From Chitinophagaceae bacterium DXS (GTDB lineage Bacteria > Bacteroidota > Bacteroidia > Chitinophagales > Chitinophagaceae), in the NCBI GenBank assembly GCA_030345135.1, contig CP128386.1, positions 775,129 to 839,128 on the forward strand: 64,000 nucleotides of DNA, written 5' to 3'. The notes beneath the pieces are model-generated. The model searched no databases and had not been told where the DNA came from. It saw nothing but the letters and a program-made list of their open reading frames with translations. Shown here piece after piece: positions 1 to 64,000 of this stretch. Position numbers and translations under genes: made by a program. Position 1 is the first letter of the stretch. Each line of letters starts with the position of its first letter.

Positions 1-152
1 CGTTTAGATTATTATTGTGAAGCTCTTGTCTGATGCTGGTTCCAATAAAATTAAACAAGCCTGTTGTGCGGAAAAAAATATAAACTGCCAGCATAAACAA
101 GAACGTGTAATAGTTTTGCTGACTAAATATTTATACTGTAATAAAAAGCGTT

Positions 153-1046
153 ATGAGAAAGTCCTTGTTATTGCTGCTATTTTGCGCGGGCATTCAGCTA
201 TGCCTTTTCTCTCAAAATAGTATTCTTGTTTTTCAGAGTGATTTTGGTTTAAAAGATGGAGCCGTTTCTGCTATGAAGGGCGTGGCAATGGGGGTTTCAC
301 CTCAACTGAAAATATTTGATCTTACGCATGAAATCCCGGCATTCAATATCTGGGAGGCTGCTTACCGCCTGCAACAAACAGCCCAGTATTGGCCTGTGGG
401 TACTGTATTTGTTTCCGTTGTGGATCCTGGTGTAGGGTCTGAAAGGAAATCGGTGGTGCTTAAAACAAAATCGGGACATTTTTTTGTAACGCCCGATAAT
501 GGTACGCTTACGCTTATCGCGCAGCATCTTGGTATTGACAGTGTAAGAGAGATTGATGAGGTCAAAAACAGGTTGAAAAATTCAAATGCGTCATACACAT
601 TTCACGGCCGGGATGTGTATGCTTACACAGGTGCCAGGCTGGCATCGGGAACGATTCGGTTTGATGAGGTTGGTGGTGTGCTGCCAGCGCAGGTGGTTAC
701 AATCGATTTTCAGCAGCCGGTATTTGAGAATGGTGTGGTAAAAGGAAACATTCCAATTCTTGATATACAATACGGAAACGTGTGGACGAATATAGATAAG
801 GAGACATTTAATAAGCTTGAACCTAAATACGGCGACAAATTGAATGTTCAGATCTTCCATAATCAAAAACTGGTATATAAAGGTGTGTTGCCTTACGAGA
901 CTACATTCTCAGGCGTGCCAAATGGTAAGCCGCTGTGCTATCTGAATAGTTTATTAAATGTGTCGTTTGCTTTAAACCAGGGAAATTTCTCACGGGTAAA
1001 TAAAATCTTTAGTGGTCCGGACTGGAGTGTGACTATTTCAAAATAA
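153..1046 (+). CDS. SAM hydroxide adenosyltransferase (DUF62) with a signal peptide
   Basis: The DUF62 family hydrolyses S-adenosylmethionine to adenosine and methionine. Its signatures are visible: QSDFGLKDG near residue 28, DPGVGSERK (Asp91, Arg98) and FHGRDVYA (His151), matching the Asp-Arg-His set conserved in characterised members. The first 20 residues after MRKS are hydrophobic and end in LFSQN, which looks like a signal peptide, so the enzyme would leave the cytosol. That is odd for an enzyme whose substrate is a cytosolic cofactor. A TonB-dependent receptor gene starts 88 bp downstream on the same strand with two small hairpins between. Family assignment is firm; export and physiological substrate are inferences. 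Confidence 0.9.
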   Translation: MRKSLLLLLFCAGIQLCLFSQNSILVFQSDFGLKDGAVSAMKGVAMGVSPQLKIFDLTHEIPAFNIWEAAYRLQQTAQYWPVGTVFVSVVDPGVGSERKSVVLKTKSGHFFVTPDNGTLTLIAQHLGIDSVREIDEVKNRLKNSNASYTFHGRDVYAYTGARLASGTIRFDEVGGVLPAQVVTIDFQQPVFENGVVKGNIPILDIQYGNVWTNIDKETFNKLEPKYGDKLNVQIFHNQKLVYKGVLPYETTFSGVPNGKPLCYLNSLLNVSFALNQGNFSRVNKIFSGPDWSVTISK

Positions 1047-1052
1047 TTAAAC

Positions 1053-1105
1053 GTAACAGCTGTTTGTTACTTAATGCTGAAGAATCGTTTTCATAAAACG
1101 ATTCT
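1053..1105 (+). promoter_or_regulatory. Two inverted repeats between the DUF62 and TonB genes
   Basis: A 6-bp inverted repeat (GTAACA / TGTTAC, 1053-1070) is followed by an 11-bp perfect one (AGAATCGTTTT, CAT loop, AAAACGATTCT, 1081-1105). There is no clear T-run after the second, so it is a weak terminator candidate. An operator or a processing hairpin between two co-transcribed genes fits equally well. Confidence 0.5.
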
Positions 1106-1134
1106 ACGATTTTCAAAATCTTAAAACCTGGAAA

Positions 1135-3870
1135 ATGAAATCATTACAACTGCTTATTGTTATGTGCGTCATATATTGTGTACCTGTTTATGCACAAAAT
1201 GTTGCTGCGGGTAAAGTATTGGATGCTCATACAGGAAAGGCTTTGGCTGGTGCGATAGTGCAGACGCAAAATGGTAATAAATCCGTTATAACCGACAATG
1301 AAGGAAATTTCAAGATCAATGTGCCCATAGGCCAAATGCTGCAGGCAAGTCACCTGGGCTTTACAACACTTGCCTTCCAGGCTGAAACTTATAGTGAAGT
1401 GCGGCTATCTGAAAATGTAAATGATCTTTCGGCTGTAACAGTTGTGGGAAGCAGGAATTTGAAAAGGTCAATTGACAATTCACCTGTGCCGGTTGATGTA
1501 ATTGAATTGAAGTCTGCAACTAAAACACTACCACAGGTAGATTTGAATCAAATGCTTAACTACCTTGCCCCGTCCTTTAACTCAGCCAGGCAATCTTCAT
1601 CTGACGGAACTGAGCACATTGATCCTGCGTCCTTGCGCGGACTGGGACCGGATCAGACACTGGTGCTTATTAACGGCAAGAGGAGGCATACTACTTCACT
1701 TTTAAACAACCAGGGAACTTTCGGAAATGGTTCAGTGGGCACAGATTTGAATGCAATTCCTGTTTCAGCAATCGATCACATTGAAATACTGCGTGATGGT
1801 GCTTCGGCCCAATATGGTTCGGACGCCATAGCCGGCGTTATAAATATTGTTCTGAAAAAGAATACCAGGACATTTCAGGCCGGCGTTACGGGCGGTGTTA
1901 CTTCACGCGGAGATGGCGGTACAAGTAATGTGAACCTTAACTGGGGTGGCACACTGGGTAAGAATGGCGGCTTTATCAATCTCACCGGTGATTTTTTATA
2001 CAGGGGAAAAACAACAAGAACCCAGGAGCACAACCTTACCATCTTCAACCAGTTTGCATTGCCTGAAGATGCAGCCAACGGTGGTGCATTTACGTACGAT
2101 TTTAGTGCAGATCCTGCTGCGTTGCGTGCTTATGATGACAGCGTTCTGAAAGCCAGGAACCTTAAAAGAGCTGATTTTAACTTCCAGATAGGCGATGCGA
2201 AAATTTTGAATTCAGGCGTTTTCTATAACCTGAGTCTTCCCTTTAAAAATAATAAGGCAGAATTCTATTCTTTTGGCGGATTCAATTATCGCGATGGGAT
2301 GGGTTTTGGTTTCCGCAGATTGCCGAGTGAGGAATGGAACATGGTATATTCAATTTTTCCTAATGGGTATCAACCCAATACTGAGTCGCATATTTATGAC
2401 GAGTCAGTCGCAGTTGGGTTAAAATGGAAATATGGCAAATGGAACATGGATCTCAGCAACAATATTGGCAATAACCGATTTGATTACATCGTAAACAATA
2501 CGGTAAATGCTTCAATGAAAGAAAATAGCCCCACTACCTTTAAAGCAGGTGGTCACGCTTTTTTGCAGAACACGGTTAACCTCGATGCGAGCCGCTATTT
2601 TGAAACAGTTGCACAGGGATTGAACCTTGGCCTGGGGGCGGAGTTCCGGTACGAAAAATATACCATTCGTGAGGGTGAAGAGGCATCATGGAAAAATTAC
2701 GGATTATACACCCAGCCTGACGGAACAACTATAGATACCTTGGGTCTGTCCGGCGGGTCTCAATCATTCGGAGGTTTTACACCATACAACGCCGGAACAC
2801 ACGACCGGAGCAATATTTCTGTTTATGCAGATGCCGAGCTGGATGTAACGAAATCATTCACCCTGGCAGGATCTGCGCGGTTTGAGCATTACAGTGATTT
2901 TGGAAGTACTATAAACGGAAAGCTTGCTGCACGGTATGCCATCAATAAAGTGTTCGCTTTGCGGGGGGCAATCAGCACAGGTTTCCGCGCACCGTCACTT
3001 CAACAGCAATTTTTTAGTTATGTAAGTACAGATCTTGTAAATGGCAAAATCGGGCAATCGGGTTTCTTTCCAACAAATAGCGACGTTGCAGCGTTTATCG
3101 GAATTCCGAAATTGAAAGAAGAGACTTCAGTTAACGCAAGTGCAGGCTTCACTGTTTCGCCCGGTAAAAATCTGCGGATCACTGTTGACGGTTATTATAT
3201 TAAGGTGAATGACAGAATAACACTTACCGGAAACTTCGGGCAGGATGCCTACGGCAATGTGGACTCCGTTATTGCTGATTACCTGATTCCTTATGGAGCC
3301 AATACCGCACGGTTCTTTGTGAATTCAGTTGACACAAAAACACTGGGGGTTGATCTTGTTACTACCTACACCTATCGCATTAACAACAATAACAAGCTCG
3401 ATTTTACGCTTGCCGCCAATTATAATAATAATGAGGTTGTGCAGGTAAACAGCATTCCTGAAAAACTGGCTTCCCAGCCGGATGTATATTTTAGCCCGGC
3501 GGAAAGAGCATTGATAGAGACGATCAATCCGAGAACGAAGGTCAACTTTACGATCAATTATAAAGTGCGCAATCTTACCGTGCTGCTGCGTAATGAGTAT
3601 TTTGGTGAGGTGACAAAAAATGGTTTTCCATTTGGTGAAGTGCAGCTACATAAAGGCAAAACTGTTACCGATATTGCACTGAGCTACGACTTTTCCAAAC
3701 ACTTCACATTATCCGCCGGAGCCAATAATATTTTCGATATTTTTCCTGACAGGCAGGTGTATAGCAACAGCTACTTTGGTGTATTTAAATATGCACCGGT
3801 GCAAATGGGTACTACCGGCACTTTTTATTTTGTAAGACTGCTTGTAAGTGTGGCGGGAAAAGCCAAATAA
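1135..3870 (+). CDS. TonB-dependent outer-membrane receptor
   Basis: Outer-membrane beta-barrel receptor that would import a substrate using TonB/ExbBD energy. Order: signal peptide (1-20, ending VYAQ), carboxypeptidase-regulatory-like domain (about 24-95, VLDAHTGKALAGAIV), plug domain (about 105-240, with SLRGLGPDQTLVLINGKRR and the ILRDGASAQYGSDAIAGVINI stretch), then a long barrel to residue 911. It lacks the STN domain of sigma-signalling receptors, so it is probably not part of the downstream FecR circuit. It has no SusD partner and looks more like a metal-chelate or small-ligand receptor than a SusC. It shares strand and close spacing with the exported SAM hydrolase upstream. Substrate unknown. 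Confidence 0.92.
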   Translation: MKSLQLLIVMCVIYCVPVYAQNVAAGKVLDAHTGKALAGAIVQTQNGNKSVITDNEGNFKINVPIGQMLQASHLGFTTLAFQAETYSEVRLSENVNDLSAVTVVGSRNLKRSIDNSPVPVDVIELKSATKTLPQVDLNQMLNYLAPSFNSARQSSSDGTEHIDPASLRGLGPDQTLVLINGKRRHTTSLLNNQGTFGNGSVGTDLNAIPVSAIDHIEILRDGASAQYGSDAIAGVINIVLKKNTRTFQAGVTGGVTSRGDGGTSNVNLNWGGTLGKNGGFINLTGDFLYRGKTTRTQEHNLTIFNQFALPEDAANGGAFTYDFSADPAALRAYDDSVLKARNLKRADFNFQIGDAKILNSGVFYNLSLPFKNNKAEFYSFGGFNYRDGMGFGFRRLPSEEWNMVYSIFPNGYQPNTESHIYDESVAVGLKWKYGKWNMDLSNNIGNNRFDYIVNNTVNASMKENSPTTFKAGGHAFLQNTVNLDASRYFETVAQGLNLGLGAEFRYEKYTIREGEEASWKNYGLYTQPDGTTIDTLGLSGGSQSFGGFTPYNAGTHDRSNISVYADAELDVTKSFTLAGSARFEHYSDFGSTINGKLAARYAINKVFALRGAISTGFRAPSLQQQFFSYVSTDLVNGKIGQSGFFPTNSDVAAFIGIPKLKEETSVNASAGFTVSPGKNLRITVDGYYIKVNDRITLTGNFGQDAYGNVDSVIADYLIPYGANTARFFVNSVDTKTLGVDLVTTYTYRINNNNKLDFTLAANYNNNEVVQVNSIPEKLASQPDVYFSPAERALIETINPRTKVNFTINYKVRNLTVLLRNEYFGEVTKNGFPFGEVQLHKGKTVTDIALSYDFSKHFTLSAGANNIFDIFPDRQVYSNSYFGVFKYAPVQMGTTGTFYFVRLLVSVAGKAK

Positions 3871-4035
3871 GGAAATCTAATGCCTTAGCATTTTCCTTGT
3901 TTAATAAATGATTACGAAATAGTATAAAAAAAATATGTTTTCCCAATAGTAAATCTCTCCGCTTTTTTTCTCCTGTAGTAAATAACCATTCAATCCTGTT
4001 TCCCTGGCCTGTCGATAACCAGGAGGTTGTCTAAA

Positions 4036-4070
4036 GCCAGGTACTTCGTACTTCGTAACTCGTACTTGAC
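4036..4070 (-). repeat. A-type heptad repeat before fecR
   Basis: Degenerate 7-nt tandem repeat (GTACTTC units on this strand). A near-identical stretch of about 35 bp lies 50 kb away at 54777-54812. It ends 3 nt before a GTG that extends the fecR frame, which argues that the GTG is not the true start. Its orientation, reverse complement of the post-stop form, is the one seen before start codons throughout the window. Confidence 0.85.
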
Positions 4071-4117
4071 GTGTGACAATTTATAAAGAACAGGCATTGG
4101 ATCGTGATATCAACTTT

Positions 4118-5266
4118 ATGGACTATTTACTATACGAACCGGAAGACTTTGCTTCAGACGAATCTTATCTCAGGTATTATTTTAAACTGAATAAGAAGGA
4201 TATCGCGTTTTGGGAAAGCTGGATAAGCAATCACCCGGAAAAACTGGATGTGATCGTTAATGCCGATGAACTGATCAGTTTACTTTCTTTTCATGTGTCT
4301 GAAGATGCTGTGGAGAAGGAATTGGGCCGGCTGATGAGTGATATCAAAGCTGGTGCCATCAAAATCACTCCGGATAAAACTAATGCAGCTAAGAAAGTTT
4401 CCGCAAAGGCAAGGCCGTTAAGATATCTTAAGATCGTTTCTTTTACGCTTGCAGCCGCAGTGGTTCTGGTATTTCTGGCAAGGATAACAATTCTTGCGCC
4501 GTCAGCAGTAGTAGATGCGGAAACACCCGGTATGACCGCAAGCATCACAAAAACAAATAACGGTGCCGGCACTATGCTGCTGACGCTGGAAGATAGTTCT
4601 GTTGTGACCCTGAAACCCGGAAGTTCCGTAACCTACGCCGCTCATTTTGCTCCTGATAAACGTGAAATAATGCTGGATGGTGAAGCCTTTTTCCAGGTTT
4701 CTAAAAATCCTGCGCGACCATTCTTTGTGTATTACGGCAACCTTGTAACACATGTGCTGGGGACAAGCTTCAATGTGAAGATTGATAAGGTACAGAAGAA
4801 AATTGAAGTGGCCGTCCGTACAGGCAGGGTAGAGGTGTATGAAAAAAATAATAAAGGAACAAGTAAGCAAAATACGCCCCAAAAGGAAAAAGGAGTGGTG
4901 CTCACGCCAAACCAAAAAGTCATCTACACAATAGATACAAAAAGCTTTGAGGCAACACTGGTTGACAAACCTATGCCTCTGCTTGCCCATCACGACAATG
5001 TTGACACCGTTACCACGGTCTACAACATCAGTAAAGAAACTTTTGTATTTAAATCAGAACGACTGGCCGATATAATAAAGGTATTGGAAGATGTTTACGG
5101 AATTGACATACAGGTTGAAAACGACCATTTGAACAACTGCCATTTTTCCGGCGATCTCACGAGGATGGACCTGTATGGTAAGCTCGATATTATTTGTAAA
5201 ACGGTGGGGGCGTCTTATAAAATAACAGGAACCAGTATACTTATAAAGGGAAAAAATTTGCAGTAA
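4118..5266 (+). CDS. FecR-family anti-sigma factor / transmembrane sensor
   Basis: Inner-membrane anti-sigma factor that relays a signal from an STN-containing TonB receptor to an ECF sigma factor. The cytoplasmic N-terminus begins MDYLLYEPEDFASDESY, typical of this family; a single TM segment lies near residues 108-130 (VSFTLAAAVVLVFLARITIL); the periplasmic FecR domain follows (LTLEDSSVVTLKPGSSV, then DGEAFFQVSKNPARPFFVY); a C-terminal DUF4974 domain ends the protein (ETFVFKSERLADIIKVLEDVYGIDI). I chose ATG 4118 because the in-frame GTG at 4073 only adds residues abutting a repeat and the family normally starts at the MDYLLY motif. No sigma gene precedes it, which is unusual; the nearest is convergent at 11757-12305. 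Confidence 0.9.
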   Translation: MDYLLYEPEDFASDESYLRYYFKLNKKDIAFWESWISNHPEKLDVIVNADELISLLSFHVSEDAVEKELGRLMSDIKAGAIKITPDKTNAAKKVSAKARPLRYLKIVSFTLAAAVVLVFLARITILAPSAVVDAETPGMTASITKTNNGAGTMLLTLEDSSVVTLKPGSSVTYAAHFAPDKREIMLDGEAFFQVSKNPARPFFVYYGNLVTHVLGTSFNVKIDKVQKKIEVAVRTGRVEVYEKNNKGTSKQNTPQKEKGVVLTPNQKVIYTIDTKSFEATLVDKPMPLLAHHDNVDTVTTVYNISKETFVFKSERLADIIKVLEDVYGIDIQVENDHLNNCHFSGDLTRMDLYGKLDIICKTVGASYKITGTSILIKGKNLQ

Positions 5267-5422
5267 TGCAGCCAGGGTATTGTTTTCAGTATACCTGATA
5301 TCGCCGTTTCTTAATTCTACCTGAGAAAAAGATTGCTATTATTTAATCACTAAAACCATTGCCATTATGAGAAGATCCGCTGTAAAAAACACTTAACAAC
5401 CAACAGCCGGAGCATAAAAAAA

Positions 5423-5446
5423 CCGGTAATGTTCCAGCATTACCGG
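5423..5446. promoter_or_regulatory. Hairpin in the susC leader
   Basis: Perfect 9-bp inverted repeat CCGGTAATG / CATTACCGG with a 6-nt loop, about 65 bp before susC. The A-run lies on its 5' side, so as an intrinsic terminator it would work only on the minus strand, where no gene ends. A transcript-leader structure or operator is more likely. Confidence 0.5.
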
Positions 5447-5511
5447 CTTAAGGCTATGCGCCCGGTTTTATCCGCGTACACATTTATTAACGAACAAAAC
5501 CATGCTAATTT

Positions 5512-8500
5512 ATGGAAAAAAAGCAATTGATTGCTTCAATACTGCTTGTAATGAAAGTAACCATTCTACAAATTGCGCTGGCGGCTATATGTTGTTTCTC
5601 GGTATATGCCAACAAGGGGGAAGCGCAAGTTTTACTAAATAAAACTGTCACCATATCTGCAAAGGAAAATACGCTTGCAGAAGTTTTGGTGACAATTCAA
5701 AAACAAACCGGTGTTAAATTCATTTTTAGTGCCGAAGGAATACAGGTTGACCGCAAAGTGAATTTTGTGGTAAAGAATAAAAAACTGCTGACCATTCTTT
5801 CAGAAGATCTGAAAGCGCTTGGCATCGGCTACAGTATTGTGGATGACCAGGTGCTGTTGTTTGCACTCGACAAGGATGACGATAAAACGGCAGAATTGCT
5901 AAGCTATTTTAATGCCGCGCGTCAGCGAAAGATAACGATAACCGGCCATGTGCTGGATGACCGGAATATGGCACTCCCAAACGTAAGCATACAGGAGAAG
6001 GGTACTTCAAACGGCGTAACATCTAAAGAAGACGGCTCATTTGAAATTGACGTTGAAGGCAATAGCTCCGTGTTGATTTTTAGTTTTGTCGGTTTTTTGC
6101 CGCAGGAGGTTGCTGTTGCCTCTCGCCATGATATAACAGTCAATCTTCAAAACGAAGCTTCCAAACTTGGGGAAGTAGTTGTGATCGGTTACGGAACACA
6201 AAAGAAGGCAACGTTAACCGGATCTGTGTCAAGTATAACAGCCAAGGAACTAAAGACTGCAACCAATGCCAACGTGGCCAATATGCTGGCAGGCAAGTTG
6301 CCGGGCTTCAGGGTAACACAGCGCAATAGTGAGCCGGGTAGTTATGCTACAGACTTTGATATCCGTGGGTTTGGCAGTCCGCTGATGATTATTGATGGTG
6401 TGCCCCGCGACAATTTTACCCGGCTTGATCCAAATGAAATTGAAAGTGTTTCCATTCTGAAAGATGCATCTGCCGCGGTTTATGGGGTAAAGGCTGCCAA
6501 TGGTGTGTTGCTGATTACTACCAAACGTGGTAAAAGCGGCAAGACTGATCTTACCTATTCCGGTACATTCGGATGGGCGAGCATTGCCAACTCTCCGGAT
6601 GTAATGAATGCTTATGAGTATGCAACTCTTATCAATGAATCTGACTTTAATACCGGAAAAACAACGCCCACCTATTCACAGGATGCCTTACAAAAGTTTA
6701 AGGACGGAACAACGCCAGGCACTGACTGGTACGGCCTGGTTGTACGTGACAGGGCTCCGCAAATGCAGCACAATTTAAGTGCAAGCGGCGGTACAGATAA
6801 GATTAAGTACTTCATGTCTTTAGGGTATTATGATGAACAGGGTATCTGGAAGTCCGGTGATCTCAATTACAAACGTTATAACTTCCGCTCCAATATCAAT
6901 GCGCAGATCACAAAGAATCTTGATGCTGAATTGTTGATCAATGGCATTTCGGATAAGAAGATGGAACCGGGTGAACCAACCTGGGTTGTCTTTAAATCCA
7001 TGTGGATGCAAATCCCTACCATTCCTGTATATGCTAACAACAATCCAGCATACCTGAGCAATGTTGCCGATGGTACACATCCGCTTGCAGTTACCAATGC
7101 AGATATCTCAGGTTACAATCAAACATCAACAAGAACTTTCCAGGGAACATTTGCGCTTAATTATAAAATACCTTTTGTTGATGGCCTAAAGGCAAGAGGA
7201 TTGTTTAGTTATGACAGCAAATACATGTTCACCAAGAACTGGAGAAAACAATTTGCATTGTATGACTACGATAATGCAACAGATCAATACAGGCCAACTT
7301 ATTCTCACAGTCCTTCCAATATGTCAGAAGGTTTTGATCAGGTGGATTTTACAACATTACAGGCTTCTCTTAACTATGATAAACGTTTTGGAAAACATAA
7401 CGTCAAGGGCTTGCTGTTGTTTGAAAAGCTGAATCAAAAGGTTAACAATTTCAACGCTTCACGTGAGTTTTCGCTCGATGCCATTGATCAATTGTATGCC
7501 GGTAATGATAACAATACGCAGGCAAGCTCAAGCTCGCAGTCTCCTGGGTTTAGCGGTAACGGACCATTGTTTGATTATGTGCGTGAGGGTATTGTCGGTA
7601 GATTCAATTATGATTATGAAGGCAAATATTTAGTAGAAGGAAGTTTCCGTTATGACGGTTCCTCAAAGTTTGCCGAAGGGCATCGTTGGGGATTCTTTCC
7701 TGCTGTATCCGGTGGTTGGAGAATATCTGAAGAAGAATTCTTCCGCAATCTGCTGCCGGTTGTCAATAACCTGAAATTACGTGCATCCTACGGTAAGCTT
7801 GGTGATGATGCTTCTTCAGCGTTTCAATATCTAACAGGCTACAATTACCCAGGTGGTTCTTACTACATGTTCGGTAGTTCATTGATTGCGAACTTAACGC
7901 CGCGCGGTATGGCCAATCCCAATCTTACATGGTATACTTCTCAGCTAACCGATATAGGTCTGGATATGGATTTCTTTCACGGAAAGTTACATGCTGAGTT
8001 TGATGTTTTTAAAAGAAAGAGAGAAGGTTTGCTCGCAACACGCGTGCTAAGTCTGCCTGGAACAGTTGGCGCAGGATTGCCCCAGGAAAATTTGAACAGC
8101 GATATGCAGCATGGCTTTGAATTATTGTTAAGTCATAGTAATAAAATAGGCGGTGTGCTGTATAATGTATCGGGAAATGTTTCTTTTACCCGTTCTAAAA
8201 ACCTGTATGTTGAACGTGCTGCATCCAACAATAGCTATCGCAACTGGCGCGATAACAATAATGACAGATGGTCTGATACTTATTGGGGATATCATGTGTT
8301 GGGTCAGTTCGGGTCAATGGATGAAATAAAGAATTCGCCTGTACAGGATGGTGATGGTAACAGGAAATTATTGCCCGGTGATTTGAAATATGAAGATGTA
8401 AACAAAGATGGCATTATTGACGATAATGATGTTAAGCCCATTGGTCGCAACAGTACTACTCCTGAAATAAATTTTGGTTTTACACTGGGTGCTCAATGGC

Positions 8501-8973
8501 GCGGTTTTGATATTAATATGCTTTTCCAGGGCGCTGGAAATTTCACAGTTGACTATCTTGGTTCTGATCAGTTGGCGAAACCATTACCCTGGGGCCGCAA
8601 CGGTCTTGCAATTTTCACTGACAGATGGCATAAGGCTGATATGTTTGATACAAAAAGCGACGCATGGATCCCCGGCAAATACCCTTCAACAAGACCTAAT
8701 GGCTCAGCTCCATGGAATTACCTTACTTCTGATTTCTGGCTTCATGACGCAACTTACCTGCGTTTGAAAAGTGTTGAAATTGGTTATACAATACCGGCAA
8801 AACTGCTGAACAGGATTGGTATTAAGGCATTTCGCGTATATGCGAACGGATTTAACCTGTTTACGTGGAGCGGTCTTAACAGCGTGGTGGATCCTGAGCA
8901 TACCAAAGACACATACGGGTATCAATATCCTATCACCAAGAATTATAACATTGGGTTAAACATCACGTTCTAA
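5512..8973 (+). CDS. SusC/RagA-family TonB-linked outer-membrane protein with STN domain
   Basis: Outer-membrane import barrel that pairs with the SusD lipoprotein encoded next to take up oligosaccharides or similar ligands. Order: signal region (1-39, ending NKGEAQ), STN signalling domain (about 43-120, TLAEVLVTIQKQTGVKFIFS), carboxypeptidase-like domain (about 140-210), the family signature LGEVVVIGYGTQKK (about 218), plug (to about 345) and barrel to residue 1153, ending in the aromatic motif LNITF. The STN domain implies control by an anti-sigma/ECF pair, in line with the FecR gene 245 bp upstream. A later start at Met14 (5551) also leaves a plausible signal peptide. Confidence 0.95.
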   Translation: MEKKQLIASILLVMKVTILQIALAAICCFSVYANKGEAQVLLNKTVTISAKENTLAEVLVTIQKQTGVKFIFSAEGIQVDRKVNFVVKNKKLLTILSEDLKALGIGYSIVDDQVLLFALDKDDDKTAELLSYFNAARQRKITITGHVLDDRNMALPNVSIQEKGTSNGVTSKEDGSFEIDVEGNSSVLIFSFVGFLPQEVAVASRHDITVNLQNEASKLGEVVVIGYGTQKKATLTGSVSSITAKELKTATNANVANMLAGKLPGFRVTQRNSEPGSYATDFDIRGFGSPLMIIDGVPRDNFTRLDPNEIESVSILKDASAAVYGVKAANGVLLITTKRGKSGKTDLTYSGTFGWASIANSPDVMNAYEYATLINESDFNTGKTTPTYSQDALQKFKDGTTPGTDWYGLVVRDRAPQMQHNLSASGGTDKIKYFMSLGYYDEQGIWKSGDLNYKRYNFRSNINAQITKNLDAELLINGISDKKMEPGEPTWVVFKSMWMQIPTIPVYANNNPAYLSNVADGTHPLAVTNADISGYNQTSTRTFQGTFALNYKIPFVDGLKARGLFSYDSKYMFTKNWRKQFALYDYDNATDQYRPTYSHSPSNMSEGFDQVDFTTLQASLNYDKRFGKHNVKGLLLFEKLNQKVNNFNASREFSLDAIDQLYAGNDNNTQASSSSQSPGFSGNGPLFDYVREGIVGRFNYDYEGKYLVEGSFRYDGSSKFAEGHRWGFFPAVSGGWRISEEEFFRNLLPVVNNLKLRASYGKLGDDASSAFQYLTGYNYPGGSYYMFGSSLIANLTPRGMANPNLTWYTSQLTDIGLDMDFFHGKLHAEFDVFKRKREGLLATRVLSLPGTVGAGLPQENLNSDMQHGFELLLSHSNKIGGVLYNVSGNVSFTRSKNLYVERAASNNSYRNWRDNNNDRWSDTYWGYHVLGQFGSMDEIKNSPVQDGDGNRKLLPGDLKYEDVNKDGIIDDNDVKPIGRNSTTPEINFGFTLGAQWRGFDINMLFQGAGNFTVDYLGSDQLAKPLPWGRNGLAIFTDRWHKADMFDTKSDAWIPGKYPSTRPNGSAPWNYLTSDFWLHDATYLRLKSVEIGYTIPAKLLNRIGIKAFRVYANGFNLFTWSGLNSVVDPEHTKDTYGYQYPITKNYNIGLNITF

Positions 8974-8983
8974 AAACGTGATG
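8961..8983 (+). promoter_or_regulatory. Hairpin spanning the susC stop codon
   Basis: Perfect 9-bp inverted repeat (CATCACGTT / AACGTGATG) with a 5-nt loop that contains most of the susC stop codon. It lies 30 nt before the preferred susD start and has no T-run. In susCD operons an intergenic hairpin could set relative susC and susD mRNA levels; that role is an inference. Confidence 0.6.
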
Positions 8984-9012
8984 AAATGTTGAACATGTTA
9001 AAACCGAAAAGA

Positions 9013-10803
9013 ATGAAGAAAGTAAATTCCTATATAATGTTCCTTGTCCTTTCGCTTGTTATATTCAACTCATGCGATAAGGATCTGAATGTTCCTCCTC
9101 AGAATATATTGCAGGATGATGACCTGTATTCCAATGAATCTGCGGTTACCGCCTATTTTGCTACATTGTATAACGATCTGCCTGTTGAAGATTTTAATTT
9201 CAGCAAGAACGGATTCAATACATGGGCTGATGGCGGAGGTTTTCTGCACGATTTGAGTGACGAATCCATCACAAACCAGACCGATAATAAAAGCAGCATT
9301 GGTGATGGAACCTGGCTACAATACTGGGCATACGGCTCTGTTAGAAATGTAAATGATTTTATTGCCAAGCTGCCAACATCCAGCTTTACTGATGATAAAA
9401 AGAAGCAATGGATGGGTGAGGCGAGATTTATTCGTGCGTACTATTATTTTGGGATGGTTAAACGTTACGGAGGTGTTCCTTTGATTACGGTTGTGCAAAA
9501 CTACACAGGCAATAATCTGCAGGAATTGCAAGTGCCCCGTAATACCGAAAAGGAATTGTATGATTTTGTTGCGGCTGAACTGGACAGTGCTGCCAACTTA
9601 CTTCCTGATGCGGGTGGCCAGGGCGCCGATCAGTTGGGTAAAGTAAATAAATATACAGCACTTGCTTTAAAATCACGGGCCATGCTTTATGCAGCATCTA
9701 TTGCGCAATACGGCACTGTTCAGTTGAATGGCCTGGTAGGCATACCTTCGGCAGAGGCACCCAAATACTGGCAGGCTGCCTACGATGCTGCAAAAAAAGT
9801 GATCGACGCAGGCCATTATTCTTTATACAATAAGAACCCGGACAAGACACAGAACTTTACTGCGTTGTTTCTTGATGCATCCAGCAGCGAAAACATTTTT
9901 ATCAAGCAATTCAGCTATCCTAAAAAAACACACAGTTATGACAACTGGAATCTGCCTTATTCCGTTCGTGGTACTGCTGGTTACGGAAGCCGCACCAATC
10001 CAACGCTGGAACTTGCTGAACAATATGAATACATCGATGGATCAGATGGTAAGCTGCAGTTAAATGATGCTTCCGGTAATCCCAAACAATATGCTTCTCC
10101 TACAGATCTTTTCAGGAATAAAGATCCCCGTTTCGGAGCTACTTATATCTATCCGTTTGCAGATTGGAAAGGGACGACTATTGATATACAGGCTGGTATT
10201 ATAGATAATGGCCAGGTAATCACGTCAGGCCGGTTTGATGATCTTTATAATGGCAAACATATCATCGGCGCAAATGGCATTGGTGGCGGTGGTGGAGAGG
10301 TTTCTCAAACAGGCTTCTATATCCGTAAATATCTCAATTCAGCCTATGACCGTTCTAAGGTTGCTCCATGGACATCAGCCCAGGCTTTTATTGACATGAG
10401 ATATGCTGAAGTGTTATTGAACTTTGCGGAAGCTGCAATAGAGTTGCATAATGTGACTGATGCCAAATGGGCCTTGAATCAGTTGCGTGACAGGGCCGGC
10501 ATTGCTTTGCTGGCTGATAACCAGGTAACGCGTGAAAAAGTGCGCCATGAAAGGCAGGTGGAACTTGCGTTTGAAAGTCACCGCTATTGGGATATCAGGA
10601 GATGGCGTATTGCAGATAAAATACTCAACAATAGCAAAACATCTGCACTGTTGCCATATCTCGTGCTCAGCAATAATTCATACATCTTTAAAACATCACC
10701 GGTGGGATTTCCCAAAACATTTACTACCAATCTGTACTATGAACGTGTAGATCCGAACGAAATATCAAAGAATCCTAAGCTGGTGCAGAACCCGGGCTAT
10801 TAG
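9013..10803 (+). CDS. SusD/RagB-family nutrient-binding outer-membrane lipoprotein
   Basis: Surface lipoprotein that lids the SusC barrel and binds the ligand. From the preferred start (MKKVNSYIMF) a lipoprotein signal peptide ends at Cys21 (IFNSC), followed by the SusD-like N-terminal region (YSNESAVTAYFATLYNDLP), the TPR-like helical core (GEARFIRAYYYFGMVKRYGGVPLIT) and the C-terminal RagB signature (HERQVELAFESHRYWDIRRW). About 596 aa, normal for the family. ATG 8986 adds nine residues before the signal peptide and is less likely. It follows susC by about 40 nt in one operon. Confidence 0.95.
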   Translation: MKKVNSYIMFLVLSLVIFNSCDKDLNVPPQNILQDDDLYSNESAVTAYFATLYNDLPVEDFNFSKNGFNTWADGGGFLHDLSDESITNQTDNKSSIGDGTWLQYWAYGSVRNVNDFIAKLPTSSFTDDKKKQWMGEARFIRAYYYFGMVKRYGGVPLITVVQNYTGNNLQELQVPRNTEKELYDFVAAELDSAANLLPDAGGQGADQLGKVNKYTALALKSRAMLYAASIAQYGTVQLNGLVGIPSAEAPKYWQAAYDAAKKVIDAGHYSLYNKNPDKTQNFTALFLDASSSENIFIKQFSYPKKTHSYDNWNLPYSVRGTAGYGSRTNPTLELAEQYEYIDGSDGKLQLNDASGNPKQYASPTDLFRNKDPRFGATYIYPFADWKGTTIDIQAGIIDNGQVITSGRFDDLYNGKHIIGANGIGGGGGEVSQTGFYIRKYLNSAYDRSKVAPWTSAQAFIDMRYAEVLLNFAEAAIELHNVTDAKWALNQLRDRAGIALLADNQVTREKVRHERQVELAFESHRYWDIRRWRIADKILNNSKTSALLPYLVLSNNSYIFKTSPVGFPKTFTTNLYYERVDPNEISKNPKLVQNPGY

Positions 10804-10861
10804 GGTATGTATGATTATGAGCCAATCATTAAATGCGTTTTTACAATCAAATTGATTAAGA

Positions 10862-11548
10862 ATGAAAAAAGTAAATATACAATTGGTTATTATCTGCATG
10901 CTGGCATCGCTTTGTGCCTGCACCAAGCAGGATAACTATAGTGCACCTTCAGCAACAGTTATGGGAAGCGTGATAGACGCCACTACCGGAAAGCCAATAC
11001 AGACCGAACAACCCAACGGAATAAAAATGCGCTTGCTTGAAGAGAAGTATGGCGCAAATGTTAGTCCGTTAGATTACTGGATAAAAGCAGATGGCACTTT
11101 TGATATTGCAAATGTTTTTTCCGGGCAATACAAAGTTGTTCCGATAGAAGGCGCCTTCTTTCCTGCAGATACGGCTGTTGTGGATATCGAAGGTGTAAAA
11201 GAAGTGAGTTTTACAGTTACCCCTTTTTTAACCTTAACCACAAGCGCAACAGTTTCAGGCACAGATGTAATTGTTAATTACAAGTTGTCGAGAGCTAAGG
11301 TTGCAGATAAGATCCTCGATTGCAAATCATTGCTTTCTGCGTATCCAACAGTAAGTTATGCTATCAATGAGATGTCTGTAACTCATGATCTGACGCTTGT
11401 TCCTGACGAAACTGCGTTAAGTACATCTTACGCGGACACATTGCATAACGTTGGCGCCGGTACTTATTATGTAAGGGCTGCAGCAAGAACCAACAATGCC
11501 AACAATAAATACAATTATTCAGAAGTGATTGAAGTGAAGGTGCAGTAA
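10862..11548 (+). CDS. DUF3823 lipoprotein of the susCD operon
   Basis: Lipoprotein with signal peptide ending at Cys20 (ASLCAC), then a carboxypeptidase-like beta-sandwich (TVMGSVIDATTGKPIQTEQPNGIKMRLLEEKYG) that matches the DUF3823 pattern, and a second beta-rich domain. DUF3823 proteins are typically encoded directly after susD and are thought to be accessory surface ligand-binding proteins. The gene follows susD by 58 bp and is the last of the operon, closed by the terminator at 11602-11634. The ligand cannot be read from sequence, and no glycoside hydrolase lies inside the operon. Confidence 0.85.
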   Translation: MKKVNIQLVIICMLASLCACTKQDNYSAPSATVMGSVIDATTGKPIQTEQPNGIKMRLLEEKYGANVSPLDYWIKADGTFDIANVFSGQYKVVPIEGAFFPADTAVVDIEGVKEVSFTVTPFLTLTTSATVSGTDVIVNYKLSRAKVADKILDCKSLLSAYPTVSYAINEMSVTHDLTLVPDETALSTSYADTLHNVGAGTYYVRAAARTNNANNKYNYSEVIEVKVQ

Positions 11549-11601
11549 GATTTTTTCTCTCATCCTTATTCAGAACAGGGTTATCCTGCATGGTTTACCT
11601 T

Positions 11602-11634
11602 AAGCCGTATAGCTAAATGCTGTGCGGCTTTTTT
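11602..11634 (+). terminator. Intrinsic terminator of the susCD operon
   Basis: Stem of about 12 pairs: AAGCCG / CGGCTT, then TAT against GTG by wobble pairing, then AGC / GCT, around a TAAAT loop, followed by six T. It points with the susCD operon and separates it from the convergent sigma gene. Confidence 0.85.
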
Positions 11635-11756
11635 ATGTTGTTCCTGCAGCGGTGTGGAAAGGGCACCAATAACCGGTTTAGGTCTTCAATGATCCCCGAA
11701 AACCGCAAAGCACAATATTTATTGATTGACGAACAAAGCCACCAGGAGAAGAAGCA

Positions 11757-12305
11757 TCAAAAGAATAAGATCTTGAAATATTTCCTCAAAATGTTTAGAG
11801 AGGTATAAACCTGGTTATAAACCGTGCGTGGTGTTGTTTTGGTTATTGCGGCAATTTCATCGTAAGATTTGTCTTCAAAAAATTTCATTTCTATTATTTC
11901 AAGTTGCCGGGGAGAAAGTTTGCTTATGGCTCGTTTTACTTTGTCCTTGTTTTCTTCATCAGTTTGTGCCTGGATAAGTAATTGCTCGTACGAAAGTTGA
12001 AAGTGCGATCTTTCACTTTCTTCTGAATGACCTGTAGTGGTTTGCTGTTGCCTGATCTGTTTGTTGATGCTGTTTCTCAGGCAGGTTTTAAGATAAGCCG
12101 GGATTTGCTGAATGTGAAGATCATGTCGTCTGTTCCATAGCTCAAGAAATGTTTCGTGAATGCAATCCTTGGTAACATTAATATCCCGGCTCAGTTTCAA
12201 TCCATACCGGAAAAGCATGGCATAATTTTCCCTGTACATTTCCGTAAATGCATCAAGGTTGTCATGTTGAATGGATGTCCACTGGCTGCTGGTCTCTTTG
12301 TTCAT
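11757..12305 (-). CDS. ECF RNA polymerase sigma factor (Bacteroidetes sigma-70 family)
   Basis: Small sigma factor of about 182 aa with region 2 (DAFTEMYRENYAMLFRYG, then DCIHETFLELW) and region 4 with its helix-turn-helix (LSPRQLEIIEMKFFEDKSY, DEIAAITKTTPRTVYNQVY). It lacks long extensions, so it depends on a FecR-type anti-sigma factor. The frame opens at 12326, but Met8 (12305, MNKETSSQW) is the usual kind of start. It is convergent to the FecR-SusC-SusD operon rather than directly upstream of FecR. Pairing with that FecR is inferred from proximity and the absence of another candidate in the window. Confidence 0.93.
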   Translation of the reverse strand: MNKETSSQWTSIQHDNLDAFTEMYRENYAMLFRYGLKLSRDINVTKDCIHETFLELWNRRHDLHIQQIPAYLKTCLRNSINKQIRQQQTTTGHSEESERSHFQLSYEQLLIQAQTDEENKDKVKRAISKLSPRQLEIIEMKFFEDKSYDEIAAITKTTPRTVYNQVYTSLNILRKYFKILFF

Positions 12306-12533
12306 TGTTAGTTCACATGGTTGCACTCAGTTTGCTTAAGCATAAAGCAGTATGGCAATAGCACCGGTCTGATGTATGTAGCAAGTTAAAAAGAAAGTAG
12401 AAGAATATACTTCCTTTCCCACAATTTTTCTTAAAAAAACGCAAGAGTTGCTTATCTTATAAGAATTGAAAACACCGGGAAATATTATGGAAAATCCGGC
12501 GCTTACAATCTCATTAAGTTTAAAAGTTTCAGC

Positions 12534-14606
12534 ATGCGCAAAACCATTCAACTAACGTTGGCTTGCATGATTCTATTGCTCCAGCTAAGCCAGGCTCAAA
12601 ACAACAGTCAGTCATTACAGATAAAAAATAAAATATTATGGGACACATATGGGGTACCACATGTGTATGCCGGCTCCGTTGCCGGAATGTATTATGGTTT
12701 TGGCTGGTCGCAAATGCATAGCCATGCCAGCCTTTTGTTGCAATTATACGGCGAGGCAAGGGGTAAGGCGGCTGAATATTGGGGCGAACGATATCTTATG
12801 CTCGATAAAAAGATTCTTTCTTTTGATGTTCCTTCTATTGCAGATAAGATGTACACCAAACAAAATGCTTTTTACAAAACTTATCTTGATGCTTTTGCAA
12901 AGGGTATTAATGATTATGCCGCAGCACATCCTGAAGATATTGATACTGTTTACAGACAGGTACTTCCGGTTAAGCCGCAGGATGTGCTGGCGCATGGTGT
13001 GCGTGTTTGCTACCTTGAATTTTTAGCGCCCAACGATATTGGTGACGTTTCCCATATGATTATGGCAGGTTCAAATGCCTATGCGGTTGCTCCCTCCAGG
13101 TCTGCTAACGGTCATGCCTTGTTGTTGGCAAATCCGCACCTGCCCTGGGAAGATCTGTTTATTTTTTATGAAGCGCATTTAAAGGCGCCGGGATTTAATG
13201 CTTACGGTGCAACGCTTATTGGTTTTCCAATGCTGGCAATTGCTTTTAATGAACATCTTGGCTGGACACACACTGTAAATACGATTGATGGTTCGGATAA
13301 ATATGAGCTTACGTTAAAAGATGACGGTTATTTGCTGGATGGGAAAAAAGAAATGTTCAGCGATAAACCTATAATGATCCGTGTTAAAAAAGATGATGGT
13401 GGTTTTCGTGAAGAATCATTTATTATAAGGAGTTCCAAACACGGCTCGGTATTGGGAACGAAGAATGGGAAAGCTTATGCTGTGCGAATTGCAGGAATTG
13501 ATCATCCAGATATTTTCTATGAATGGCACCGCATGGCAGCAGCTACCAGCCGGAAAGATTTTGAATCGGCATTGCGGATGATGCAACTGCCTATGTTTAA
13601 TGTGGTATATGCGGATGATAAAGGCAATATAGCCTACAATTTTGCGGGCAATGTTCCGGTGAGAGATACGGGAGACTGGAGGCTCTGGCACAGCAATATT
13701 GATGGGACCAGATCAAAATTTATTTGGAACGCCTTCCACTCTTATGAGCAATTACCCCGGTTGGTAAATCCGGCAACGGGATTTTTACAAAATGCAAATG
13801 ATCCGCCGTGGACATGCACTTACCCCACTGTGTTAAAACCCGACAACTATCCGGCCTATATGTCGCCACTGGAGATGGACCTTCGCCCACAGCGGGCTGT
13901 GAATATGATCAAAGACCAAAAGGCCATCACTTTGCAGCAGTTGATCGATGACAAATTCAATACAGGAATGGAAGCTGCAGACAGGCTGGTTCCGCTATTG
14001 ATTGAGGCTGCAGGAAAGTATGGCGATTCTCTTGCACAAAAAGCAGCTGAAGTGTTAAAGCAATGGGACAGAAAAACAGATAGCAGCAGTTCCGGTGCTT
14101 TGCTGTTCATGCGTTGGGCCGAACGGAATGGCAGAGATCCGTTTGCTGAACCGTGGAATTTTAAACATCCGGTGGAAACACCATCAGGCCTGAAGGATCC
14201 ACAACAGGCTGTTGCAGCCTTAGACTCCGCGGCAAGAGACCTTATCAGGTTTGTTGGTCGTATGGACATTCCTTATGGCCAGGTGTTCCGGCTGCGGTCC
14301 GAGCATTTTGATTACGCCGGGAATGGTGGGCCCGGTACCTTTGGTATTTTCCGCACACTGCATTATAAGCCCGACAAGGACGGCCGATTCAAAGCAATTG
14401 CCGGCGACAGCTACATTGCCGCCGTTGAATTTGGCAGCCAGGTAAAAGCGAAAGTGTTGCTTAATTATAGCAATTCATCCCAGAAGGGCAGTAAACATTC
14501 TGAAGATCAGTTAAAGCTGGTATCGCAAAAGCAACTTCGGGATGCATGGTTTACTGATGAAGAAATTAGTCAACACACAGAAGCCGAAGAAGTGTTGAAG
14601 TTTTGA
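12534..14606 (+). CDS. Penicillin-acylase-family Ntn hydrolase, secreted
   Basis: Periplasmic amidase precursor of the penicillin amidase / acyl-homoserine-lactone acylase family, which self-cleaves to expose a Ser nucleophile. A signal peptide (1-22, ending SQAQ) precedes the alpha chain (NKILWDTYGVPHVYAGSVAG). The autoproteolytic Gly179-Ser180 lies in AGSNAYAVAPSRSANGHAL, followed by LLANPHLPW. The beta chain contains AFNEHLGWTHTVN (substrate and oxyanion region) and NDPPW. At 690 aa it is normal size. The substrate could be beta-lactam side chains, acyl-homoserine lactones or other N-acyl compounds; sequence alone does not tell. Confidence 0.92.
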   Translation: MRKTIQLTLACMILLLQLSQAQNNSQSLQIKNKILWDTYGVPHVYAGSVAGMYYGFGWSQMHSHASLLLQLYGEARGKAAEYWGERYLMLDKKILSFDVPSIADKMYTKQNAFYKTYLDAFAKGINDYAAAHPEDIDTVYRQVLPVKPQDVLAHGVRVCYLEFLAPNDIGDVSHMIMAGSNAYAVAPSRSANGHALLLANPHLPWEDLFIFYEAHLKAPGFNAYGATLIGFPMLAIAFNEHLGWTHTVNTIDGSDKYELTLKDDGYLLDGKKEMFSDKPIMIRVKKDDGGFREESFIIRSSKHGSVLGTKNGKAYAVRIAGIDHPDIFYEWHRMAAATSRKDFESALRMMQLPMFNVVYADDKGNIAYNFAGNVPVRDTGDWRLWHSNIDGTRSKFIWNAFHSYEQLPRLVNPATGFLQNANDPPWTCTYPTVLKPDNYPAYMSPLEMDLRPQRAVNMIKDQKAITLQQLIDDKFNTGMEAADRLVPLLIEAAGKYGDSLAQKAAEVLKQWDRKTDSSSSGALLFMRWAERNGRDPFAEPWNFKHPVETPSGLKDPQQAVAALDSAARDLIRFVGRMDIPYGQVFRLRSEHFDYAGNGGPGTFGIFRTLHYKPDKDGRFKAIAGDSYIAAVEFGSQVKAKVLLNYSNSSQKGSKHSEDQLKLVSQKQLRDAWFTDEEISQHTEAEEVLKF

Positions 14607-14638
14607 GAAAAGATACGTTCTGTGGGTAATAAGAAAAG

Positions 14639-14684
14639 TTACACTGAGTTGCACGGAGGAGACACAGAGTTGCACAGAGTTTTT
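14639..14684 (+). repeat. CACAGAG-type low-complexity repeat
   Basis: Imperfect repeats of an ACACAGAGTTG-like unit between the acylase and GH75 genes. A second copy of the same type lies at 58915-58960. Unlike the heptad families it starts 33 nt after the stop codon. Confidence 0.6.
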
Positions 14685-14791
14685 GTTAAAAAAATAACTC
14701 ACTAATAAAAATCCATTGATTAGCCCTTCTTCTCTTGCGAATGTTAAATAAAATTCCAATCTTGTTGGCAACAACCTAAATCAATTAAAAT

Positions 14792-15514
14792 ATGGCTAAA
14801 TCCGTAAACACGGGCGGTATAGTGCCCGGCGTTACCCTGCTAAAACGCATTGGCTACTCCAATATCAATACACTTGAAAATAACAACAGCGCTTTCTTCT
14901 ATGAAGCAGGCATGATGATAGACGCTGACGGAGCCTATCATGCTTATCACCCCGATAATAAATCAGGACTGGATTATTTAGGTAATGCGGGTGTTCCCGG
15001 TAACTGGTGGGCGTTGGTGACCAATAATGGAAAACCGTCGGGTACCCCCGTTGTTCAAAAAAGCACAGATCCTGCTCCGGGATTTTATATCTCCACCACC
15101 TCGTTGCAGGACGCATCAAAAAATGCAACCGATGCAAGCCGTTATGTTGATTCTGAGTCAATCAACTTTATTGTATTGCCAGGTGGTTTAGGGTTGTCGC
15201 AAAAGCTGGGCGACTTTGCAATTGTAATTAATCCTGCAACAGGCGCATACGAATATGCGGTTTATGCGGATGGTGGTCCGGCAAATAAAATAGGTGAAGC
15301 TTCCATAGCGCTGGCAAAAGCTTTGGGTGTTCCATTCAGTCCCAAGAATGGAGGTGTGGCCAGTGGTATAGTGTACATTGTTTTTCCCAACAGTAAAGCT
15401 GGCTGGCCGTTAACACAGGTAGACATAGATCACCATGCTTCTGCTTTGTTCAGTGGGTGGGGAGGTATAGATCAGGCAAAAAAAGTATTTCCGTTTATGA
15501 ACTGGGGAGTGTGA
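14792..15514 (+). CDS. GH75 chitosanase-like protein lacking a signal peptide
   Basis: The sequence resembles glycoside hydrolase family 75 (endo-chitosanase): FYEAGMMIDADGAYHAYHP, then GLDYLGNAGVPGNWW, and DGGPANKIGEAS with the acidic pair Asp160 and Glu169 in the positions expected for catalysis. At 240 aa it is essentially the bare catalytic domain. The N-terminus MAKSVNTGGIVPGVT is not a signal peptide and no in-frame upstream start adds one, so the protein would be cytosolic or exported by another route. The stop codon is followed within one base by GATTTGA heptads and then the 156-bp tandem array. Family confidence is moderate to good; activity is untested. Confidence 0.72.
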   Translation: MAKSVNTGGIVPGVTLLKRIGYSNINTLENNNSAFFYEAGMMIDADGAYHAYHPDNKSGLDYLGNAGVPGNWWALVTNNGKPSGTPVVQKSTDPAPGFYISTTSLQDASKNATDASRYVDSESINFIVLPGGLGLSQKLGDFAIVINPATGAYEYAVYADGGPANKIGEASIALAKALGVPFSPKNGGVASGIVYIVFPNSKAGWPLTQVDIDHHASALFSGWGGIDQAKKVFPFMNWGV

Positions 15515-15546
15515 AGATTTGAGATTTGAAATTTGAGATTTGAACT
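15515..15546 (+). repeat. I-type heptad repeat (GATTTGA units) after GH75
   Basis: Four heptads of GATTTGA or AATTTGA start one base after the GH75 stop codon, in gene sense. Confidence 0.8.
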
Positions 15547-16268
15547 TCCAGGTCGTTGCGCCGCCGCTTCTTTGCGTTCTCCGCGTGAAATAATGAAATG
15601 CCATGTCTTGCGCCGTTGCCTCTTTGCGCGCTTTGCGTGAAACCCAATTCGGGTAGGCTTCGTTTGCAGTCGTTCTTAATCAAACAGTATTTGATTTGAA
15701 TTTCGAGGTCGCTGCGTCGCCGCTTCTTTGCGTTCGCCGCGTGAAACAATGAAATGCCATGTCTTGCGCCGTTGCCTCTTTGCGCGCTTTGCGTGAAACC
15801 CAATTCGGGTAGGCTTTGTTTGCAGTCGTTCTTAATCGAATAGTATTTGATTTGCACTTCCAGGTCGCTGCGTCGCCGCTTCTTTGCGTTCGCCGCGTGA
15901 AACAATGAAATGTAATGTCTTTGCGCCGTTGCTTCTTTGCGCGCTTTGCGTGAAACCCAATTCGGCCAGGCTTCGTTTGCAGTCGTTCTCAATTAAGCAG
16001 TATTTGATTTGCACTTCCAGGTCGTTGCGCCGCCGCTTCTTTGCGTTCGCCGCGTGAAACAATAAAATGCCATGTCTTTGTGCCGTTGCCTCTTTTCGCG
16101 CTTTGCGTGAGACCCAATTCGGGTAGGCTTCGTTTGCAGTCGTTCTTAATCAAATAATATTTGATTTGCACTTCCAGGTCGTTGCGCCGCCGCTTCTTTG
16201 CGTTCGCCGCGTGAAACAATAAAATGTAATGTCTTTGCGCCGTTGCTTCTTTGCGCGCTTTGCGTGAA
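15541..16268. repeat. Tandem array of a 156-157 bp unit, about 4.6 copies
   Basis: The recognisable anchor GGTCGTTGCGCCGCCGCTTC or its close variants begins at 15551, 15707, 15863, 16020 and 16177, giving periods of 156, 156, 157 and 157 bp. Each unit contains two related half-blocks (CTTTGCGTTCGCCGCGTGAA and CTTTGCGCGCTTTGCGTGAA) joined by a spacer, so the array is also internally repetitive. Copies differ by substitutions and single indels. Open frames on the minus strand arise because 156 is divisible by 3; they shift frame at the 157-bp junctions, so I do not call them coding. Confidence 0.93.
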
Positions 16269-16322
16269 GCCCTCCCGCGGAAAAAAACAATACCTGCCTG
16301 AAGCAGCCTTCTGCATTTTTTG

Positions 16323-16330
16323 TATCTTTA
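16323..16330 (+). promoter_or_regulatory. Candidate -7 promoter element of the small RNA unit
   Basis: TATCTTTA is one base off the Bacteroidetes TAnnTTTG -7 element. A start about 7 nt downstream would give a transcript of roughly 140 nt ending at the 16452-16476 terminator. No clear TTTG -33 box is visible. Confidence 0.4.
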
Positions 16331-16357
16331 TTGCTCACCAAAAAAAAGGAGGTATTC

Positions 16358-16405
16358 ATGAAATCTACAGATCAATCATGGAAGCCTTCGGTTATTATCG
16401 CGTAA
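16358..16405 (+). CDS. Small ORF of 15 codons with strong Shine-Dalgarno
   Basis: Translates to MKSTDQSWKPSVIIA. The Shine-Dalgarno AAGGAGGT is spaced ideally from the ATG, which is rare in Bacteroidetes, where most mRNAs lack one. An overlapping +1 frame (ATG 16378 to stop 16422) ends RVTGRIP. The peptide has no recognised homologue; it may be a regulatory or leader peptide, or the translation signal may serve RNA control. Moderate to low confidence that the peptide itself matters. Confidence 0.45.
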   Translation: MKSTDQSWKPSVIIA

Positions 16406-16451
16406 CCGGGCGAATACCATAGAAATAATCTGCCGGCAGGATTTGCCGGGA

Positions 16452-16476
16452 AGCCGCTGGAAACAGTGGCTTTTTT
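16452..16476 (+). terminator. Intrinsic terminator of the small RNA unit
   Basis: Stem AGCCGCTG / CAGTGGCT (8 pairs, one G-U) closed by a GAAA tetraloop and followed by six T. It lies 25 bp from the convergent end of the hupE-like gene. Confidence 0.88.
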
Positions 16477-16500
16477 ATGGATACTATCGTTGATATAGCT

Positions 16501-17166
16501 CTATAAAACCATTATGCGCTCAACCGTCCAATAGGCGGCGATCATCGCGATAATTACTGAAAGCGGGTAAACAATTCTTTTCCTGTAAAAATATTTTTTC
16601 CCAAAAGGCAGGATGATCAGTCCGAAAACAAGTAGTATTACGATGATCTGCCCTGCTTCCACCCCAAGGTTAAATGATAGTACTGAAGTAAAAAATTGAT
16701 TGCGCGGCAACCCTACACCGTTAAGTGCGCTCGCAAACCCCATCCCGTGTATTAATCCAAACATAAATACGACAAGTATGCGCCAGGCCTTTAATTCATT
16801 CAATACAATATTTTCTATCGCCACAAAAACAATGGATAAAGAAATGACAGGTTCTACAACAGCTCCCGGCGCCACCAGTATATTCTTCATGCTCAGTGCA
16901 AGGGTAACGGAGTGCGCCACTGTGAAAGCTGTTGCCTGCCAAAAGATGGTCCTGATCTTGTTGCTGAGCAGGCAAAGGCTGATAATAAACAAAATGTGAT
17001 CAAATCCTTCCGGAATAATATGTGTAACGCCCATTCTGAAATAATAACCAATCACCTCATGTGCCGGCGCTTTCTCCATTGCATAGTTTATAATGGTGTG
17101 GCCCCACACTGCACTGGCAATACAGACGGCGATCAGGAGGAGTACTATGTGTTTGGTTCCAGGCAT
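16501..17166 (-). CDS. HupE/UreJ-family membrane protein
   Basis: Polytopic inner-membrane protein of 221 aa with about six or seven hydrophobic segments. HupE/UreJ-family motifs are visible: GVTHIIPEGFDHILFI, TAFTVAHSVTLALS and FGLIHGMGFASAL, whose conserved His and Asp suggest metal binding; the family includes nickel/cobalt permease-like and hydrogenase/urease accessory proteins. No hydrogenase or urease gene is nearby, so its role here is open. The start codon ATG lies inside a C-type heptad repeat (CTGATACC units in gene sense). It is preceded on the same strand by the TPR gene 114 bp upstream. Confidence 0.85.
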   Translation of the reverse strand: MPGTKHIVLLLIAVCIASAVWGHTIINYAMEKAPAHEVIGYYFRMGVTHIIPEGFDHILFIISLCLLSNKIRTIFWQATAFTVAHSVTLALSMKNILVAPGAVVEPVISLSIVFVAIENIVLNELKAWRILVVFMFGLIHGMGFASALNGVGLPRNQFFTSVLSFNLGVEAGQIIVILLVFGLIILPFGKKYFYRKRIVYPLSVIIAMIAAYWTVERIMVL

Positions 17167-17288
17167 CAGGTATCAGGTATCAGGTGTAAGGTATTAGGTT
17201 TGAGGCATCAGCTGCGATGACACATTCGCACATTTGCACATTTGCACATTCGCACATTTCCATTGTCAACTTTCAATTTTCAATTATT
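17167..17288. repeat. C-, E- and I-type heptad/octad repeats between TPR and hupE-like genes
   Basis: Read along the minus strand the order is: I units (ATTGAAA) that include the TPR stop codon, E octads (AATGTGCA, about five), then reverse-complement C units (CTGATAC) running into the hupE-like start codon. This is the general arrangement: sense words after a stop, reverse-complement words before a start. Confidence 0.9.
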
Positions 17289-18542
17289 CCTTGCCAGTTC
17301 CGACTTCGATTGTATCAACTGCGCCCTGTGTAACAGTGTCGGATTTTTACTGTTGGTCTTTAACGCCGTTTTTAAATAGGGCAAAGCCTTGTCGTATTCT
17401 CCTCTGTTATAATAAACCCATGCAACAGCCTCATTAACATCTATGTTGTCGGGGCGCCTGTTGTATTCCAGCAATGCATGCTCCAGCGCCTTGTTATAGT
17501 CATGTATGTTCAGGTAAGCGTATGCAAGTTCGCGATCAACATAGTGTCCAATGTTTTCATCGGTATTGCCGCTTAATGCTTCTTTGTTCATTTCATTAAT
17601 AATACTGTTTTCAAGTGTAGCAGCTTTGTCCGGCTGGCTGGCGAGACGGTATGCGTCGCTAAGTCCTTCCTGTATTGAAAAATCGGTAACCTGTGTATTC
17701 GCGTCTGTGTAATACTTAATGGCTGTTTTATAATCTTTCTGCGCTACAGCAAGACGGGCAAATCCGGCGAGCGCGTAAGCATACCCCGGTCTTTCATTGA
17801 GTGCTATGGTGTACTGCATTTTTGCATTTTGAAGGTCACCGGTATTTTCATATAAATGCCCCAGTTGTATTCTGGCCCATTCAGTAGTTTCATCACCCGG
17901 AGGGCCTGCATCTACCGCAAGTTTCATTGCTTCAATGGCTCCGGCATAGTCGCCGTATATTTCCCGCAAATAAGATACACGTGAATAAGAACGGAGATCC
18001 GGTCTGAGGTCAATCATTCTTTCAGCGCTGCTTACGGCGGAATCATAATAACCCATTTCAACATTGCCGTCAACGATCAAGCCGTACACATACGAACTGT
18101 ATGGATTTTTGATAAGTATTTTTTTTGCTGTTTGTAATCCTTCTGCAAAATGATGCTGAGAAAGATAGATTACGGATTCCGTTACAGACGCTTCAAAATT
18201 GTCGGGCTCCAGTTTAAGAGCGTCTTTTGCATATTTCAAAGCAGCTTTGTCATAGTAGGCATAGTTTCCTGTTATTCTTCCTTCCTGAATGTATAGCTGT
18301 GCCAGGGATATCAATGATTTTTTGTCGTTGGCGTCGGCGGCAATGCTTCTTAATAATGCGGCTGCCTTTAATCTTGTGTTCTTCCACTCTTCTGTTGTTG
18401 CTGCAACCCCCTTTCTTGGAAGCAATACATAAACTGAACTGTTCTCCTTATAGAGGTTTTTTTTGTATTTAATCAATACAACAGCAAGTATACTAACACA
18501 TGCCAACGATGCAATTATATATAAGGTAGCTTTTTTCATCAT
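17280..18542 (-). CDS. Membrane-anchored TPR protein
   Basis: A TM or signal anchor (residues 5-26, LYIIASLACVSILAVVLIKY) is followed by tetratricopeptide-like repeats to the C-terminus at residue 420 (for example NYAYYDKAALKYAKDALKLEP, YAYALAGFARLAVAQKDYK, YNKALEHALLEYNRRPDNI, YDKALPYLKTALKTNSKNP). TPRs mediate protein-protein contacts; no enzymatic domain is visible. Bracketed upstream by a terminator for the DUF4331 gene, so it probably has its own promoter, and possibly co-transcribed with the hupE-like gene. Its stop codon TGA lies in an I-type repeat. Specific role unknown. Confidence 0.85.
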   Translation of the reverse strand: MMKKATLYIIASLACVSILAVVLIKYKKNLYKENSSVYVLLPRKGVAATTEEWKNTRLKAAALLRSIAADANDKKSLISLAQLYIQEGRITGNYAYYDKAALKYAKDALKLEPDNFEASVTESVIYLSQHHFAEGLQTAKKILIKNPYSSYVYGLIVDGNVEMGYYDSAVSSAERMIDLRPDLRSYSRVSYLREIYGDYAGAIEAMKLAVDAGPPGDETTEWARIQLGHLYENTGDLQNAKMQYTIALNERPGYAYALAGFARLAVAQKDYKTAIKYYTDANTQVTDFSIQEGLSDAYRLASQPDKAATLENSIINEMNKEALSGNTDENIGHYVDRELAYAYLNIHDYNKALEHALLEYNRRPDNIDVNEAVAWVYYNRGEYDKALPYLKTALKTNSKNPTLLHRAQLIQSKSELARNN

Positions 18543-18582
18543 TCAATTTTTATGGCTGCAAATCTTTTCAGATCACAAAAGA

Positions 18583-18613
18583 AAAATAAGCCCGGCAAAG
18601 CCGGACTTATTTT
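18583..18613 (-). terminator. Intrinsic terminator after the DUF4331 gene
   Basis: In minus-strand sense: AAAATAAG stem, one mismatch, CCGGC, short loop, GCCGG, CTTATTTT, then T-rich. The arms pair over 12-13 positions. It lies 14 bp past the stop of the DUF4331 gene. Confidence 0.82.
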
Positions 18614-18626
18614 AGCACACAAGCCA

Positions 18627-20723
18627 CTATTCCTTTAGTATGCGTACGCTTTGTTTCAGGCTCCCGTTTATAATAGCACTAACATAATAAACGCCTTTTG
18701 CTATTTTACTGCTATTCCAGTCGATTGAGTAAGTTCCGGCATCCTGCTGTTTATTTACCAGCACATTTAATTGTTTGCCTGTTGCGTCATAAACTGCAAT
18801 CATAACTTTTGAAGGAACTGCAACATGGTATTTAACAGTGTTTGTACTGATTGCAGGATTAGGGTACGCTGTAAGAAATACTTCCGGAGACGTAAGTGCC
18901 AGTTTGTCCATCGGCTGGTTAATGTCCGCTACAGGGACATCGTTTTCCTGTCTTGACCGGTTCATGTTGGAAGCCTCATCACAGGTGCAATGACTTGTTC
19001 CGGCCCATGGAAGTTGTTCGTAAGGAAAATGCCTTTTAAACGTTGTGTCATTTTCGTTTACGCCTGTGCTGTACGTAAGAACATTTATCAAGTCCTGAGT
19101 AACCGGACTCTTACTGGGCACAAAATCATCATACCATAATCCCAGGGCGGCAAGAACCATACCGCTAACGGCTTGTAATTCTATGCGGGTAACATCGTCT
19201 TCCAGTCTTCTTCCGTTGGGAAATCCATCCATGTTAGGAATCCACTGAATGTTTTTTGTTTTGTTGTAAGCAGTGTCAGTAAGACCAAGAACTGCAGCCT
19301 GTATCAAGCCAAGAGAACTAAATTTAGGGTCATCTCTCTTGGTCGGGTTAACGGCCATATTTAAGCGCAGCATGTCTCCTCCATTAGGTAAAAAATTGCT
19401 GACGAAAGGTTTGCCGGGTGCAAGTGGATTTCCGGCCTTACCGGTTGCCAGTTGATAAGGAGGAAGATTAGGGACGCCTGTATTGAAGATTGGCCATAAG
19501 TCAACAGATCTTGGGGACTTTGGTGCTGGTAACAACAATTTCCCAAAAGCATCTTCGGCAAGGGCAGTACCATTAAGTGCTGATGATCCCTTCAAGCTAA
19601 ACAAACCGTCCTGCTGATTGCCAAAGCCGAATGCGCCCAGTGAATTGCGTTGAATGCGAAGTTGCTTCAAAGCGGGTATAGCGCCGCCGAAAAAAGTATC
19701 ATCCATGTACAAGGCCAGCTCGGGATTATAAAAGTATTTGCCGAAAATGTTGAGGTATGTCAGATCCTGGTAAGGAGTTAATGAGTTCCAGAAATCTTTC
19801 CATCCGATAGGAATCACGGCTTCGTTGGTTAACGGCATACCCAGTCTGGAAACCTGTACCCATTTACCGGAATGCGTTTCTGTACCATCTCCGTTTAATA
19901 CACGCATGCTTCTTCTGCTGGCTGATGCCCATACACCAATTACATAATCCGGGTCGAGAATGTTCTTCGCCTTTCTTAATCCAACATGATTTTTTTGTAA
20001 AGTTTCAATGTCAATTTGTAATGCAATGGTTGATACGTTTTTACATTTTAATGCGTCAGAAGAAGGGAGCGTATTCCGTGTAGTACGCGGCGCATCTCCC
20101 AGGTCAAAAATGCCTCCGAGATCAACAAAGAAGGGATCATCAACGGGGCCGGCAAATACCTGTTCTCCGGTGGTTGCCGTAGTAATAGCTGAAGCATATA
20201 ACGTTCCATAGTCATGCGCATTTAAACCTACCGGTGAACTTATGGATCTTGGACCAATATTGTACGGCGGAACAACGCCATCCTGTACAATGGTTTGAAA
20301 GCTGGAGCCGCCATTCATGCTTCTTTCAAGTGTGTAAGTAGTTTTGAGATTTTGTTTCCCTAACCTGATGTTGAAGAATGTTGTTGGATCTTCGTTTGCT
20401 TTTTTGAATGTAAAGCGATACACAATGTCATCACCGGGTGTACTTACATTGTTGTCAACGTGGATTTCATAACGGATGTTTTCTCCAAACTGATAGTAAT
20501 TGGGCCCGCCATTGGGTAATTGTCCCGGATAATAATTGGCGATGATCGTTATTTTATCCTGTTTGTCAACACTTCTAAAAACGTAAAGGTCAGTGTTATC
20601 AGCCTGCGGATCATTGGCTATCAATGGTGCTTCCCTGTGGCTGGAAGACATTAGGAATGCAGCAATACCCGCAAGGCAGCCTACGGCCCACAGCCGTTTG
20701 CCTGCATTTAAATGTTTTTTCAT
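18627..20723 (-). CDS. DUF4331 protein with T9SS C-terminal sorting domain
   Basis: Secreted protein of about 698 aa. From MKKHLNAGKRLWAVGC a signal peptide precedes SSHREAPLIANDPQADNTDLYVF, the hallmark opening of DUF4331, followed by the rest of that domain (NIRYEIHVDN, VDLGGIFDLGDAPRTTRNTLP, NGRRLEDDVTRIELQAVSG). The last 80 residues (AYPNPAISTNTVKYHV ... GVYYVSAIINGSLKQSVRILKE) form a type A T9SS sorting domain, so the protein is exported through T9SS and anchored or released at the surface. The open frame extends to 20918, but that extension reads through tRNA-like DNA and has no signal peptide, so I start at 20723. DUF4331 function is not established. Confidence 0.88.
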   Translation of the reverse strand: MKKHLNAGKRLWAVGCLAGIAAFLMSSSHREAPLIANDPQADNTDLYVFRSVDKQDKITIIANYYPGQLPNGGPNYYQFGENIRYEIHVDNNVSTPGDDIVYRFTFKKANEDPTTFFNIRLGKQNLKTTYTLERSMNGGSSFQTIVQDGVVPPYNIGPRSISSPVGLNAHDYGTLYASAITTATTGEQVFAGPVDDPFFVDLGGIFDLGDAPRTTRNTLPSSDALKCKNVSTIALQIDIETLQKNHVGLRKAKNILDPDYVIGVWASASRRSMRVLNGDGTETHSGKWVQVSRLGMPLTNEAVIPIGWKDFWNSLTPYQDLTYLNIFGKYFYNPELALYMDDTFFGGAIPALKQLRIQRNSLGAFGFGNQQDGLFSLKGSSALNGTALAEDAFGKLLLPAPKSPRSVDLWPIFNTGVPNLPPYQLATGKAGNPLAPGKPFVSNFLPNGGDMLRLNMAVNPTKRDDPKFSSLGLIQAAVLGLTDTAYNKTKNIQWIPNMDGFPNGRRLEDDVTRIELQAVSGMVLAALGLWYDDFVPSKSPVTQDLINVLTYSTGVNENDTTFKRHFPYEQLPWAGTSHCTCDEASNMNRSRQENDVPVADINQPMDKLALTSPEVFLTAYPNPAISTNTVKYHVAVPSKVMIAVYDATGKQLNVLVNKQQDAGTYSIDWNSSKIAKGVYYVSAIINGSLKQSVRILKE

Positions 20724-20886
20724 AAACATGTTTTTTACGGAATACAGAAAATGAAGTAGCAGTAAATGAGAAGGGGTCGAATTCTGTTTTACGTCATTTA
20801 AAGTTTCGTAAAAATCTACGAGAAACGCAATGGCATAGATTTCAAAAGGCAAAAAAGATTTCCGCATCTTTTCCGGATTTTTATAA

Positions 20887-20914
20887 GGCGGTGTTCGAAT
20901 CCCGCGCCCGCCAT
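20887..20914 (+). other. tRNA 3'-end-like fragment (possible attachment-site scar)
   Basis: GTGTTCGAATCCCGC followed by GCCCGCCA resembles the T-loop and 3' acceptor end of a tRNA. The T-stem does not pair well and no D-arm or anticodon arm is present upstream, so this is not a functional tRNA. Such 3' fragments are left when integrative elements recombine at tRNA genes; no integrase is in the window. A chance match cannot be excluded. Confidence 0.4.
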
Positions 20915-20937
20915 TCATTTACTAATCCAAAAATTAG

Positions 20938-20976
20938 CATATCTGCACATTGTGCATTCGCACATTCGCATATTTG
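20938..20976 (-). repeat. E-type octad repeat before the Gfo/Idh/MocA gene
   Basis: CACATTCG-like octads on the plus strand, i.e. reverse complement of the post-stop form, about 45 bp before the start codon at 21020. Confidence 0.7.
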
Positions 20977-21019
20977 GATACTTCTTTTGAGTAAATTGTA
21001 CCTCATTAAACTTAGACAT

Positions 21020-22120
21020 ATGTTTTCTGTGAAAAGGGTTTATGCTTCAGGCATCAGGTCTGCACTGCTTCTTACAGCTTTTTTGTTCATGGTGAATTGC
21101 CTGAATGCTCAACAATTGCTGAGAGTTGCGGTAGCTGGCCTTACGCATGATCATGTACATAACATAATGAATCAGTATAAAAGAAAGGAAGTGGTCATTC
21201 TTGGTATCGCGGAGTCTGATCCGCAGTTAGTAGCACGTTATAAAAAAAGCTATCAGCTGCCTGATTCTCTTTTCTACACAAATCTTGATGACTTATTGCG
21301 TCATGTAAAACCAGATGCAGTACTGGCCTATAATGCCATTTCCGAACATTTAGCTGTGATTGAAGCCTGTGCACCTAAAGGCATCTCCGTTATGGTAGAG
21401 AAGCCATTGACCACCACAGTTAAAGATGCAGAACGGGTTGCGGAACTTGCAAAAAAATACAATATACATGTGCTGACTAACTATGAAACCACATGGTATA
21501 ACAGCAATCAGCAGATTAAAGATATTGTTGCACAGCAGTCAATAGGGGATATCCGGAAAATGATCGTTCACTCTGGCCACCAGGGGCCAAAAGAGATCGG
21601 ATGCAGCAAAGACTTTCTGCAATGGCTTACTGATCCTGTAAAGAATGGAGGCGGAGCCATTCGGGATTTTGGTTGCTATGGCGCTAACCTTATGACATGG
21701 CTTATGAATGGAAAAGCACCCATCGCAGTTACTGCCGTAACACATCGCATTAAACCAAACGTTTATCCAAAGGTGGATGATGATGCAACTATTTTACTTG
21801 AATACGCAGATGCAACCGGAATAGTCGAAGCTTCATGGAACTGGCCATTTGGAATAAAAGATATGGAAGTGTTTGGGGTAACAGGGTATTTGCATGCATT
21901 GAACGGCAACACACTCCAGCAGAGAATGAAAGATAAATATGAAGACCTGCCGGTAAAGCAAGCTGCCTATAAGGATAACCTGCCTTATCTTGCCGATGTG
22001 CTCAGTGGAAAGATCAAGCCAGGCAATGATCTTTCTTCGCTCGAAAACAATATTATTGTCGTTCGCATTTTAGAAGCTGCAAGCAAATCTGCCAGGGAAG
22101 GGAAAAGGATTGTTCTCTAG
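21020..22120 (+). CDS. Gfo/Idh/MocA-family oxidoreductase with signal peptide
   Basis: NAD(P)-dependent dehydrogenase-like protein of 366 aa. The N-terminus MFSVKRVYASGIRSALLLTAFLFMVNCLNAQ looks like a signal peptide, giving a periplasmic Gfo/Idh/MocA protein as is common in Bacteroidetes sugar loci. The Rossmann start is RVAVAGLTHDHVHNIM, with a His-rich variant instead of GxGxxG; the VEKPLTTTVKDAE motif (EKP) and the C-terminal substrate domain (GGGAIRDFGCYGANLM) are present. The frame opens further upstream but through repeat and tRNA-like DNA. Followed by a strong terminator. Substrate unknown. Confidence 0.85.
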   Translation: MFSVKRVYASGIRSALLLTAFLFMVNCLNAQQLLRVAVAGLTHDHVHNIMNQYKRKEVVILGIAESDPQLVARYKKSYQLPDSLFYTNLDDLLRHVKPDAVLAYNAISEHLAVIEACAPKGISVMVEKPLTTTVKDAERVAELAKKYNIHVLTNYETTWYNSNQQIKDIVAQQSIGDIRKMIVHSGHQGPKEIGCSKDFLQWLTDPVKNGGGAIRDFGCYGANLMTWLMNGKAPIAVTAVTHRIKPNVYPKVDDDATILLEYADATGIVEASWNWPFGIKDMEVFGVTGYLHALNGNTLQQRMKDKYEDLPVKQAAYKDNLPYLADVLSGKIKPGNDLSSLENNIIVVRILEAASKSAREGKRIVL

Positions 22121-22134
22121 GTATCATTAATGAC

Positions 22135-22184
22135 ATAACGTTGCCAGATTTATGTACATGAATCTGGCAACGTTATTTATTTAT
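22135..22184 (+). terminator. Intrinsic terminator after the Gfo/Idh/MocA gene
   Basis: Perfect 16-bp stem ATAACGTTGCCAGATT with its complement at 22161-22176, 10-nt loop, then TTATTTATTTAT. It starts 14 bp after the stop codon. Confidence 0.88.
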
Positions 22185-22219
22185 AATTGGTTGAGAATAC
22201 AAAACTTAACATAGAATCG

Positions 22220-22250
22220 TTGGCTGAATATTAAATTTATATTACCTTTT
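22220..22250 (+). promoter_or_regulatory. Candidate promoter of the small basic protein gene
   Basis: TTGG at 22220-22223, a 19-bp spacer, and TACCTTTT at 22243-22250 fit the Bacteroidetes -33 TTTG / -7 TAnnTTTG pattern with the expected spacing. The start codon is 23 bp downstream. Confidence 0.55.
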
Positions 22251-22272
22251 CGTTAAGCAAACACAATAATTT

Positions 22273-22608
22273 ATGTCTAAAGCAATCAGCACGGTTAAAG
22301 CTGCAGTTCCTACAAAAAAAGAAGCCCGCAAACTAATCTCCGAAAAAATTGAACAAGCACTGCCCGAATTGAAAACTGCTCTTGGTGATAAAAAATTTCA
22401 ACATCGCTTAAAGAAAGCCGTTAAAATATTGAGTGAGGATTTTACAGCAGTATCCGCATCCGCATCGGCGCCAAAAGTAAACGAAACTCCTTCTTCAGCC
22501 GAGCCAGCTAAACAAAATGTGCCTGTAAAAAAAGCAGCCAACGCAAAACCTGTGCCCAGCGCCAAAGCTAAAAGCGTTAAGCCCAAGGCGGCAAAGGCGG
22601 CGAAATAG
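22273..22608 (+). CDS. Small basic protein with histone-H1-like Lys/Ala/Pro-rich tail
   Basis: 111 aa. The N-terminal half is helical and amphipathic (KEARKLISEKIEQALPELKT, DKKFQHRLKKAVKILSEDF). The C-terminal half is low-complexity, rich in Lys, Ala, Pro and Ser, ending KPKAAKAAK, as in eukaryotic H1 or bacterial H1-like tails. No catalytic motif or signal peptide. It stands alone between a terminator and the helicase gene with its own candidate promoter. DNA or RNA binding is a reasonable guess from composition; I do not recognise the family. Confidence 0.7.
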   Translation: MSKAISTVKAAVPTKKEARKLISEKIEQALPELKTALGDKKFQHRLKKAVKILSEDFTAVSASASAPKVNETPSSAEPAKQNVPVKKAANAKPVPSAKAKSVKPKAAKAAK

Positions 22609-22620
22609 GATATAAATGGG

Positions 22621-22706
22621 CGAATGTGCGTATGTGCAAATGATTTCCATAAGTGAATTTAATGGGGTTGGAACTGGCGGTGAATAGCTGACAGCTTATA
22701 GCTTAT
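22621..22706 (+). repeat. E- and B-type repeats between the basic-protein and helicase genes
   Basis: E units (AATGTGC, sense) at 22623-22642 follow the stop of the preceding gene. Reverse-complement B units (AGCTTAT) at 22682-22706 precede the helicase and run directly into its -7 promoter element. Confidence 0.7.
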
Positions 22707-22711
22707 CTTTG
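22704..22711 (+). promoter_or_regulatory. -7 promoter element of the DEAD-box helicase gene
   Basis: TATCTTTG is a perfect TAnnTTTG match, 28 bp before the start codon, and its first bases are the last B-type heptad. A TTTG -33 box at standard spacing is not seen. Confidence 0.6.
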
Positions 22712-22739
22712 CCGCGGCATTGAAAATTAATGATGACGC

Positions 22740-23981
22740 ATGAAATTTGAGCAGTATAACATTTCCCCGGAAATAAAAAGAAGTCTTTCAGAATTAGGTT
22801 TTAAAAGGCCTACAGATATTCAGTTTAAAGCAATTCCCTCCATTTTAAAAGGTGATGATGTGCTTGCAGTTGCTCAGACAGGAACCGGGAAAACTGCCGC
22901 TTTTGCTATTCCTGTCCTGGATATTCTTCAACAGCAAAAAAAACGCTTTAAAGCAGACAAACACGTCAGATGCCTTGTAATGGTGCCGACACGTGAGCTC
23001 GCGATACAGATTTCAGACGTGTTTAAGCAGGTTGGTAAACATACAAAAGTGAGCATTCTTGGGTTGTATGGTGGGGTTGAGCAGGAACCTCAAATCAAAA
23101 AGCTTGAAAAAGGCGTTGATGTTTTGATAGCTACTCCGGGAAGAATGTTTGACCTGGTTAATCAAAAACACCTGGATCTAAGCGGGGTTGATATCCTGAT
23201 TTTGGATGAAGCAGATCATATGCTTGATCTTGGCTTTATAAAAGACATCCGCGATGTGATCAGGTTTCTTCCTAAAAATCACCAGACCTTATTTTTTTCT
23301 GCTACGATAGATAAAACGATCAAAGATCTCGCCTATTCGGTGTTGAATACGCGTAATCCCATACGCATCCAGATCTCCCCGCAGGATCCTGTTTCAAAAA
23401 ATGTAACACATTCGGTTGCGTTCGTTGAAATGGATGACAAGCGTTTTTTTCTTGAGCGACTGATAAAAGAATATCCGGAAAATAAAATATTGGTATTCGT
23501 TCGTACGAAAGTGCGTGCGGAACGCGTGTTTAATGCTATGCAGCGTGTTGGTATTCAAACCCTAACAATGCACGGCGGAAAGGAGCAGGATGACAGGCTT
23601 ACAGTAATGGATAAATTTAAAGATGGCAATGTAAAAGTATTGATTACAACAGACGTTAATGCAAGGGGAATAGATATTCCCAACGTTGAATATGTTGTGA
23701 ACTACGATTTGCCGGACGAGCCTGAAAACTATGTTCACCGTGTGGGACGCACCGGTCGTGGCGTTCAGAAGGGAAGAGCAGTATCTTTTTGCAGCCCTGA
23801 GGAAAAACCTGTGCTTGACAAGATCCAAAAATACCTGGGCAAGGAAATCACTGAAATGAAAATTGATAAGGCTGATTACCGCGAAACGCTTGCCTTTACG
23901 GAAGATACGCCTAACGACAACTGGCGTTTGCTTTTGGAGCAGGAGGAGAAAAGTAAGTTGAAGAAGAGGAAGAAGAAGTAG
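22740..23981 (+). CDS. DEAD-box ATP-dependent RNA helicase (RhlE-like)
   Basis: 413-aa RNA helicase with all core motifs: Q motif FKRPTDIQ (21-28), Walker A AQTGTGKT (45-52), PTREL (83-87), DEAD (156-159), SAT (187-189), ARGIDIP (308-314) and HRVGRTGR (333-340). A short basic tail, KSKLKKRKKK, ends the protein and resembles RNA-binding tails of RhlE-type enzymes, which remodel rRNA or mRNA, often in the cold. The start is supported by a perfect -7 element 28 bp upstream. Confidence 0.95.
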   Translation: MKFEQYNISPEIKRSLSELGFKRPTDIQFKAIPSILKGDDVLAVAQTGTGKTAAFAIPVLDILQQQKKRFKADKHVRCLVMVPTRELAIQISDVFKQVGKHTKVSILGLYGGVEQEPQIKKLEKGVDVLIATPGRMFDLVNQKHLDLSGVDILILDEADHMLDLGFIKDIRDVIRFLPKNHQTLFFSATIDKTIKDLAYSVLNTRNPIRIQISPQDPVSKNVTHSVAFVEMDDKRFFLERLIKEYPENKILVFVRTKVRAERVFNAMQRVGIQTLTMHGGKEQDDRLTVMDKFKDGNVKVLITTDVNARGIDIPNVEYVVNYDLPDEPENYVHRVGRTGRGVQKGRAVSFCSPEEKPVLDKIQKYLGKEITEMKIDKADYRETLAFTEDTPNDNWRLLLEQEEKSKLKKRKKK

Positions 23982-23983
23982 TT

Positions 23984-24045
23984 TTAAGCTTAAAGCCTAA
24001 AGCCTAAAGCTTAGAACTGGTTGTAAGTTATACGTTATACGTTTA
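23984..24045 (+). repeat. K-type heptad repeats after the helicase
   Basis: TAAAGCC heptads (three copies) and then GTTATAC heptads (two) start within about five bases of the helicase stop codon, in gene sense. Confidence 0.75.
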
Positions 24046-24116
24046 TTGAAGCGAAGGATGGAATTTTGGCCTCAAAATTCAAAACGCCGAAGTAGTTGTA
24101 AGTTTTAAGTCAATAA

Positions 24117-24170
24117 AAAAGTCCAAAGTTTATTGCCCTTGCTTTAAACTTTGGACTTTCTGTTTTTTCG
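24117..24170. terminator. Bidirectional intrinsic terminator between convergent genes
   Basis: Perfect inverted repeat AAGTCCAAAGTTTA / TAAACTTTGGACTT (24119-24132 and 24145-24158) with a 12-nt loop, an A-run before it and T-runs after it. It can stop transcription from both the helicase side and the giant PQQ/T9SS gene side. Confidence 0.85.
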
Positions 24171-24173
24171 GTT

Positions 24174-24212
24174 TTAGGCTTTACCCCTTACACCTCATGC
24201 CTCACACCTTAC
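24174..24212 (-). repeat. C-type heptad repeat containing the stop codon of the giant T9SS gene
   Basis: Read along the minus strand: the stop TAA is followed directly by GGTGTGA and GGCATGA heptads. The repeat begins within the last codon. Confidence 0.8.
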
Positions 24213-27200
24213 TCCTTTATAAATATCTCTGTCTTAAATCCTGTCTTGCTCTTGACTGAAACTGCATATGATCCGGATGGCAATTGCAGGTTGCTGAATT
24301 TCTTGTGATAGTGGCCGCTGAAATTACTTAAGCTTTCCGTATAGTAAGTACGGCCATCGGCAATGCCAACAATTCTTAATGTCATATCCTGTTTGTCGGC
24401 AACACTAAAATCAACAGTAATAATGTTGCTGGTTGGATTAGGATATACTTTCAAAGCTGTTGGCGCTGCGACATCCGCTGTTGCGTTATTGACGGCTCTT
24501 GCTGAATCGGTTGCCGCTATACGGGCACTGGTTTTATTGATGATGATCTTTGATTTGTCGAACACCGCGGTTGTCTGTTTTGTGCTGTTATGACTATTCA
24601 CTGCAAACCCAACATAAACACTTTTTCCATTCAAGCCCATTCCAGGCAAGTAGATTGGCCTTATAAGAAGTGACCATGTAACACTGTCCGGTGAAATATA
24701 AGCACTGTAAGTATCTCCTTTTTTAACTATGCGCAGATAATAAGGCGCTTTTATGCCACTCACATATTTAACGGATGTGGATGCGCCGTTTTCGGCCCTG
24801 TATTGATAAAATGCACCCATTCCGCTGGTGACTCCTATAAAAAAGTTTCTTGACTCCGGTGCAAGAGATTCTCTGAACATAAGGCCGGCCTCGTTACCTG
24901 CATTGACTTTGTCCTGGGATGCAACTCTTGTATCAATTTGGCCGTCGCCGGCAAATGGCCTGTAAACGTAGCGGAAGTTGTCGGCAAATTTAATGGCATC
25001 GTCTCCTGAGCCTGTTACTTTGTAGCTGTCTTTAGACTTGATGAAGCATACTGATCCAGCCTGAGCAACATTGCCAATATCCAGCGTGTTTATACCATAC
25101 ATTAAAGGAGAGCAGGTAGTATCAACCGGTGGCATTATAATAGTATCTTTTGGCACCAGGCTGAACTCATTAAATATAACTGTTGACGTTTTTGAATTGT
25201 TGTGGCTGGTTACTGCCAGGCCTGCATAGATCGGATAATCACCGCCGCCAAAGTTGGGTATTTTAATTGATCCAAGCTGTGTCCAGTTTATACTGTCCTT
25301 TGAAATATATGCTGTGTAGGTTGTATTTTCTTTTGCAAGGGCCAGGTAGCATGGTGCCTTAAAGCCCGGTATAAGAGCGTTTGTGCTGGTAGCTCTTGTA
25401 ACATATCTGTACTGGAACGTAACACCGCTGCCACTTGTAATGCCAACAAACGCAAAGCGTGAGGTTGCATCCAGTGATTCCCTGAACATAATGCCTGCTT
25501 TATTCAAAAGATCTGCATCATCCTGGCTGGTTACTTTTACAACCAACCTGGTGCTTCCGCTGACCGTTTTGTATGCATACCTGAATGCGTCACCGTTATT
25601 TCCTATATCGACACCCGATCCTTTAATAGTAAATGATGTTTTAGGCGCGTCGTAACAGGCTTGTCCGCCTATCGCAATATCGCCAATATCATTTGTGTAG
25701 AACCTGGTTGGTAAAAGTCCGCAATCTGTGCATGTCAGTGTATTGAAGCTGGCTTCTTCCGAGTAGCTGCTTACGCCGGTTTTGGCACAGCTTGATTGAA
25801 CCCTGTAGCTGTAGTAGTTGCCACATGTTAATCCGGTGATCACCAACGAATCACTTTTGGTTGTGAAGGTTTGCCATTTGGAGCTGGACTGCGGTTTAAT
25901 CTGCACATAGTAAGAAGGTGAGTTGGTATAGTTCCACCGGATGGTAGCTCCCGTGGCAGTGATATGGTTCACCGTTACCCCGTTTGGCGTAATGCATCCC
26001 TGTATAGGGTTCCCGAATACTTTCATTTCAAGAACAGAATATCCGCCGGCAGTAGCTTTTGCTGTGCAATACAAGCGGACATACCGGCCAAGTGTCAATG
26101 CATCAAAACTATTATTTTGCGTGTTGTTGTTGGTAACAGTTGCAATGGATTTCCATGAAGCGGCATCATTAGATACCTGCACCTGGAAGTCTTTAGCGTA
26201 ACTGGCGTTCCAGTTAATGGTTACATTACATATCGAATCAATCTCTCCCAGATCTACATAAAGCCACTCTGGCGTACTATTGTTTGCACTGGCCCATCTT
26301 GTTGTATTATTTCCATCAAAAGCCAGCCCGGGTAATAAGGTTGTGTTTTCATTTGAGGATGAATAAGCCGGCTTAGCAAGTGCCACGTTTGTACTGGAGT
26401 TGCACACGGGCTTTTGTGGAGTAGTATCAATAATGCCATACACGTTAAGTTGATTGCTGAAAGTAGCAAGGTAAACTTTTCCGTTAGCAATAGTGGGAGA
26501 GGAGAATTTAGCATAAAAACCAACCCCATCGCGATTAGCGTTTTGATTGGAATTCCAGAGCTCATTTGTTACATCATTGGCGTCAAATGCACGCAGAATG
26601 CCCGGTCTTAAAGATTGGTTGGCGTCGCCGTTAGCCGAATAGCTTGTCCATACTATGCCGCTTCCGTCTTTTGAGTTGTTGGACGATGTGCTTATCATAG
26701 CGCCATTTGCCCCGACAGGGCCTTGCGGACTGGCGGAGACAACATTGTCAACATCCAGCGTATTGCTTGTTCTATCGAAAGGATAAGCTTTAAGCTGCGA
26801 GTTTTCGCTCCACACATAAACAAATTCGTTTGTGCTGCTTTTGTAGTAAGATGGCTGGCACCTCATTGTAGCGTTATTTCCTAAAATGATCGTCTGCGCC
26901 ACATTGTTATAAGTGCTGTTAAAACCACCGAGATTATCAGTGTTTAGTACATATAGATTACCGTCTTTACAGCCGGTAACATATCTTTTGGCCCCGGGAA
27001 TAAGAAAGGCTGCCATACTACCGTAATCAAGGTCGGCCATTTCAAGTGTTATGAAGTTTTTTGGTGTAAAAAAGCTTGTTACAGCCAGCGTGTTGTTGGT
27101 TGGTTTGAGCTTGATGGCACTTTCTCCTCTATTTGAAAGGTCATTCACATCTTTGTTGGTACCAACAGCGCCGTTACCCGTAACCAGGTACATAAATCCT

Positions 27201-28036
27201 GCTTCATCTATTGCAGGTCCGCCGCCGCTCTGCCAAAGACCGGCTTCATAACCATTTGCGGTTGCGTTATATACATATTTTAAAGCAAGCGTTTGGGCAT
27301 CATATCCCAATACCCATCCATGATAGGGCTGCCAGTCGCAATGCGAAGAAAAGGTAACATACACAATACCGTTATGTAATGTAAGCGCCTGTCGCTGGTT
27401 GTTTTTCTGAGGGTCAAAACTAATCACACCATTTACATTTCCAGATCCGACGCCATTTGAAGTAGCTATTATTTCAAGCGGACTATTTGCTCTTTCGTTG
27501 CCCGTTGTTACATCAAGCGCATGAAAATATTGCGTATAGGTTCCGGTGGTACCGGTAGTGGTTCTCGTTACAAAATAAATTGTTTTGGAAACGGAATCTA
27601 TTACAGGCGTACCCAGGATGCCCATGTTGCCGAAAACATCTTTGTAGTTTCCGCCACAGGCGCCTGTCATGTCTGTGTTGCGTGGAGGTCTTTGTCCTGC
27701 AGGTGTAAAATTCTTGTTCCAGTAAAGAGTGCCATTGTCAGCGTCGGCTGCATAAACGCTGTTGTTGGTTGTAGCAAGAAATACAACATTGTGTTTGCCA
27801 TTGGCAATGTTCAGATTTGAAAGCACCAACGGCTGAGCATACAACTGGTCGTCAACCTGTACTTTAAAAATCTTCCCGAATTGTTTTACGTTAACATTGC
27901 CTGGGTTTAAAACAGTTTCGTTGTTGTTCCAGCCTGTCCGGGCGAGGTCATTGTGCTGGGTTACAACTGAAACCTGGCCGCTAGCTATAATGAACGGCAC
28001 AACTGACATAAGCAGAAAACTGATTTTCCTTACCAT
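24209..28036 (-). CDS. Giant secreted PQQ-propeller / discoidin / Fn3 / DUF1349-like / T9SS protein
   Basis: 1275-aa surface or secreted protein. Order: signal peptide (1-20), PQQ-like beta-propeller (about 25-545; NSVYAADADNGTLYWNKNF, DGNLYVLNTDNLGG), F5/8 type C discoidin domain (about 555-690; FDGNNTTRWASANNS, EWLYVDLGE), fibronectin type III (about 695-785), two DUF1349-like lectin-fold modules, each with a signature like EAGLMFRESL near 855 and 1030, and a type A T9SS sorting domain (last 80 residues, VYPNPTSNIITVDFS to IFIKE). It has no catalytic residues I can name; the modules suggest binding to surface glycans. Domain limits are estimates. Confidence 0.87.
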   Translation of the reverse strand: MVRKISFLLMSVVPFIIASGQVSVVTQHNDLARTGWNNNETVLNPGNVNVKQFGKIFKVQVDDQLYAQPLVLSNLNIANGKHNVVFLATTNNSVYAADADNGTLYWNKNFTPAGQRPPRNTDMTGACGGNYKDVFGNMGILGTPVIDSVSKTIYFVTRTTTGTTGTYTQYFHALDVTTGNERANSPLEIIATSNGVGSGNVNGVISFDPQKNNQRQALTLHNGIVYVTFSSHCDWQPYHGWVLGYDAQTLALKYVYNATANGYEAGLWQSGGGPAIDEAGFMYLVTGNGAVGTNKDVNDLSNRGESAIKLKPTNNTLAVTSFFTPKNFITLEMADLDYGSMAAFLIPGAKRYVTGCKDGNLYVLNTDNLGGFNSTYNNVAQTIILGNNATMRCQPSYYKSSTNEFVYVWSENSQLKAYPFDRTSNTLDVDNVVSASPQGPVGANGAMISTSSNNSKDGSGIVWTSYSANGDANQSLRPGILRAFDANDVTNELWNSNQNANRDGVGFYAKFSSPTIANGKVYLATFSNQLNVYGIIDTTPQKPVCNSSTNVALAKPAYSSSNENTTLLPGLAFDGNNTTRWASANNSTPEWLYVDLGEIDSICNVTINWNASYAKDFQVQVSNDAASWKSIATVTNNNTQNNSFDALTLGRYVRLYCTAKATAGGYSVLEMKVFGNPIQGCITPNGVTVNHITATGATIRWNYTNSPSYYVQIKPQSSSKWQTFTTKSDSLVITGLTCGNYYSYRVQSSCAKTGVSSYSEEASFNTLTCTDCGLLPTRFYTNDIGDIAIGGQACYDAPKTSFTIKGSGVDIGNNGDAFRYAYKTVSGSTRLVVKVTSQDDADLLNKAGIMFRESLDATSRFAFVGITSGSGVTFQYRYVTRATSTNALIPGFKAPCYLALAKENTTYTAYISKDSINWTQLGSIKIPNFGGGDYPIYAGLAVTSHNNSKTSTVIFNEFSLVPKDTIIMPPVDTTCSPLMYGINTLDIGNVAQAGSVCFIKSKDSYKVTGSGDDAIKFADNFRYVYRPFAGDGQIDTRVASQDKVNAGNEAGLMFRESLAPESRNFFIGVTSGMGAFYQYRAENGASTSVKYVSGIKAPYYLRIVKKGDTYSAYISPDSVTWSLLIRPIYLPGMGLNGKSVYVGFAVNSHNSTKQTTAVFDKSKIIINKTSARIAATDSARAVNNATADVAAPTALKVYPNPTSNIITVDFSVADKQDMTLRIVGIADGRTYYTESLSNFSGHYHKKFSNLQLPSGSYAVSVKSKTGFKTEIFIKE

Positions 28037-28353
28037 AAATGCGTTTTTGGTATTAGTTCATGGGCTGTAAAAAGTATGTGAGGTACCGGTTTTTCAGGAG
28101 ATGGAGAAAATAGTCAATCAAGGAATATTAGTAATTACGGGGCGTTTAAAACGCAATTCGAATATAAAAAAAAGTTTGAAAATTTTAATCGTCTGCAGCC
28201 GGTAAAATTAGCATAAAGGCAGCCGGGGATTACTATGCCTCCTGTGTTTTTAAAAAATCACTCGTCCCTTTTTTGTTTAGAATGATTAAACACAGTCAAA
28301 CGATTGCGTGTATTAACAGGCCATTTTCTTAATAATATTGTCCTTATTCACTT
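28037..28353. other. Divergent promoter region, no gene or repeat seen
   Basis: 317 bp between two divergent genes. AT-rich stretches are present, but no consensus TAnnTTTG element with correct spacing, no heptad repeat and no credible ORF. It presumably carries both promoters. Confidence 0.6.
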
Positions 28354-29469
28354 ATGAAATCTTGCACAATGAAACTACGGTACTTGCTACTATTAGGTTT
28401 TCAGGTAATGTTTGCCAGAGTAGCCTTTACTCAGAAGGGTACAGCTTCCCAATCCCAAAATCTTGTGGTCATTACATTTGATGGCGTTAGATGGCACGAG
28501 ATATTTAAAGGCGCCGATTTGTCTTTGTTGAAGGATAAAAAATTTAATTCATCGGACTCCTTGTTAAGAATTGAAAAATACTGGTCGGACGAACCTGGTG
28601 AGCGCAGAAGTAAACTAATGCCTTTTTTGTGGAACTATATCGTAAAGAATGGTCAGTTATATGGAAACCGCGATGCCGGCAATTTCGTCAATGTAAAAAA
28701 TCCATATTGGTTTTCTTACCCGGGAAGAAGTGAAAGCTTTTGTGGCTATGTGGATACAGCTGTTAATTCTAACGATTTTCCGGATAACCCAAACACCAAT
28801 GTGTTTGAATTTATCAACCAGCAACCATTATACAAAGGCAAGGTAGCCGGTTTTGCCAGTTGGAATGTTGTAGCGCATGCACTCAACAGAAACCGCAGCG
28901 GTATGTATGTAAATGTGGCGTATGAAGAAATAAAGGGGGATAAACTAACTCCGCTTGAACAGTTTGCAAATGAAACGCAGCGCTACGAACCAACAATATT
29001 CGGCGCTTCTGAACGTGTGGATGCTTCAACTTTTATGCTGACGAAAGCTTATATACAGGCAAAGCATCCGAAAGTGATCTATATTGATCTGGGTGATACT
29101 GATGAATATGCTCATGAAGGTCATTACGACAAATATCTTGATGCAATACACAACTGCGATGCAATGATCAGCAGTCTGTGGAACTACATGCAAGGCGATG
29201 CCTTTTATAAGAACAATACAAGTTTTGTGGTAGTTCCAGATCATGGAAGGGGTGAAGGTGATAAATGGACCGATCACGGCTCAAAAACACCACATTCTAA
29301 TGATACATGGATATTGACTTTCGGTGCCGGTATTAAGCACTCAGGTGAAATAAAAGCCAAAGGTCAACTATACAATGAACAGTTTGCTCAAACCATCGCC
29401 GGATTATTAGGACTCAGGTTTAACGCCACGCACCCTGTTGCTCCGGCCATTGATGGTATTATAAAATAA
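28354..29469 (+). CDS. Alkaline-phosphatase-superfamily protein, secreted
   Basis: 371 aa with an N-terminal signal peptide (ending VAFTQ); the start could equally be Met6 (28369). Metal-binding motifs of the alkaline phosphatase / phosphodiesterase superfamily are visible: VITFDGVRWHEIF (Asp43), YIDLGDTDEYAHEGHYD, VVPDHGRGE and WTDHGSKTPHSNDTW, giving the expected Asp and His ligands for two metals. The exact subfamily (phosphomonoesterase, phosphodiesterase or sulfatase-like) is not clear. A strong terminator follows 21 bp after the stop. Confidence 0.8.
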   Translation: MKSCTMKLRYLLLLGFQVMFARVAFTQKGTASQSQNLVVITFDGVRWHEIFKGADLSLLKDKKFNSSDSLLRIEKYWSDEPGERRSKLMPFLWNYIVKNGQLYGNRDAGNFVNVKNPYWFSYPGRSESFCGYVDTAVNSNDFPDNPNTNVFEFINQQPLYKGKVAGFASWNVVAHALNRNRSGMYVNVAYEEIKGDKLTPLEQFANETQRYEPTIFGASERVDASTFMLTKAYIQAKHPKVIYIDLGDTDEYAHEGHYDKYLDAIHNCDAMISSLWNYMQGDAFYKNNTSFVVVPDHGRGEGDKWTDHGSKTPHSNDTWILTFGAGIKHSGEIKAKGQLYNEQFAQTIAGLLGLRFNATHPVAPAIDGIIK

Positions 29470-29490
29470 GACGTTGACGTAATATCTTGC

Positions 29491-29543
29491 AGTTTCATTC
29501 CAAATGCAATATCTTATTGACATTTGGAATGAAACTTTTTTTA
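29491..29543 (+). terminator. Intrinsic terminator after the phosphatase gene
   Basis: Perfect 16-bp stem: AGTTTCATTCCAAATG (29491-29506) pairs with 29521-29536, around a 14-nt loop, followed by a run of T. Its position inside the longest open frame of the next gene shows that the next gene must start further downstream. Confidence 0.92.
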
Positions 29544-29564
29544 TCTATGCCACAACCGATGCTT

Positions 29565-31004
29565 ATGAGGTTTAGAACTTTTTTTGTTTGCACTCTAGGT
29601 GTGTTCAGTCCGCTCGTTATGCTTGCGCAGGATGCTCATTATTGGTCCACAGATTATAGTGCCGGTGGCTTTTTCCTGCCGGGAGCAGCGATTGCAAACA
29701 ATAAAGACAGCGGCGTTTATTTTTATAATCCGGCTTTGATCGGGGTGTCTCCAAAATCAACCATTTCTATCAATGCCAGCTTATACCAGTATGAATCAAT
29801 TAAAATAAAAAATGGAGCTGGTACAGGCTACGATTTGAAATCTGGTGTTGCAAGCTCTGTTCCTCAAATGCTTTCCGGAAGTTTTGCGTTTAAAGGGAAA
29901 AAGCCTGTAACTATTGCGTACGCTTTAATCCGCTCGCCTAATCTTAGCTATCAGGCAACACAAAGAAGGGATGAGAAATTTAATGTATTAGATGATAGTT
30001 ATAGTCCGGGAAGTGAATATTTCATTGGACAATATGTTACGCAAAATCTTGTGAGTGAAACGTCTGGCCAGATCAGCACCGGATTCAAGTTAGATAAACA
30101 TTGGTCTGTGGGGATTACGATGGATGGCAACCTTCACAAACAGAATTACAACGTTACTTATAATGCCCGTGCACTTGTAAATCCAGGTGGTGATACCACT
30201 TTCCCAATTGTAAGTAACGACCTTTATTACTTAGCTAACTACAATAATGTTGGATTGCGTTTTAAGGCCGGCGTTGCGTATGATGCGGGAAAACATCACC
30301 TTGGAATGATTGTCAATACCCCGCTCATTCATATAGCAGGCAGTGGCCTTATAGTAAGTGATTATGTACTTAATAACATGAAAACCGGCGATGGAGATTA
30401 TGTGAGCCTGCTTGCAAATAGCCGGCAGGAAAATCTTCCGGTAAAATGGAAAGTGCCAATGAGTGTTGGTCTTGGATATAATTACGACTACAGAAAAGGA
30501 CAGATTTATTTTGCAGCGGAATATTTTAATAAAGTAGATGAATATAATATCATAACACCCAGAAATGATTATTTTCTGCGGCCGGATACCGGCGACAATA
30601 ATGCCATTACATCTTCCTTATTGCGTTTGAAAGATGTAAGAAAAAGTGTGCTGAATGTTGCTGTTGGTGCCAGTTATGCACTGATGCCTGATATAACCGG
30701 GTATATCGCATTGCGTACTGATTTTGCTTATACAAGTCCCGGTCTGTTTTTTAGCCTGGAAGGCTTCGAACCTTATACATGTTATTGGAATAATTACCAT
30801 CTTCAAATAGGTTCAAATATTAAACGCCAGAAATACAATCTGCGCGCAGGCTTTTCCTTTGCATACGGATCTTCAAGGAATTATTTACAGGAGGTGAACT
30901 TCGATCATCCCAATGAAGATAACTTTCTCCTGGGCGACGCGGGCCAAACAAAAGCAACGCATTTTTCTATGGGATTTATTTTGTCGTATATACATAATTT
31001 GTAG
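29565..31004 (+). CDS. Outer-membrane beta-barrel protein (FadL/OmpP1-like)
   Basis: About 479 aa. From MRFRTFFVCTLGVFSP a signal peptide ends near MLAQ, followed by a beta-rich protein with YFYNPALIGVSPKSTISINA near the mature N-terminus, reminiscent of the NPA region in FadL/OmpP1-type hydrophobic-compound channels, and many alternating aromatic strands up to the C-terminus. ATG 29565 is preferred because earlier in-frame starts lie within or just after the terminator hairpin; ATG 29547 is the alternative. Ligand unknown. Family placement is tentative. Confidence 0.72.
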   Translation: MRFRTFFVCTLGVFSPLVMLAQDAHYWSTDYSAGGFFLPGAAIANNKDSGVYFYNPALIGVSPKSTISINASLYQYESIKIKNGAGTGYDLKSGVASSVPQMLSGSFAFKGKKPVTIAYALIRSPNLSYQATQRRDEKFNVLDDSYSPGSEYFIGQYVTQNLVSETSGQISTGFKLDKHWSVGITMDGNLHKQNYNVTYNARALVNPGGDTTFPIVSNDLYYLANYNNVGLRFKAGVAYDAGKHHLGMIVNTPLIHIAGSGLIVSDYVLNNMKTGDGDYVSLLANSRQENLPVKWKVPMSVGLGYNYDYRKGQIYFAAEYFNKVDEYNIITPRNDYFLRPDTGDNNAITSSLLRLKDVRKSVLNVAVGASYALMPDITGYIALRTDFAYTSPGLFFSLEGFEPYTCYWNNYHLQIGSNIKRQKYNLRAGFSFAYGSSRNYLQEVNFDHPNEDNFLLGDAGQTKATHFSMGFILSYIHNL

Positions 31005-31007
31005 GAG

Positions 31008-31273
31008 GAGCTATCAGCTGTCAGCTATTAGCTATCAGCCGCGGGGGGCAGGTTTCAGGTTTCAGGTTTCAGGTATAAGGCATGAGGCATGAGGTATGAG
31101 GTGTACGGTAATGGCCTAAGGAATAACTCAAAGAGAATATGATTTGAGAATATCGTATCGGGAGTGTGAGTACCCACATCGTACACCGTACACCGTACAC
31201 CGTACATCACTTCACATCGTATATTTTTCTCAGACAGTTCATTTCGTACTTCTTACCTCGTACTTCGTACTTG
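31008..31273. repeat. Intergenic block of B, C, D and A heptad repeats between convergent genes
   Basis: After the plus-strand stop: B units (AGCTATC, about four), then C units in clean heptads (TTTCAGG x3, TATAAGG, CATGAGG x2, TATGAGG). From the minus-strand stop: A units (AGTACGA) start two bases after it, followed by D units (GTACGGT x3). Each half is in the sense of its own gene. Nearly all the spacer is repeat. Confidence 0.92.
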
Positions 31274-31274
31274 C

Positions 31275-34200
31275 TTAATCGTATTTTGGCAGCGAATACT
31301 CCTTCTGCTTTTTATTATACTGCTTAATATATTTTTTGCTGCTTTTTATTCCTACGCTCGACATAATTCCGTGTAAAGTAGTTTTTATCCAATAGTTAAA
31401 TACAAACTTCTCCTGGTCGCGTTCAAAATAGGCTACTGCGTATTTGTCATTTTTCTTGCGTAGGATGACGTTGTTTGCAAGCCAGTTTTTTACGTTGAGC
31501 ATCATGGTTGTTTTGGAGGTGTCGTTAGGATTTAAAAGTTTTACCTTGAGATCACTGTAATAAAAATTCATATGGCCTGCGGCTGCATATTTGTTGCCGG
31601 TAAAACGGGCAAACAATGTATCTGATTCACCATCGGAAACACGCACAGCAGCGAGAGGGGTGGTTATATTGCTTAGCGGCAATAATTGTTTGGGAGATGC
31701 GTTTACGCTTAGCCTGAAATACGAAAGAGAATCATTGTAAGACTCCTGGTAGTGCATGTTCCTGATGCGCTTGTCAAATAATTCAGCATTTGCAGAAATA
31801 GTCAGACTATCATTGCCATTATCTGTATTCCGGATGTTTGTTATTACAGCATTAATATTGGTGAGTGGAATAATACCTTCTTTCTTTGTTGTTGCTGAAA
31901 TCTCGTGTATGGTCACACTGCTTTGTTTTAACGTGAGTGAGTCGATTTGCATCGGGTAAGAGATGTTTTCGATCAGCTTTGTGGGCATGGGCTTAACGGA
32001 GCCGTGGTTGAATGGAACGTTCTTGTCTCTGCTTGTTTCCAGTGCAATGCTATACAACGAAATATTGCGGATGTTCAACAAGGAGTCTCCGTTATGCCTG
32101 TTGAATTTCACTCCTGCCATAGTTGCCGAATCGCCACGGATGGTCATATAATCAGCTTGCCATTGTGCGTTTTTAAAAGCTTCATCACGTGAAATATTTG
32201 GATGCATGCTAAACGTTCCGATACTTAGCTTTTCTGCTGCCGGATTCCATTTAATACTTGCGGCTTTTAGTGTTGATCCGGGTGTTTTGTAGTAGAAGCC
32301 TGTTTCATTAATGGTAGTTTTGGGTAGTAATTTTTCAAGTGTATTGTTCTGATAACGCTGTAGGGAAAAATCTTTGTCTTCAAAGCTTCCTGTCGCGTTA
32401 TTTAGCGTAAGCCGGGAACCAGAACGGTTTTGAGAAATGTATATTCCGTTAAACCACCTGATAAACAACCCGGTATTCAATGTAAACGTGTTGCCCGGCT
32501 CTTTCACTATTTTCCCTTTGGTAAGTGTAATTGATCCAGTGGGAAGAGACAGGTACATATTTTTTTTGGTAAATCGAAAATCATTAACAGTAAGTGCTGC
32601 TGTATCATACATGAAGCCGGCAGCTGATTCTTTTTGACTGTTGAACTGTCTTATATGGAAATTGACGTTGGCATTTAAGGATGTAGTGTCATGTTCGTTT
32701 TGGGCAATATACCGGACGTTTGTATTGTTCAGCAGCATATGTTCTATCTTAATGTTTGCGGGAAACGCCGGCGTTTTGCTATGATCCGGGTTGTTTTCAC
32801 TTCTTGTTAGCATGGTAAGGGAAGCTCCGTTTGTAGCAAATGAATGCAAACGAATATCAGACATGTCAGTGGAATGAATGCTGGTTCTTGTCTTCAGAAA
32901 TGGAATATCCAATGACATAGAAGTACTATTCCTGTTTGTGTAAACTGAAGCTTCATGAATTGTCACTTCATCCTTGCTGTTTAAATTGATCCGTTTAATG
33001 ATAGCCTGCAAACCCTTATTGTTAAGATGTATATTGTTGAGCTGACCTTCAGTGTTCCCCCAGTTGAAAAATTGTTTTTGCGTATGAATATGATCCACGC
33101 ACAAATTCTCTGCATTGAAATTCAGTGATAATTTTTGTGCAGAGTGTTTATAAAAAAGAAGATCATCTATATCAAGCCTGGCGACGTTTATTGGCGGAAG
33201 GTATTTTGTGTCGCTGTTAACAGTTGGACTATTTTTGTCGGTTGTATTCACGGTCAATTGATGTACTTTCAATGCATCGATTTGTATAATTCTGCGTTGC
33301 GCCCAAAGATCCCAGTCAAGTATCTCCCAATACACATTGTCTGCGTTTACAGAAATGCCGTTGTTAATGGTGAGTTGAGCATTGCCAATTGAATTGTGCC
33401 TTCTGAAACCATCAAATTGGTAGTTGTTCACCACCAGATTGATTTTGGGAGAATTTAGTTTAGCCTCCTTTATCAAAAGCATCGGCAACGAGCGCTTGAT
33501 ATCTATCAGTGAATCGCTGGTTAAAAAGTGGTCAAGCAAAATATCTGCATTCAGGCCTTTAACTTGCAGATGCACGGGAGATTCTCCTGTTGAATTGTAA
33601 CGTAAATTACCATTGATAACACGAAAATCTTTTACATTGATTAGCTCACGGAGTCCGTGCAACGTCTCATAAAATTTGTTAACTTTTCCTGATGAGTCCG
33701 CTGCTATTGTTGTAGAAGATTTACTTTTCTTCGTATATACTATAATTTCTGGTCTTGTAAGTTCTGCGCTATCCGCCACCAGTTTCTTCCTGATCAGGTT
33801 TTCAATACTGATGTTTTTTAAATAAAGCAAAGGTGTATTGAACGTAAATCCTTTATCAGGATGGTTTTTTAAGGTTGGAGTAAACGATGCGTTCCGGAAA
33901 AAAATATCATTATTGTGGAGCGTAAATTCATCAATCGTCATTTGGAAAAGACTATCAGGTGTAACAAATGTTATTTGTTTGAGGTTCAACTGAACACTGT
34001 CTGCACCTATTTCTTGACTGCTGTCTGGTGATAAGCCCAGGTTATACAACTTTAGATTTGTTCTTTGAGTTATGTATGAACTTGCGCCCTGGTTGTTTGC
34101 GTTGAATATGATTTGACCTTCCTGAATATCAATATATTTAAAGTTCATTGACTTAAACAGTCTTTTTACGGATTCTGTGATAGCAGCAGATGTGTCATGC

Positions 34201-35096
34201 ACGCTTGTCTTTGGGGCATTCAGCCCAAGAACAGGTCTTATGCAAATGAGCGTATCAAGAATCAATTTTTCCTGTTCGTAAATAGCCGGCAGATGTTTTG
34301 ATTTGAAGAAGAGTTTTTCTGCGCTGAATGTAAGCCCGTTGTTTGTTTCGTTGGGCAGAATGGTCAGCTTGGAGGAGTCTATTTCAAAATAACCGTTTTT
34401 CCCGGAGAAGTGCAGCTTCGAAAAGGCTACTTCATGATAACCGTCCGGCAACATCCAGTTTTGATCAGTGAGGGAAAGATCAATGTCCTCAGACGAAAGA
34501 ACATAATTTGATGACTTCTCCTTTTTTGAAAAATTACGTATCAGCAGGTTGATGTGATTGCTAAAAAATGGATGACTCTTGTGAAGGCTGCTATAGGCAA
34601 AGGTGCCGTTCTGTAAAGTGAATGATCTTACATTTAAGTGATTGATGACCCTGCCAAGTATATTAACAATTTCTGTTGTCTGAAAACTTACCTGTGTGTT
34701 CTTTTTAGTCTGCTCATGTGCATGTGTTCTCAATTCTGGTAAAATAATCGCGAGACTGTCTACTGAAACACGTTTATGAAATACAAGATCTTTCCATGAA
34801 TTGATCGCAAGGTATATTCGCGGAATTTTTACGTCGTGGTGAGGATCTGTGTGTAAAGTGTCATGACACGATAACACAGCATTGTTAACAACCAATGTCT
34901 TGTGCCAGAGAGATACATCAATATCAGAGGCGTTAAATGAATAATTCTTTTTGGATTCCCTGCTGACAACAAACTGCACAATGTCTTTAAATCGATATAC
35001 AATTATATAATATGCAATACCTCCAAGTATAAAGCGTGCGACGATCAAGACAAGGATTCTTTTCAGCCATTTTCTTTGGCGGGAGGAAATCTTCAT
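31275..35096 (-). CDS. AsmA-like giant membrane-anchored protein
   Basis: 1273 aa with one N-terminal TM anchor (about residues 12-34, KRILVLIVARFILGGIAYYI) and a very long beta-rich periplasmic portion with repeated short strands and recurrent phrases of the type IDSLAI and LKTGLFIRW. It resembles AsmA/TamB-like bridging proteins that carry lipids between membranes in didermic bacteria, but no specific signature is decisive. Low lysine/high serine composition and similar GC to its neighbours give no sign of transfer. Monocistronic by position, ending in a heptad-repeat block. Role in envelope lipid transport is an inference. Confidence 0.6.
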   Translation of the reverse strand: MKISSRQRKWLKRILVLIVARFILGGIAYYIIVYRFKDIVQFVVSRESKKNYSFNASDIDVSLWHKTLVVNNAVLSCHDTLHTDPHHDVKIPRIYLAINSWKDLVFHKRVSVDSLAIILPELRTHAHEQTKKNTQVSFQTTEIVNILGRVINHLNVRSFTLQNGTFAYSSLHKSHPFFSNHINLLIRNFSKKEKSSNYVLSSEDIDLSLTDQNWMLPDGYHEVAFSKLHFSGKNGYFEIDSSKLTILPNETNNGLTFSAEKLFFKSKHLPAIYEQEKLILDTLICIRPVLGLNAPKTSVHDTSAAITESVKRLFKSMNFKYIDIQEGQIIFNANNQGASSYITQRTNLKLYNLGLSPDSSQEIGADSVQLNLKQITFVTPDSLFQMTIDEFTLHNNDIFFRNASFTPTLKNHPDKGFTFNTPLLYLKNISIENLIRKKLVADSAELTRPEIIVYTKKSKSSTTIAADSSGKVNKFYETLHGLRELINVKDFRVINGNLRYNSTGESPVHLQVKGLNADILLDHFLTSDSLIDIKRSLPMLLIKEAKLNSPKINLVVNNYQFDGFRRHNSIGNAQLTINNGISVNADNVYWEILDWDLWAQRRIIQIDALKVHQLTVNTTDKNSPTVNSDTKYLPPINVARLDIDDLLFYKHSAQKLSLNFNAENLCVDHIHTQKQFFNWGNTEGQLNNIHLNNKGLQAIIKRINLNSKDEVTIHEASVYTNRNSTSMSLDIPFLKTRTSIHSTDMSDIRLHSFATNGASLTMLTRSENNPDHSKTPAFPANIKIEHMLLNNTNVRYIAQNEHDTTSLNANVNFHIRQFNSQKESAAGFMYDTAALTVNDFRFTKKNMYLSLPTGSITLTKGKIVKEPGNTFTLNTGLFIRWFNGIYISQNRSGSRLTLNNATGSFEDKDFSLQRYQNNTLEKLLPKTTINETGFYYKTPGSTLKAASIKWNPAAEKLSIGTFSMHPNISRDEAFKNAQWQADYMTIRGDSATMAGVKFNRHNGDSLLNIRNISLYSIALETSRDKNVPFNHGSVKPMPTKLIENISYPMQIDSLTLKQSSVTIHEISATTKKEGIIPLTNINAVITNIRNTDNGNDSLTISANAELFDKRIRNMHYQESYNDSLSYFRLSVNASPKQLLPLSNITTPLAAVRVSDGESDTLFARFTGNKYAAAGHMNFYYSDLKVKLLNPNDTSKTTMMLNVKNWLANNVILRKKNDKYAVAYFERDQEKFVFNYWIKTTLHGIMSSVGIKSSKKYIKQYNKKQKEYSLPKYD

Positions 35097-35194
35097 ATTG
35101 TAAAAGATATACCTGCAATGAATTATCCCTTACAATATACGGTCGGAACTGTTAAAATAAAATACTGTATTTACTTTTCCATTGTTTGTTTTGG

Positions 35195-36559
35195 TTACTT
35201 CTTTCCTGGTGTTAGAGGTGTAACTTTGTTGACAATGTCAAGGGAATAAAGATAGCCGTCTGCACTGCCAAAATAGATAGTTGAGTCTCTTATAACCGGA
35301 GAAGAAACGATCGGTCCCAGCGTATAAAATTCATCCATTACTTTTTTGTTCGGGGCGTAAAAAGACAGATCCGCGTTTTGGGCTTTATACATAAAATTAA
35401 GTGTGTCATTCTTTAGAACGGTACCAGCTTTATGTAGCCTGGCACTTGTGTTGAATTCTGCTGCACGTGCCGTTGTGTCTGCCAAACTCAATCCGTAAAA
35501 TTTGCCCGTAAAATCTCCGAAGAATGCTGTGTTGCCAGCAATAACGGGTGATGAATAAACATATCCGCAGGTTTTGAATTTCCTCTTTTCCTGGCCTGTC
35601 CTGGCATCCAATGCCAGCATAAGGAAAGTGTCAGACGTGCCGACATATATCACGCCATCTTGCGCCGCAGCTGTGCTTAATATCCAGGAACCATCGGCCG
35701 GATATTTCCATACTACTTCTCCTGATGTTGCGTTTAAGGCGTAGAAGAAAGCGTCTCTTGCGCCAAAATAGATCAGGTCATTATAAACAGTTGCGGATGC
35801 CTGTATACCGCTCATCGGCATCTTGTCGCCGGTTTTAAATTTCCATTTTGCTTTTCCGGAGCTTGCATCTATCGCATACATATAGGTATCCCAGCTTCCA
35901 ATATAGATCGTGTTTTTGTATAACAGTGGAGATGTGTGTATTACGCCGTTGGTTGCAAATTTCCATTTTAATGTGCCGTCTTTTGCGTTAACAGCATATA
36001 CATTTCCGTCGCTGCTTCCAAAATAAATTGTTTCATTCTGAACGTTATTGTCAGATAACGGTGATGAAATAAAAAAGTCCCAGAGATCCTCTGTATAAAG
36101 GTCATCAGGCTTAAGGCCAAAATATCCTTTTCCGCCAATCCATTTTTCTCCGCCTGTTTTAAACTTCCATTTCATTTTTCCGGAAGTAATATCTACTGCA
36201 TAAAAATTGCCATCAAAGCTTCCGAAATATACGGTTCCATTAGATACCGCAGGTGATGAATGGACAGCTCCGCCTGTTTTGAATTTCCATTTTAGCTGTC
36301 CTGTTTCTTGAACGGCGTAGAGGTTCCCGTCTTCACTCCCAATAAAAATGCAGTCTTTGTAGATGGCAGGTGAAGAGAATATTCTTCCGCCTGTTTTGAA
36401 TTTCCAATGTTCTGTAAATCCAATTGCGGAAGCCGGGTTAAAGTGGCCAATACTTCTGTTTTTGTCCTGAAACATAGAGGTGGTAACCGTTGTGCCTTGC
36501 TGTGCCTGGGCTGCGATTGACAAGGTTACCGCTGCTGCCAGCAGTACGTTTTTCTTCAT
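35195..36559 (-). CDS. PQQ-like beta-propeller repeat protein, secreted
   Basis: 454 aa with a signal peptide (ending SIAAQAQ) and at least seven propeller blades with the repeated phrase LKWKFKTGG or close variants and YFGSSDGNVYAVNA / YIGSWDTYMYAID. Binding of pyrroloquinoline quinone itself is not implied; many such propellers are protein- or glycan-binding scaffolds. It lies 40 bp after the DUF1349 gene on the same strand, so the two are probably an operon. The same two domain types are fused in the giant protein at 24209-28036. Confidence 0.9.
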   Translation of the reverse strand: MKKNVLLAAAVTLSIAAQAQQGTTVTTSMFQDKNRSIGHFNPASAIGFTEHWKFKTGGRIFSSPAIYKDCIFIGSEDGNLYAVQETGQLKWKFKTGGAVHSSPAVSNGTVYFGSFDGNFYAVDITSGKMKWKFKTGGEKWIGGKGYFGLKPDDLYTEDLWDFFISSPLSDNNVQNETIYFGSSDGNVYAVNAKDGTLKWKFATNGVIHTSPLLYKNTIYIGSWDTYMYAIDASSGKAKWKFKTGDKMPMSGIQASATVYNDLIYFGARDAFFYALNATSGEVVWKYPADGSWILSTAAAQDGVIYVGTSDTFLMLALDARTGQEKRKFKTCGYVYSSPVIAGNTAFFGDFTGKFYGLSLADTTARAAEFNTSARLHKAGTVLKNDTLNFMYKAQNADLSFYAPNKKVMDEFYTLGPIVSSPVIRDSTIYFGSADGYLYSLDIVNKVTPLTPGKK

Positions 36560-36599
36560 GGCGGTTTGATTAGTTTAAAGGGAACGTTGACAGGAAATT

Positions 36600-37268
36600 T
36601 TATTCGCCGGTGAAATAGTTTGTAAAGCCGTGTAGTTTATAGGATATGTCTGCAAATTCAACCGTGCACTGTGGTCCTTTTGGTGATTGGGCATAAAAGC
36701 CCAGTCGCATATTCGTTTTGTCGTATGCAAACGTTCTTAAAATATTCCATTGTTTTCCGTCTGCTGAGTAATAAAAACAAAAAACGTTTCCGGCTGTAGC
36801 TGCCTTAATATAGACCTGCCTGGTTGTAAGTGCAGCATGGTAACTGTCGTCTGTAATTTTATTTTTAATCACAGAAGAGCTTACATGAATGGTTCGCTCG
36901 TCGCTTCGCTCAAACAAGAGTTTTGCCCAGTTAGATGAATCGCTGTAGATGATGATGGCGCCTGCATCGTAAACACTGTCAAACGTTGTAGACAGGCGGG
37001 CTGAGAAAATGAAATTGGAATCGGGTGTGAAGAGCAATTTTGGTGCGTTATTAATATAATAACTTCCGTCAAGGGCTACATACTGATCCGTTTTGGCCTG
37101 TGCGACAATTTTAATACTGTTGCCGGACGTTACAGTGAAGCTTTTTGGACTATTGATCCATGTAAATGCATGCGGAACGGCGGATAACTTAACATCTTTT
37201 TGTTGCTGTGCAAAACTGAAATAATGTGCCGATAAAAAAATCAAAGTAGTAAGCAATGCAGGTTTCAT
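36600..37268 (-). CDS. DUF1349-domain protein, secreted
   Basis: 222 aa: signal peptide (ending SFAQ) and one concanavalin-like DUF1349 domain, with the family phrases FTWINSPKSFTV, YDAGAIIIYSDSSNWAKLLFE and YYSADGKQWNILRTFAYD. The fold is lectin-like and probably binds carbohydrate. First gene of a two-gene unit with the PQQ-propeller gene. Related to the modules repeated in the giant 24209-28036 protein. Confidence 0.85.
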   Translation of the reverse strand: MKPALLTTLIFLSAHYFSFAQQQKDVKLSAVPHAFTWINSPKSFTVTSGNSIKIVAQAKTDQYVALDGSYYINNAPKLLFTPDSNFIFSARLSTTFDSVYDAGAIIIYSDSSNWAKLLFERSDERTIHVSSSVIKNKITDDSYHAALTTRQVYIKAATAGNVFCFYYSADGKQWNILRTFAYDKTNMRLGFYAQSPKGPQCTVEFADISYKLHGFTNYFTGE

Positions 37269-37622
37269 GTTGATTTTTAGTTTGCCCCGTCAGGTTTGTT
37301 AGTAATGGTATAGTATTCAAACTTACTGCAAACAATATTTTATGCTATTAAAAAATGATTAGAGGCAAATAAAACATGCAGTTGGTAACGTCAATCCTCA
37401 ATTCATCAGCGGTTTTCCGCAATTCAACAGAAAAGTATCCTGTTTGTGAAATTTCACATTCCACAAGGGTTGCAGGCTGTGTTTCTTTGCATTCATAAAT
37501 ATCAACTATGCATGGTTGGTATAGGTTATCAACCCAATCCCTGCTTTAAGGCAGCGTAAATTCCATGTTCTGTCCCGTGTAAACCGCTAAACCCGATTAA
37601 GTATTTTTAACGTAATGTAAAA
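37269..37622. other. Divergent promoter region, no gene or repeat seen
   Basis: 354 bp between the DUF1349 gene and the M14 peptidase gene. TATTTTTA near 37601 could be the -7 element for the peptidase gene (TAnnTTTG pattern, one base off), but no -33 box is convincing. No heptad repeats. Confidence 0.5.
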
Positions 37623-38660
37623 ATGAAACCCTTCCCTTATCTAACGGTAATCGTTATTGCTGTCTGCTTATTTTTTGCATCCGCTACCTATGCAAATGAC
37701 AGCCTGAGCAGTTTTAATAATTATAAAATTGCTTTCGTTGAAAAGGCGCTGGCGCACAAAACAACGCTTGGTATCAGCAAAAACGGCAAAGCTATTGAAG
37801 GCTTTTACTTTCCCGGAAAAACAGGTAAAAAAGCGCTTGTAATAGCAGGTGTGCATGGCTCGGAATTGTCCGGTATTGAAGTTGCAAGACAACTGGTAAA
37901 CGAACTGATGCAAGACACCGTCCGGGACTATAGCACGCTCGTTATTCCCTGCTTGTTTGTAGATAATGCGCTCATGGCTATGGGAGCACCTGCGCAAATT
38001 GGCAGCGTAAAAAATCTAGGGCGTTATACCGCTTCCGGTGCGGTTGATCCAAACAGGCAAATGCCTTCTCCGGGAAAAGCCTACAACCCTGCAACGGGGC
38101 TGGATCATTTGCATCGTTCAATTGAGAAGGAGAATGGATTGTTGTTGCAGATTATCGCTGCATTCAAACCTGACCGCATAGTTAGCATTCATGCTATCAG
38201 AGATACATCACGGGCCGGCATTTATGCAGATCCCCGTACTGATGCAAGGGGTTATGCACTTGGCTTTGAAAGAGACAGTACACTGGCTATAAAAATGGCC
38301 GCCCATATTTCTGCAAACGGGGGAGTAGTTCCCGGGAACTTGTTAACGCTACGGACCAATGCAAAATATCCGAGTGATCCTGCCATTGCGAATGCCGGTG
38401 AAAAGCAACCACGGGCGTCCTGCGGATCATCGCTTCCGGGGAATGTTGGCTGCGGCATTTCTTTAGGTACATGGGCAACTACCGCAGTTGTGGACGATGA
38501 TGATCCAACCAATAACAGGGATGCGATAACGCTTATCACAATGGAATTCCCGGGCTCAAAACGTACTGTTGATTACGACATAGCTGCTGATGTCGAAGCT
38601 TGCAAAAAGAATGTACACGCTTATGCGGGATGCATAAAAGAGGTGTTTTTGAAAAATTAG
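37623..38660 (+). CDS. M14-family zinc carboxypeptidase-like protein, secreted
   Basis: 345 aa. Signal peptide (1-24, ending ATYAN), then the M14 zinc site: GVHGSE (His78, Glu81) and, about 110 residues on, IVSIHA (His190). VDPNRQMP supplies the Asn-Arg pair (144-145) that binds the substrate carboxylate, and MEFPG near residue 300 the likely catalytic Glu. It could be a carboxypeptidase or a peptidoglycan-peptide or succinylglutamate-desuccinylase-type enzyme; the short length favours the latter groups. Stands alone. Confidence 0.82.
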   Translation: MKPFPYLTVIVIAVCLFFASATYANDSLSSFNNYKIAFVEKALAHKTTLGISKNGKAIEGFYFPGKTGKKALVIAGVHGSELSGIEVARQLVNELMQDTVRDYSTLVIPCLFVDNALMAMGAPAQIGSVKNLGRYTASGAVDPNRQMPSPGKAYNPATGLDHLHRSIEKENGLLLQIIAAFKPDRIVSIHAIRDTSRAGIYADPRTDARGYALGFERDSTLAIKMAAHISANGGVVPGNLLTLRTNAKYPSDPAIANAGEKQPRASCGSSLPGNVGCGISLGTWATTAVVDDDDPTNNRDAITLITMEFPGSKRTVDYDIAADVEACKKNVHAYAGCIKEVFLKN

Positions 38661-38768
38661 ATTTGTTTGAAAGAATGGCTTTTTTAAATTTGAAAAATAC
38701 AGTTACACATAGCTGCCCGGAGGCGGCACAGAGAATAGGCCCCGGGCCCAACAGACATTCAGCGATGC

Positions 38769-40361
38769 TTATAGGTCCAGGCCGCACTGAGTCATAAAAT
38801 CATTGCAGAACACTTTTCTTGTTTGTTCGTCCAGCAATTGTTTTCTGCACTGCAGCCATTTATTAACGTTGGCTTCTCCATACATATTTTTGAGCCGTTG
38901 CGGGGTAAGATTAAAATTGATCTTGCCCCAATGGAGGGTATAGGGAATGTTCAGCTCTTCAAGCCTGTCCCATACTTTCTGGAAGAAGTCGCGGGTTACT
39001 TTTGCCTCAACTCCATCCAATTCCAGCACACAGGTTGACGGGTATCTTGTAAAGCCGAGCAGCGCATTTGTTCCTTTTACAAAACGCAAAGCCAAAGCGC
39101 CGGGGAAAGGTGTTTCTTTATTTACGTCAATAATAACGTCAATTACTTTTGATGCATCGGCCCTGTTTACCGCAATAGCTCCGCTGGCTGCTTTGCCGCG
39201 GAATTTTGTATTGCTGAATGTTTCCCCCAAAGTACCAAATGCCGGCGGTACGGCTTTAAAAGCGAGTGGCATTAGCTTGTTTACGAGAGGAGGAACCAAC
39301 AAAGTTGAGATGGTAGATCCCAGGGTGTCAAGTATTGTCTGCACAAGACCAAGTGTTGTTTCGCCGTAAGTGTGTCCTTCGGAATCTCTTACACGCCTGG
39401 GGTAATCTTTTGTGTAAGGCATCTTGTACAGAACTTTAAAGAATACGCCTTTGGCTGCATTCCCGGGCTCAAAATTGTGCGGGTTTAATAGTACTTCAAA
39501 ATGGTATAACGATTTGTCCGGTCCGTCAACGGGGTATGGCAGTAGTGTACTTATTCCGTCGAAGATAGTATTGTTAATGGCATTTACCAGCGCATCGTTG
39601 TAAGTGATCTGATCGCTTCTTCTTTCTTCCAACAAAAAAAGCGGTTCTGTCTCTATCAATACACCATGAATAAAACCGAAGCTGCCAAAACTAACAACAG
39701 CAGAATTAAACATGTCATCATCACTTATTTTTTCCGCGCCAAGCCATTTAATGAATTCGTCGGAAGCAACGGGGTTGGATTGGCGCTGAAGGAATACATG
39801 CTTGTCGGGGCCGCTAATTATATGCAAGCCAACAATTGTATCATGCACAGCGCCCACGCGATATGCTGAGCCATGTGTTCCGGTAGATGTAGCTCCTGCC
39901 AGGGATTGCATGTTGCTGGCGCCCGAAGCTTTGGGTGATCGGCCACGTTGCTGAAGGATGTCTTCCAGTTGCATAACGCTCATGCCGCACTGCACAAAAA
40001 AGAGATCATCGCTGTGTTTACCACTCTGCAAATATTCAGGTGCTACGAAGGAATTATTTAACGCAAAGGAAAGCCGGAGTGACTTCGTATCTACTACGCC
40101 ACCGGGACAAACAGCTACTTCCGAAAATGACCATCCGTTACCCATGGCGCGCATGGACAGATTATTATCAATGGCATATTTCACCAGCCACATAAAATTG
40201 GAGGTAGTGGCTTTATATTGTTCTTCTTCGTCTGTAATGGATGAAGGAAGCACCAGTTTAAAAGATGCGTCTTTTTGAAATTTGCACGTAAAGTTTTCGT
40301 GTCCATTGGTCCACTCGTCAATTTCCCAAAGTTGAATTCCTTCCGGATAGGTTAGTGCCAT
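38769..40361 (-). CDS. FAD-linked oxidase of the sugar-lactone/alditol oxidase type
   Basis: 530 aa, no signal peptide. N-terminal FAD-binding PCMH-type domain: WLVKYAIDNNLSMRAMGNGWSFSEVAV and the GATSTGTHGSAYRVG flavin loop; the C-terminal part (LHWGKINFNLTPQRLKNMYGE) resembles D-arabinono-1,4-lactone oxidase and L-gulonolactone/alditol oxidases, with the W-G-K motif near the active site. It would oxidise a sugar lactone or alditol with O2. Convergent with the M14 gene. No partner genes adjacent. Confidence 0.82.
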   Translation of the reverse strand: MALTYPEGIQLWEIDEWTNGHENFTCKFQKDASFKLVLPSSITDEEEQYKATTSNFMWLVKYAIDNNLSMRAMGNGWSFSEVAVCPGGVVDTKSLRLSFALNNSFVAPEYLQSGKHSDDLFFVQCGMSVMQLEDILQQRGRSPKASGASNMQSLAGATSTGTHGSAYRVGAVHDTIVGLHIISGPDKHVFLQRQSNPVASDEFIKWLGAEKISDDDMFNSAVVSFGSFGFIHGVLIETEPLFLLEERRSDQITYNDALVNAINNTIFDGISTLLPYPVDGPDKSLYHFEVLLNPHNFEPGNAAKGVFFKVLYKMPYTKDYPRRVRDSEGHTYGETTLGLVQTILDTLGSTISTLLVPPLVNKLMPLAFKAVPPAFGTLGETFSNTKFRGKAASGAIAVNRADASKVIDVIIDVNKETPFPGALALRFVKGTNALLGFTRYPSTCVLELDGVEAKVTRDFFQKVWDRLEELNIPYTLHWGKINFNLTPQRLKNMYGEANVNKWLQCRKQLLDEQTRKVFCNDFMTQCGLDL

Positions 40362-40438
40362 AGGTCAAACATTTTACATTGAGAATATGATTTCAATCAA
40401 CAGAAGTTTTCATCTGCAATTTCTGGTTTCTCTCCATG

Positions 40439-40786
40439 TTAGTTTGTCCCGAGAATTTTTGTCTTTGGCTCAGGCGGAGCACAGCACCATTCAACTTTTT
40501 GTGGTATTACAATGCCAAGTGTTGCTACCGTAATCAATGCATAACCAAAATTATTCTTGACAGTCACGCCATTCAAATGGTTAAAAGAAGCATCACATTT
40601 GGGATCAACATCTTTTGGCTGTACCAGTCCCCAGGCAAACGACCATGTAGTTTTGCTATACGCCGGATTGTTGGCAACTGTATTGCAATCATATTTGGTA
40701 ACAACATGCGTGGTACTGCAACTATATAATAAAACGATAATGACAAACAAGCTTGCAGTTTTCGACAAACGATCGGAGTATTTCAT
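40439..40786 (-). CDS. Bor-like small lipoprotein
   Basis: 115 aa with a lipoprotein signal peptide (VIIVLLYSCSTTH, Cys23). The body resembles phage lambda Bor, a surface lipoprotein, in its C-terminal pattern: VTVKNNFGYALITVATLGIVIPQKVEWCCA parallels the long hydrophobic stretch followed by a Cys-containing end. Similarity is by pattern only. It is preceded by a large heptad repeat block. Function unknown. Confidence 0.6.
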   Translation of the reverse strand: MKYSDRLSKTASLFVIIVLLYSCSTTHVVTKYDCNTVANNPAYSKTTWSFAWGLVQPKDVDPKCDASFNHLNGVTVKNNFGYALITVATLGIVIPQKVEWCCAPPEPKTKILGTN

Positions 40787-40879
40787 TGTCTAAGGTTTTG
40801 AGGAGTATAAAAAGGAAAGCCATAATAAAAATAGAAAAAAGCGTGGTGGATTGCAATGGGGAAAAACACAGGGAGATGT

Positions 40880-41045
40880 GTGATGTTAGATGCCCGCCCG
40901 TACCGACGGCACGTTCGGGCGGGTACGGTGTACGATGTGAGGTGTCAGGTATCAGGTGTGAGGTTTTAAAGTACGAATTACGAAGTACGAAGTACGTTGG
41001 GTGCAGCACGTTAAGAGAATGTAAGATGTACGGTTCTAGGTTATG
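40880..41045 (+). repeat. D, C and A heptad repeat block including a GC-rich palindrome
   Basis: On the plus strand: a GC-rich inverted segment (GCCCGCCCG ... CGGGCGGG, about 40890-40925), D units (GTACGGT), C units (AGGTGTC, AGGTATC, AGGTGTG) and A units (AGTACGA). This forms the left arm of an inverted repeat whose right arm is at 41777-41900. Relative to the Bor-like gene it is in pre-start orientation. Confidence 0.88.
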
Positions 41046-41175
41046 CCCATACTGACGGTGCGTTTGGCCAGGTACGATGTGATTGGCAAATTCAAAATTC
41101 TAAAGTTAAAAATATTACAAGGGCTTCGTTTATTATAAAAAAGGATCGAAAAGAGAATCAATGACTACGTCTTTG

Positions 41176-41210
41176 GCTCATAGCTGAAAGCTGATAGCTC
41201 ACAGCTACTT
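41176..41210 (-). repeat. B-type heptad repeat containing the VOC stop codon
   Basis: In minus-strand sense the stop TAG continues as CTGTGAGC, AGCTATC, AGCTTTC, then AGCTATG. About 30 bp match the repeat overlapping the stop of the PhyH gene at 51419-51450. Confidence 0.85.
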
Positions 41211-41630
41211 GTGTGTTACCACATTTCCTTCTCCATCCAGCTCCACAAAAGGATTGTATACAATTTCCCAATAATTGTTTTCAATATCGGCAATGTAACC
41301 CGCATAGCCGCCCCAGAAAATTTTCTGTGGCTCTTTAACAACGGATACGCCTTTGCTTATCAGTTGGGCAAAAATGTCGTCAACCTCTTTTTCGGAAGAA
41401 AGATTAATAGCAAGTGTAAATTGTTTAAAGCCCTGCCCGTCATGATGAATGCCGATATCTTCGGCCAGCTCATCGGCCGGAAACAACGCCAGTATAAAAG
41501 AATTCATCTTGAAGAAAACAATTCCGTTTTCATCTTTTACCGGCTTCCATTCAAAAACATCTATATAAAATTGTTTCAGTTTCTCAAGGTTCTCCGCGCC
41601 AATCGTAATAAAGCTGATGGCTTGTTTCAT
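41205..41630 (-). CDS. VOC-superfamily (glyoxalase/bleomycin-resistance fold) protein
   Basis: 141 aa forming two beta-alpha-beta-beta-beta modules: QAISFITIGAENLEKLKQFY and FKQFTLAINLSSEKEVDDIFA; ends with IADIENNYWEIVYNP, in which Glu is a likely metal ligand. Such proteins bind a divalent metal and act on small molecules or as antibiotic-binding proteins; the substrate cannot be predicted. I start at MKQAISF rather than two codons earlier. The gene is bracketed by inverted D/A repeat blocks about 0.7 kb apart. Confidence 0.85.
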   Translation of the reverse strand: MKQAISFITIGAENLEKLKQFYIDVFEWKPVKDENGIVFFKMNSFILALFPADELAEDIGIHHDGQGFKQFTLAINLSSEKEVDDIFAQLISKGVSVVKEPQKIFWGGYAGYIADIENNYWEIVYNPFVELDGEGNVVTHK

Positions 41631-41776
41631 ATGCAAATTTTTTTGGAAAGAAAAAGGCAGTCTCTTCAGAACTGCCTTATTATTTTATGCTGTCAGTAAC
41701 CACCTGGTTACGGTTATGTTTGTAGATTTTTGTGCTAAAGTATTATGTGTCTCAATTCCTCTCACGCTGCTACACC

Positions 41777-41900
41777 TAACGTACTTCGTACCTCGTAATT
41801 CGTACTTGGCCACATTCATCAGGATCGTGCCCACGTCGTACACCGTACCCGCCCGAACGTGCCGTCGGTACGTTCGGGCGGGCATCTAACACCGTACATT
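41777..41900 (-). repeat. A and D heptad repeat block with GC-rich palindrome, right arm
   Basis: In minus-strand sense from the citrate synthase stop: GTACGGT, the same GC-rich palindrome as at 40890, D units and then A units (AGTACGA). The order of modules equals that of 40880-41045 inverted, giving imperfect inverted arms of about 120-150 bp around the VOC gene. Confidence 0.88.
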
Positions 41901-41901
41901 C

Positions 41902-43224
41902 CTAGTCCCAAATCTCTTCCTTGCCTTCAAGCCACAACTTAACTGACTTGGTAGTGACGCTCTTTGGTCTTTCGAGCGGAAGTCCCAGGGCTCTGTCCCA
42001 GCAAAGGCTTGCAAGCACGCCAAGTGCGCGGCTAACACCAAACAATACGGTGTAAAATTCATATTCAACCAGGCCGTAGTGTACAAGCAACGCACCGCTA
42101 TGCGCATCTACATTTGGCCAGGGGTTTTTAATTTTTCCAAGCGACTGCAAAATCGGTGGAACCATTTCATAAATGTTCCATACCGTGCGGCAGAGTTTGT
42201 CCTGAGGCATGTGCTTTTTACCAAACTCCATTTGTGCTGTAAAGCGGGGATCGGTTTTGCGAAGTACAGCGTGGCCATAGCCTGGCACTACTTTTCCGGC
42301 TGCAAGTGTCTTTTTGGTATATTCAGCTATCTCTTCACGTGCAGGAAGGTCGGTACCGAGTTCTTGCTGCATTTCATATATCCATTTGATTACTTCCTGG
42401 TTAGCAAGACCGTGAAGAGGGCCCGCCAGGCCGTTCATGCCGGCAGCAAAGCTCAAATACGGATCGCTCAATGCAGAGCCAACAAGGTGTGTAGTGTGTG
42501 CAGATACGTTTCCTCCTTCGTGGTCGGCATGAATGGTCATGTATAAGCGCATGAGTTCTTTAAAGTCTTCGCTTTCATAGCCAAGCATATGTGCAAAGTT
42601 TCCAGCCCAATCCAGCATACCGTCAGGATGTATATGATCGCTATTTTTATATTTCCGGCGATAGATGTAAGCTGCGATGCGTGGCAGCCTGGCTATCAGG
42701 TTCAACACATCTTCAAATGTTGCATGCCAGTAGTCTTTTTTATTCATCCCCTTGGCATATTCACGTGAAAAAACACTCTCTGTTTGAAGAGCCATTACGC
42801 CGGTAACAAACATTGTCATAGGATGTGAAGTCAATGGCAATGCATCTATCATGTCAAATACGTGATTGGGCACATGTGAGCGTCTTTGTAGCGTAGAAGT
42901 AACAAATTCAACTTGCTCTTCATTAGGCAGCTCATCCATTAACATTAAATAGAATAAGCCTTCAGGTAATGGTTCGTTTCCGTCTTTTGCTTTAGGAAGT
43001 TTTTCCTGCAGTTCCGGAATGGAATATCCTCTGAAACGAATACCTTCCTGTGCATCGAGCAATGAAGTTTCCGAAACAAGGCCGGTGATGCCACGCATAC
43101 CCTGGTAAACCTGAGCAAGGGATACCTCACCAATTTTTTTGGTGCCATGTTCTTTCAATAAATCTTTGATTTCGGCATTGGCTGCATCGGCCTTCGCCTT
43201 AAACCGTTCTTTTAATAATTCCAT
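41902..43224 (-). CDS. gltA: Citrate synthase, eukaryotic (mitochondrial) type
   Basis: 440 aa; condenses oxaloacetate and acetyl-CoA in the TCA cycle. The sequence follows the mitochondrial type rather than the bacterial type: GIRFRGYSIPELQEKLPKAK, DPYLSFAAGMNGLAGPLHGL (catalytic His), VPGYGHAVLRKTDPRF (second His) and PNVDAHSGALLVHYG (catalytic Asp). It has no mitochondrial presequence and starts MELLKERFKAKADAANAEIK. A candidate promoter lies 50-90 bp upstream. The stop codon is followed by one base and then D-type repeats. Confidence 0.95.
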   Translation of the reverse strand: MELLKERFKAKADAANAEIKDLLKEHGTKKIGEVSLAQVYQGMRGITGLVSETSLLDAQEGIRFRGYSIPELQEKLPKAKDGNEPLPEGLFYLMLMDELPNEEQVEFVTSTLQRRSHVPNHVFDMIDALPLTSHPMTMFVTGVMALQTESVFSREYAKGMNKKDYWHATFEDVLNLIARLPRIAAYIYRRKYKNSDHIHPDGMLDWAGNFAHMLGYESEDFKELMRLYMTIHADHEGGNVSAHTTHLVGSALSDPYLSFAAGMNGLAGPLHGLANQEVIKWIYEMQQELGTDLPAREEIAEYTKKTLAAGKVVPGYGHAVLRKTDPRFTAQMEFGKKHMPQDKLCRTVWNIYEMVPPILQSLGKIKNPWPNVDAHSGALLVHYGLVEYEFYTVLFGVSRALGVLASLCWDRALGLPLERPKSVTTKSVKLWLEGKEEIWD

Positions 43225-43588
43225 AAACTCAAAATTTTTTTCACCGGCTTACAAAGAAATGAAGGGTATGTTGTGCCGATGGGTAAAGGTAATTGAAGTT
43301 GCTTTTGAGAACAAAAAAGAAAGGAACAAATGTTGAAAAGCTTGTGAATAGTGATTGAGAGACGATTAGCAGATGATTAAAAGTCAGTCATGAAAGGCCC
43401 TGCAATCCAATAACAGCCGGTAGGAGTCTTTATATTATTGAAGGCTAATGATTGATAGTTAATTATTTGATAACAAGAAAAATATCTGCTTGCATAAATG
43501 CGGTAACCGTTGCAGCTTGATGCAACTATCCAAAATCAATTGCGCGTTTCTTTAACTAAACGGATGATGCGGGAAGGACATACTGATA
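43225..43588. other. Citrate synthase leader and intergenic region
   Basis: 364 bp. Apart from the candidate promoter at 43284-43315 it contains a 6-bp inverted repeat GTTGCA / TGCAAC (43509-43526) and nothing else I can support; no heptad repeat, no credible ORF. Confidence 0.6.
43284..43315 (-). promoter_or_regulatory. Candidate promoter of citrate synthase
   Basis: On the minus strand TTTG (43315-43312), a 20-bp spacer and TACCTTTA (43291-43284) match the Bacteroidetes -33 / -7 pattern with one -7 mismatch. The leader would be about 50 nt. Confidence 0.6.
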
Positions 43589-44680
43589 TTATTTAGGTGC
43601 TTTGCGGTAGAAATAATAAGCTACAAACGAAAATATTATGTTGGGAAGCCATGCTGCAATAAGCGGAGGAAAGTTTCCTTTTACCGAAAACATACTTGAA
43701 AAACGGTCGGTAATAATAAATGCAGCAGCAGTAAGAAAGCCCAAAGCCAGGTGCGCGCCGCTGCCTCCACGCACTTTACGCGCGGCCAGAACGGCTCCTA
43801 TTATGGTAAGGATGATCACCGCGACAGGCGTTGCATCTCTGCGGTACTTTTCTATTTTCAATGCGTTGATCGTCTCAGAACCTCGCAATTCTTCCAGTTG
43901 AATAAAGCGGTTTAGCTGAGGTGAAGTCATTTTATCTTTAGTGAACTCATCCTGGCTAAGGTCAAACGGAATGAAATTAAAACGCATGTGTGTATCGGGA
44001 GTAATGCCTACTGTTTCTTTAAGTCCGTTTACCGTGCGCTGAAAAACATTTCTCATTTCCCAGCTTCTCTTTGCAGTATCCCACATGATCCTTTCTGCAC
44101 GCAGGTTGTAGACTAACTGATTGCCCTTAATACGGTATAACGAAGCTGGCCCGCCCGTTTTCCCTGCCGTATCATAATAATGAATGCTCGCGTAGGTAAA
44201 AGAATCAAGCCTGAAATATTTATTCACCTGCTTTTGAAGCAAAGGATTATAACTTGAATTGGCATTAACATAATTAGTTTCAAAATATGTTCTCTTTACT
44301 TCAGCACGCGGAATAACATACTGGTTCGCGAACCACAATATTGTTGCAAGAAAAATTCCGCCGAGCCAGTAAGGAACAAGAAACCTTTTGAAACTGGTTC
44401 CGCTGGCCAGAATTGCGATCACCTCGCTTTTGCCTGCCATTTTAGAGGTAAAGAAAATCACCGCAATAAACACGAACAAAGGAAACAGCAGTGCAATGAT
44501 ATGCGGTATAAATGCGAGAAAGTAGTCGGTAACAATCTTATAAAAACTCCATCCGCTTTTTACAAAGTCATCAGTTTTTTCACTGGTGTCAATCACCACT
44601 GAAATAATGGTAAACAGGAATATCGAAAAGAAGAAAGTGGTTAAAAATTTCTTTAGTATGTACCAGTCTAATTTCTTCAT
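43589..44680 (-). CDS. LptF/LptG-family lipopolysaccharide export permease
   Basis: 363 aa. Membrane segments near residues 15-35, 55-80 and 100-120 flank the first half, then a periplasmic beta-jellyroll domain, then three C-terminal TM segments (PVAVIILTIIGAVLAARKV, GSGAHLALGFLTAAAFIITD, LPNIIFSFVAYYF). With LptB ATPase and a partner permease it would extract LPS from the inner membrane toward the outer membrane. The start begins MKKLDWYILKKFLTTFFF, typical of the family. Whether it is F or G is not decidable here. Confidence 0.92.
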   Translation of the reverse strand: MKKLDWYILKKFLTTFFFSIFLFTIISVVIDTSEKTDDFVKSGWSFYKIVTDYFLAFIPHIIALLFPLFVFIAVIFFTSKMAGKSEVIAILASGTSFKRFLVPYWLGGIFLATILWFANQYVIPRAEVKRTYFETNYVNANSSYNPLLQKQVNKYFRLDSFTYASIHYYDTAGKTGGPASLYRIKGNQLVYNLRAERIMWDTAKRSWEMRNVFQRTVNGLKETVGITPDTHMRFNFIPFDLSQDEFTKDKMTSPQLNRFIQLEELRGSETINALKIEKYRRDATPVAVIILTIIGAVLAARKVRGGSGAHLALGFLTAAAFIITDRFSSMFSVKGNFPPLIAAWLPNIIFSFVAYYFYRKAPK

Positions 44681-44706
44681 TTAGTGGATGCTCGTTTGTC
44701 AATGGA

Positions 44707-44714
44707 CAAAAGTA
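44707..44714 (-). promoter_or_regulatory. -7 element of the lptF/G gene
   Basis: TACTTTTG in minus-strand sense, a perfect TAnnTTTG, 26 nt before the start codon. No clear -33 box. Confidence 0.55.
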
Positions 44715-44741
44715 ATGGAAAACTTGTTGCGGAGGTGTGAA

Positions 44742-44882
44742 ATAGCTGTCAGCTTTTAGCTATCAGCTATCAGCTTGGGGTGTCAGGTATCAGGTATCAG
44801 GTTTCAGGCATAAGGTGTAAGGTGTAAGGTGTTAGGTATAAGGTGTTAGGTATAAGATATAAGGGCGTAAGGTATAAGGTGC
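44742..44882. repeat. B and C heptad repeats before lptF/G
   Basis: Plus-strand B units (AGCTATC, four) at 44742-44775 followed by C units (AGGTATC, AGGTTTC, AGGTGTA, AGGTATA) to about 44880. In the sense of the minus-strand lptF/G gene this is the pre-start (reverse-complement) orientation. About 140 bp of a 298-bp spacer is repeat. Confidence 0.88.
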
Positions 44883-44978
44883 ATTAATCTCTCGTATTAA
44901 ATATTTTCCGCCCAACAGAAAAATCCTGCCAATCTCCTAATCCCATAAATCTTGGTCCAGACAAAATCCCGGTCCTAA

Positions 44979-46118
44979 TCAGAGGCGTTGTTTCAATCTC
45001 AGCACCATCCCGTTTTTCCAGGCTCTGAAATCGCCGGCTATTATATGTTTCCGCGCTTCACCGACCAGCCAGAGGTAGAAAGTAAGATTCTGAAGGCTTG
45101 CCAGCTCCAGCGCCAGAATTTCGTTGGCTACGAAAAGGTGGCGCAAATAAGCCTTTGTGTAGTAATTGCTGGTTTCGCAATCAATGCCATCGTCAATAGG
45201 AGTGAAATCGGTGGCCCATTTTTTATTGCGGATATTTATTACACCTTTTGAAGTGAAAAGCATGCCATTGCGGCCATTACGCGTTGGCATTACGCAGTCG
45301 AACATATCAATACCAAGACTAATACATTCAAGTATATTCCACGGAGTACCTACGCCCATTAAGTATCTCGGCTTTTCGGAGGGTAAATGGCCACAGCATA
45401 GCTCGGTAAATTCATACATCATTTCTTCCGGTTCGCCCACGCTTAAACCGCCAATGGCATTGCCCACGGCTCCCTTCGAAGCAATGTATTCACATGATGC
45501 CACACGCAGATCCTTGTAAATGCTGCCCTGAACAATTGGAAAGAGATTTTGCGAGTAGCCATATTTGTCCGGCGTGTCGTAAAAGTGCTTGAAACCTCTG
45601 TCCAGCCAGCGATGTGTAAGCTCCATGCTTTTTTTAGCATAAGCATATTCGCAGGGGTAAGGTGTGCATTCATCAAACGCCATAACGATGTCAGCACCTA
45701 TGCTGCGCTGTATATCCATCACGTTTTCAGGAGTGAACAAATGACGACTACCATCTATATGACTTTGAAAAAGTGCTCCTTCTTCTTTTAACTTTCTGTT
45801 TTCGGCCAGGGAAAATACCTGGTAACCGCCGCTATCTGTCAAAATTGGCCTGTTCCATCCATTGAATTTATGCAAGCCACCGGCTTCTTCCAGTATGTTA
45901 GTTCCCGGTCTTAAATAAAGGTGATACGTATTTCCAAGAATGATCTGGGCCTTTATGTCACGCTCAAGCTGCTGTTGATTTACAGCTTTCACACTGCCTG
46001 CAGTGCCAACGGGCATAAAGATCGGCGTTAATATTTCGCCGTGATCCGTTGTCATTTTTCCCGCCCGGGCCTTGCTGTTGTTGTCTGTATGCTGTAATTC
46101 GAACGCTAAAGCTGCCAT
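44979..46118 (-). CDS. tgt: Queuine tRNA-ribosyltransferase with degenerate zinc site
   Basis: 379 aa from the preferred start MAALAFELQHTD, close to the usual length. It exchanges guanine for queuine or preQ1 at position 34 of GUN-anticodon tRNAs. Active-site motifs are present: LTDSGGYQVFSL (Asp95), FDECTPYP and DMFDCVMPTRNGRNG. The zinc motif is lost: where CxCxxC and a downstream His are expected (before YSRAYLHHL, and in LHNLxFY), this protein has Ile312, Cys314, Ser317 and Gln343. The open frame extends to 46319 through repeats; that extension is rejected. Confidence 0.93.
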   Translation of the reverse strand: MAALAFELQHTDNNSKARAGKMTTDHGEILTPIFMPVGTAGSVKAVNQQQLERDIKAQIILGNTYHLYLRPGTNILEEAGGLHKFNGWNRPILTDSGGYQVFSLAENRKLKEEGALFQSHIDGSRHLFTPENVMDIQRSIGADIVMAFDECTPYPCEYAYAKKSMELTHRWLDRGFKHFYDTPDKYGYSQNLFPIVQGSIYKDLRVASCEYIASKGAVGNAIGGLSVGEPEEMMYEFTELCCGHLPSEKPRYLMGVGTPWNILECISLGIDMFDCVMPTRNGRNGMLFTSKGVINIRNKKWATDFTPIDDGIDCETSNYYTKAYLRHLFVANEILALELASLQNLTFYLWLVGEARKHIIAGDFRAWKNGMVLRLKQRL

Positions 46119-46124
46119 AGCGCG

Positions 46125-46132
46125 CAAAGATA
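46125..46132 (-). promoter_or_regulatory. -7 element six bases upstream of tgt ATG
   Basis: TATCTTTG in minus-strand sense, a perfect TAnnTTTG, with only 6 nt before the start codon. Transcription would begin at or very near the A of ATG, giving a leaderless or near-leaderless mRNA. The upstream G-type octad repeat runs into this element. Confidence 0.55.
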
Positions 46133-46138
46133 AGAGAA

Positions 46139-46400
46139 GAAGACCGTAAGATTGTAAGAGCGTAAGACAGTAAGACAGTAAGACCGTAAGACGTGTAAGA
46201 CCGTAAGACAGTAAGAACGTAAGAGAGTAAGAGGGTAATCGTCGTGTTTCGCCTTGTCGTAAGTGGCTTCGTGGTTCAAAACCTTTGTGCTTCTTTCCGT
46301 CTTTGCGACTTTGTGGCAAAAAACGCCGTGTATCGTATTGTCGCGGTGTCTCCGTGGTTCAAAACCTTTCCACTTCCTGTGGAAAATCTTCGCCCAAATC
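46139..46400. repeat. G-type octad repeat and a duplicated spacer block between divergent genes
   Basis: 46139-46238 holds about ten GTAAGACA/GTAAGACC octads (plus strand), which is the pre-start orientation relative to tgt. 46239-46400 holds two imperfect direct copies of a segment of about 100 bp, each ending with CGTGGTTCAAAACCTTT or nearly so. The block separates tgt from the divergent GT2 gene. Confidence 0.85.
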
Positions 46401-46414
46401 TGTCAATGTTAAAT

Positions 46415-46422
46415 TACTTTTG
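46415..46422 (+). promoter_or_regulatory. -7 element five bases upstream of the GT2 ATG
   Basis: TACTTTTG is a perfect TAnnTTTG, separated from ATG 46428 by five bases, so the transcript is expected to be leaderless or nearly so. Confidence 0.55.
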
Positions 46423-46427
46423 CGCCT

Positions 46428-47561
46428 ATGGACTTTATTTTTGCCCTGGCCTGGTGGCAACATTTAATCTTTATTGCTTTCTGTGTTATTATAATTATAC
46501 AGCTTTTCTATTACCTCCGTTACTTTAGAAAGCTGGCCAATTATGCTGCCCCCAAAAAAGAGCAGTCGCAGGAATATCCCGTTTCGGTGATCATTTGTGC
46601 GAGAGATGAAGCGCCAAATTTAATTAAGAATCTTCCGGGCATCCTGGTCCAGAATTATAAGACAACGCATGAAATAATTGTCGTGAATGACAATAGCGTG
46701 GATGATACAAAATACCTGTTGGACGAATTTCGCAAGTCATTCAAGAATCTCACACCCATCGCATTAACACAGGAAGCCAAATTGATCCCGGGCAAAAAGT
46801 TTCCGCTTTCAATGGGAATCAAGTCTGCTAAATATGAGATTGTACTGCTGACAGATGCGGATTGCGTACCTGCTTCGGAATACTGGATCCAGCAAATGCA
46901 GGACGGATATCACAATGGGATAGAAGTAGTATTGGGTTACGGCTCCTATTACAAAATGCCCGGACTGCTTAACAAGATCATCCGTTTCGAAACATTTCAT
47001 ACAGCGCTTCAATACTTGTCGTTCGCACTTGCCGGAAAAGCATACATGGGTGTAGGACGAAATCTTTCCTATAAAAAAGATGTGTTCTTCAGAAACAAAG
47101 GTTTTTCTGCGATCAACATGATTCCAAGCGGAGATGACGACCTGTTTATTAATATGGTCGCAAACAAACACAATACCGCTATCGTAATAGATCAGGATGC
47201 GCATACATTGAGTGAACCGAAGAAAACATGGACAGAGTGGTGGCGACAAAAAAGCAGGCATTACACAACTGCTAAATATTATAAAAAGAATCACAAGTTT
47301 TTGTTGGGATTGTATTCGCTGTCCCACGCTTTGGTTTATCCGTTGTTAATTGCGTCAATCATCTTTTTTAACTGGTGGCTGGCGCTAAGTGTGTTTACTG
47401 TGCGTTTGGTTGTACTCGCCGTTATTTGGAAAAAGGCTATGAAGAAACTCAACGAAGAAGATTTATGGCCAATGTTCCTGCTTTTTGATATCTGGATGTT
47501 TATCTACTATACCTTGTTTACGCCAACGCTGGTGAAGAAGCCGGGTAAGAATTGGAAATAG
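46428..47561 (+). CDS. Family 2 glycosyltransferase, membrane-bound
   Basis: 377 aa inverting glycosyltransferase-like protein. N-terminal TM segment (about 8-30), then a GT-A domain: VSVIICARDEAPNL, EIIVVNDNSVDDT, LLTDADCVP (DxD-like DAD) and QKSRHYTTAKYYKK, which resembles the QxxRW region; two or three C-terminal TM segments follow. Probably acts on lipid-linked sugars or exopolysaccharide at the inner membrane. It lies 54 bp upstream of rsmG on the same strand. Confidence 0.9.
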   Translation: MDFIFALAWWQHLIFIAFCVIIIIQLFYYLRYFRKLANYAAPKKEQSQEYPVSVIICARDEAPNLIKNLPGILVQNYKTTHEIIVVNDNSVDDTKYLLDEFRKSFKNLTPIALTQEAKLIPGKKFPLSMGIKSAKYEIVLLTDADCVPASEYWIQQMQDGYHNGIEVVLGYGSYYKMPGLLNKIIRFETFHTALQYLSFALAGKAYMGVGRNLSYKKDVFFRNKGFSAINMIPSGDDDLFINMVANKHNTAIVIDQDAHTLSEPKKTWTEWWRQKSRHYTTAKYYKKNHKFLLGLYSLSHALVYPLLIASIIFFNWWLALSVFTVRLVVLAVIWKKAMKKLNEEDLWPMFLLFDIWMFIYYTLFTPTLVKKPGKNWK

Positions 47562-47615
47562 TGAACGGTTCGCTCTTTCGGAATAGAAATACGATCAACT
47601 TAATTCAAGCTTTTA

Positions 47616-48239
47616 ATGGACATCATACTTAAGTATTTTTCTGATTTCACAGAGACACAAACAAAACAGTTTGCCGCTCTGGGTGAATTGTATAGCGATT
47701 GGAACAGCAAGATCAACGTGATCTCGAGGAAAGATATTGAGGGTTTGTACGAAAAGCATGTATTACATTCATTAAGCATTGCTGCTGTAATTGAATTTAA
47801 ACCAGGTACTCAGATCATTGATATTGGTACCGGCGGTGGTTTTCCAGGTATTCCGCTGGCCATCATGTTTCCTGAAGTGCAATTTCATTTGGTAGACAGT
47901 ATCGCCAAAAAACTAAAAGTTGTTCAGGGTGTGGCTGACGGTGTCGGCTTGACGAACGTGACCGTTCAGCATACAAGAGCGGAAGAAATAAAAAACAGGA
48001 AGTTTGATTTTGTTGTGTCGCGTGCCGTTGCTCCGCTGAAAGAGTTATGGACATGGGGCAAGCCGCTGATCAAAAAAGGCAACACGCAGGAATTACCCAA
48101 TGGTTTAATCTGCCTCAAGGGCGGAGATCTTGCCCAGGAAATCTTCGAAAGCGGTCTTCGTCCCCGCATGGTCCCCATCGATCAAATCTTTAAGGAAGAA
48201 TATTTTAAGGAGAAGTTTTTGTTGCACGTAACGGCGTAG
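47616..48239 (+). CDS. rsmG: 16S rRNA (guanine-527-N7)-methyltransferase
   Basis: 207-aa RsmG (GidB). Methylates G527 of 16S rRNA. SAM-binding signature IIDIGTGGGFPGIPLAI, then HLVDSIAKKLKVV and the FDFVVSRAVAPLKEL region. N-terminal LYSDWNSKINVISRKD is typical of the family. Probably co-transcribed with the GT2 gene. The stop is followed six bases later by an I-type repeat. Confidence 0.95.
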   Translation: MDIILKYFSDFTETQTKQFAALGELYSDWNSKINVISRKDIEGLYEKHVLHSLSIAAVIEFKPGTQIIDIGTGGGFPGIPLAIMFPEVQFHLVDSIAKKLKVVQGVADGVGLTNVTVQHTRAEEIKNRKFDFVVSRAVAPLKELWTWGKPLIKKGNTQELPNGLICLKGGDLAQEIFESGLRPRMVPIDQIFKEEYFKEKFLLHVTA

Positions 48240-48245
48240 CCGTTG

Positions 48246-48434
48246 AAGTCAAAATTCAAAAGTAAAAATTCAAAACTTTAGTTTTGACCTTGTTATCTTT
48301 TTGCGGCTACTGAATGTCGTTAAAAAAATAAGCAACAGTTTGACCTGCGTTTTTGAGTTTTAAATTTTAACCTGTAATAGTTCTCTAAACCTGCCGCACC
48401 TATTTTTTGATTTTTACTTTTGAATTTTGACTTT
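48246..48434. repeat. Inverted I-type repeats bracketing the rsmG-MFS spacer
   Basis: AGTCAAAATTCAAAAG and following bases (48249-48277) are repeated as the reverse complement at 48405-48434, with about 28 matching positions over the two arms. Each arm starts within six bases of its gene's stop codon. Internal heptad units are ATTCAAA and AGTAAAA. Transcripts from either side could form a long hairpin only if both arms were transcribed. Confidence 0.88.
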
Positions 48435-49587
48435 ATTTCTCAATCCTGCTCACACTCGCCAACACCGTCGTACAAAATCCTAACAAAGCGATTAATGAAA
48501 ACGACCACCTGAGGTTGGAGGCTTCGGCAACGAAACCGATGAGTGGCGGACCAAATAAGAATCCGAAATAACCAATTGTGGAAGTTGCCGCAATTGCAAC
48601 GCCTGCGGGCATTGTAGATGATTTGCCGGCAGTGGCATACACAAGCGGAACGACAGAAGAAACGCCAAGACCCACCAATAAGAATCCGATGGTGGCCGGA
48701 ACCAGGAAGGGAAAAATTACCGACACCAATAAGCCTACTGCAATAACAAGACCGCTGCATTGGATCATTGTTTTCTTGCCGAGTTTTTCGCTTAACCAAT
48801 CACCGGCAAAACGTCCGCCTGCCATGGTACACATAAATGCAGTGTAGCCAAGTGTTACCATTTCTTTTGGAGGCATCACAACTTTCCTGAAATAAATACC
48901 ACTCCAGTCAAACATCGTTCCTTCGCAGATCATACAACAAAAAGCAATCAATCCGAGTTTTAGTAAGAACTTGTCCGGCTTTGCAAAAAGGGGATGTTCG
49001 CCTTCGTGTTGGGTGTCTTCTTTTAAGGTATACCTGTAGAAAATTAAAACAGTTAAGAGTTCTGCTGCAGTAATAATACAGAAATGAACAAATGGCGTAA
49101 TGTTATGCGACACCATAAATGTTCCGATCAATGCCCCGGTGAAACCGGCTATGCTCCAGACACCGTGAAACGAAGCCATGATAGATCTTTCATAGATCAT
49201 TTCAATACCAACAGCCTGCGTGTTGATGGAGATATTCATAATGTTTCCTGCAAAGCCATAAGAGAAAAGAATGGCGCAAAGCTGCCAAACATTAGTAGCC
49301 AGGCCAAGCAATGGAAGAATACATGCATATAAACATGCGGAAATAATTACCATGCGACGGCTGCCGAAACGTGCAACCAAAATACCGGAAAAGGGAAGGC
49401 TCACCATAAGTCCAATTGGTAATGCCAATAATATTCCGCCCCAGGCAGCTTCATTCAATTGAAGTTTTTGTTGAATGTTTGGAATGCGCGAAGCCCAGCT
49501 TGCGAAACAGAGGCCGGCGAGGAAAAAAAATACACTTACTGCTATACGGGTTCTTCTTTGTGAGACATTTTCAGCCAGTTTAGCCAT
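48433..49587 (-). CDS. MFS transporter
   Basis: 384 aa with twelve predicted TM segments. N-terminal half FFFLAGLCFASWASRIPNIQQ and GMVSLPFSGILVARFGSRRM (MFS A-motif loop) are typical of the YbjJ/FucP-like sugar or drug transporter group. It lacks any domain that identifies a substrate. Reverse strand to rsmG, sharing the inverted-repeat spacer. A perfect -7 element lies 26 nt upstream of the start. Confidence 0.9.
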   Translation of the reverse strand: MAKLAENVSQRRTRIAVSVFFFLAGLCFASWASRIPNIQQKLQLNEAAWGGILLALPIGLMVSLPFSGILVARFGSRRMVIISACLYACILPLLGLATNVWQLCAILFSYGFAGNIMNISINTQAVGIEMIYERSIMASFHGVWSIAGFTGALIGTFMVSHNITPFVHFCIITAAELLTVLIFYRYTLKEDTQHEGEHPLFAKPDKFLLKLGLIAFCCMICEGTMFDWSGIYFRKVVMPPKEMVTLGYTAFMCTMAGGRFAGDWLSEKLGKKTMIQCSGLVIAVGLLVSVIFPFLVPATIGFLLVGLGVSSVVPLVYATAGKSSTMPAGVAIAATSTIGYFGFLFGPPLIGFVAEASNLRWSFSLIALLGFCTTVLASVSRIEK

Positions 49588-49613
49588 TGTTTTGGTTTCG
49601 TTCTTTAAAGTGG

Positions 49614-49621
49614 CAAAATTA
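49614..49621 (-). promoter_or_regulatory. -7 element of the MFS gene
   Basis: TAATTTTG in minus-strand sense, perfect TAnnTTTG, 26 nt before the start codon. No matched -33 element. Confidence 0.55.
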
Positions 49622-49775
49622 ATTCAATTGAGGTTAAAAGCATTAGGAAACAATTATCAAAAAATATTAAGTTTGACCTGTATCAATCGGAAACGTTTCC
49701 ATTCACGTTCAAGAAACAACAGGCAGTCAATACCAGTAACCGGTACCATCATTAGTCATCCGTAAAATAAATTTT

Positions 49776-50222
49776 ATGGCAAAAGCAACTGCATCCTCAA
49801 AAAAAGAAACAAAGCCCATCAAATACGCAGATAAGTCTGAAGGCCAGCCTGAACTCGTGCCGGTCTTTAATAAACTTGTAGAACTGCTGAGTCCTTACGA
49901 AAAAGGGTCTATCATTAAGGTTGGCGGTAAAGAGGGGCAGATCTCCCTTATCAGTAAAAAAGAAATAGAAGTAGCCGGACGTAAGCGGCCTGAACAGTAT
50001 TTCGCCTCTGCATTGGTGCAAAAAGGTTACGTCGGGTTTTATTTTATGCCTGTTTATTCAGATACTGATATTAAAGAAGTATTTAAACCTGAATTGCTAA
50101 AACTTCTGAAAGGAAAGAGTTGCTTCCACATTAAAAAAGCGGATGAAGAAATCTACAAGCAAATAAAAGATGCTTTGAAGATGGGATATAAGATATATAA
50201 GGATAGGAAGTGGATTGACTGA
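49776..50222 (+). CDS. DUF1801-like small protein
   Basis: 148 aa, soluble and Lys-rich. The core ELVPVFNKLVELLSPYE and YVGFYFMPVYSD ... KLLKGKSCFHIKKADE matches the DUF1801/YdhG-type pattern. The fold is small alpha/beta with no catalytic residues known; function unsettled. Its stop is followed directly by a D-type repeat. Confidence 0.6.
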   Translation: MAKATASSKKETKPIKYADKSEGQPELVPVFNKLVELLSPYEKGSIIKVGGKEGQISLISKKEIEVAGRKRPEQYFASALVQKGYVGFYFMPVYSDTDIKEVFKPELLKLLKGKSCFHIKKADEEIYKQIKDALKMGYKIYKDRKWID

Positions 50223-50498
50223 CGATGTACGATGTTAGATGCCTTCCCGTACCGGCGGCACGCTCGGGCGGGTACGATGTTGGAAGATGTCTGATGTCGG
50301 ATTTTTTGATGTCTGATTTGTTCTGGTGCGGGCTGCGTAACTAAACACTATTAGCTTCAAAATTTAGATAAGTCAGGATCGAATTTTTTATTCTTCCATA
50401 GGCCTCAAACCTCAAACCTCACGCCTAAAGCCTGATACCTGCTCGCTGATAGCCGATAGCTAATAGCTAATAGCTGACAGCTGACCGCTCACAGCTAA
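50223..50498. repeat. D repeat with GC-rich palindrome, then C and B repeats
   Basis: D units and a CCCGTACCGGCGG ... CGGGCGGGTACG palindrome related to that at 40890 begin directly after the DUF1801 stop (50223-50290). 50400-50442 carries C units in reverse complement and 50443-50498 B units (reverse complement, AGCTAATAGCT) in pre-start orientation for the PhyH gene. The intervening bases carry GATGTCT repeats. Most of this 335-bp spacer is repeat. Confidence 0.88.
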
Positions 50499-50557
50499 TT
50501 TAATTCTCAATCAATACTTTTCTTTCGTATTTTCAGCCTGCACTAAAAAATGCTGCC

Positions 50558-51421
50558 ATGCCTATGTATATTCTTTCTAACGATGAAGTGCAGACATTCC
50601 ACAACGATGGATATGTGATTGTCCGGAATTTATTTTCTGCAGAAGAGATAAATAAATTATATAGTCTGGCCACAGGTGATGATGTTGTAAAAAACAATGC
50701 TTTTGATCTGAATGATCAGACCGGTAAAAAAACAAAACTGACGCTCTGGTTTAAGCCGGGTAACGATTTATATAGTTTACTGATCAGAAGTGAACGCATG
50801 GTGTATTCTGCAGCCAAACTGCTGGACAGTGAAGCACCGGTTTGTCATTTTCATACCAAGCTCATGCAAAAAGAACCGAAAGTCGGAGGCGCATGGGAGT
50901 GGCACCAGGATTATGGTTATTGGTACAAGAACCAATTCCTGTTTCCGGATCAGCTGATAAGCATAATGGTTGCACTTACTGAAGCAAACAAAGAGAATGG
51001 TTGTTTACAGGTGATCAAAGGCTCACATAAACTCGGCCGCGTTAACCATGGATTTGCCGGAGAACAGGTAGGTGCAGATATGGTAATGGTAAATCATTGT
51101 TTAGATACAATGGAACATGTTTATGTAGAACTGCAACCGGGCGATGCATTATTTTTTCACAGCAACCTGTTGCATAGATCCGAAGCGAACTTAAGCGACA
51201 GACCACGATGGTCACTGATCTCCTGTTATAACTCACTCTCAAATCCTGCTTATAATGATGACTCCACAGCCTGGAAAGAACCGGTGCAGGTTGTACCGGA
51301 TGAAATGCTGATGCAGTCAGAAGCCGTGGGAGCAAGCAATGAAGGAGATTTTTTAAGAAAAGAAAATGATCCTGCATTGAAGGAAAGTGGTTGGGAGAAG
51401 GAGGTGGAAACGAAGCTGTGA
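50558..51421 (+). CDS. Phytanoyl-CoA dioxygenase (PhyH) family Fe(II)/2-oxoglutarate oxygenase
   Basis: 287 aa. The Fe ligands are visible: His116 and Asp118 in WHQDYGYWY, and His201 or His206 in FFHSNLLHRSEAN; RPRW about 15 residues on supplies the 2-oxoglutarate-binding Arg. It hydroxylates an unknown substrate; in carbohydrate loci such enzymes often act on modified sugars or sugar acids. ATG 50558 has a second in-frame Met two codons on. The stop lies inside a B-type repeat. Confidence 0.88.
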   Translation: MPMYILSNDEVQTFHNDGYVIVRNLFSAEEINKLYSLATGDDVVKNNAFDLNDQTGKKTKLTLWFKPGNDLYSLLIRSERMVYSAAKLLDSEAPVCHFHTKLMQKEPKVGGAWEWHQDYGYWYKNQFLFPDQLISIMVALTEANKENGCLQVIKGSHKLGRVNHGFAGEQVGADMVMVNHCLDTMEHVYVELQPGDALFFHSNLLHRSEANLSDRPRWSLISCYNSLSNPAYNDDSTAWKEPVQVVPDEMLMQSEAVGASNEGDFLRKENDPALKESGWEKEVETKL

Positions 51422-51594
51422 GCTATTAGCTTTCAGCTATGAGCCTTTGACTTAGTTGCATAGCCATTATAATATTATTCTCTTTAAAATAAAAAGCAAC
51501 CTCGCCTCGCGATCTGTTGCACCAAAGCTAACCTGTTTGAATTATAAGCTAATAGCTGATAGCTAATAGCTGATAGCTAATAGCTGACAGCTAT
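51419..51594. repeat. B-type heptad repeats at both ends of the PhyH-MFS spacer
   Basis: Sense B units overlap the PhyH stop codon (51419-51450). Reverse-complement B units (AGCTAAT, AGCTGAT alternating, about six) fill 51546-51593, ending 14 nt before the MFS start codon. The two arms are complementary over most of their length. Confidence 0.9.
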
Positions 51595-51607
51595 AAAAAC
51601 ACCAATC

Positions 51608-52834
51608 ATGAATCTATCCATACGCACCAGGCTTTCTGCTATGATGTTTTTAGAGTTCTTTATTTGGGGCTCGTGGTATGTAACAATGGGCACTTACTTG
51701 GATAAAGTGCTTTCTGCAACCGGAGATCAGATAGGGGATGCCTATAGTGCAATGGCAATTGCTACAATCATTTCTCCGTTTTTTGTCGGTATGGTAGCCG
51801 ATCGTTTTTTCAATGCGGAAAGGGTTTTGGGTGTGCTTCACTTAGCCGGAGCCGCGTTGCTTTGGTATATAACAACTATCACCAACCCCAATTTCTTTTA
51901 CTGGCCCATGCTGTTGTATTCGCTCATGTATGCGCCTACAATGGCACTGGCGAACTCCGTAGCTTTCCGCCAGATGAGCGATCCGGGGAAAGAGTTCGCA
52001 TCTGTCCGGGTGCTGGGCTCCATCGGCTGGATTGCAACGGGTTGGCTGATTGATAAAGTCTTCAAAGTATCAACCGATCAACTGGTGTTCACTTTCAAAA
52101 TGGCCGCTGTTGCTTCCGTAGCATTGGGATTACTTAGTTTCTTCCTTCCTTCAACGCCGCCAAAGGCAAAAGGTACAAAAGCTTCCTTCGCGCAAACACT
52201 GGGCGCTGACGCATTCGTGTTGTTTAAGGACAGATCATTTACTATCTTTTTCATCTCATCTATATTGATCTGTATTCCGCTTGCATTTTATTACAGCCTG
52301 GCTAATCTGTACCTAACGGAAGCCGGCCTGCCGGACCCGACAAGTAAAATGACATTAGGTCAGTTTTCAGAAGCTTTCTTCATATTGCTCATTCCGTTTT
52401 TCTTTAAAAGATTTGGCGTAAAATGGATGATTGCCATTGGCATGATTGCCTGGGTGTTGAGATTCATGTGCTTTGGATTTGGTGACAGCAGTTCAGGAAT
52501 CTGGATGTTGTATGCAGGAATTATTCTGCATGGCGTCTGCTTTGACTTCTTCTTTGTAACAGGTCAGATCTATACTGACAGCAAAGCTGGAATAAAGATT
52601 CAAAGCTCTGCACAAGGTATGATCACGATGGCGACCTACGGAGTAGGTATGTGGATCGGTTCGTTATTGTCTGGTTATGTGAAGAGTTTCTATTCCGCTG
52701 GAGATATTGTTCATTGGAAAAGCATCTGGATGGTGCCGGCAGGCATCGCGTTAGCTGTGTTCGTATTATTCCAATTGTTCTTTAAAGATAACAAGAGAAC
52801 GGCAGTGCAGGCGGAAGCGGTGGGAATGGTGTAG
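51608..52834 (+). CDS. MFS transporter, nucleoside-proton-symporter-like
   Basis: 408 aa, about 12 TM segments. The N-terminal motif MMFLEFFIWGSWYVTMGTYL and the GMVADRFFNAERVLG loop resemble the NupG/XapB (Nuc_H_symport) family. Members of this subfamily in Bacteroidetes also sit in carbohydrate loci and may carry sugars or sugar acids. Immediately downstream of the PhyH gene on the same strand. Confidence 0.88.
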   Translation: MNLSIRTRLSAMMFLEFFIWGSWYVTMGTYLDKVLSATGDQIGDAYSAMAIATIISPFFVGMVADRFFNAERVLGVLHLAGAALLWYITTITNPNFFYWPMLLYSLMYAPTMALANSVAFRQMSDPGKEFASVRVLGSIGWIATGWLIDKVFKVSTDQLVFTFKMAAVASVALGLLSFFLPSTPPKAKGTKASFAQTLGADAFVLFKDRSFTIFFISSILICIPLAFYYSLANLYLTEAGLPDPTSKMTLGQFSEAFFILLIPFFFKRFGVKWMIAIGMIAWVLRFMCFGFGDSSSGIWMLYAGIILHGVCFDFFFVTGQIYTDSKAGIKIQSSAQGMITMATYGVGMWIGSLLSGYVKSFYSAGDIVHWKSIWMVPAGIALAVFVLFQLFFKDNKRTAVQAEAVGMV

Positions 52835-52846
52835 AGGGGTAAAAAA

Positions 52847-52876
52847 GTGAATGGTGAATGGTCAATAGTGAAAGGT
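52847..52876 (+). repeat. H-type heptad repeat after the MFS gene
   Basis: AATGGTG, AATGGTC, AATAGTG, AAAGGTG: clean heptads in gene sense, 12 nt after the stop. A close copy is at 54538-54568. Confidence 0.85.
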
Positions 52877-52984
52877 GCGGCACGTCGCTGTTTGTATTAG
52901 CAGATTTAGGATTGATTGCCTGATGCAATAATTTCGTGTAGGCATATAGCTATATTAATGGACGGATACGCTCAAAGTAAAAAG

Positions 52985-53278
52985 TCAAAAAAATGCAGGA
53001 AGATAGATGACTCTTTTAATTCCGGCGATAGAAGGGGGGAATAGCCTACTGCCTTTCAAAATATAACGAGTAGAGCCTGGTTGAAAAAAGGAACAAAGCT
53101 GCACTTTGGAGAGGCGTGGGCGGCAAAACGGCCGGAGGCATTCGTGTTTGCCTTGATCTTTTGGTTCTTTTGGATCAAGCCAAAAGAACATGAAAAAAGA
53201 GTTTCTGCTTTCACACTTTAATGGCATCGTTAATGAATTCGTCATTCTATTTTCCCCAAGATGCCTTAACTTGCTCAA
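52985..53278. repeat. Non-coding repeat-like element in the 502-bp spacer upstream of the Gfo/Idh/MocA gene
   Basis: The spacer 52835-53336 has an H repeat near its start and a conspicuous segment with CTTTTGG ... CCAAAAG inverted ends (about 53156-53188). The open frame on the minus strand (97 aa) has no start context, no known domain and looks like translated repeat DNA. I see no conventional gene in this spacer. A GTATAAC-type heptad (reverse complement of the K-type unit) lies just before the next start. Confidence 0.5.
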
Positions 53279-53336
53279 TCATCATCTAACGAAAAAAACA
53301 CGTACAACGTATAACTTATAACTTAAAGACATTGTC

Positions 53337-54530
53337 ATGAAAAAAATTGCTATGCTCGGCGCCGGATTCATCGGCCGTTTTTACGCAGATGCTTTACAGG
53401 GTTTAAGAAGCAGGGATAAAGTAGTATGCATTTATGCAAGACGGGAGGAAAGTGCAAAAAAGTTTGCTGCCGATTATAATTGCGAGCACTGGACTACGAG
53501 TATGGAAGAAGCTGTTGCTAATCCGGATGTTGAAGTAGTTTGTATCGCGTTGCCCAACAACCTGCATGAAGAAGCTGTGATGCTTTGCTGCAAGCACAAA
53601 AAAGCTGTTATTACAACAAAGCCGCTTGGCCGCAATGCCGAGGAAGCAAAACGCATGTTGCTTGCTGTGGAAGAGGCCGGCATTTTCAATGGATACCTTG
53701 AAGACCTGGTATATACACCCAAATTCATCAAAGCGCATGAAAGTGTGAAGAACGGTGCTGTTGGCCGTGTGCTGTGGGCGAAGAGCCGCGAAACACATCC
53801 TGGCCCGCACAGCGAATGGTTCTGGAATATTGAACAGGCAGGCGGTGGATGTATCCTCGATTTGGGCTGTCACTGCATTGAGATTGGCAGAAGCTACATT
53901 GGAAAAGATATTAAACCTGTTGAAGTAATGTGTTGGGCGGATACACAGGTAAAACCCATCGATGCAGAAGACCATGCTATCGGTTTAGTGAAATATGAAA
54001 ACGGGGCCATCGGTCAGTTTGAAGTAAGCTGGACATTCCGCGGTGGTATGGATCTGCGGGATGAAGTAATGGGAAGCGAGGGAACAATCTGGATCAACAG
54101 TTTTTTACGTACCGGATTTGAAATGTTTACTACAGGCAAGGGCGCTGACTATGTTGCTGAAAAAGCAGAAAGCAATACCGGCTGGCTTTTTCCTGTCGGT
54201 GACGAAGTAAATGAACTGGGTTATAATCATATGTTCATGGACATGTTCAACAGCATGGAAAAAGGCGTGGATCCCAGGGAAACATTTTATGACGGATATG
54301 TTGTTAATGCCATCATTGATGCTGCTTACAAATCAGCCAAAACTAAATTGTGGGAGCCTGTGAAACTGGATATCTGGCGTGGTAAAGAAGGTCTTACAAA
54401 AGACAGCCACCTTGTTGAATACGATGCAGATAACTATCTGATCAAAGAAGAAATGACACATTACGGAGCAAAAAAAGTGATCGTTAAAAATAAACATACA
54501 GGAAAGATTGAGGAAAAAGAAGTGAAGTAG
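53337..54530 (+). CDS. Gfo/Idh/MocA-family sugar dehydrogenase
   Basis: 397 aa cytosolic NAD(P)-dependent dehydrogenase. GAGFIG (8-13) Rossmann loop; the EKP position reads TTKPLG (Lys95-Pro96), keeping the catalytic Lys; C-terminal half GGGCILDLGCHCIEIG contains the expected His. Oxidises a hydroxyl of a sugar, inositol or sugar acid. Followed by IlvD/Edd dehydratase and SDR genes on the same strand. Confidence 0.9.
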   Translation: MKKIAMLGAGFIGRFYADALQGLRSRDKVVCIYARREESAKKFAADYNCEHWTTSMEEAVANPDVEVVCIALPNNLHEEAVMLCCKHKKAVITTKPLGRNAEEAKRMLLAVEEAGIFNGYLEDLVYTPKFIKAHESVKNGAVGRVLWAKSRETHPGPHSEWFWNIEQAGGGCILDLGCHCIEIGRSYIGKDIKPVEVMCWADTQVKPIDAEDHAIGLVKYENGAIGQFEVSWTFRGGMDLRDEVMGSEGTIWINSFLRTGFEMFTTGKGADYVAEKAESNTGWLFPVGDEVNELGYNHMFMDMFNSMEKGVDPRETFYDGYVVNAIIDAAYKSAKTKLWEPVKLDIWRGKEGLTKDSHLVEYDADNYLIKEEMTHYGAKKVIVKNKHTGKIEEKEVK

Positions 54531-54537
54531 TGAAGCC

Positions 54538-54888
54538 GTGAATGGTGAAAAGTGAATAGTGAAAGGTGGGACAGCTTTTAATTCTTTGAGCAGCTTAATT
54601 GTAGAAAGTACGAAGTACGAATTACGAAGTACTTAGGTTCAGGCGGGTTTATTTTTCTCAATTCCTTTCAACGATTATGAAGATCGAAATTGATAAACTT
54701 GTTAGCACTTAAGTACTTCGTACTTCGTAACTCGTACTTACAGGAATGTGAAGACTGAAAACAGTAAACTTGTTCGAGCCAGGTACTTCGTACTTCGTAA
54801 CTCGTACTTGACCATGGTTCATGTTTAGTTAATAATACACCGGAGCTTGGTGAATAGCTAAAAGCTCATAGCTCATAGCTTACAGCTC
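54538..54888. repeat. Multiple heptad repeats and a duplicated ~70 bp segment
   Basis: In order: H units (54538-54568), sense A units (AGTACGA, 54605-54634), then two direct copies of a ~70-bp segment (about 54670-54740 and 54741-54812), each ending with reverse-complement A units (GTACTTC), and reverse-complement B units at 54852-54888. Sense words are near the preceding stop, reverse-complement words near the following start. Most of the 373-bp spacer is repeat. Confidence 0.9.
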
Positions 54889-54903
54889 CCCAACATCTAA
54901 CGA

Positions 54904-56616
54904 ATGAAGCAAGCATTGAGAAGCCAGAACTGGTTTGGTAAAAAAGGTAAAGACGGTTTTATATATCGTGCGTGGATGAAAAAGCAAGGCATCCCGGGGC
55001 ATGAATTTGACGGCAGGCCTGTCATAGGCATTTGTAACACCTGGAGCGAATTAACGCCTTGCAACGGACATTTCAGGGAACTGGCGGAATGTGTTAAGCG
55101 CGGCGTGTATGAAGCAGGCGGATTCCCGGTTGAATTTCCGGTAATGTCATTAGGTGAGACGCTGATGAAACCTACGGCAATGCTCTTCCGTAATCTTGTG
55201 AGTATGGATGTGGAAGAATCTATCCGGGGCAATCCTATCGACGGCGTTGTATTGCTATGCGGTTGCGATAAAACTACGCCGGCATTATTGATGGGTGCAT
55301 GCAGTGTTGATATCCCTTCAATTATTGTTTCAGGCGGTCCCATGTTAACTGGTAAGCATCGCGGTCAGAGTATCAGCACCAGTGATATCTGGCGTTTTAG
55401 CGAAGCGGTTCGTTCTGGTAAAATGACCAACGAAGAATTGCTGCTTGCTGAGGCTGGCATGTGTCGTAGCGATGGGCATTGTGCTGTTATGGGTACCGCA
55501 TCTACGATGGCTTGTATGGCTGAATCTTTGGGAATGACATTGCCGGGCAACGCAGCTATTCCTGCTCCTGATGCAGCAAGAAAAGTGCTGGCACATATGT
55601 CAGGAACAGAGATCGTAAAGATGGTAAAAGAAGATCGCAAACCTTCTGATATTCTCACAAGACAGGCATTTGAAAATGCAATCATGGTGAACGCTGCTAT
55701 AGGCGGATCAACCAATTTTGTGATCCATTTGTTGGCGATAGCCGGGAGGGTAGGCATTGATCTTACTTTGGAAGACTTCGATAAATATTCAAAGGATATT
55801 CCACTGATCGCAAATTTGCAACCTTCCGGTCAATACTTTATGGAAGATATGTACTATGCCGGCGGACTTCCTGCTGTGATCAAAGGTCTGCTGGATACAC
55901 TGAACAGTGATGCTGTTACAGTAAATGGAAAAAGTATAAAAGATAACTATGCAGGTTCGGTCAGCTACAATGAAGAAGTTATCTCTGGTGTGGACAAACC
56001 ATTCAATCCAACATCCGGCATCATTGTGCTGAAAGGAAATCTTTGTGAAACAGGCGCTGTTATTAAACCCTCCGCAGCAAGTGAACACCTGATGAAACAC
56101 AAAGGCCGGGCCGTTGTGTTTGACAATATTGAAGATTACAAGGCAAGGGTAGATGATCCTAACCTGGATGTGGATGAAACCTGTGTGATGGTATTAAAGA
56201 ATGTTGGTCCTAAAGGTTATCCCGGTATGCCGGAAGTTGGCAATATGGGATTACCTCAAAAAATACTGGCAAAAGGAGTGAAGGATATGGTCCGCATTTC
56301 CGATGGACGAATGAGTGGCACCGGTTTCGGAACAGTTGTATTGCATGCTACGCCGGAAGCAACGGAAGGCGGCAATTTTGCGCTCGTGCAGAATGGAGAT
56401 ATCATTGAATTAGATGTTCGCGCAAGACTTCTTCAGTTGCATGTTTCCGATGAAGAGTTGGCCGCAAGAAGACAACAATGGAAAGCGCCGGCTCCTCATG
56501 TTGAAAGAGGTTATGTAGGGCAATACATCAAACACGTCGAGCAAGCCAATCAGGGCGCCGATCTTGATTTTCTGAAAGGAAAATCCGGCAGTGAGGTAAC
56601 GCGGGATTCTCATTAA
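54904..56616 (+). CDS. IlvD/Edd-family sugar-acid dehydratase
   Basis: 570 aa Fe-S dehydratase. Cluster Cys ligands are at Cys53 (TPCN), Cys121 (GCDK) and Cys193 (GHCAVMGTASTM), as in the family. In IlvD proper this converts dihydroxy-acids; members next to Gfo/Idh/MocA and SDR genes typically dehydrate aldonic acids (arabonate, xylonate or similar) to 2-keto-3-deoxy acids. No branched-chain biosynthesis gene is adjacent. Substrate not resolved. Confidence 0.9.
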   Translation: MKQALRSQNWFGKKGKDGFIYRAWMKKQGIPGHEFDGRPVIGICNTWSELTPCNGHFRELAECVKRGVYEAGGFPVEFPVMSLGETLMKPTAMLFRNLVSMDVEESIRGNPIDGVVLLCGCDKTTPALLMGACSVDIPSIIVSGGPMLTGKHRGQSISTSDIWRFSEAVRSGKMTNEELLLAEAGMCRSDGHCAVMGTASTMACMAESLGMTLPGNAAIPAPDAARKVLAHMSGTEIVKMVKEDRKPSDILTRQAFENAIMVNAAIGGSTNFVIHLLAIAGRVGIDLTLEDFDKYSKDIPLIANLQPSGQYFMEDMYYAGGLPAVIKGLLDTLNSDAVTVNGKSIKDNYAGSVSYNEEVISGVDKPFNPTSGIIVLKGNLCETGAVIKPSAASEHLMKHKGRAVVFDNIEDYKARVDDPNLDVDETCVMVLKNVGPKGYPGMPEVGNMGLPQKILAKGVKDMVRISDGRMSGTGFGTVVLHATPEATEGGNFALVQNGDIIELDVRARLLQLHVSDEELAARRQQWKAPAPHVERGYVGQYIKHVEQANQGADLDFLKGKSGSEVTRDSH

Positions 56617-56780
56617 GCTATCAGCTATCAGCCATCAGCTATCTGATCAATTTTGATTAGCGTTAAATTATTCAAACGGTCAATACCTGACATCTGATAC
56701 CTGACGCCTGATACTTCATACCTCATTCCTCACCTTTTATTCACTGGGCTGAAAGCTAATAGCTGACAGCTGAAAGCTTA
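56615..56780. repeat. B and C heptad repeats bracketing the dehydratase-SDR spacer
   Basis: Sense B units (AGCTATC) start at the dehydratase stop TAA (56615-56643); reverse-complement C units (CTGATACC-like) fill 56685-56740 and reverse-complement B units 56748-56779, ending 5 nt before the SDR start. Confidence 0.9.
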
Positions 56781-56784
56781 AAAC

Positions 56785-57555
56785 ATGTCTAACGATTTTT
56801 CTCAAAAGGTTGCTATTGTTACCGGTGCCGGACAGGGCATCGGTTTTGAAATTTGTTGCCAGCTTGCCAAAAATGGCGCAAAGGTTTTATTGAATGATAT
56901 TGATCAGCAGTTAACGGATCATGCTGTTTCGGAGATAAATGCCAAATATCCGGATTCCTGTATTGGCCTTAGTGGTGATTGCGCAGATATCAATTTTATC
57001 CGCGAAATGGTCAAAACGGCTGTAAATAAATTCGGTCAGCTGAATATGGTAATGGCTAACGCAGGTATTACTTTGTTTGGAGACTTCCTTACCTATTCAC
57101 CGGATGCGTTTTACAAAGTATTGCATACCAATCTTGGCGGCAGTTTCTTCCTGGCGCAGGAAGCCTCTAAACAAATGATCAGCCAGGGAAATGGCGGAAG
57201 CATTCTTTTTATGTCATCCGTAACTGGCCACCAGGCACATAAAAATCTCGCGGCTTATGGAATGACCAAGGCCGCTCTTGAAATGCTTGCAAAAAACCTG
57301 GTGATTGAAGTGTCTCAATACAAGATCACAGTAAATGCTATCGCGCCTGGTGCTACCGCTACTGAACGCACGCTGGAGGACAAAGATTATAACAAGGTAT
57401 GGTCAACAATTACCCCAATGGGGCGACCAGCTAAAACCTCGGATATTGCCAATGCAGCGCTATTCTTCCTTTCTCCCTCTTCAGGCCATATTACAGGTCA
57501 AAGTTTAGTGATTGATGGTGGATGGACATCTGTAAGCCCTTCTCCATATGATTGA
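56785..57555 (+). CDS. Short-chain dehydrogenase/reductase
   Basis: 256 aa NAD(P)-dependent oxidoreductase. TGAGQGIG (13-20), NAG (92-94), and catalytic Ser145, Tyr158 and Lys162 (SSVTGHQAHKNLAAYGMTK). It could oxidise or reduce a sugar, aldonic-acid or 2-keto intermediate made by the upstream dehydrogenase and dehydratase. Last of a three-gene co-directional group, ended by the terminator at 57588. Confidence 0.93.
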   Translation: MSNDFSQKVAIVTGAGQGIGFEICCQLAKNGAKVLLNDIDQQLTDHAVSEINAKYPDSCIGLSGDCADINFIREMVKTAVNKFGQLNMVMANAGITLFGDFLTYSPDAFYKVLHTNLGGSFFLAQEASKQMISQGNGGSILFMSSVTGHQAHKNLAAYGMTKAALEMLAKNLVIEVSQYKITVNAIAPGATATERTLEDKDYNKVWSTITPMGRPAKTSDIANAALFFLSPSSGHITGQSLVIDGGWTSVSPSPYD

Positions 57556-57587
57556 TTTATAAATTTTAAGGTGAAAATAGTTTAATA

Positions 57588-57615
57588 AAGGGCCAATTTT
57601 CAGGGCCCTTATTTT
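57588..57615 (+). terminator. Intrinsic terminator after the SDR gene
   Basis: AAGGGCC / GGCCCTT stem (7 bp) with a 9-nt loop and ATTTT after it, 32 bp past the SDR stop codon. Confidence 0.72.
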
Positions 57616-57709
57616 ACCAATACTCCACATTTGTTAACTAAAAGTTATTCAAGAAATTTCTCAATTCCTTAGCTATTATTCAACACCTTTCACAGAAAAT
57701 TGGAAAATA

Positions 57710-57729
57710 TTAGTTGTTTAAATAACTAA
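57710..57729. promoter_or_regulatory. Palindrome upstream of the isoaspartyl-peptidase gene
   Basis: TTAGTT and AACTAA half-sites with an 8-nt AT-rich centre, 30 bp before the start codon. TTGG at 57700 and TAATTTCG at 57727 loosely resemble -33 and -7 elements, so the palindrome would overlap the promoter and could be an operator. No regulator is assigned. Confidence 0.4.
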
Positions 57730-57758
57730 TTTCGGCGCCGTTAAAGAGAGATGAATTC

Positions 57759-58706
57759 ATGCAGACTATTACGCTTGCAATCCATGGCGGGGCAGGGACA
57801 ATTTTGAAGGAGGACATGACACCCGAACTAGAGCAGGCTTATTATAACGGACTGCAGGAAGCATTGAACGGAGGATATGCTGTTTTGGAAGAAGGTGGTT
57901 CGGCAGTCAATGCCATAAAGGCGGCCATCGTTATTTTGGAAGACAACATGTTGTTCAACGCGGGAAGGGGATCTGTCTTTACAAAAAAGGGTGTGCAGGA
58001 AATGGATGCAGCCATCATGGATGGAAAAACATTAGATGCCGGTGCAGTAACCGGCGTGAGAAATGTTCGAAATCCGATTGAGCTGGCGACGGAAGTGATG
58101 CGAAACAGCAACCACGTGTTTTTGAGCGGAAAAGGTGCTACTGATTTCGCGATCAAACAAGGTATAAAGCTGGAGCCGGATGAATACTTTTTCTCGCAGT
58201 TCCGCTATGATCAATGGAAGGCCATCAGGGATTCTGATAATTATTCTTTAGATCATACGCATCAACACCTGGAAGAACTGATGAAGGATAAAAAGTTCGG
58301 TACAGTTGGTGCAGTTGCGCTGGATGCAGAAGGAAATATCGCTGCAGCTACAAGCACCGGTGGCATGACGAACAAGAAGTATGGCAGGATAGGAGATAGT
58401 CCAATTATAGGTTCAGGAACTTACGCCAACAACAAAACATGCGGCATTAGCTGCACCGGTCACGGAGAAATGTTCATCAGATCTGTAGCCGCTTACGACG
58501 TAAGTTGTTTGATGGAATACAAAGGAATGAGTTTGAAAGATGCAATGGAAGTGGTGGTGAATGAGAAACTGGTAAAAATGGGCGGCGAAGGCGGAATGAT
58601 CGGAGTGGATGCCCGGGGGAATGCTGTGATGGTTTTGAATAGCGCCGGAATGTACCGCGCAGGACGCAGCAGTAATGGATGGAATGAACTAGCTATTTAT
58701 AAATGA
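57759..58706 (+). CDS. iaaA: Isoaspartyl peptidase / type III asparaginase (Ntn hydrolase)
   Basis: 315 aa. Self-cleaving Ntn hydrolase with Thr182 as the exposed nucleophile (KKFGTVGAVALD), and downstream STGGMTNKKYGRIGDSPIIGSGTYA, the family substrate-binding region. Hydrolyses beta-aspartyl dipeptides or asparagine. N-terminus LAIHGGAGTI is typical; no signal peptide, so cytosolic. Separated by terminators on both sides, so a single-gene unit. Confidence 0.92.
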   Translation: MQTITLAIHGGAGTILKEDMTPELEQAYYNGLQEALNGGYAVLEEGGSAVNAIKAAIVILEDNMLFNAGRGSVFTKKGVQEMDAAIMDGKTLDAGAVTGVRNVRNPIELATEVMRNSNHVFLSGKGATDFAIKQGIKLEPDEYFFSQFRYDQWKAIRDSDNYSLDHTHQHLEELMKDKKFGTVGAVALDAEGNIAAATSTGGMTNKKYGRIGDSPIIGSGTYANNKTCGISCTGHGEMFIRSVAAYDVSCLMEYKGMSLKDAMEVVVNEKLVKMGGEGGMIGVDARGNAVMVLNSAGMYRAGRSSNGWNELAIYK

Positions 58707-58734
58707 ACCCATCGTGGGTAGTCACATGAGAACA

Positions 58735-58768
58735 AACCCCGTTCTGTTTAATTACAGGCGGGGTTTTT
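58735..58768 (+). terminator. Intrinsic terminator after iaaA
   Basis: AACCCCG / CGGGGTT stem with inner CTGT/ACAG pairs and five T after it, 28 bp past the stop codon. Confidence 0.85.
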
Positions 58769-58779
58769 ATTTTGGAGAA

Positions 58780-59047
58780 CCACGGCGGCACGGCGACAAA
58801 GCGGAACACGGAGTTTATTAATTGAAAATTGAAAGGTGACAATTGAAAATGATTGCCAATAAAAAAGCATGAGCCGTTTTGATGAAGACTCATGCTTTTA
58901 AAAAAATACATTGTTACACAGAGAAAAATACAGAGGATACACAGAATTTCACAGAGCAACGTCTGTTCATTTGCACATTCGCACATTTCCTCATTTGCAC
59001 ATCTGCACATTCCCCATCATTTTCAATTTTCAATTCTCCATTATCAA
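58780..59047. repeat. Mixed low-complexity repeats between iaaA and the next convergent gene
   Basis: CACGGCGACAAAG-type segment (58785-58812), sense I units after iaaA (ATTGAAA, 58819-58851), CACAGAG-type repeats (58915-58960), and on the minus strand E octads (58973-59018) then I units that begin directly at the stop TAA of the 59048-60247 gene. This accounts for nearly all of the 341-bp spacer. Confidence 0.85.
58861..58905 (-). terminator. Intrinsic terminator, mainly for the minus strand
   Basis: AAAAGCATGAG / CTCATGCTTTT stem (11 bp) with a 15-nt loop, A-run on the left giving six T in minus-strand transcripts, and four T plus A-run on the right for plus-strand ones. It would end the gene at 59048-60247. 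Confidence 0.78.
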
Positions 59048-60247
59048 TTACTTCACCTCTACCGGTATAAAGATCAGCGGCGTTGGTAAGCATGAAGCTC
59101 CCGGAGGAGAATAAGTCAGATGTATGGTCTGCTCTTCGCCATTGGCTGCCGGTTTAAAGACCTGTACCAATATCGCCTCAGGTGCTTTTCTTGTAATCAG
59201 TGTATTGGAAGGAAGCTGAATAACACCTTCTTTGAATTTGCCCCCACTAACAACCATTGTATTCGCCATTCCGCTGCACCATTGGTTGTTATCGCTGCGC
59301 GAGTTCCAGGTTACAAGTGCCAGTCCTTTGCCGTCGCTGCTCTTCCATTTAATCTCCATATTATACATTACACCATAGTTACCGTCAAGTCTTGCCACTT
59401 CCGCGGTAGAGCTTTCTTTGCCAAGCACCCAGGGATCTTTGTCGCCGTCGGCCACTATTATTTGAGACACACCATTTTTTGTATCCAGCACAGTGTCATT
59501 AAACAACCTGTAGTTGCTAACGCCAAACACACCTCTGCCAGCGCCGCTGTGCGATTTTGTAGGTATCACAGTTTTGATGCGTTCCATCGCAACGGGAGCA
59601 GGCGTTTTAGGATCAGTTTGTACAATACTGATCTCGCCTGGCTGATCAATCACAAATTCATACAATCCATGAACAAGCTCATCATACTTCACTACAAACT
59701 TTTCCTGGGCCGGGTCAATAGCAACGGCTTCGCCAGCTTTAATCGTGCGGATATTATTGTCTCCTTTAGAAGCAAAATAATCAGCAAGTCCTTGTTTACC
59801 TATCTGGAAATAATTAGCGCTTGGGCGCTGTGAGGAATATTTCAACATGCGCAGGTGCATTGGCGCTTTCCCGGTATTCCTGATCACAGCAGTTATCTTG
59901 CGGTCGATCTTCGCAGGCTCTTTTATTCCGTTTACATTATATACATACAGGCGGACTGTCCCCGGCTGCACAGGCTCTCTGAATGCAATGGCTTCAGGAA
60001 CGCGGATATACTCCGGATCATCGGAGATCAGGAATTGTGGCCCGGGCTGTACTATTTTCTGATAGCTGATCAATGGCAATTTTTCAGTCAGAAATCCCGG
60101 TAGTTCTACAATATGACCCTGAGGAGTATTTAGCAATGTTTTTGTCTGCTCTTCAGTTATTTGTTGTGAGAAAGACGAAAGGCTACAGCTAATAGTGAAG
60201 CCAAGCAAAATTGTCCTGGAGGTTAGTTTCAGGTTAATTCTTTTCAT
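59048..60247 (-). CDS. Secreted protein of unknown function
   Basis: 399 aa with a signal peptide (about 1-28, ISCSLSSFSQ). Beta-rich, with recurring PGTVRLYVYNVNGI, GEISIVQTDPKTP and ILVQVFKPAANGEEQTI segments that look like immunoglobulin-like or copper-oxidase-like sandwich domains. I do not recognise the family and see no catalytic signature. Divergent from nothing; adjacent to the ROK regulator on the same strand (106 bp). May be part of a sugar locus. Confidence 0.5.
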   Translation of the reverse strand: MKRINLKLTSRTILLGFTISCSLSSFSQQITEEQTKTLLNTPQGHIVELPGFLTEKLPLISYQKIVQPGPQFLISDDPEYIRVPEAIAFREPVQPGTVRLYVYNVNGIKEPAKIDRKITAVIRNTGKAPMHLRMLKYSSQRPSANYFQIGKQGLADYFASKGDNNIRTIKAGEAVAIDPAQEKFVVKYDELVHGLYEFVIDQPGEISIVQTDPKTPAPVAMERIKTVIPTKSHSGAGRGVFGVSNYRLFNDTVLDTKNGVSQIIVADGDKDPWVLGKESSTAEVARLDGNYGVMYNMEIKWKSSDGKGLALVTWNSRSDNNQWCSGMANTMVVSGGKFKEGVIQLPSNTLITRKAPEAILVQVFKPAANGEEQTIHLTYSPPGASCLPTPLIFIPVEVK

Positions 60248-60352
60248 GGGAGAAAGTTTGCCTAATTAAGAAAATAATTTCGTTATCAGACAAACTTAAT
60301 AATTTATTTTATAAACTAAGTTTATTTTATACTCAATTTTTAATAATAAGGG

Positions 60353-61597
60353 CTACTTTTCAATCAATCCACCGGAAAGTAATTTGTTTCTTGCAAGCAA
60401 ACAGCCGCCAATTACCCCTGCTTTTTCGTGTAGTTTTGACATGCGTAGCTGTGTATCATTATTTACAAGGCTTAGCGAGTATTTATTAAGGGCGCTGCGT
60501 ATGGGCAATCGTATATAATCGCCGGTTTCTGCAAGTGTGCCGCCTAATATTACCAGTTCGGGGTTGAAGATATTTATCAATACGGATATACCGCGTCCGA
60601 TCTTTTCACCAAGTTCAGCAATCAACTCTATACACAGAACGTCTTCATTATTGGTTGCCTCAATAATATCTGCCAATCGCAAGTCTGCCGGCAACGATTT
60701 GTTCTTTAATAATACAGAGGTAGAGCCATGTTCTATTCTATCTTTAAATAATCTTATGAGTGCCTGTCCTGAAGCTTCTGTTTCCAGGCAACCTTTCTTT
60801 CCGCAATGGCAAATGATCTCATTGGTAAATAAAGGAATGTGGCCAAACTCTCCGCCAAAGCCTGACTTGCCACGGTAAATATGACCATCTATCATAATGC
60901 CTAAACCAATGCCATAGTCAAGGTTTACAAACAGAACATTCTTCTCATCATGTACATTACCAGTATGAAATTCGCCATACGCCATGGCGCGCGAATCATT
61001 CTCAAGAAAAGCCGGAATGCCTATAGTTCTTTCAACAACTTTGCTTAACGGCTCTTCATTAAAGTGGAAAAAGCTATAGCTGTAGCCACTTTCGCTATTG
61101 ACGCGCCCGGAAAGATTGAGACAGATGGCGAGTATTTTTTTACGGTTGACTGAAAGTCCACCGATAAAAGTCTGTATAATGTGAATCAACTGGTCGAACG
61201 ATTCGTTTGTATTCGCTAACTTAAAAGGCACATGCATTTGTGAAGTGACCATGTTCTTCTTAAAGTCCAGGAGACCAAGGTTGATATAGAAATTCTTGAT
61301 ATCAACACCCACAAAAAATCCGGATTCAGCAACGAGCCCATACATGCTTGCCCTTCTGCCACCCTTCGAATCTACTTTGCCGTAATCCTTTACCAGGCCA
61401 GCAGTGATCAATTCGTTGATCAGGCTCGTCGTCTTCGGAACACTTATGTTTAATGCTGTTGCAAGGTCTGTAATAGTGGAGTCACCGGTATCATCAAGAT
61501 AATTGATAATGGCTCTTTTCAGCGACTTGTTTTTAAAGGCTACCCCGGCAATATTATCGTCAGAAAATATCTCGAGTATACTATGTTGAACTGACAT
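60353..61597 (-). CDS. ROK-family transcriptional regulator
   Basis: 414 aa with an N-terminal winged helix-turn-helix (TITDLATALNISVPKTTSLI, about 41-60) and a C-terminal ROK sugar-kinase-like domain with FGHIP (His253) and ICHCGKKGC (Cys263, Cys265, Cys270), the structural zinc site. Such regulators (NagC/XylR type) respond to sugars or sugar phosphates. Divergent from the AGE epimerase gene (160-bp gap), which is a likely target. Both have AT-rich inverted repeats between them. Confidence 0.9.
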   Translation of the reverse strand: MSVQHSILEIFSDDNIAGVAFKNKSLKRAIINYLDDTGDSTITDLATALNISVPKTTSLINELITAGLVKDYGKVDSKGGRRASMYGLVAESGFFVGVDIKNFYINLGLLDFKKNMVTSQMHVPFKLANTNESFDQLIHIIQTFIGGLSVNRKKILAICLNLSGRVNSESGYSYSFFHFNEEPLSKVVERTIGIPAFLENDSRAMAYGEFHTGNVHDEKNVLFVNLDYGIGLGIMIDGHIYRGKSGFGGEFGHIPLFTNEIICHCGKKGCLETEASGQALIRLFKDRIEHGSTSVLLKNKSLPADLRLADIIEATNNEDVLCIELIAELGEKIGRGISVLINIFNPELVILGGTLAETGDYIRLPIRSALNKYSLSLVNNDTQLRMSKLHEKAGVIGGCLLARNKLLSGGLIEK

Positions 61598-61674
61598 GAA
61601 TAGATACAGTTATTAAATGTGACTCTTTAAAAATATAAACTTCCCCACGAAAAAAGACAAAATTATTCTATTAA

Positions 61675-61717
61675 AATAATTTTTTTTATCAAGATTGATT
61701 TTTAAATAAAAATTATT
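61675..61717. promoter_or_regulatory. Candidate operator/promoter between rok and age genes
   Basis: AATAATTTTT (61675-61684) and AAAAATTATT (61708-61717) are a perfect 10-bp inverted pair in the 160-bp divergent spacer, close to TAAATTTA near 61718, a near -7 element for the AGE gene. The spacer is extremely AT-rich, so chance pairing is a real possibility. Confidence 0.35.
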
Positions 61718-61757
61718 ATAAATTTACCGTCGAAAGTAAAAAAAATTAGAAAGATAC

Positions 61758-62960
61758 ATGCAGATCGTAGAAGCTAAAGCTAATGGACAGTCAAGAGTGG
61801 ACATTACCTCCTATGCAGAACTATATAAAAATGAGTTGCTCCACAATGTGCTTCCGTTTTGGGAAAAGCACAGTCGCGACGAAGTGAACGGCGGTTTTTT
61901 TACCTGCCTCAACCGTGAGGGTAAAGTTTATGATACCGACAAATTTATGTGGTTGCAGGGACGGCAGGTTTGGTGCTTCAGTTATATGTATCATAATATA
62001 GAATGGAGGAAAGAATGGATGGATATGGCATTGCTGGGTGCCGGGTTCATGGAAAAACATGGAAGGGATGAAAATGGCAACTGGTATTTTTCAACAACTG
62101 CGGAGGGTAAACCGCTGATACAGCCGTATAACATTTTTAGTGACTGCTTTGCTGCGATGGGATTTGCTGCGTTGGATAAAATATTGCCAACAGACAGGTA
62201 CAAGGAGATTGCCGTGAACACGTTTGAAAATATTCTTCGCCGCCAGAACAACTGGAAAGGCAAATACAACAAAAGCTTCGAAGGAACGCGTTCGCTTAAG
62301 AGTTTTAGCCTGCCGATGATTCTCTGTAATCTTTCTATAGAGCTGGAACATTTACTGGGAACACAAAGAGTGAACTCATTTATACCCACAGTGATCCATG
62401 AAGTAATGGATGTTTTTTACCAGCAGGACCATGGTTTGATATTGGAGAATGTGTATGCCGACGGCAGTTTCTGCAACAGCTTTGAAGGCAGGTTATTAAA
62501 TCCTGGTCATGCAATTGAGGCGATGTGGTTCATTATGGATCTGGGTAAAAGGCTGAATGATCAGGCGCTGATCCAAAAGGCATGCGACATTATGCTACAT
62601 ACGCTTGAGCATGGATGGGACAAAACATTTGGTGGCATCTTCTACTTTATGGATGTGCTGAACAACCCACCACTACAATTAGAGTGGGATCAAAAATTAT
62701 GGTGGGTGCATGTGGAAGCGCTGGTTGCACTGGCTAAAGGCTATGCACTAACCGGTGATGACCGTTGTTTGCGTTGGTTTGAAAAAGTACACGACTATAG
62801 CTGGAAACATTTTAGAGATGAAGCATATGGAGAATGGTTTGGTTACCTGGATAGAAGAGGAGATGTGTTACTGAATGCCAAAGGCGGTAAATGGAAAGGT
62901 TGCTTTCATATTCCCCGTGCCCTGTACCAGGTTTGGAAAACATTTGAAAACATAGATTAA
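61758..62960 (+). CDS. AGE-family N-acylglucosamine 2-epimerase-like / cellobiose epimerase-like
   Basis: 400 aa alpha6/alpha6-barrel epimerase. GGFFTCLNREGKVYDTDKFMWLQGRQVW and GRLLNPGHAIEAMWFIMDLG match the substrate-binding and catalytic His regions of the AGE family. In Bacteroidetes, relatives act on N-acetylglucosamine/mannosamine or on beta-glucosidic disaccharides; which applies here is open. Divergent from the ROK regulator, suggesting a small sugar regulon. Confidence 0.85.
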   Translation: MQIVEAKANGQSRVDITSYAELYKNELLHNVLPFWEKHSRDEVNGGFFTCLNREGKVYDTDKFMWLQGRQVWCFSYMYHNIEWRKEWMDMALLGAGFMEKHGRDENGNWYFSTTAEGKPLIQPYNIFSDCFAAMGFAALDKILPTDRYKEIAVNTFENILRRQNNWKGKYNKSFEGTRSLKSFSLPMILCNLSIELEHLLGTQRVNSFIPTVIHEVMDVFYQQDHGLILENVYADGSFCNSFEGRLLNPGHAIEAMWFIMDLGKRLNDQALIQKACDIMLHTLEHGWDKTFGGIFYFMDVLNNPPLQLEWDQKLWWVHVEALVALAKGYALTGDDRCLRWFEKVHDYSWKHFRDEAYGEWFGYLDRRGDVLLNAKGGKWKGCFHIPRALYQVWKTFENID

Positions 62961-62983
62961 GGACCGTTAGATCAAACATCCCT

Positions 62984-63001
62984 TTCTGCCGTCGGGCAGA
63001 A
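62984..63001 (+). other. Hairpin after the AGE gene
   Basis: Perfect 7-bp stem TTCTGCC / GGCAGAA with GTCG loop, 24 bp after the stop codon. No T-run follows, so it is not a convincing terminator. Confidence 0.45.
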
Positions 63002-63178
63002 GGCGGATGTTGAATACGATTGCCTGTAGACCGGAAATGCCTAGAGCGTAGTGTGTGCCATAGTTCTTATTGTATAACTAACGATTTGCGCCCAATGAAC
63101 AATGGAATTTGTCTTCGATGCCAATTGTCATTTGATTACTGCATACATCAGATGCGTATGACAAAAACAAATGTGGTA

Positions 63179-64000
63179 ATGACAGTTAAAAAAAATGTAT
63201 TGCTGCTGCTTTTGCTGCTTATTAGTACTTCTTTTTTGCAGGCTCAGCAATCAATCAAAACAAACATATTGGTAGTTGGTGGTGGCGCCAGTGGCAGCGC
63301 TGCGGCTATACAGGCTGCAGGCATGGGTGTGAATACTTTGGTGGTTGAAGAAACAGCCTGGCTTGGCGGTATGCTTACATCTGCCGGTGTATCTGCAATT
63401 GATGGCGATCATAAAATGCCTTCCGGGATCTGGGGCGAGTTCAGGCAACAATTATATAGTTACTACGGCGGTCCAAATGCAGTAGCAACGGGATGGGTTA
63501 GTAATACCTTGTTTGAGCCGCATGTAGGTAATGCAGTACTGCAAAAAATGGTTGCTGCGGAAAATAAAGTACAGGTATGGTTCAACACAAAGTGGAAGTC
63601 CGTTAGGAAGACAGCCAGTGGTTGGGATGTTATTGTTGAAAGAAATAAAAAGCAGCAAACAATAGCCACAGATATTTTAGTTGATGCCACTGAACTGGGC
63701 GATGTAATGGCCGCCGCCGGTGTGCATTATACTATTGGCATGGACAGCAAATATGATACCGGTGAAGAGCAGGCGCCCGAAAAGGCTAACAACATTGTAC
63801 AGGATCTCACTTATGTTGCTGTGCTCAAAGATTTTGGCAAGAATGCCGATAAAACAATCAGGAAACCGGAAGGGTACGATCCTGCTGAATTTTCCTGCAG
63901 TTGCGATGTGTCAGATCCTGCATCTTTTGACAGCCCGGATAACAACTGCCACAAGATGATGCAATACGGCCGTTTGCCGAACAACAAATACATGATCAAC
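63179..64000 (+). CDS. Secreted FAD-dependent oxidoreductase, 5' part (cut by window end)
   Basis: Continues past the window end. From MTVKKNVLLLLLLLISTSF a signal peptide ends near AQ; then VVGGGASGSAAAIQAAG, a GxGxxG-type FAD-binding loop, and ETAWLGGMLTSAG, matching the FAD_oxidored (PF12831-type) family of secreted oxidoreductases common in Bacteroidetes sugar loci. Only about 274 codons are visible. Alternative starts at 63152 and 63158 add residues before the signal peptide. Downstream of AGE on the same strand. Confidence 0.8.
   Translation, partial: MTVKKNVLLLLLLLISTSFLQAQQSIKTNILVVGGGASGSAAAIQAAGMGVNTLVVEETAWLGGMLTSAGVSAIDGDHKMPSGIWGEFRQQLYSYYGGPNAVATGWVSNTLFEPHVGNAVLQKMVAAENKVQVWFNTKWKSVRKTASGWDVIVERNKKQQTIATDILVDATELGDVMAAAGVHYTIGMDSKYDTGEEQAPEKANNIVQDLTYVAVLKDFGKNADKTIRKPEGYDPAEFSCSCDVSDPASFDSPDNNCHKMMQYGRLPNNKYMIN

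Follow-up and report, generated by a model that had tools for sequence, protein, structure and literature searches.

The spacer at 51419-51607 follows a PhyH-like gene, so named in a sequence-only reading of this DNA, and carries arrays of degenerate tandem heptads at both ends. It belongs to a window of 64,000 nt, the whole stretch analyzed here, from the 7.29-Mb genome of Chitinophagaceae bacterium DXS (G000), in which comparable arrays lie at many gene edges (Table 1). The sequence-only reading had proposed that the repeats stand in sense orientation after stop codons and in reverse complement before starts. The rule that emerged from our analysis is simpler and stronger: each heptad word points outward from the nearest gene, and the direction of that gene is irrelevant. 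Since every word points outward, a spacer reads >>>…<<< whatever the directions of its flanking genes.

Table 1. Heptad arrays of the window, by position, with word family, strand of the word and adjoining feature.
Positions	Strand	Word family	Adjoining feature
4041..4064	-	KTACGAA	before start at 4073
15515..15543	+	GARATTT	after stop 15514
17160..17205	+	AGGTNTN	spacer interior
17266..17285	-	ARTTGAM	over stop 17280 (minus-strand gene)
22686..22706	-	AGCTNTN	before start at 22740
23980..24013	+	AAAGCNN	over stop 23981
24020..24043	+	GTTNTAM	
24165..24217	-	mixed AAAGCNN/AGGTNTN	over stop 24209 (minus-strand gene)
31009..31039	+	AGCTNTN	after stop 31004
31049..31102	+	AGGTNTN	
31176..31206	-	GRTGTAC-type	
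31243..31272	-	KTACGAA	at stop 31275 (minus-strand gene)
40923..40964	+	GATGTAC/AGGTNTN	
40969..40996	+	KTACGAA	
41176..41206	-	AGCTNTN	over stop 41205 (minus-strand gene)
41780..41807	-	KTACGAA	94 nt from stop 41902
44744..44775	+	AGCTNTN	
44779..44863	+	AGGTNTN	
48246..48275	+	AAAANTM	after stop 48239
48404..48434	-	AAAANTM	over stop 48433 (minus-strand gene)
50222..50241	+	GATGTAC (short)	over stop 50222
50403..50496	-	mixed AGGTNTN/AGCTNTN (long)	before start at 50558
51414..51444	+	AGCTNTN (sense)	overlaps stop 51419-51421 (PhyH-like gene)
51547..51592	-	AGCTNTN (reverse complement)	before start at 51608
52847..52872	+	GTSAATR	after stop 52834
53300..53325	-	GTTNTAM	before start at 53337
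54538..54563	+	GTSAATR	after stop 54530
54606..54632	+	KTACGAA	
54713..54736	-	KTACGAA	
54783..54806	-	KTACGAA	
54853..54887	-	AGCTNTN	before start at 54904
56616..56643	+	AGCTNTN	over stop 56616
56687..56732	-	AGGTNTN	
56748..56782	-	AGCTNTN	before start at 56785
58820..58850	+	ARTTGAM	
59019..59050	-	ARTTGAM	over stop 59048 (minus-strand gene)

Twelve spacers of the window held at least two arrays (11 came from the spacer list, and the spacer at 50222 adds an array found when the stops were checked). The order was > then < in 11 of them, and both arrays ran in the same direction in the other (44596-44978), with no breaks of the rule. Seventeen stops had been said to carry a repeat within 12 nt, and a period-7 array starts at 15 of these; Tandem Repeats Finder gave only a period-8 array (22615-22642) at stop 22608, and the array closest to stop 41902 lies too far away (Table 1). 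The spacer at 51419-51607 folded at -63.5 kcal/mol (z = -7.2), and the complementary arms described there are thus real, although their extension to codirectional spacers at large was not supported in G000. An Rfam scan of the window gave no matches over the gathering score.

The arrays were mapped with respect to strand against stops and starts in a discovery set consisting of the window and 60 evenly spaced 20-kb stretches (1.264 Mb), a single sample from a single genome. Word patterns and their polarity were both selected on this set, and the same patterns were applied to a held-out set of 20 untouched stretches (400 kb). Genes were called with our own ORF caller rather than a standard one, with stops being more certain than starts; arrays lying no farther than 40 nt from a gene edge were scored with degenerate word patterns. 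Because the AGCTNTN and AAAGCNN families overlap in reverse complement, these patterns were narrowed during the analysis to AGCTRTB and AAAGCYY; before narrowing, 136 arrays at stop edges and 55 at start edges agreed with the rule, 12 and 5, respectively, disagreed, and 30 lay inside genes.

The discovery set contained 254 period-7 arrays, 249 of which were intergenic. Other periods between 4 and 15 yielded 6 to 19 arrays each, except for period 8 (46 arrays) and period 14, or 2x7 (152 arrays); runs of N accounted for a few arrays at every period (5 of the 346 rows in the period-7 list). Orientation was non-random, and the arrays hugged stops. In the discovery set, 130/132 arrays at stop edges and 47/48 at start edges obeyed the rule (177/180 in all), as did 58/58 and 19/19, respectively, in the held-out set, where none of the 77 edges was reversed. 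The orientations set out in the sequence-only reading were therefore confirmed, and its finding that no copy breaks the rule was true of the window but not of the genome, given the three exceptions among 180 edges. A pattern-free leave-one-out analysis of 251 arrays within 60 nt of an edge gave 205 consistent arrays, 14 violations and 32 without a call. Beyond 40 nt from an edge, array orientations were mixed when scored by the nearest edge (156 in agreement and 53 not in the discovery set; 73 and 29 in the held-out set). Among spacers with at least two arrays, 125/127 in the discovery set and 47/49 in the held-out set had no more than one switch of direction.

Outward arrays were commoner at stops than at starts (130 versus 47 in the discovery set and 58 versus 19 in the held-out set), with 3' and 5' edges being equally numerous in the discovery set (814 versus 822). 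Spacers of at least 100 nt carried an array in 43/98 convergent, 136/366 codirectional and 19/120 divergent cases, an order that fits a mark needed mostly where sense transcription exits. Four full heptads were the most frequent number per edge array (90 of 251, compared with three in 55 and five in 38). Of 211 edge arrays, 157 had more G than C on the outward strand, 46 had more C than G and 8 had equal amounts. Strand composition alone does not cause the polarity, since the rule was obeyed just as strictly by the AGCT family, in whose consensus C outnumbers G (29/29 discovery, 18/18 held-out). Stop-codon logic was rejected as well: the outward strands of the AGCTATC and KTACGAA consensus words contain no stop, and arrays adjoin two of the 49 listed tRNA 3' ends, at +2 and +4 nt. 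These two tRNA ends indicate that translation is not required. Four of the five arrays that were closest to a tRNA edge and had a called orientation obeyed the rule, and the tRNA-Gly spacer (L214) showed one extra direction switch.

Roughly 10 word families were recognized in G000, none of them G-rich and mostly built of heptads with five fixed positions and two free ones; across 12 seed families, most positions were near-constant and one to three were variable. Variants were largely freely assorted within arrays: identity between neighboring heptads differed from that between random heptads of the same family by less than 0.3 of 7 positions in 11 of the 12 seed families and was lower for neighbors in 7, the exception being AGGTATC (5.57 for neighbors versus 5.12 for random heptads). 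Near-constant positions, together with neighbors that mostly resemble each other no more than random heptads do, imply constraint without recent slippage, and we rejected recent slippage as the source of the arrays for the same 11 of 12 families. Such constraint on positions could nonetheless stem from how the arrays are generated rather than from recognition. We also rejected the spread of one master copy with a fixed heptad order, because the order signal was only weak (GTTATAC, 6.17 versus 6.04 shuffled; AGCTATC, 5.95 versus 5.84). Tandemly amplified blocks of arrays were present at L008 14896-16495 and L011 7631-8438.

Hairpins followed by T tracts were about equally common at stops with an array (26/94) and without one (66/264), as they were in shorter, 150-nt windows (18/116 versus 74/331). 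In 26/26 cases the terminator-like site lay beyond the array, with the T tract 22 to 151 nt past it, and the terminator was displaced where an array was present (median, 108 versus 58.5 nt; p = 1.6e-4). Since stop-edge arrays precede the terminator, they sit in transcribed 3' untranslated regions (UTRs). A role at mRNA 3' ends or transcription boundaries had been suggested; the association with transcript or gene boundaries stands, whereas formation of the 3' end by the arrays does not. A -7 box was recognized 17 times in 65 start-edge regions: 11 boxes fell between array and start, 2 within the array and 4 farther upstream, and none lay in the 60 nt above the arrays of these 65 regions. Because most boxes lie between array and start, start-edge arrays are mostly not parts of 5' UTRs, and a 5'-UTR element was rejected on the basis of these 17 boxes in 65 regions.

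The outward rule was also seen in two other genera, G021 and G028, with other words and more exceptions. Leave-one-out scoring with each genome's own words gave stop-edge polarities of 24:9 in G021 and 25:12 in G028, and scoring with words learned in G000 gave 8:5 and 15:5, with many arrays being without a call. The outward strand had more G than C in 53 of 65 edge arrays in each of these genomes. One AGCT-type array in G019 (L070 10012-10392) was oriented against the rule. Cyanobacterial plasmids gave a weak hint of the outward rule. A near-identical array was found in a cyanobacterial plasmid and a relative; a typed repeat query against plasmids returned no match. No nearer relative of G000 was found, the top named organism having 79% protein identity in a comparison that kept 80 of at least 588 loci, with records of the genome itself possibly omitted.

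Our tentative reading, possible rather than probable, is that the arrays are oriented boundary marks of gene exits. Each mark would consist of about four tandem degenerate heptads at a gene edge, with the strand bearing the word directed away from the gene, so that the word would be in sense after a 3' end and antisense before a 5' end. The fixed positions might be read by a putative sequence-specific factor that steps 7 nt at a time, and this RNA- or DNA-binding protein is an assumption. It could act on the RNA or on a DNA strand of a transcription complex leaving the gene in either direction. Beyond the 3' end it would restrain or process sense read-through and, beyond the 5' end, antisense transcription, working ahead of the intrinsic terminator and supplementing it. 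The exit-mark reading requires start-edge arrays to act on antisense RNA or on DNA. Against it are the laxer stop polarity in G021 and G028, the extra switch in L214 and the wrong-way array in G019, and independent exit marks do not predict the sharing of word families between the arms of one spacer.

Several other explanations must be weighed against these data. There is a modest chance that the heptads are neutral or selfish, STRR-like elements that enter spacers in either orientation, with selection purging the harmful one and no dedicated function. Their high copy number, their many families, the amplified blocks in L008 and L011, the near-identical array in the cyanobacterial plasmid and a relative and the slight common heptad order in some families all suit this explanation. 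It would, however, need the wrong orientation to be lethal both after stops and before starts, given 0/77 reversed edges in the held-out set; decay should strike all seven positions equally, unlike what was observed; and the > … < order is kept in spacer interiors too. A rather unlikely alternative, suggested by the rule's blindness to gene direction and edge type, places the function at the DNA level, where an oriented DNA-binding or nucleoid protein would form a boundary or insulator through supercoiling, looping or a polar polymerase roadblock independently of RNA. In line with this alternative, start-edge arrays with a recognized -7 box mostly lie outside the transcript (11/17), and the three divergent G021 spacers with both arms are each built from one family. 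Yet arrays are scarcest in divergent spacers (19/120 versus 43/98 convergent), and stop-edge arrays precede the terminator, within transcribed 3' UTRs.

Pairing of the two arms of a spacer as a hairpin in RNA or a cruciform in DNA is improbable as the function, despite the strong fold of the cited spacer. Arms do co-occur in codirectional spacers (odds ratios of 20, 7 and 10 in three length classes), and they share a word family in 24/66 two-armed G000 spacers (22/51 codirectional, 2/14 convergent and 0/1 divergent), 12/18 in G021 and 7/17 in G028, against a chance expectation of 11% in G000 and 8 to 12% over the three genomes. Family nevertheless differs in 29/51 codirectional and 12/14 convergent G000 pairs, and matched arms in G000 resemble each other no more than randomly drawn arms of their family do (mean percentile, 0.51; n = 24), unlike the complementary, co-varying arms of paired-arm hairpin or MITE-like elements; the picture is less clear in G021 (0.64; n = 10) and G028 (0.61; n = 7). 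Since most G000 pairs differ in family and matched arms lack extra identity, hairpin pairing was rejected as the cause of the polarity; a hairpin would also be indifferent to which arm carries the word, yet polarity is fixed. That the arrays are themselves transcription terminators is very unlikely. They do come after stops, and the AGCTNTN array of the tRNA-Gly in L214, a possible exception, leads directly into TTTTT; still, the hairpin and T-tract sites beyond the arrays in 26/26 cases, about equally common without arrays, led us to reject this function, and copies at start edges would serve no purpose. A G-quadruplex function, as discussed in the literature for GGGAATC repeats that have the same strand rule and four-unit preference in the available part of PMC4692102, is hardly conceivable here. 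The outward excess of G over C in all three genomes is in its favor, but four GGG or CCC runs occurred in only 3/65 edge arrays in G021, 1/65 in G028 and 0/211 in G000, where sequence rules it out, and the AGCT family obeys the rule just as strictly.

The closest published match concerns the GGGNATC heptads of Xanthomonas and Nostoc sp. PCC 7120, described in the part of Rehm et al. 2015 (PMC4692102) available to us as intergenic, with a preference for four units. They lie on the coding strand within 50 bp of stops or on the noncoding strand within 50 bp upstream of ORFs, are closer to the 5' neighboring ORF irrespective of its orientation, form convergent inverted pairs and are underrepresented between divergent ORFs, and G-quadruplex formation is discussed. 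As in that part of the paper, the G000 arrays are intergenic tandem heptads of about four units that lie near an ORF, in sense after stops and antisense before starts, and are scarce between divergent ORFs. A comparable strand rule for G-rich heptads is thus already in print, and since it holds for one G-rich word elsewhere, the rule looks general. Whereas that account describes a preference for one G-rich word type, new here are the near-absolute polarity of about 10 non-G-rich families, with a single switch per spacer, the placement of the arrays, including terminator displacement and tRNA edges, and the mostly five fixed and two free heptad positions. The 1.264-Mb sample contained no GGGNATC doublets.

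TAACTGA direct repeats of Beggiatoaceae and of some Bacteroidetes and Cyanobacteria are likewise intergenic heptads near starts in the available part of MacGregor 2015 (PMC4679880). Because rotating the reverse complement of AGTTATC yields TAACTGA, "forward before start" in that account corresponds to an outward-pointing AGTTATC. In the same source, 12 of the 14 sets of F. litoralis are forward before starts, and one set of 7 copies is reversed after a stop; of 22 intergenic sets mapped in M. aeruginosa, 6 are forward and 8 are reverse to a start, and the other 8 lie between stops in one chromosomal orientation. BOGUAY, as described there, has this single word mostly at starts, with translational control suggested. 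Neither TAACTGA nor AGTTATC doublets occurred in our 1.264-Mb sample, versus 26 AGCTATC doublets.

Bacterial heptanucleotide repeats have so far been treated case by case, in terms of slippage, G-quadruplexes or translational control. About 10 words under one near-absolute rule, together with a published match in other phyla, suggest a property of the class rather than of one structure, and the old heptad puzzle becomes testable; a direction-blind sequence mark of gene edges would also help annotation. It is unlikely that a cross-phylum system of gene exit marks with an undiscovered 7-nt-stepping reader exists, of which the G-rich Xanthomonas and Nostoc repeats and the TAACTGA repeats would be members. 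In such a system the word, with mostly five bases read and two free, would be encountered in sense by every polymerase or RNA going out of a gene, whichever way it went. RRM proteins, of which G000 has five, were considered as candidate readers and set aside as evidence, being too widespread in both genome groups (among 14 control genomes, RRM was present in two, Synechococcus and Bacteroides). Cyanobacterial STRR are dispersed families of tandem heptanucleotides, as are the G000 arrays and the long 7-nt simple sequence repeats of Mrazek et al. 2007 (cited in PMC4679880). Polymerase slippage has been proposed for both kinds, whereas neighboring heptads in G000 mostly resemble each other no more than random heptads of their family do. 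REPs are palindromic units, whereas the G000 arrays are tandem heptads and not terminators. REP/BIME elements and bidirectional terminators are dispersed and intergenic, often as inverted pairs near 3' ends.

Period-7 tandem repeats were the outstanding intergenic feature of the genome that carries the window (G000), which is a single contig of 7,287,640 bases with the window at positions 775129 to 839128. In a discovery set made up of the window and 60 evenly spaced 20-kb stretches, for which our own ORF scorer called 913 genes (81% coding, with the window counted in), we found 254 period-7 arrays, 249 of them intergenic. Other periods from 4 to 15 gave 6 to 19 arrays each, save period 8 (46 arrays) and period 14, the double of 7 (152 arrays); these discovery-set counts include a few N runs at each period. 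A held-out set of 20 fresh G000 stretches (400 kb), drawn later, yielded 97 period-7 arrays once N runs were removed (95 intergenic), 14 of period 8, and 0 to 2 for each of periods 5, 6, 9, 10, and 11. Four was the commonest number of full heptads per edge array (90 of 251), with three in 55 and five in 38, and genome-wide the word AGCTATNAGCTATNAGCT has 250 occurrences, against 0 for its backward reading. Period-8 arrays form a second class (46/46 intergenic in the discovery set) and are sometimes GAATGTGC-like, directly behind ARTTGAM heptads. The 119 genomes searched included same-family relatives of G000 and no same-genus relatives; the best named match, among those listed, of the protein encoded at window positions 50558 to 51421 was from Terrimonas pollutisoli (79% identity), which makes a Chitinophagaceae-like Bacteroidete likely.

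With left spacer edges read along the plus strand and right edges along the minus strand, each word family takes a single orientation, at stop and start edges and in all gene orders. The sequence-only reading had proposed that heptads lie in sense after stops and in reverse complement before starts, which amounts to every word reading away from the nearest gene, and the proposal was borne out. With degenerate patterns (AGCTRTB, AGGTNTN, AAAGCYY, GTTNTAM, GATGTWM, GTSAATR, AAAANTM, ARTTGAM, GARATTT, and KTACGAA), 130 arrays followed the rule at stop edges and 2 did not, against 47 and 1 at start edges; unchanged patterns in the held-out set gave 58 and 0 at stops and 19 and 0 at starts. Gene-internal pattern matches numbered 12/401 and 0/179, respectively. 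The three discovery-set exceptions were, by reading, a cross-match of two families, an array at most 40 nt from both edges of an 89-nt spacer, and an array 33 nt past its stop. Broader patterns in the discovery set gave 136/12 at stops and 55/5 at starts, and a pattern-free, array-level leave-one-out analysis within 60 nt of an edge returned 205 consistent and 14 violating arrays, with 32 of the 251 receiving no call. Deeper in the spacers, orientation relative to the nearest edge was mixed (156/53 in the discovery set and 73/29 in the held-out set), and the order along the spacer (>>>…<<<) switched at most once in 125 of 127 discovery and 47 of 49 held-out spacers with two or more arrays. An array start lay within 12 nt at 15 of the 17 stops originally cited for the rule; the stop at 22608 has an octad array behind it, and that at 41902 has no array within 12 nt.

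Four to six of the seven positions were near-constant (about 85 to 100%) and one to three variable in the 12 seed families, the usual split being five fixed and two variable (e.g., AGCT, then A64/G20/T14, T97, and C58/T24/G15). Recent slippage is disfavored, since neighboring heptads of an array resembled each other about as much as heptads drawn at random from the family, the gap being less than 0.3 of 7 positions in 11 of 12 families (5.64 versus 5.49, 5.71 versus 5.82, and 5.73 versus 5.79, for example); AGGTATC was the exception (5.57 versus 5.12). Derivation from one master array is likewise disfavored, given how weakly arrays agree in heptad order. The heptads look like freely assorted allowed variants under constraint or the output of a generator with loose positions.

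Of 280 stop arrays, 114 started no more than 10 nt from the stop on either side, and array and stop codon often overlapped. TAG was the stop at 48 of the 121 arrays lying within 8 nt of a stop, versus 214 of 875 stops overall; at these 121 stop-edge arrays of the discovery sample, the letters of the stop were often supplied by the array. In spacers of at least 200 nt, a hairpin plus T-tract followed 26 of the 94 array-bearing stops and 66 of the 264 array-free ones (P = 0.68, Fisher test), and in 150-nt windows the figures were 18/116 and 74/331. Its median position was 108 nt with an array versus 58.5 nt without (P = 1.6e-4), and it lay distal to the array in 26 of 26 cases. Since these terminator-like sites are displaced beyond the array and about equally frequent without it, the array stands between stop and terminator and is not itself the terminator.

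In the G000 sample, the -7 box TANNTTTG peaked within 40 nt of start codons, which suggests that many transcripts are leaderless or have a very short 5' UTR. Among 65 regions upstream of genes that have an array at the start edge, 17 such boxes were found: 11 between array and start, 2 inside the array, none in the 60 nt directly upstream of the array, and 4 farther away. Because 11 of this small number fall between array and start, start-edge arrays tend to lie upstream of the promoter. Arrays within 40 nt were found at 2 of 49 listed tRNA 3' ends, at +2 nt of tRNA-Ile (stretch L201) and +4 nt of tRNA-Gly (stretch L214); both point outward by reading, the script having given the former no orientation. 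The seven arrays lying nearest to a tRNA edge included one N run and five with a called orientation, of which four fit the rule and one, the middle array in the spacer of L214, did not.

Spacers between codirectional genes had also been said to carry complementary arms, a claim that held in part. In the spacer cited as its example, between the stop at 51421 and the start at 51608, the arms do pair on folding (-63.5 kcal/mol, z = -7.2), and in codirectional spacers the two arms occur together whichever of three length classes is taken (odds ratios, 20, 7, and 10). The two arms share a family in 22 of 51 codirectional spacers (chance, 11%) but in 2 of 14 convergent ones. In G021 and G028, two other genera of the same family, 12 of 18 (chance, 12%) and 7 of 17 (chance, 8%) two-armed spacers had one family. 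Same-family arms within a G000 spacer matched each other no better than random arms from that family did (mean percentile, 0.51; n = 24), and likeness was slightly raised in G021 (0.64; n = 10) and G028 (0.61; n = 7). Since same-spacer arms are hardly more alike than random ones, arm pairing is unlikely to be what fixes polarity.

The arrays of G000 are polar, placed at gene edges, and constrained in sequence, and we tentatively regard them as gene "exit marks." Some factor may read them, on RNA or DNA, and this reading would restrain transcription that leaves a gene. We infer both steps from the 2.8-fold excess of outward arrays at 3' edges (188 versus 66 at 5' edges, discovery and held-out sets summed) and from the order in which spacers of at least 100 nt contain any array: convergent (43/98), codirectional (136/366), and divergent (19/120). 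That the arrays are instead a neutral or selfish repeat combined with an orientation sieve seems doubtful, and a DNA-level insulator strikes us as unlikely.

In Rehm et al. 2015 (PMC4692102), the GGGAATC (Xanthomonas) and GGGGA(C/T)T (Nostoc) repeats are reported to sit mostly no more than 50 bp from an ORF boundary, either on the coding strand at stops or on the noncoding strand upstream of ORFs. These repeats are closer to the 5' neighboring ORF whatever the ORF orientation, prefer four units, form convergent pairs, and are depleted between divergent ORFs. Of 211 G000 edge arrays, 0 hold four runs of GGG or CCC, which means that G-quadruplexes cannot underlie the strand rule or the preference for four units in G000. 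For TAACTGA repeats, MacGregor 2015 (PMC4679880) places 12 of 14 F. litoralis sets forward before starts and one reversed after a stop, the same polarity as in G000; the 22 M. aeruginosa sets (6 forward, 8 reverse, and 8 between stops) depart from it, as do 13 BOGUAY sets located where upstream ORFs end. A search of the literature by title gave, among the matches listed, no polarity rule for non-G-rich heptads or for Chitinophagaceae heptads. The G000 arrays are real and highly regular; they are related to the oriented heptad repeats already in print, which do not explain them.

Period 7 was also the only abundant tandem class among periods 5 to 11 in G021 and G028 (44 stretches, at least 4 chosen around AGCTATN matches), where 55/59 and 38/38 arrays, respectively, were intergenic and the words were largely unlike those of G000. 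Read by eye, rows followed the rule in 8 of 9 cases for ACGGATG (G021), 10 of 10 for AAGTGGT (G028), and 7 of 7 for AATGGTG (G028); the near-palindromic AATAGCT word of G021 did not follow it. Learned from their own samples, the rule scored 24:9 and 25:12 at stops and 17:1 and 14:5 at starts in G021 and G028, respectively; G000-learned words scored 8:5 and 15:5 at stops and 6:0 and 16:0 at starts and left many rows uncalled. Given these lower scores and uncalled rows, either the rule is less strict in these genera than in G000 or its measurement is poorer. Among ten further relatives, sampled at the start of contig 1 (6 to 20 kb each), one (stretch L077) had period-7 arrays, so the feature is patchy.

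Two cyanobacterial plasmids, covered over 600 kb, had few arrays. Twelve rows lay within 60 nt of an edge; the nine with AGTYANN- or CAATTCG-type words, grouped post hoc, were all outward by reading, and of the remaining three, with other words, one in an AATTACG spacer of stretch L257 breaks the order.

Coordinates of repeat features
Stretch	Positions	Feature
Window	15537-16272	157-bp tandem repeat, 4.7 copies, between two genes
Window	22615-22642	Period-8 array
Window	46140-46232	Period-8 array
Window	58968-59011	Period-8 array
L003	8649-9129	Segment with inverted ends
L026	14822-15082	Segment with inverted ends
L008	14896-16495	Long tandem block
L011	5682-6449	Long tandem block
L011	7631-8438	Long tandem block
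L235	43048-43143	Site of AGTCAGG array, Trichormus plasmid
L069	14702-14853	Site of AGTCAGG array, G004
L256	3744-5543	Two-copy arrangement, plasmid pn1
L257	11418-13236	Two-copy arrangement, plasmid pn1

A Trichormus plasmid (25-nt array) and the relative G004 have nearly identical AGTCAGG arrays, each ahead of a start and both oriented alike, a match that spans a cyanobacterium and a Bacteroidete. In the two-copy arrangement of Nostoc sp. UHCC 0926 plasmid pn1, TTGGATT heptads lie at one end and AATCTAA heptads ~140 to 170 bp on, both copies having the same plus-strand order. Stretches L003 and L026 share a segment with inverted ends GTCGTTTCCTTAAGA...TCTTAAGGAAA and a KTACGAA array inside, flanked at both sites by GTGAATA-like heptads, which looks like a small mobile element. 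The long tandem blocks of L008 and L011, with units of roughly 100 to 150 bp, contain one or two heptad arrays each, in the same orientation.
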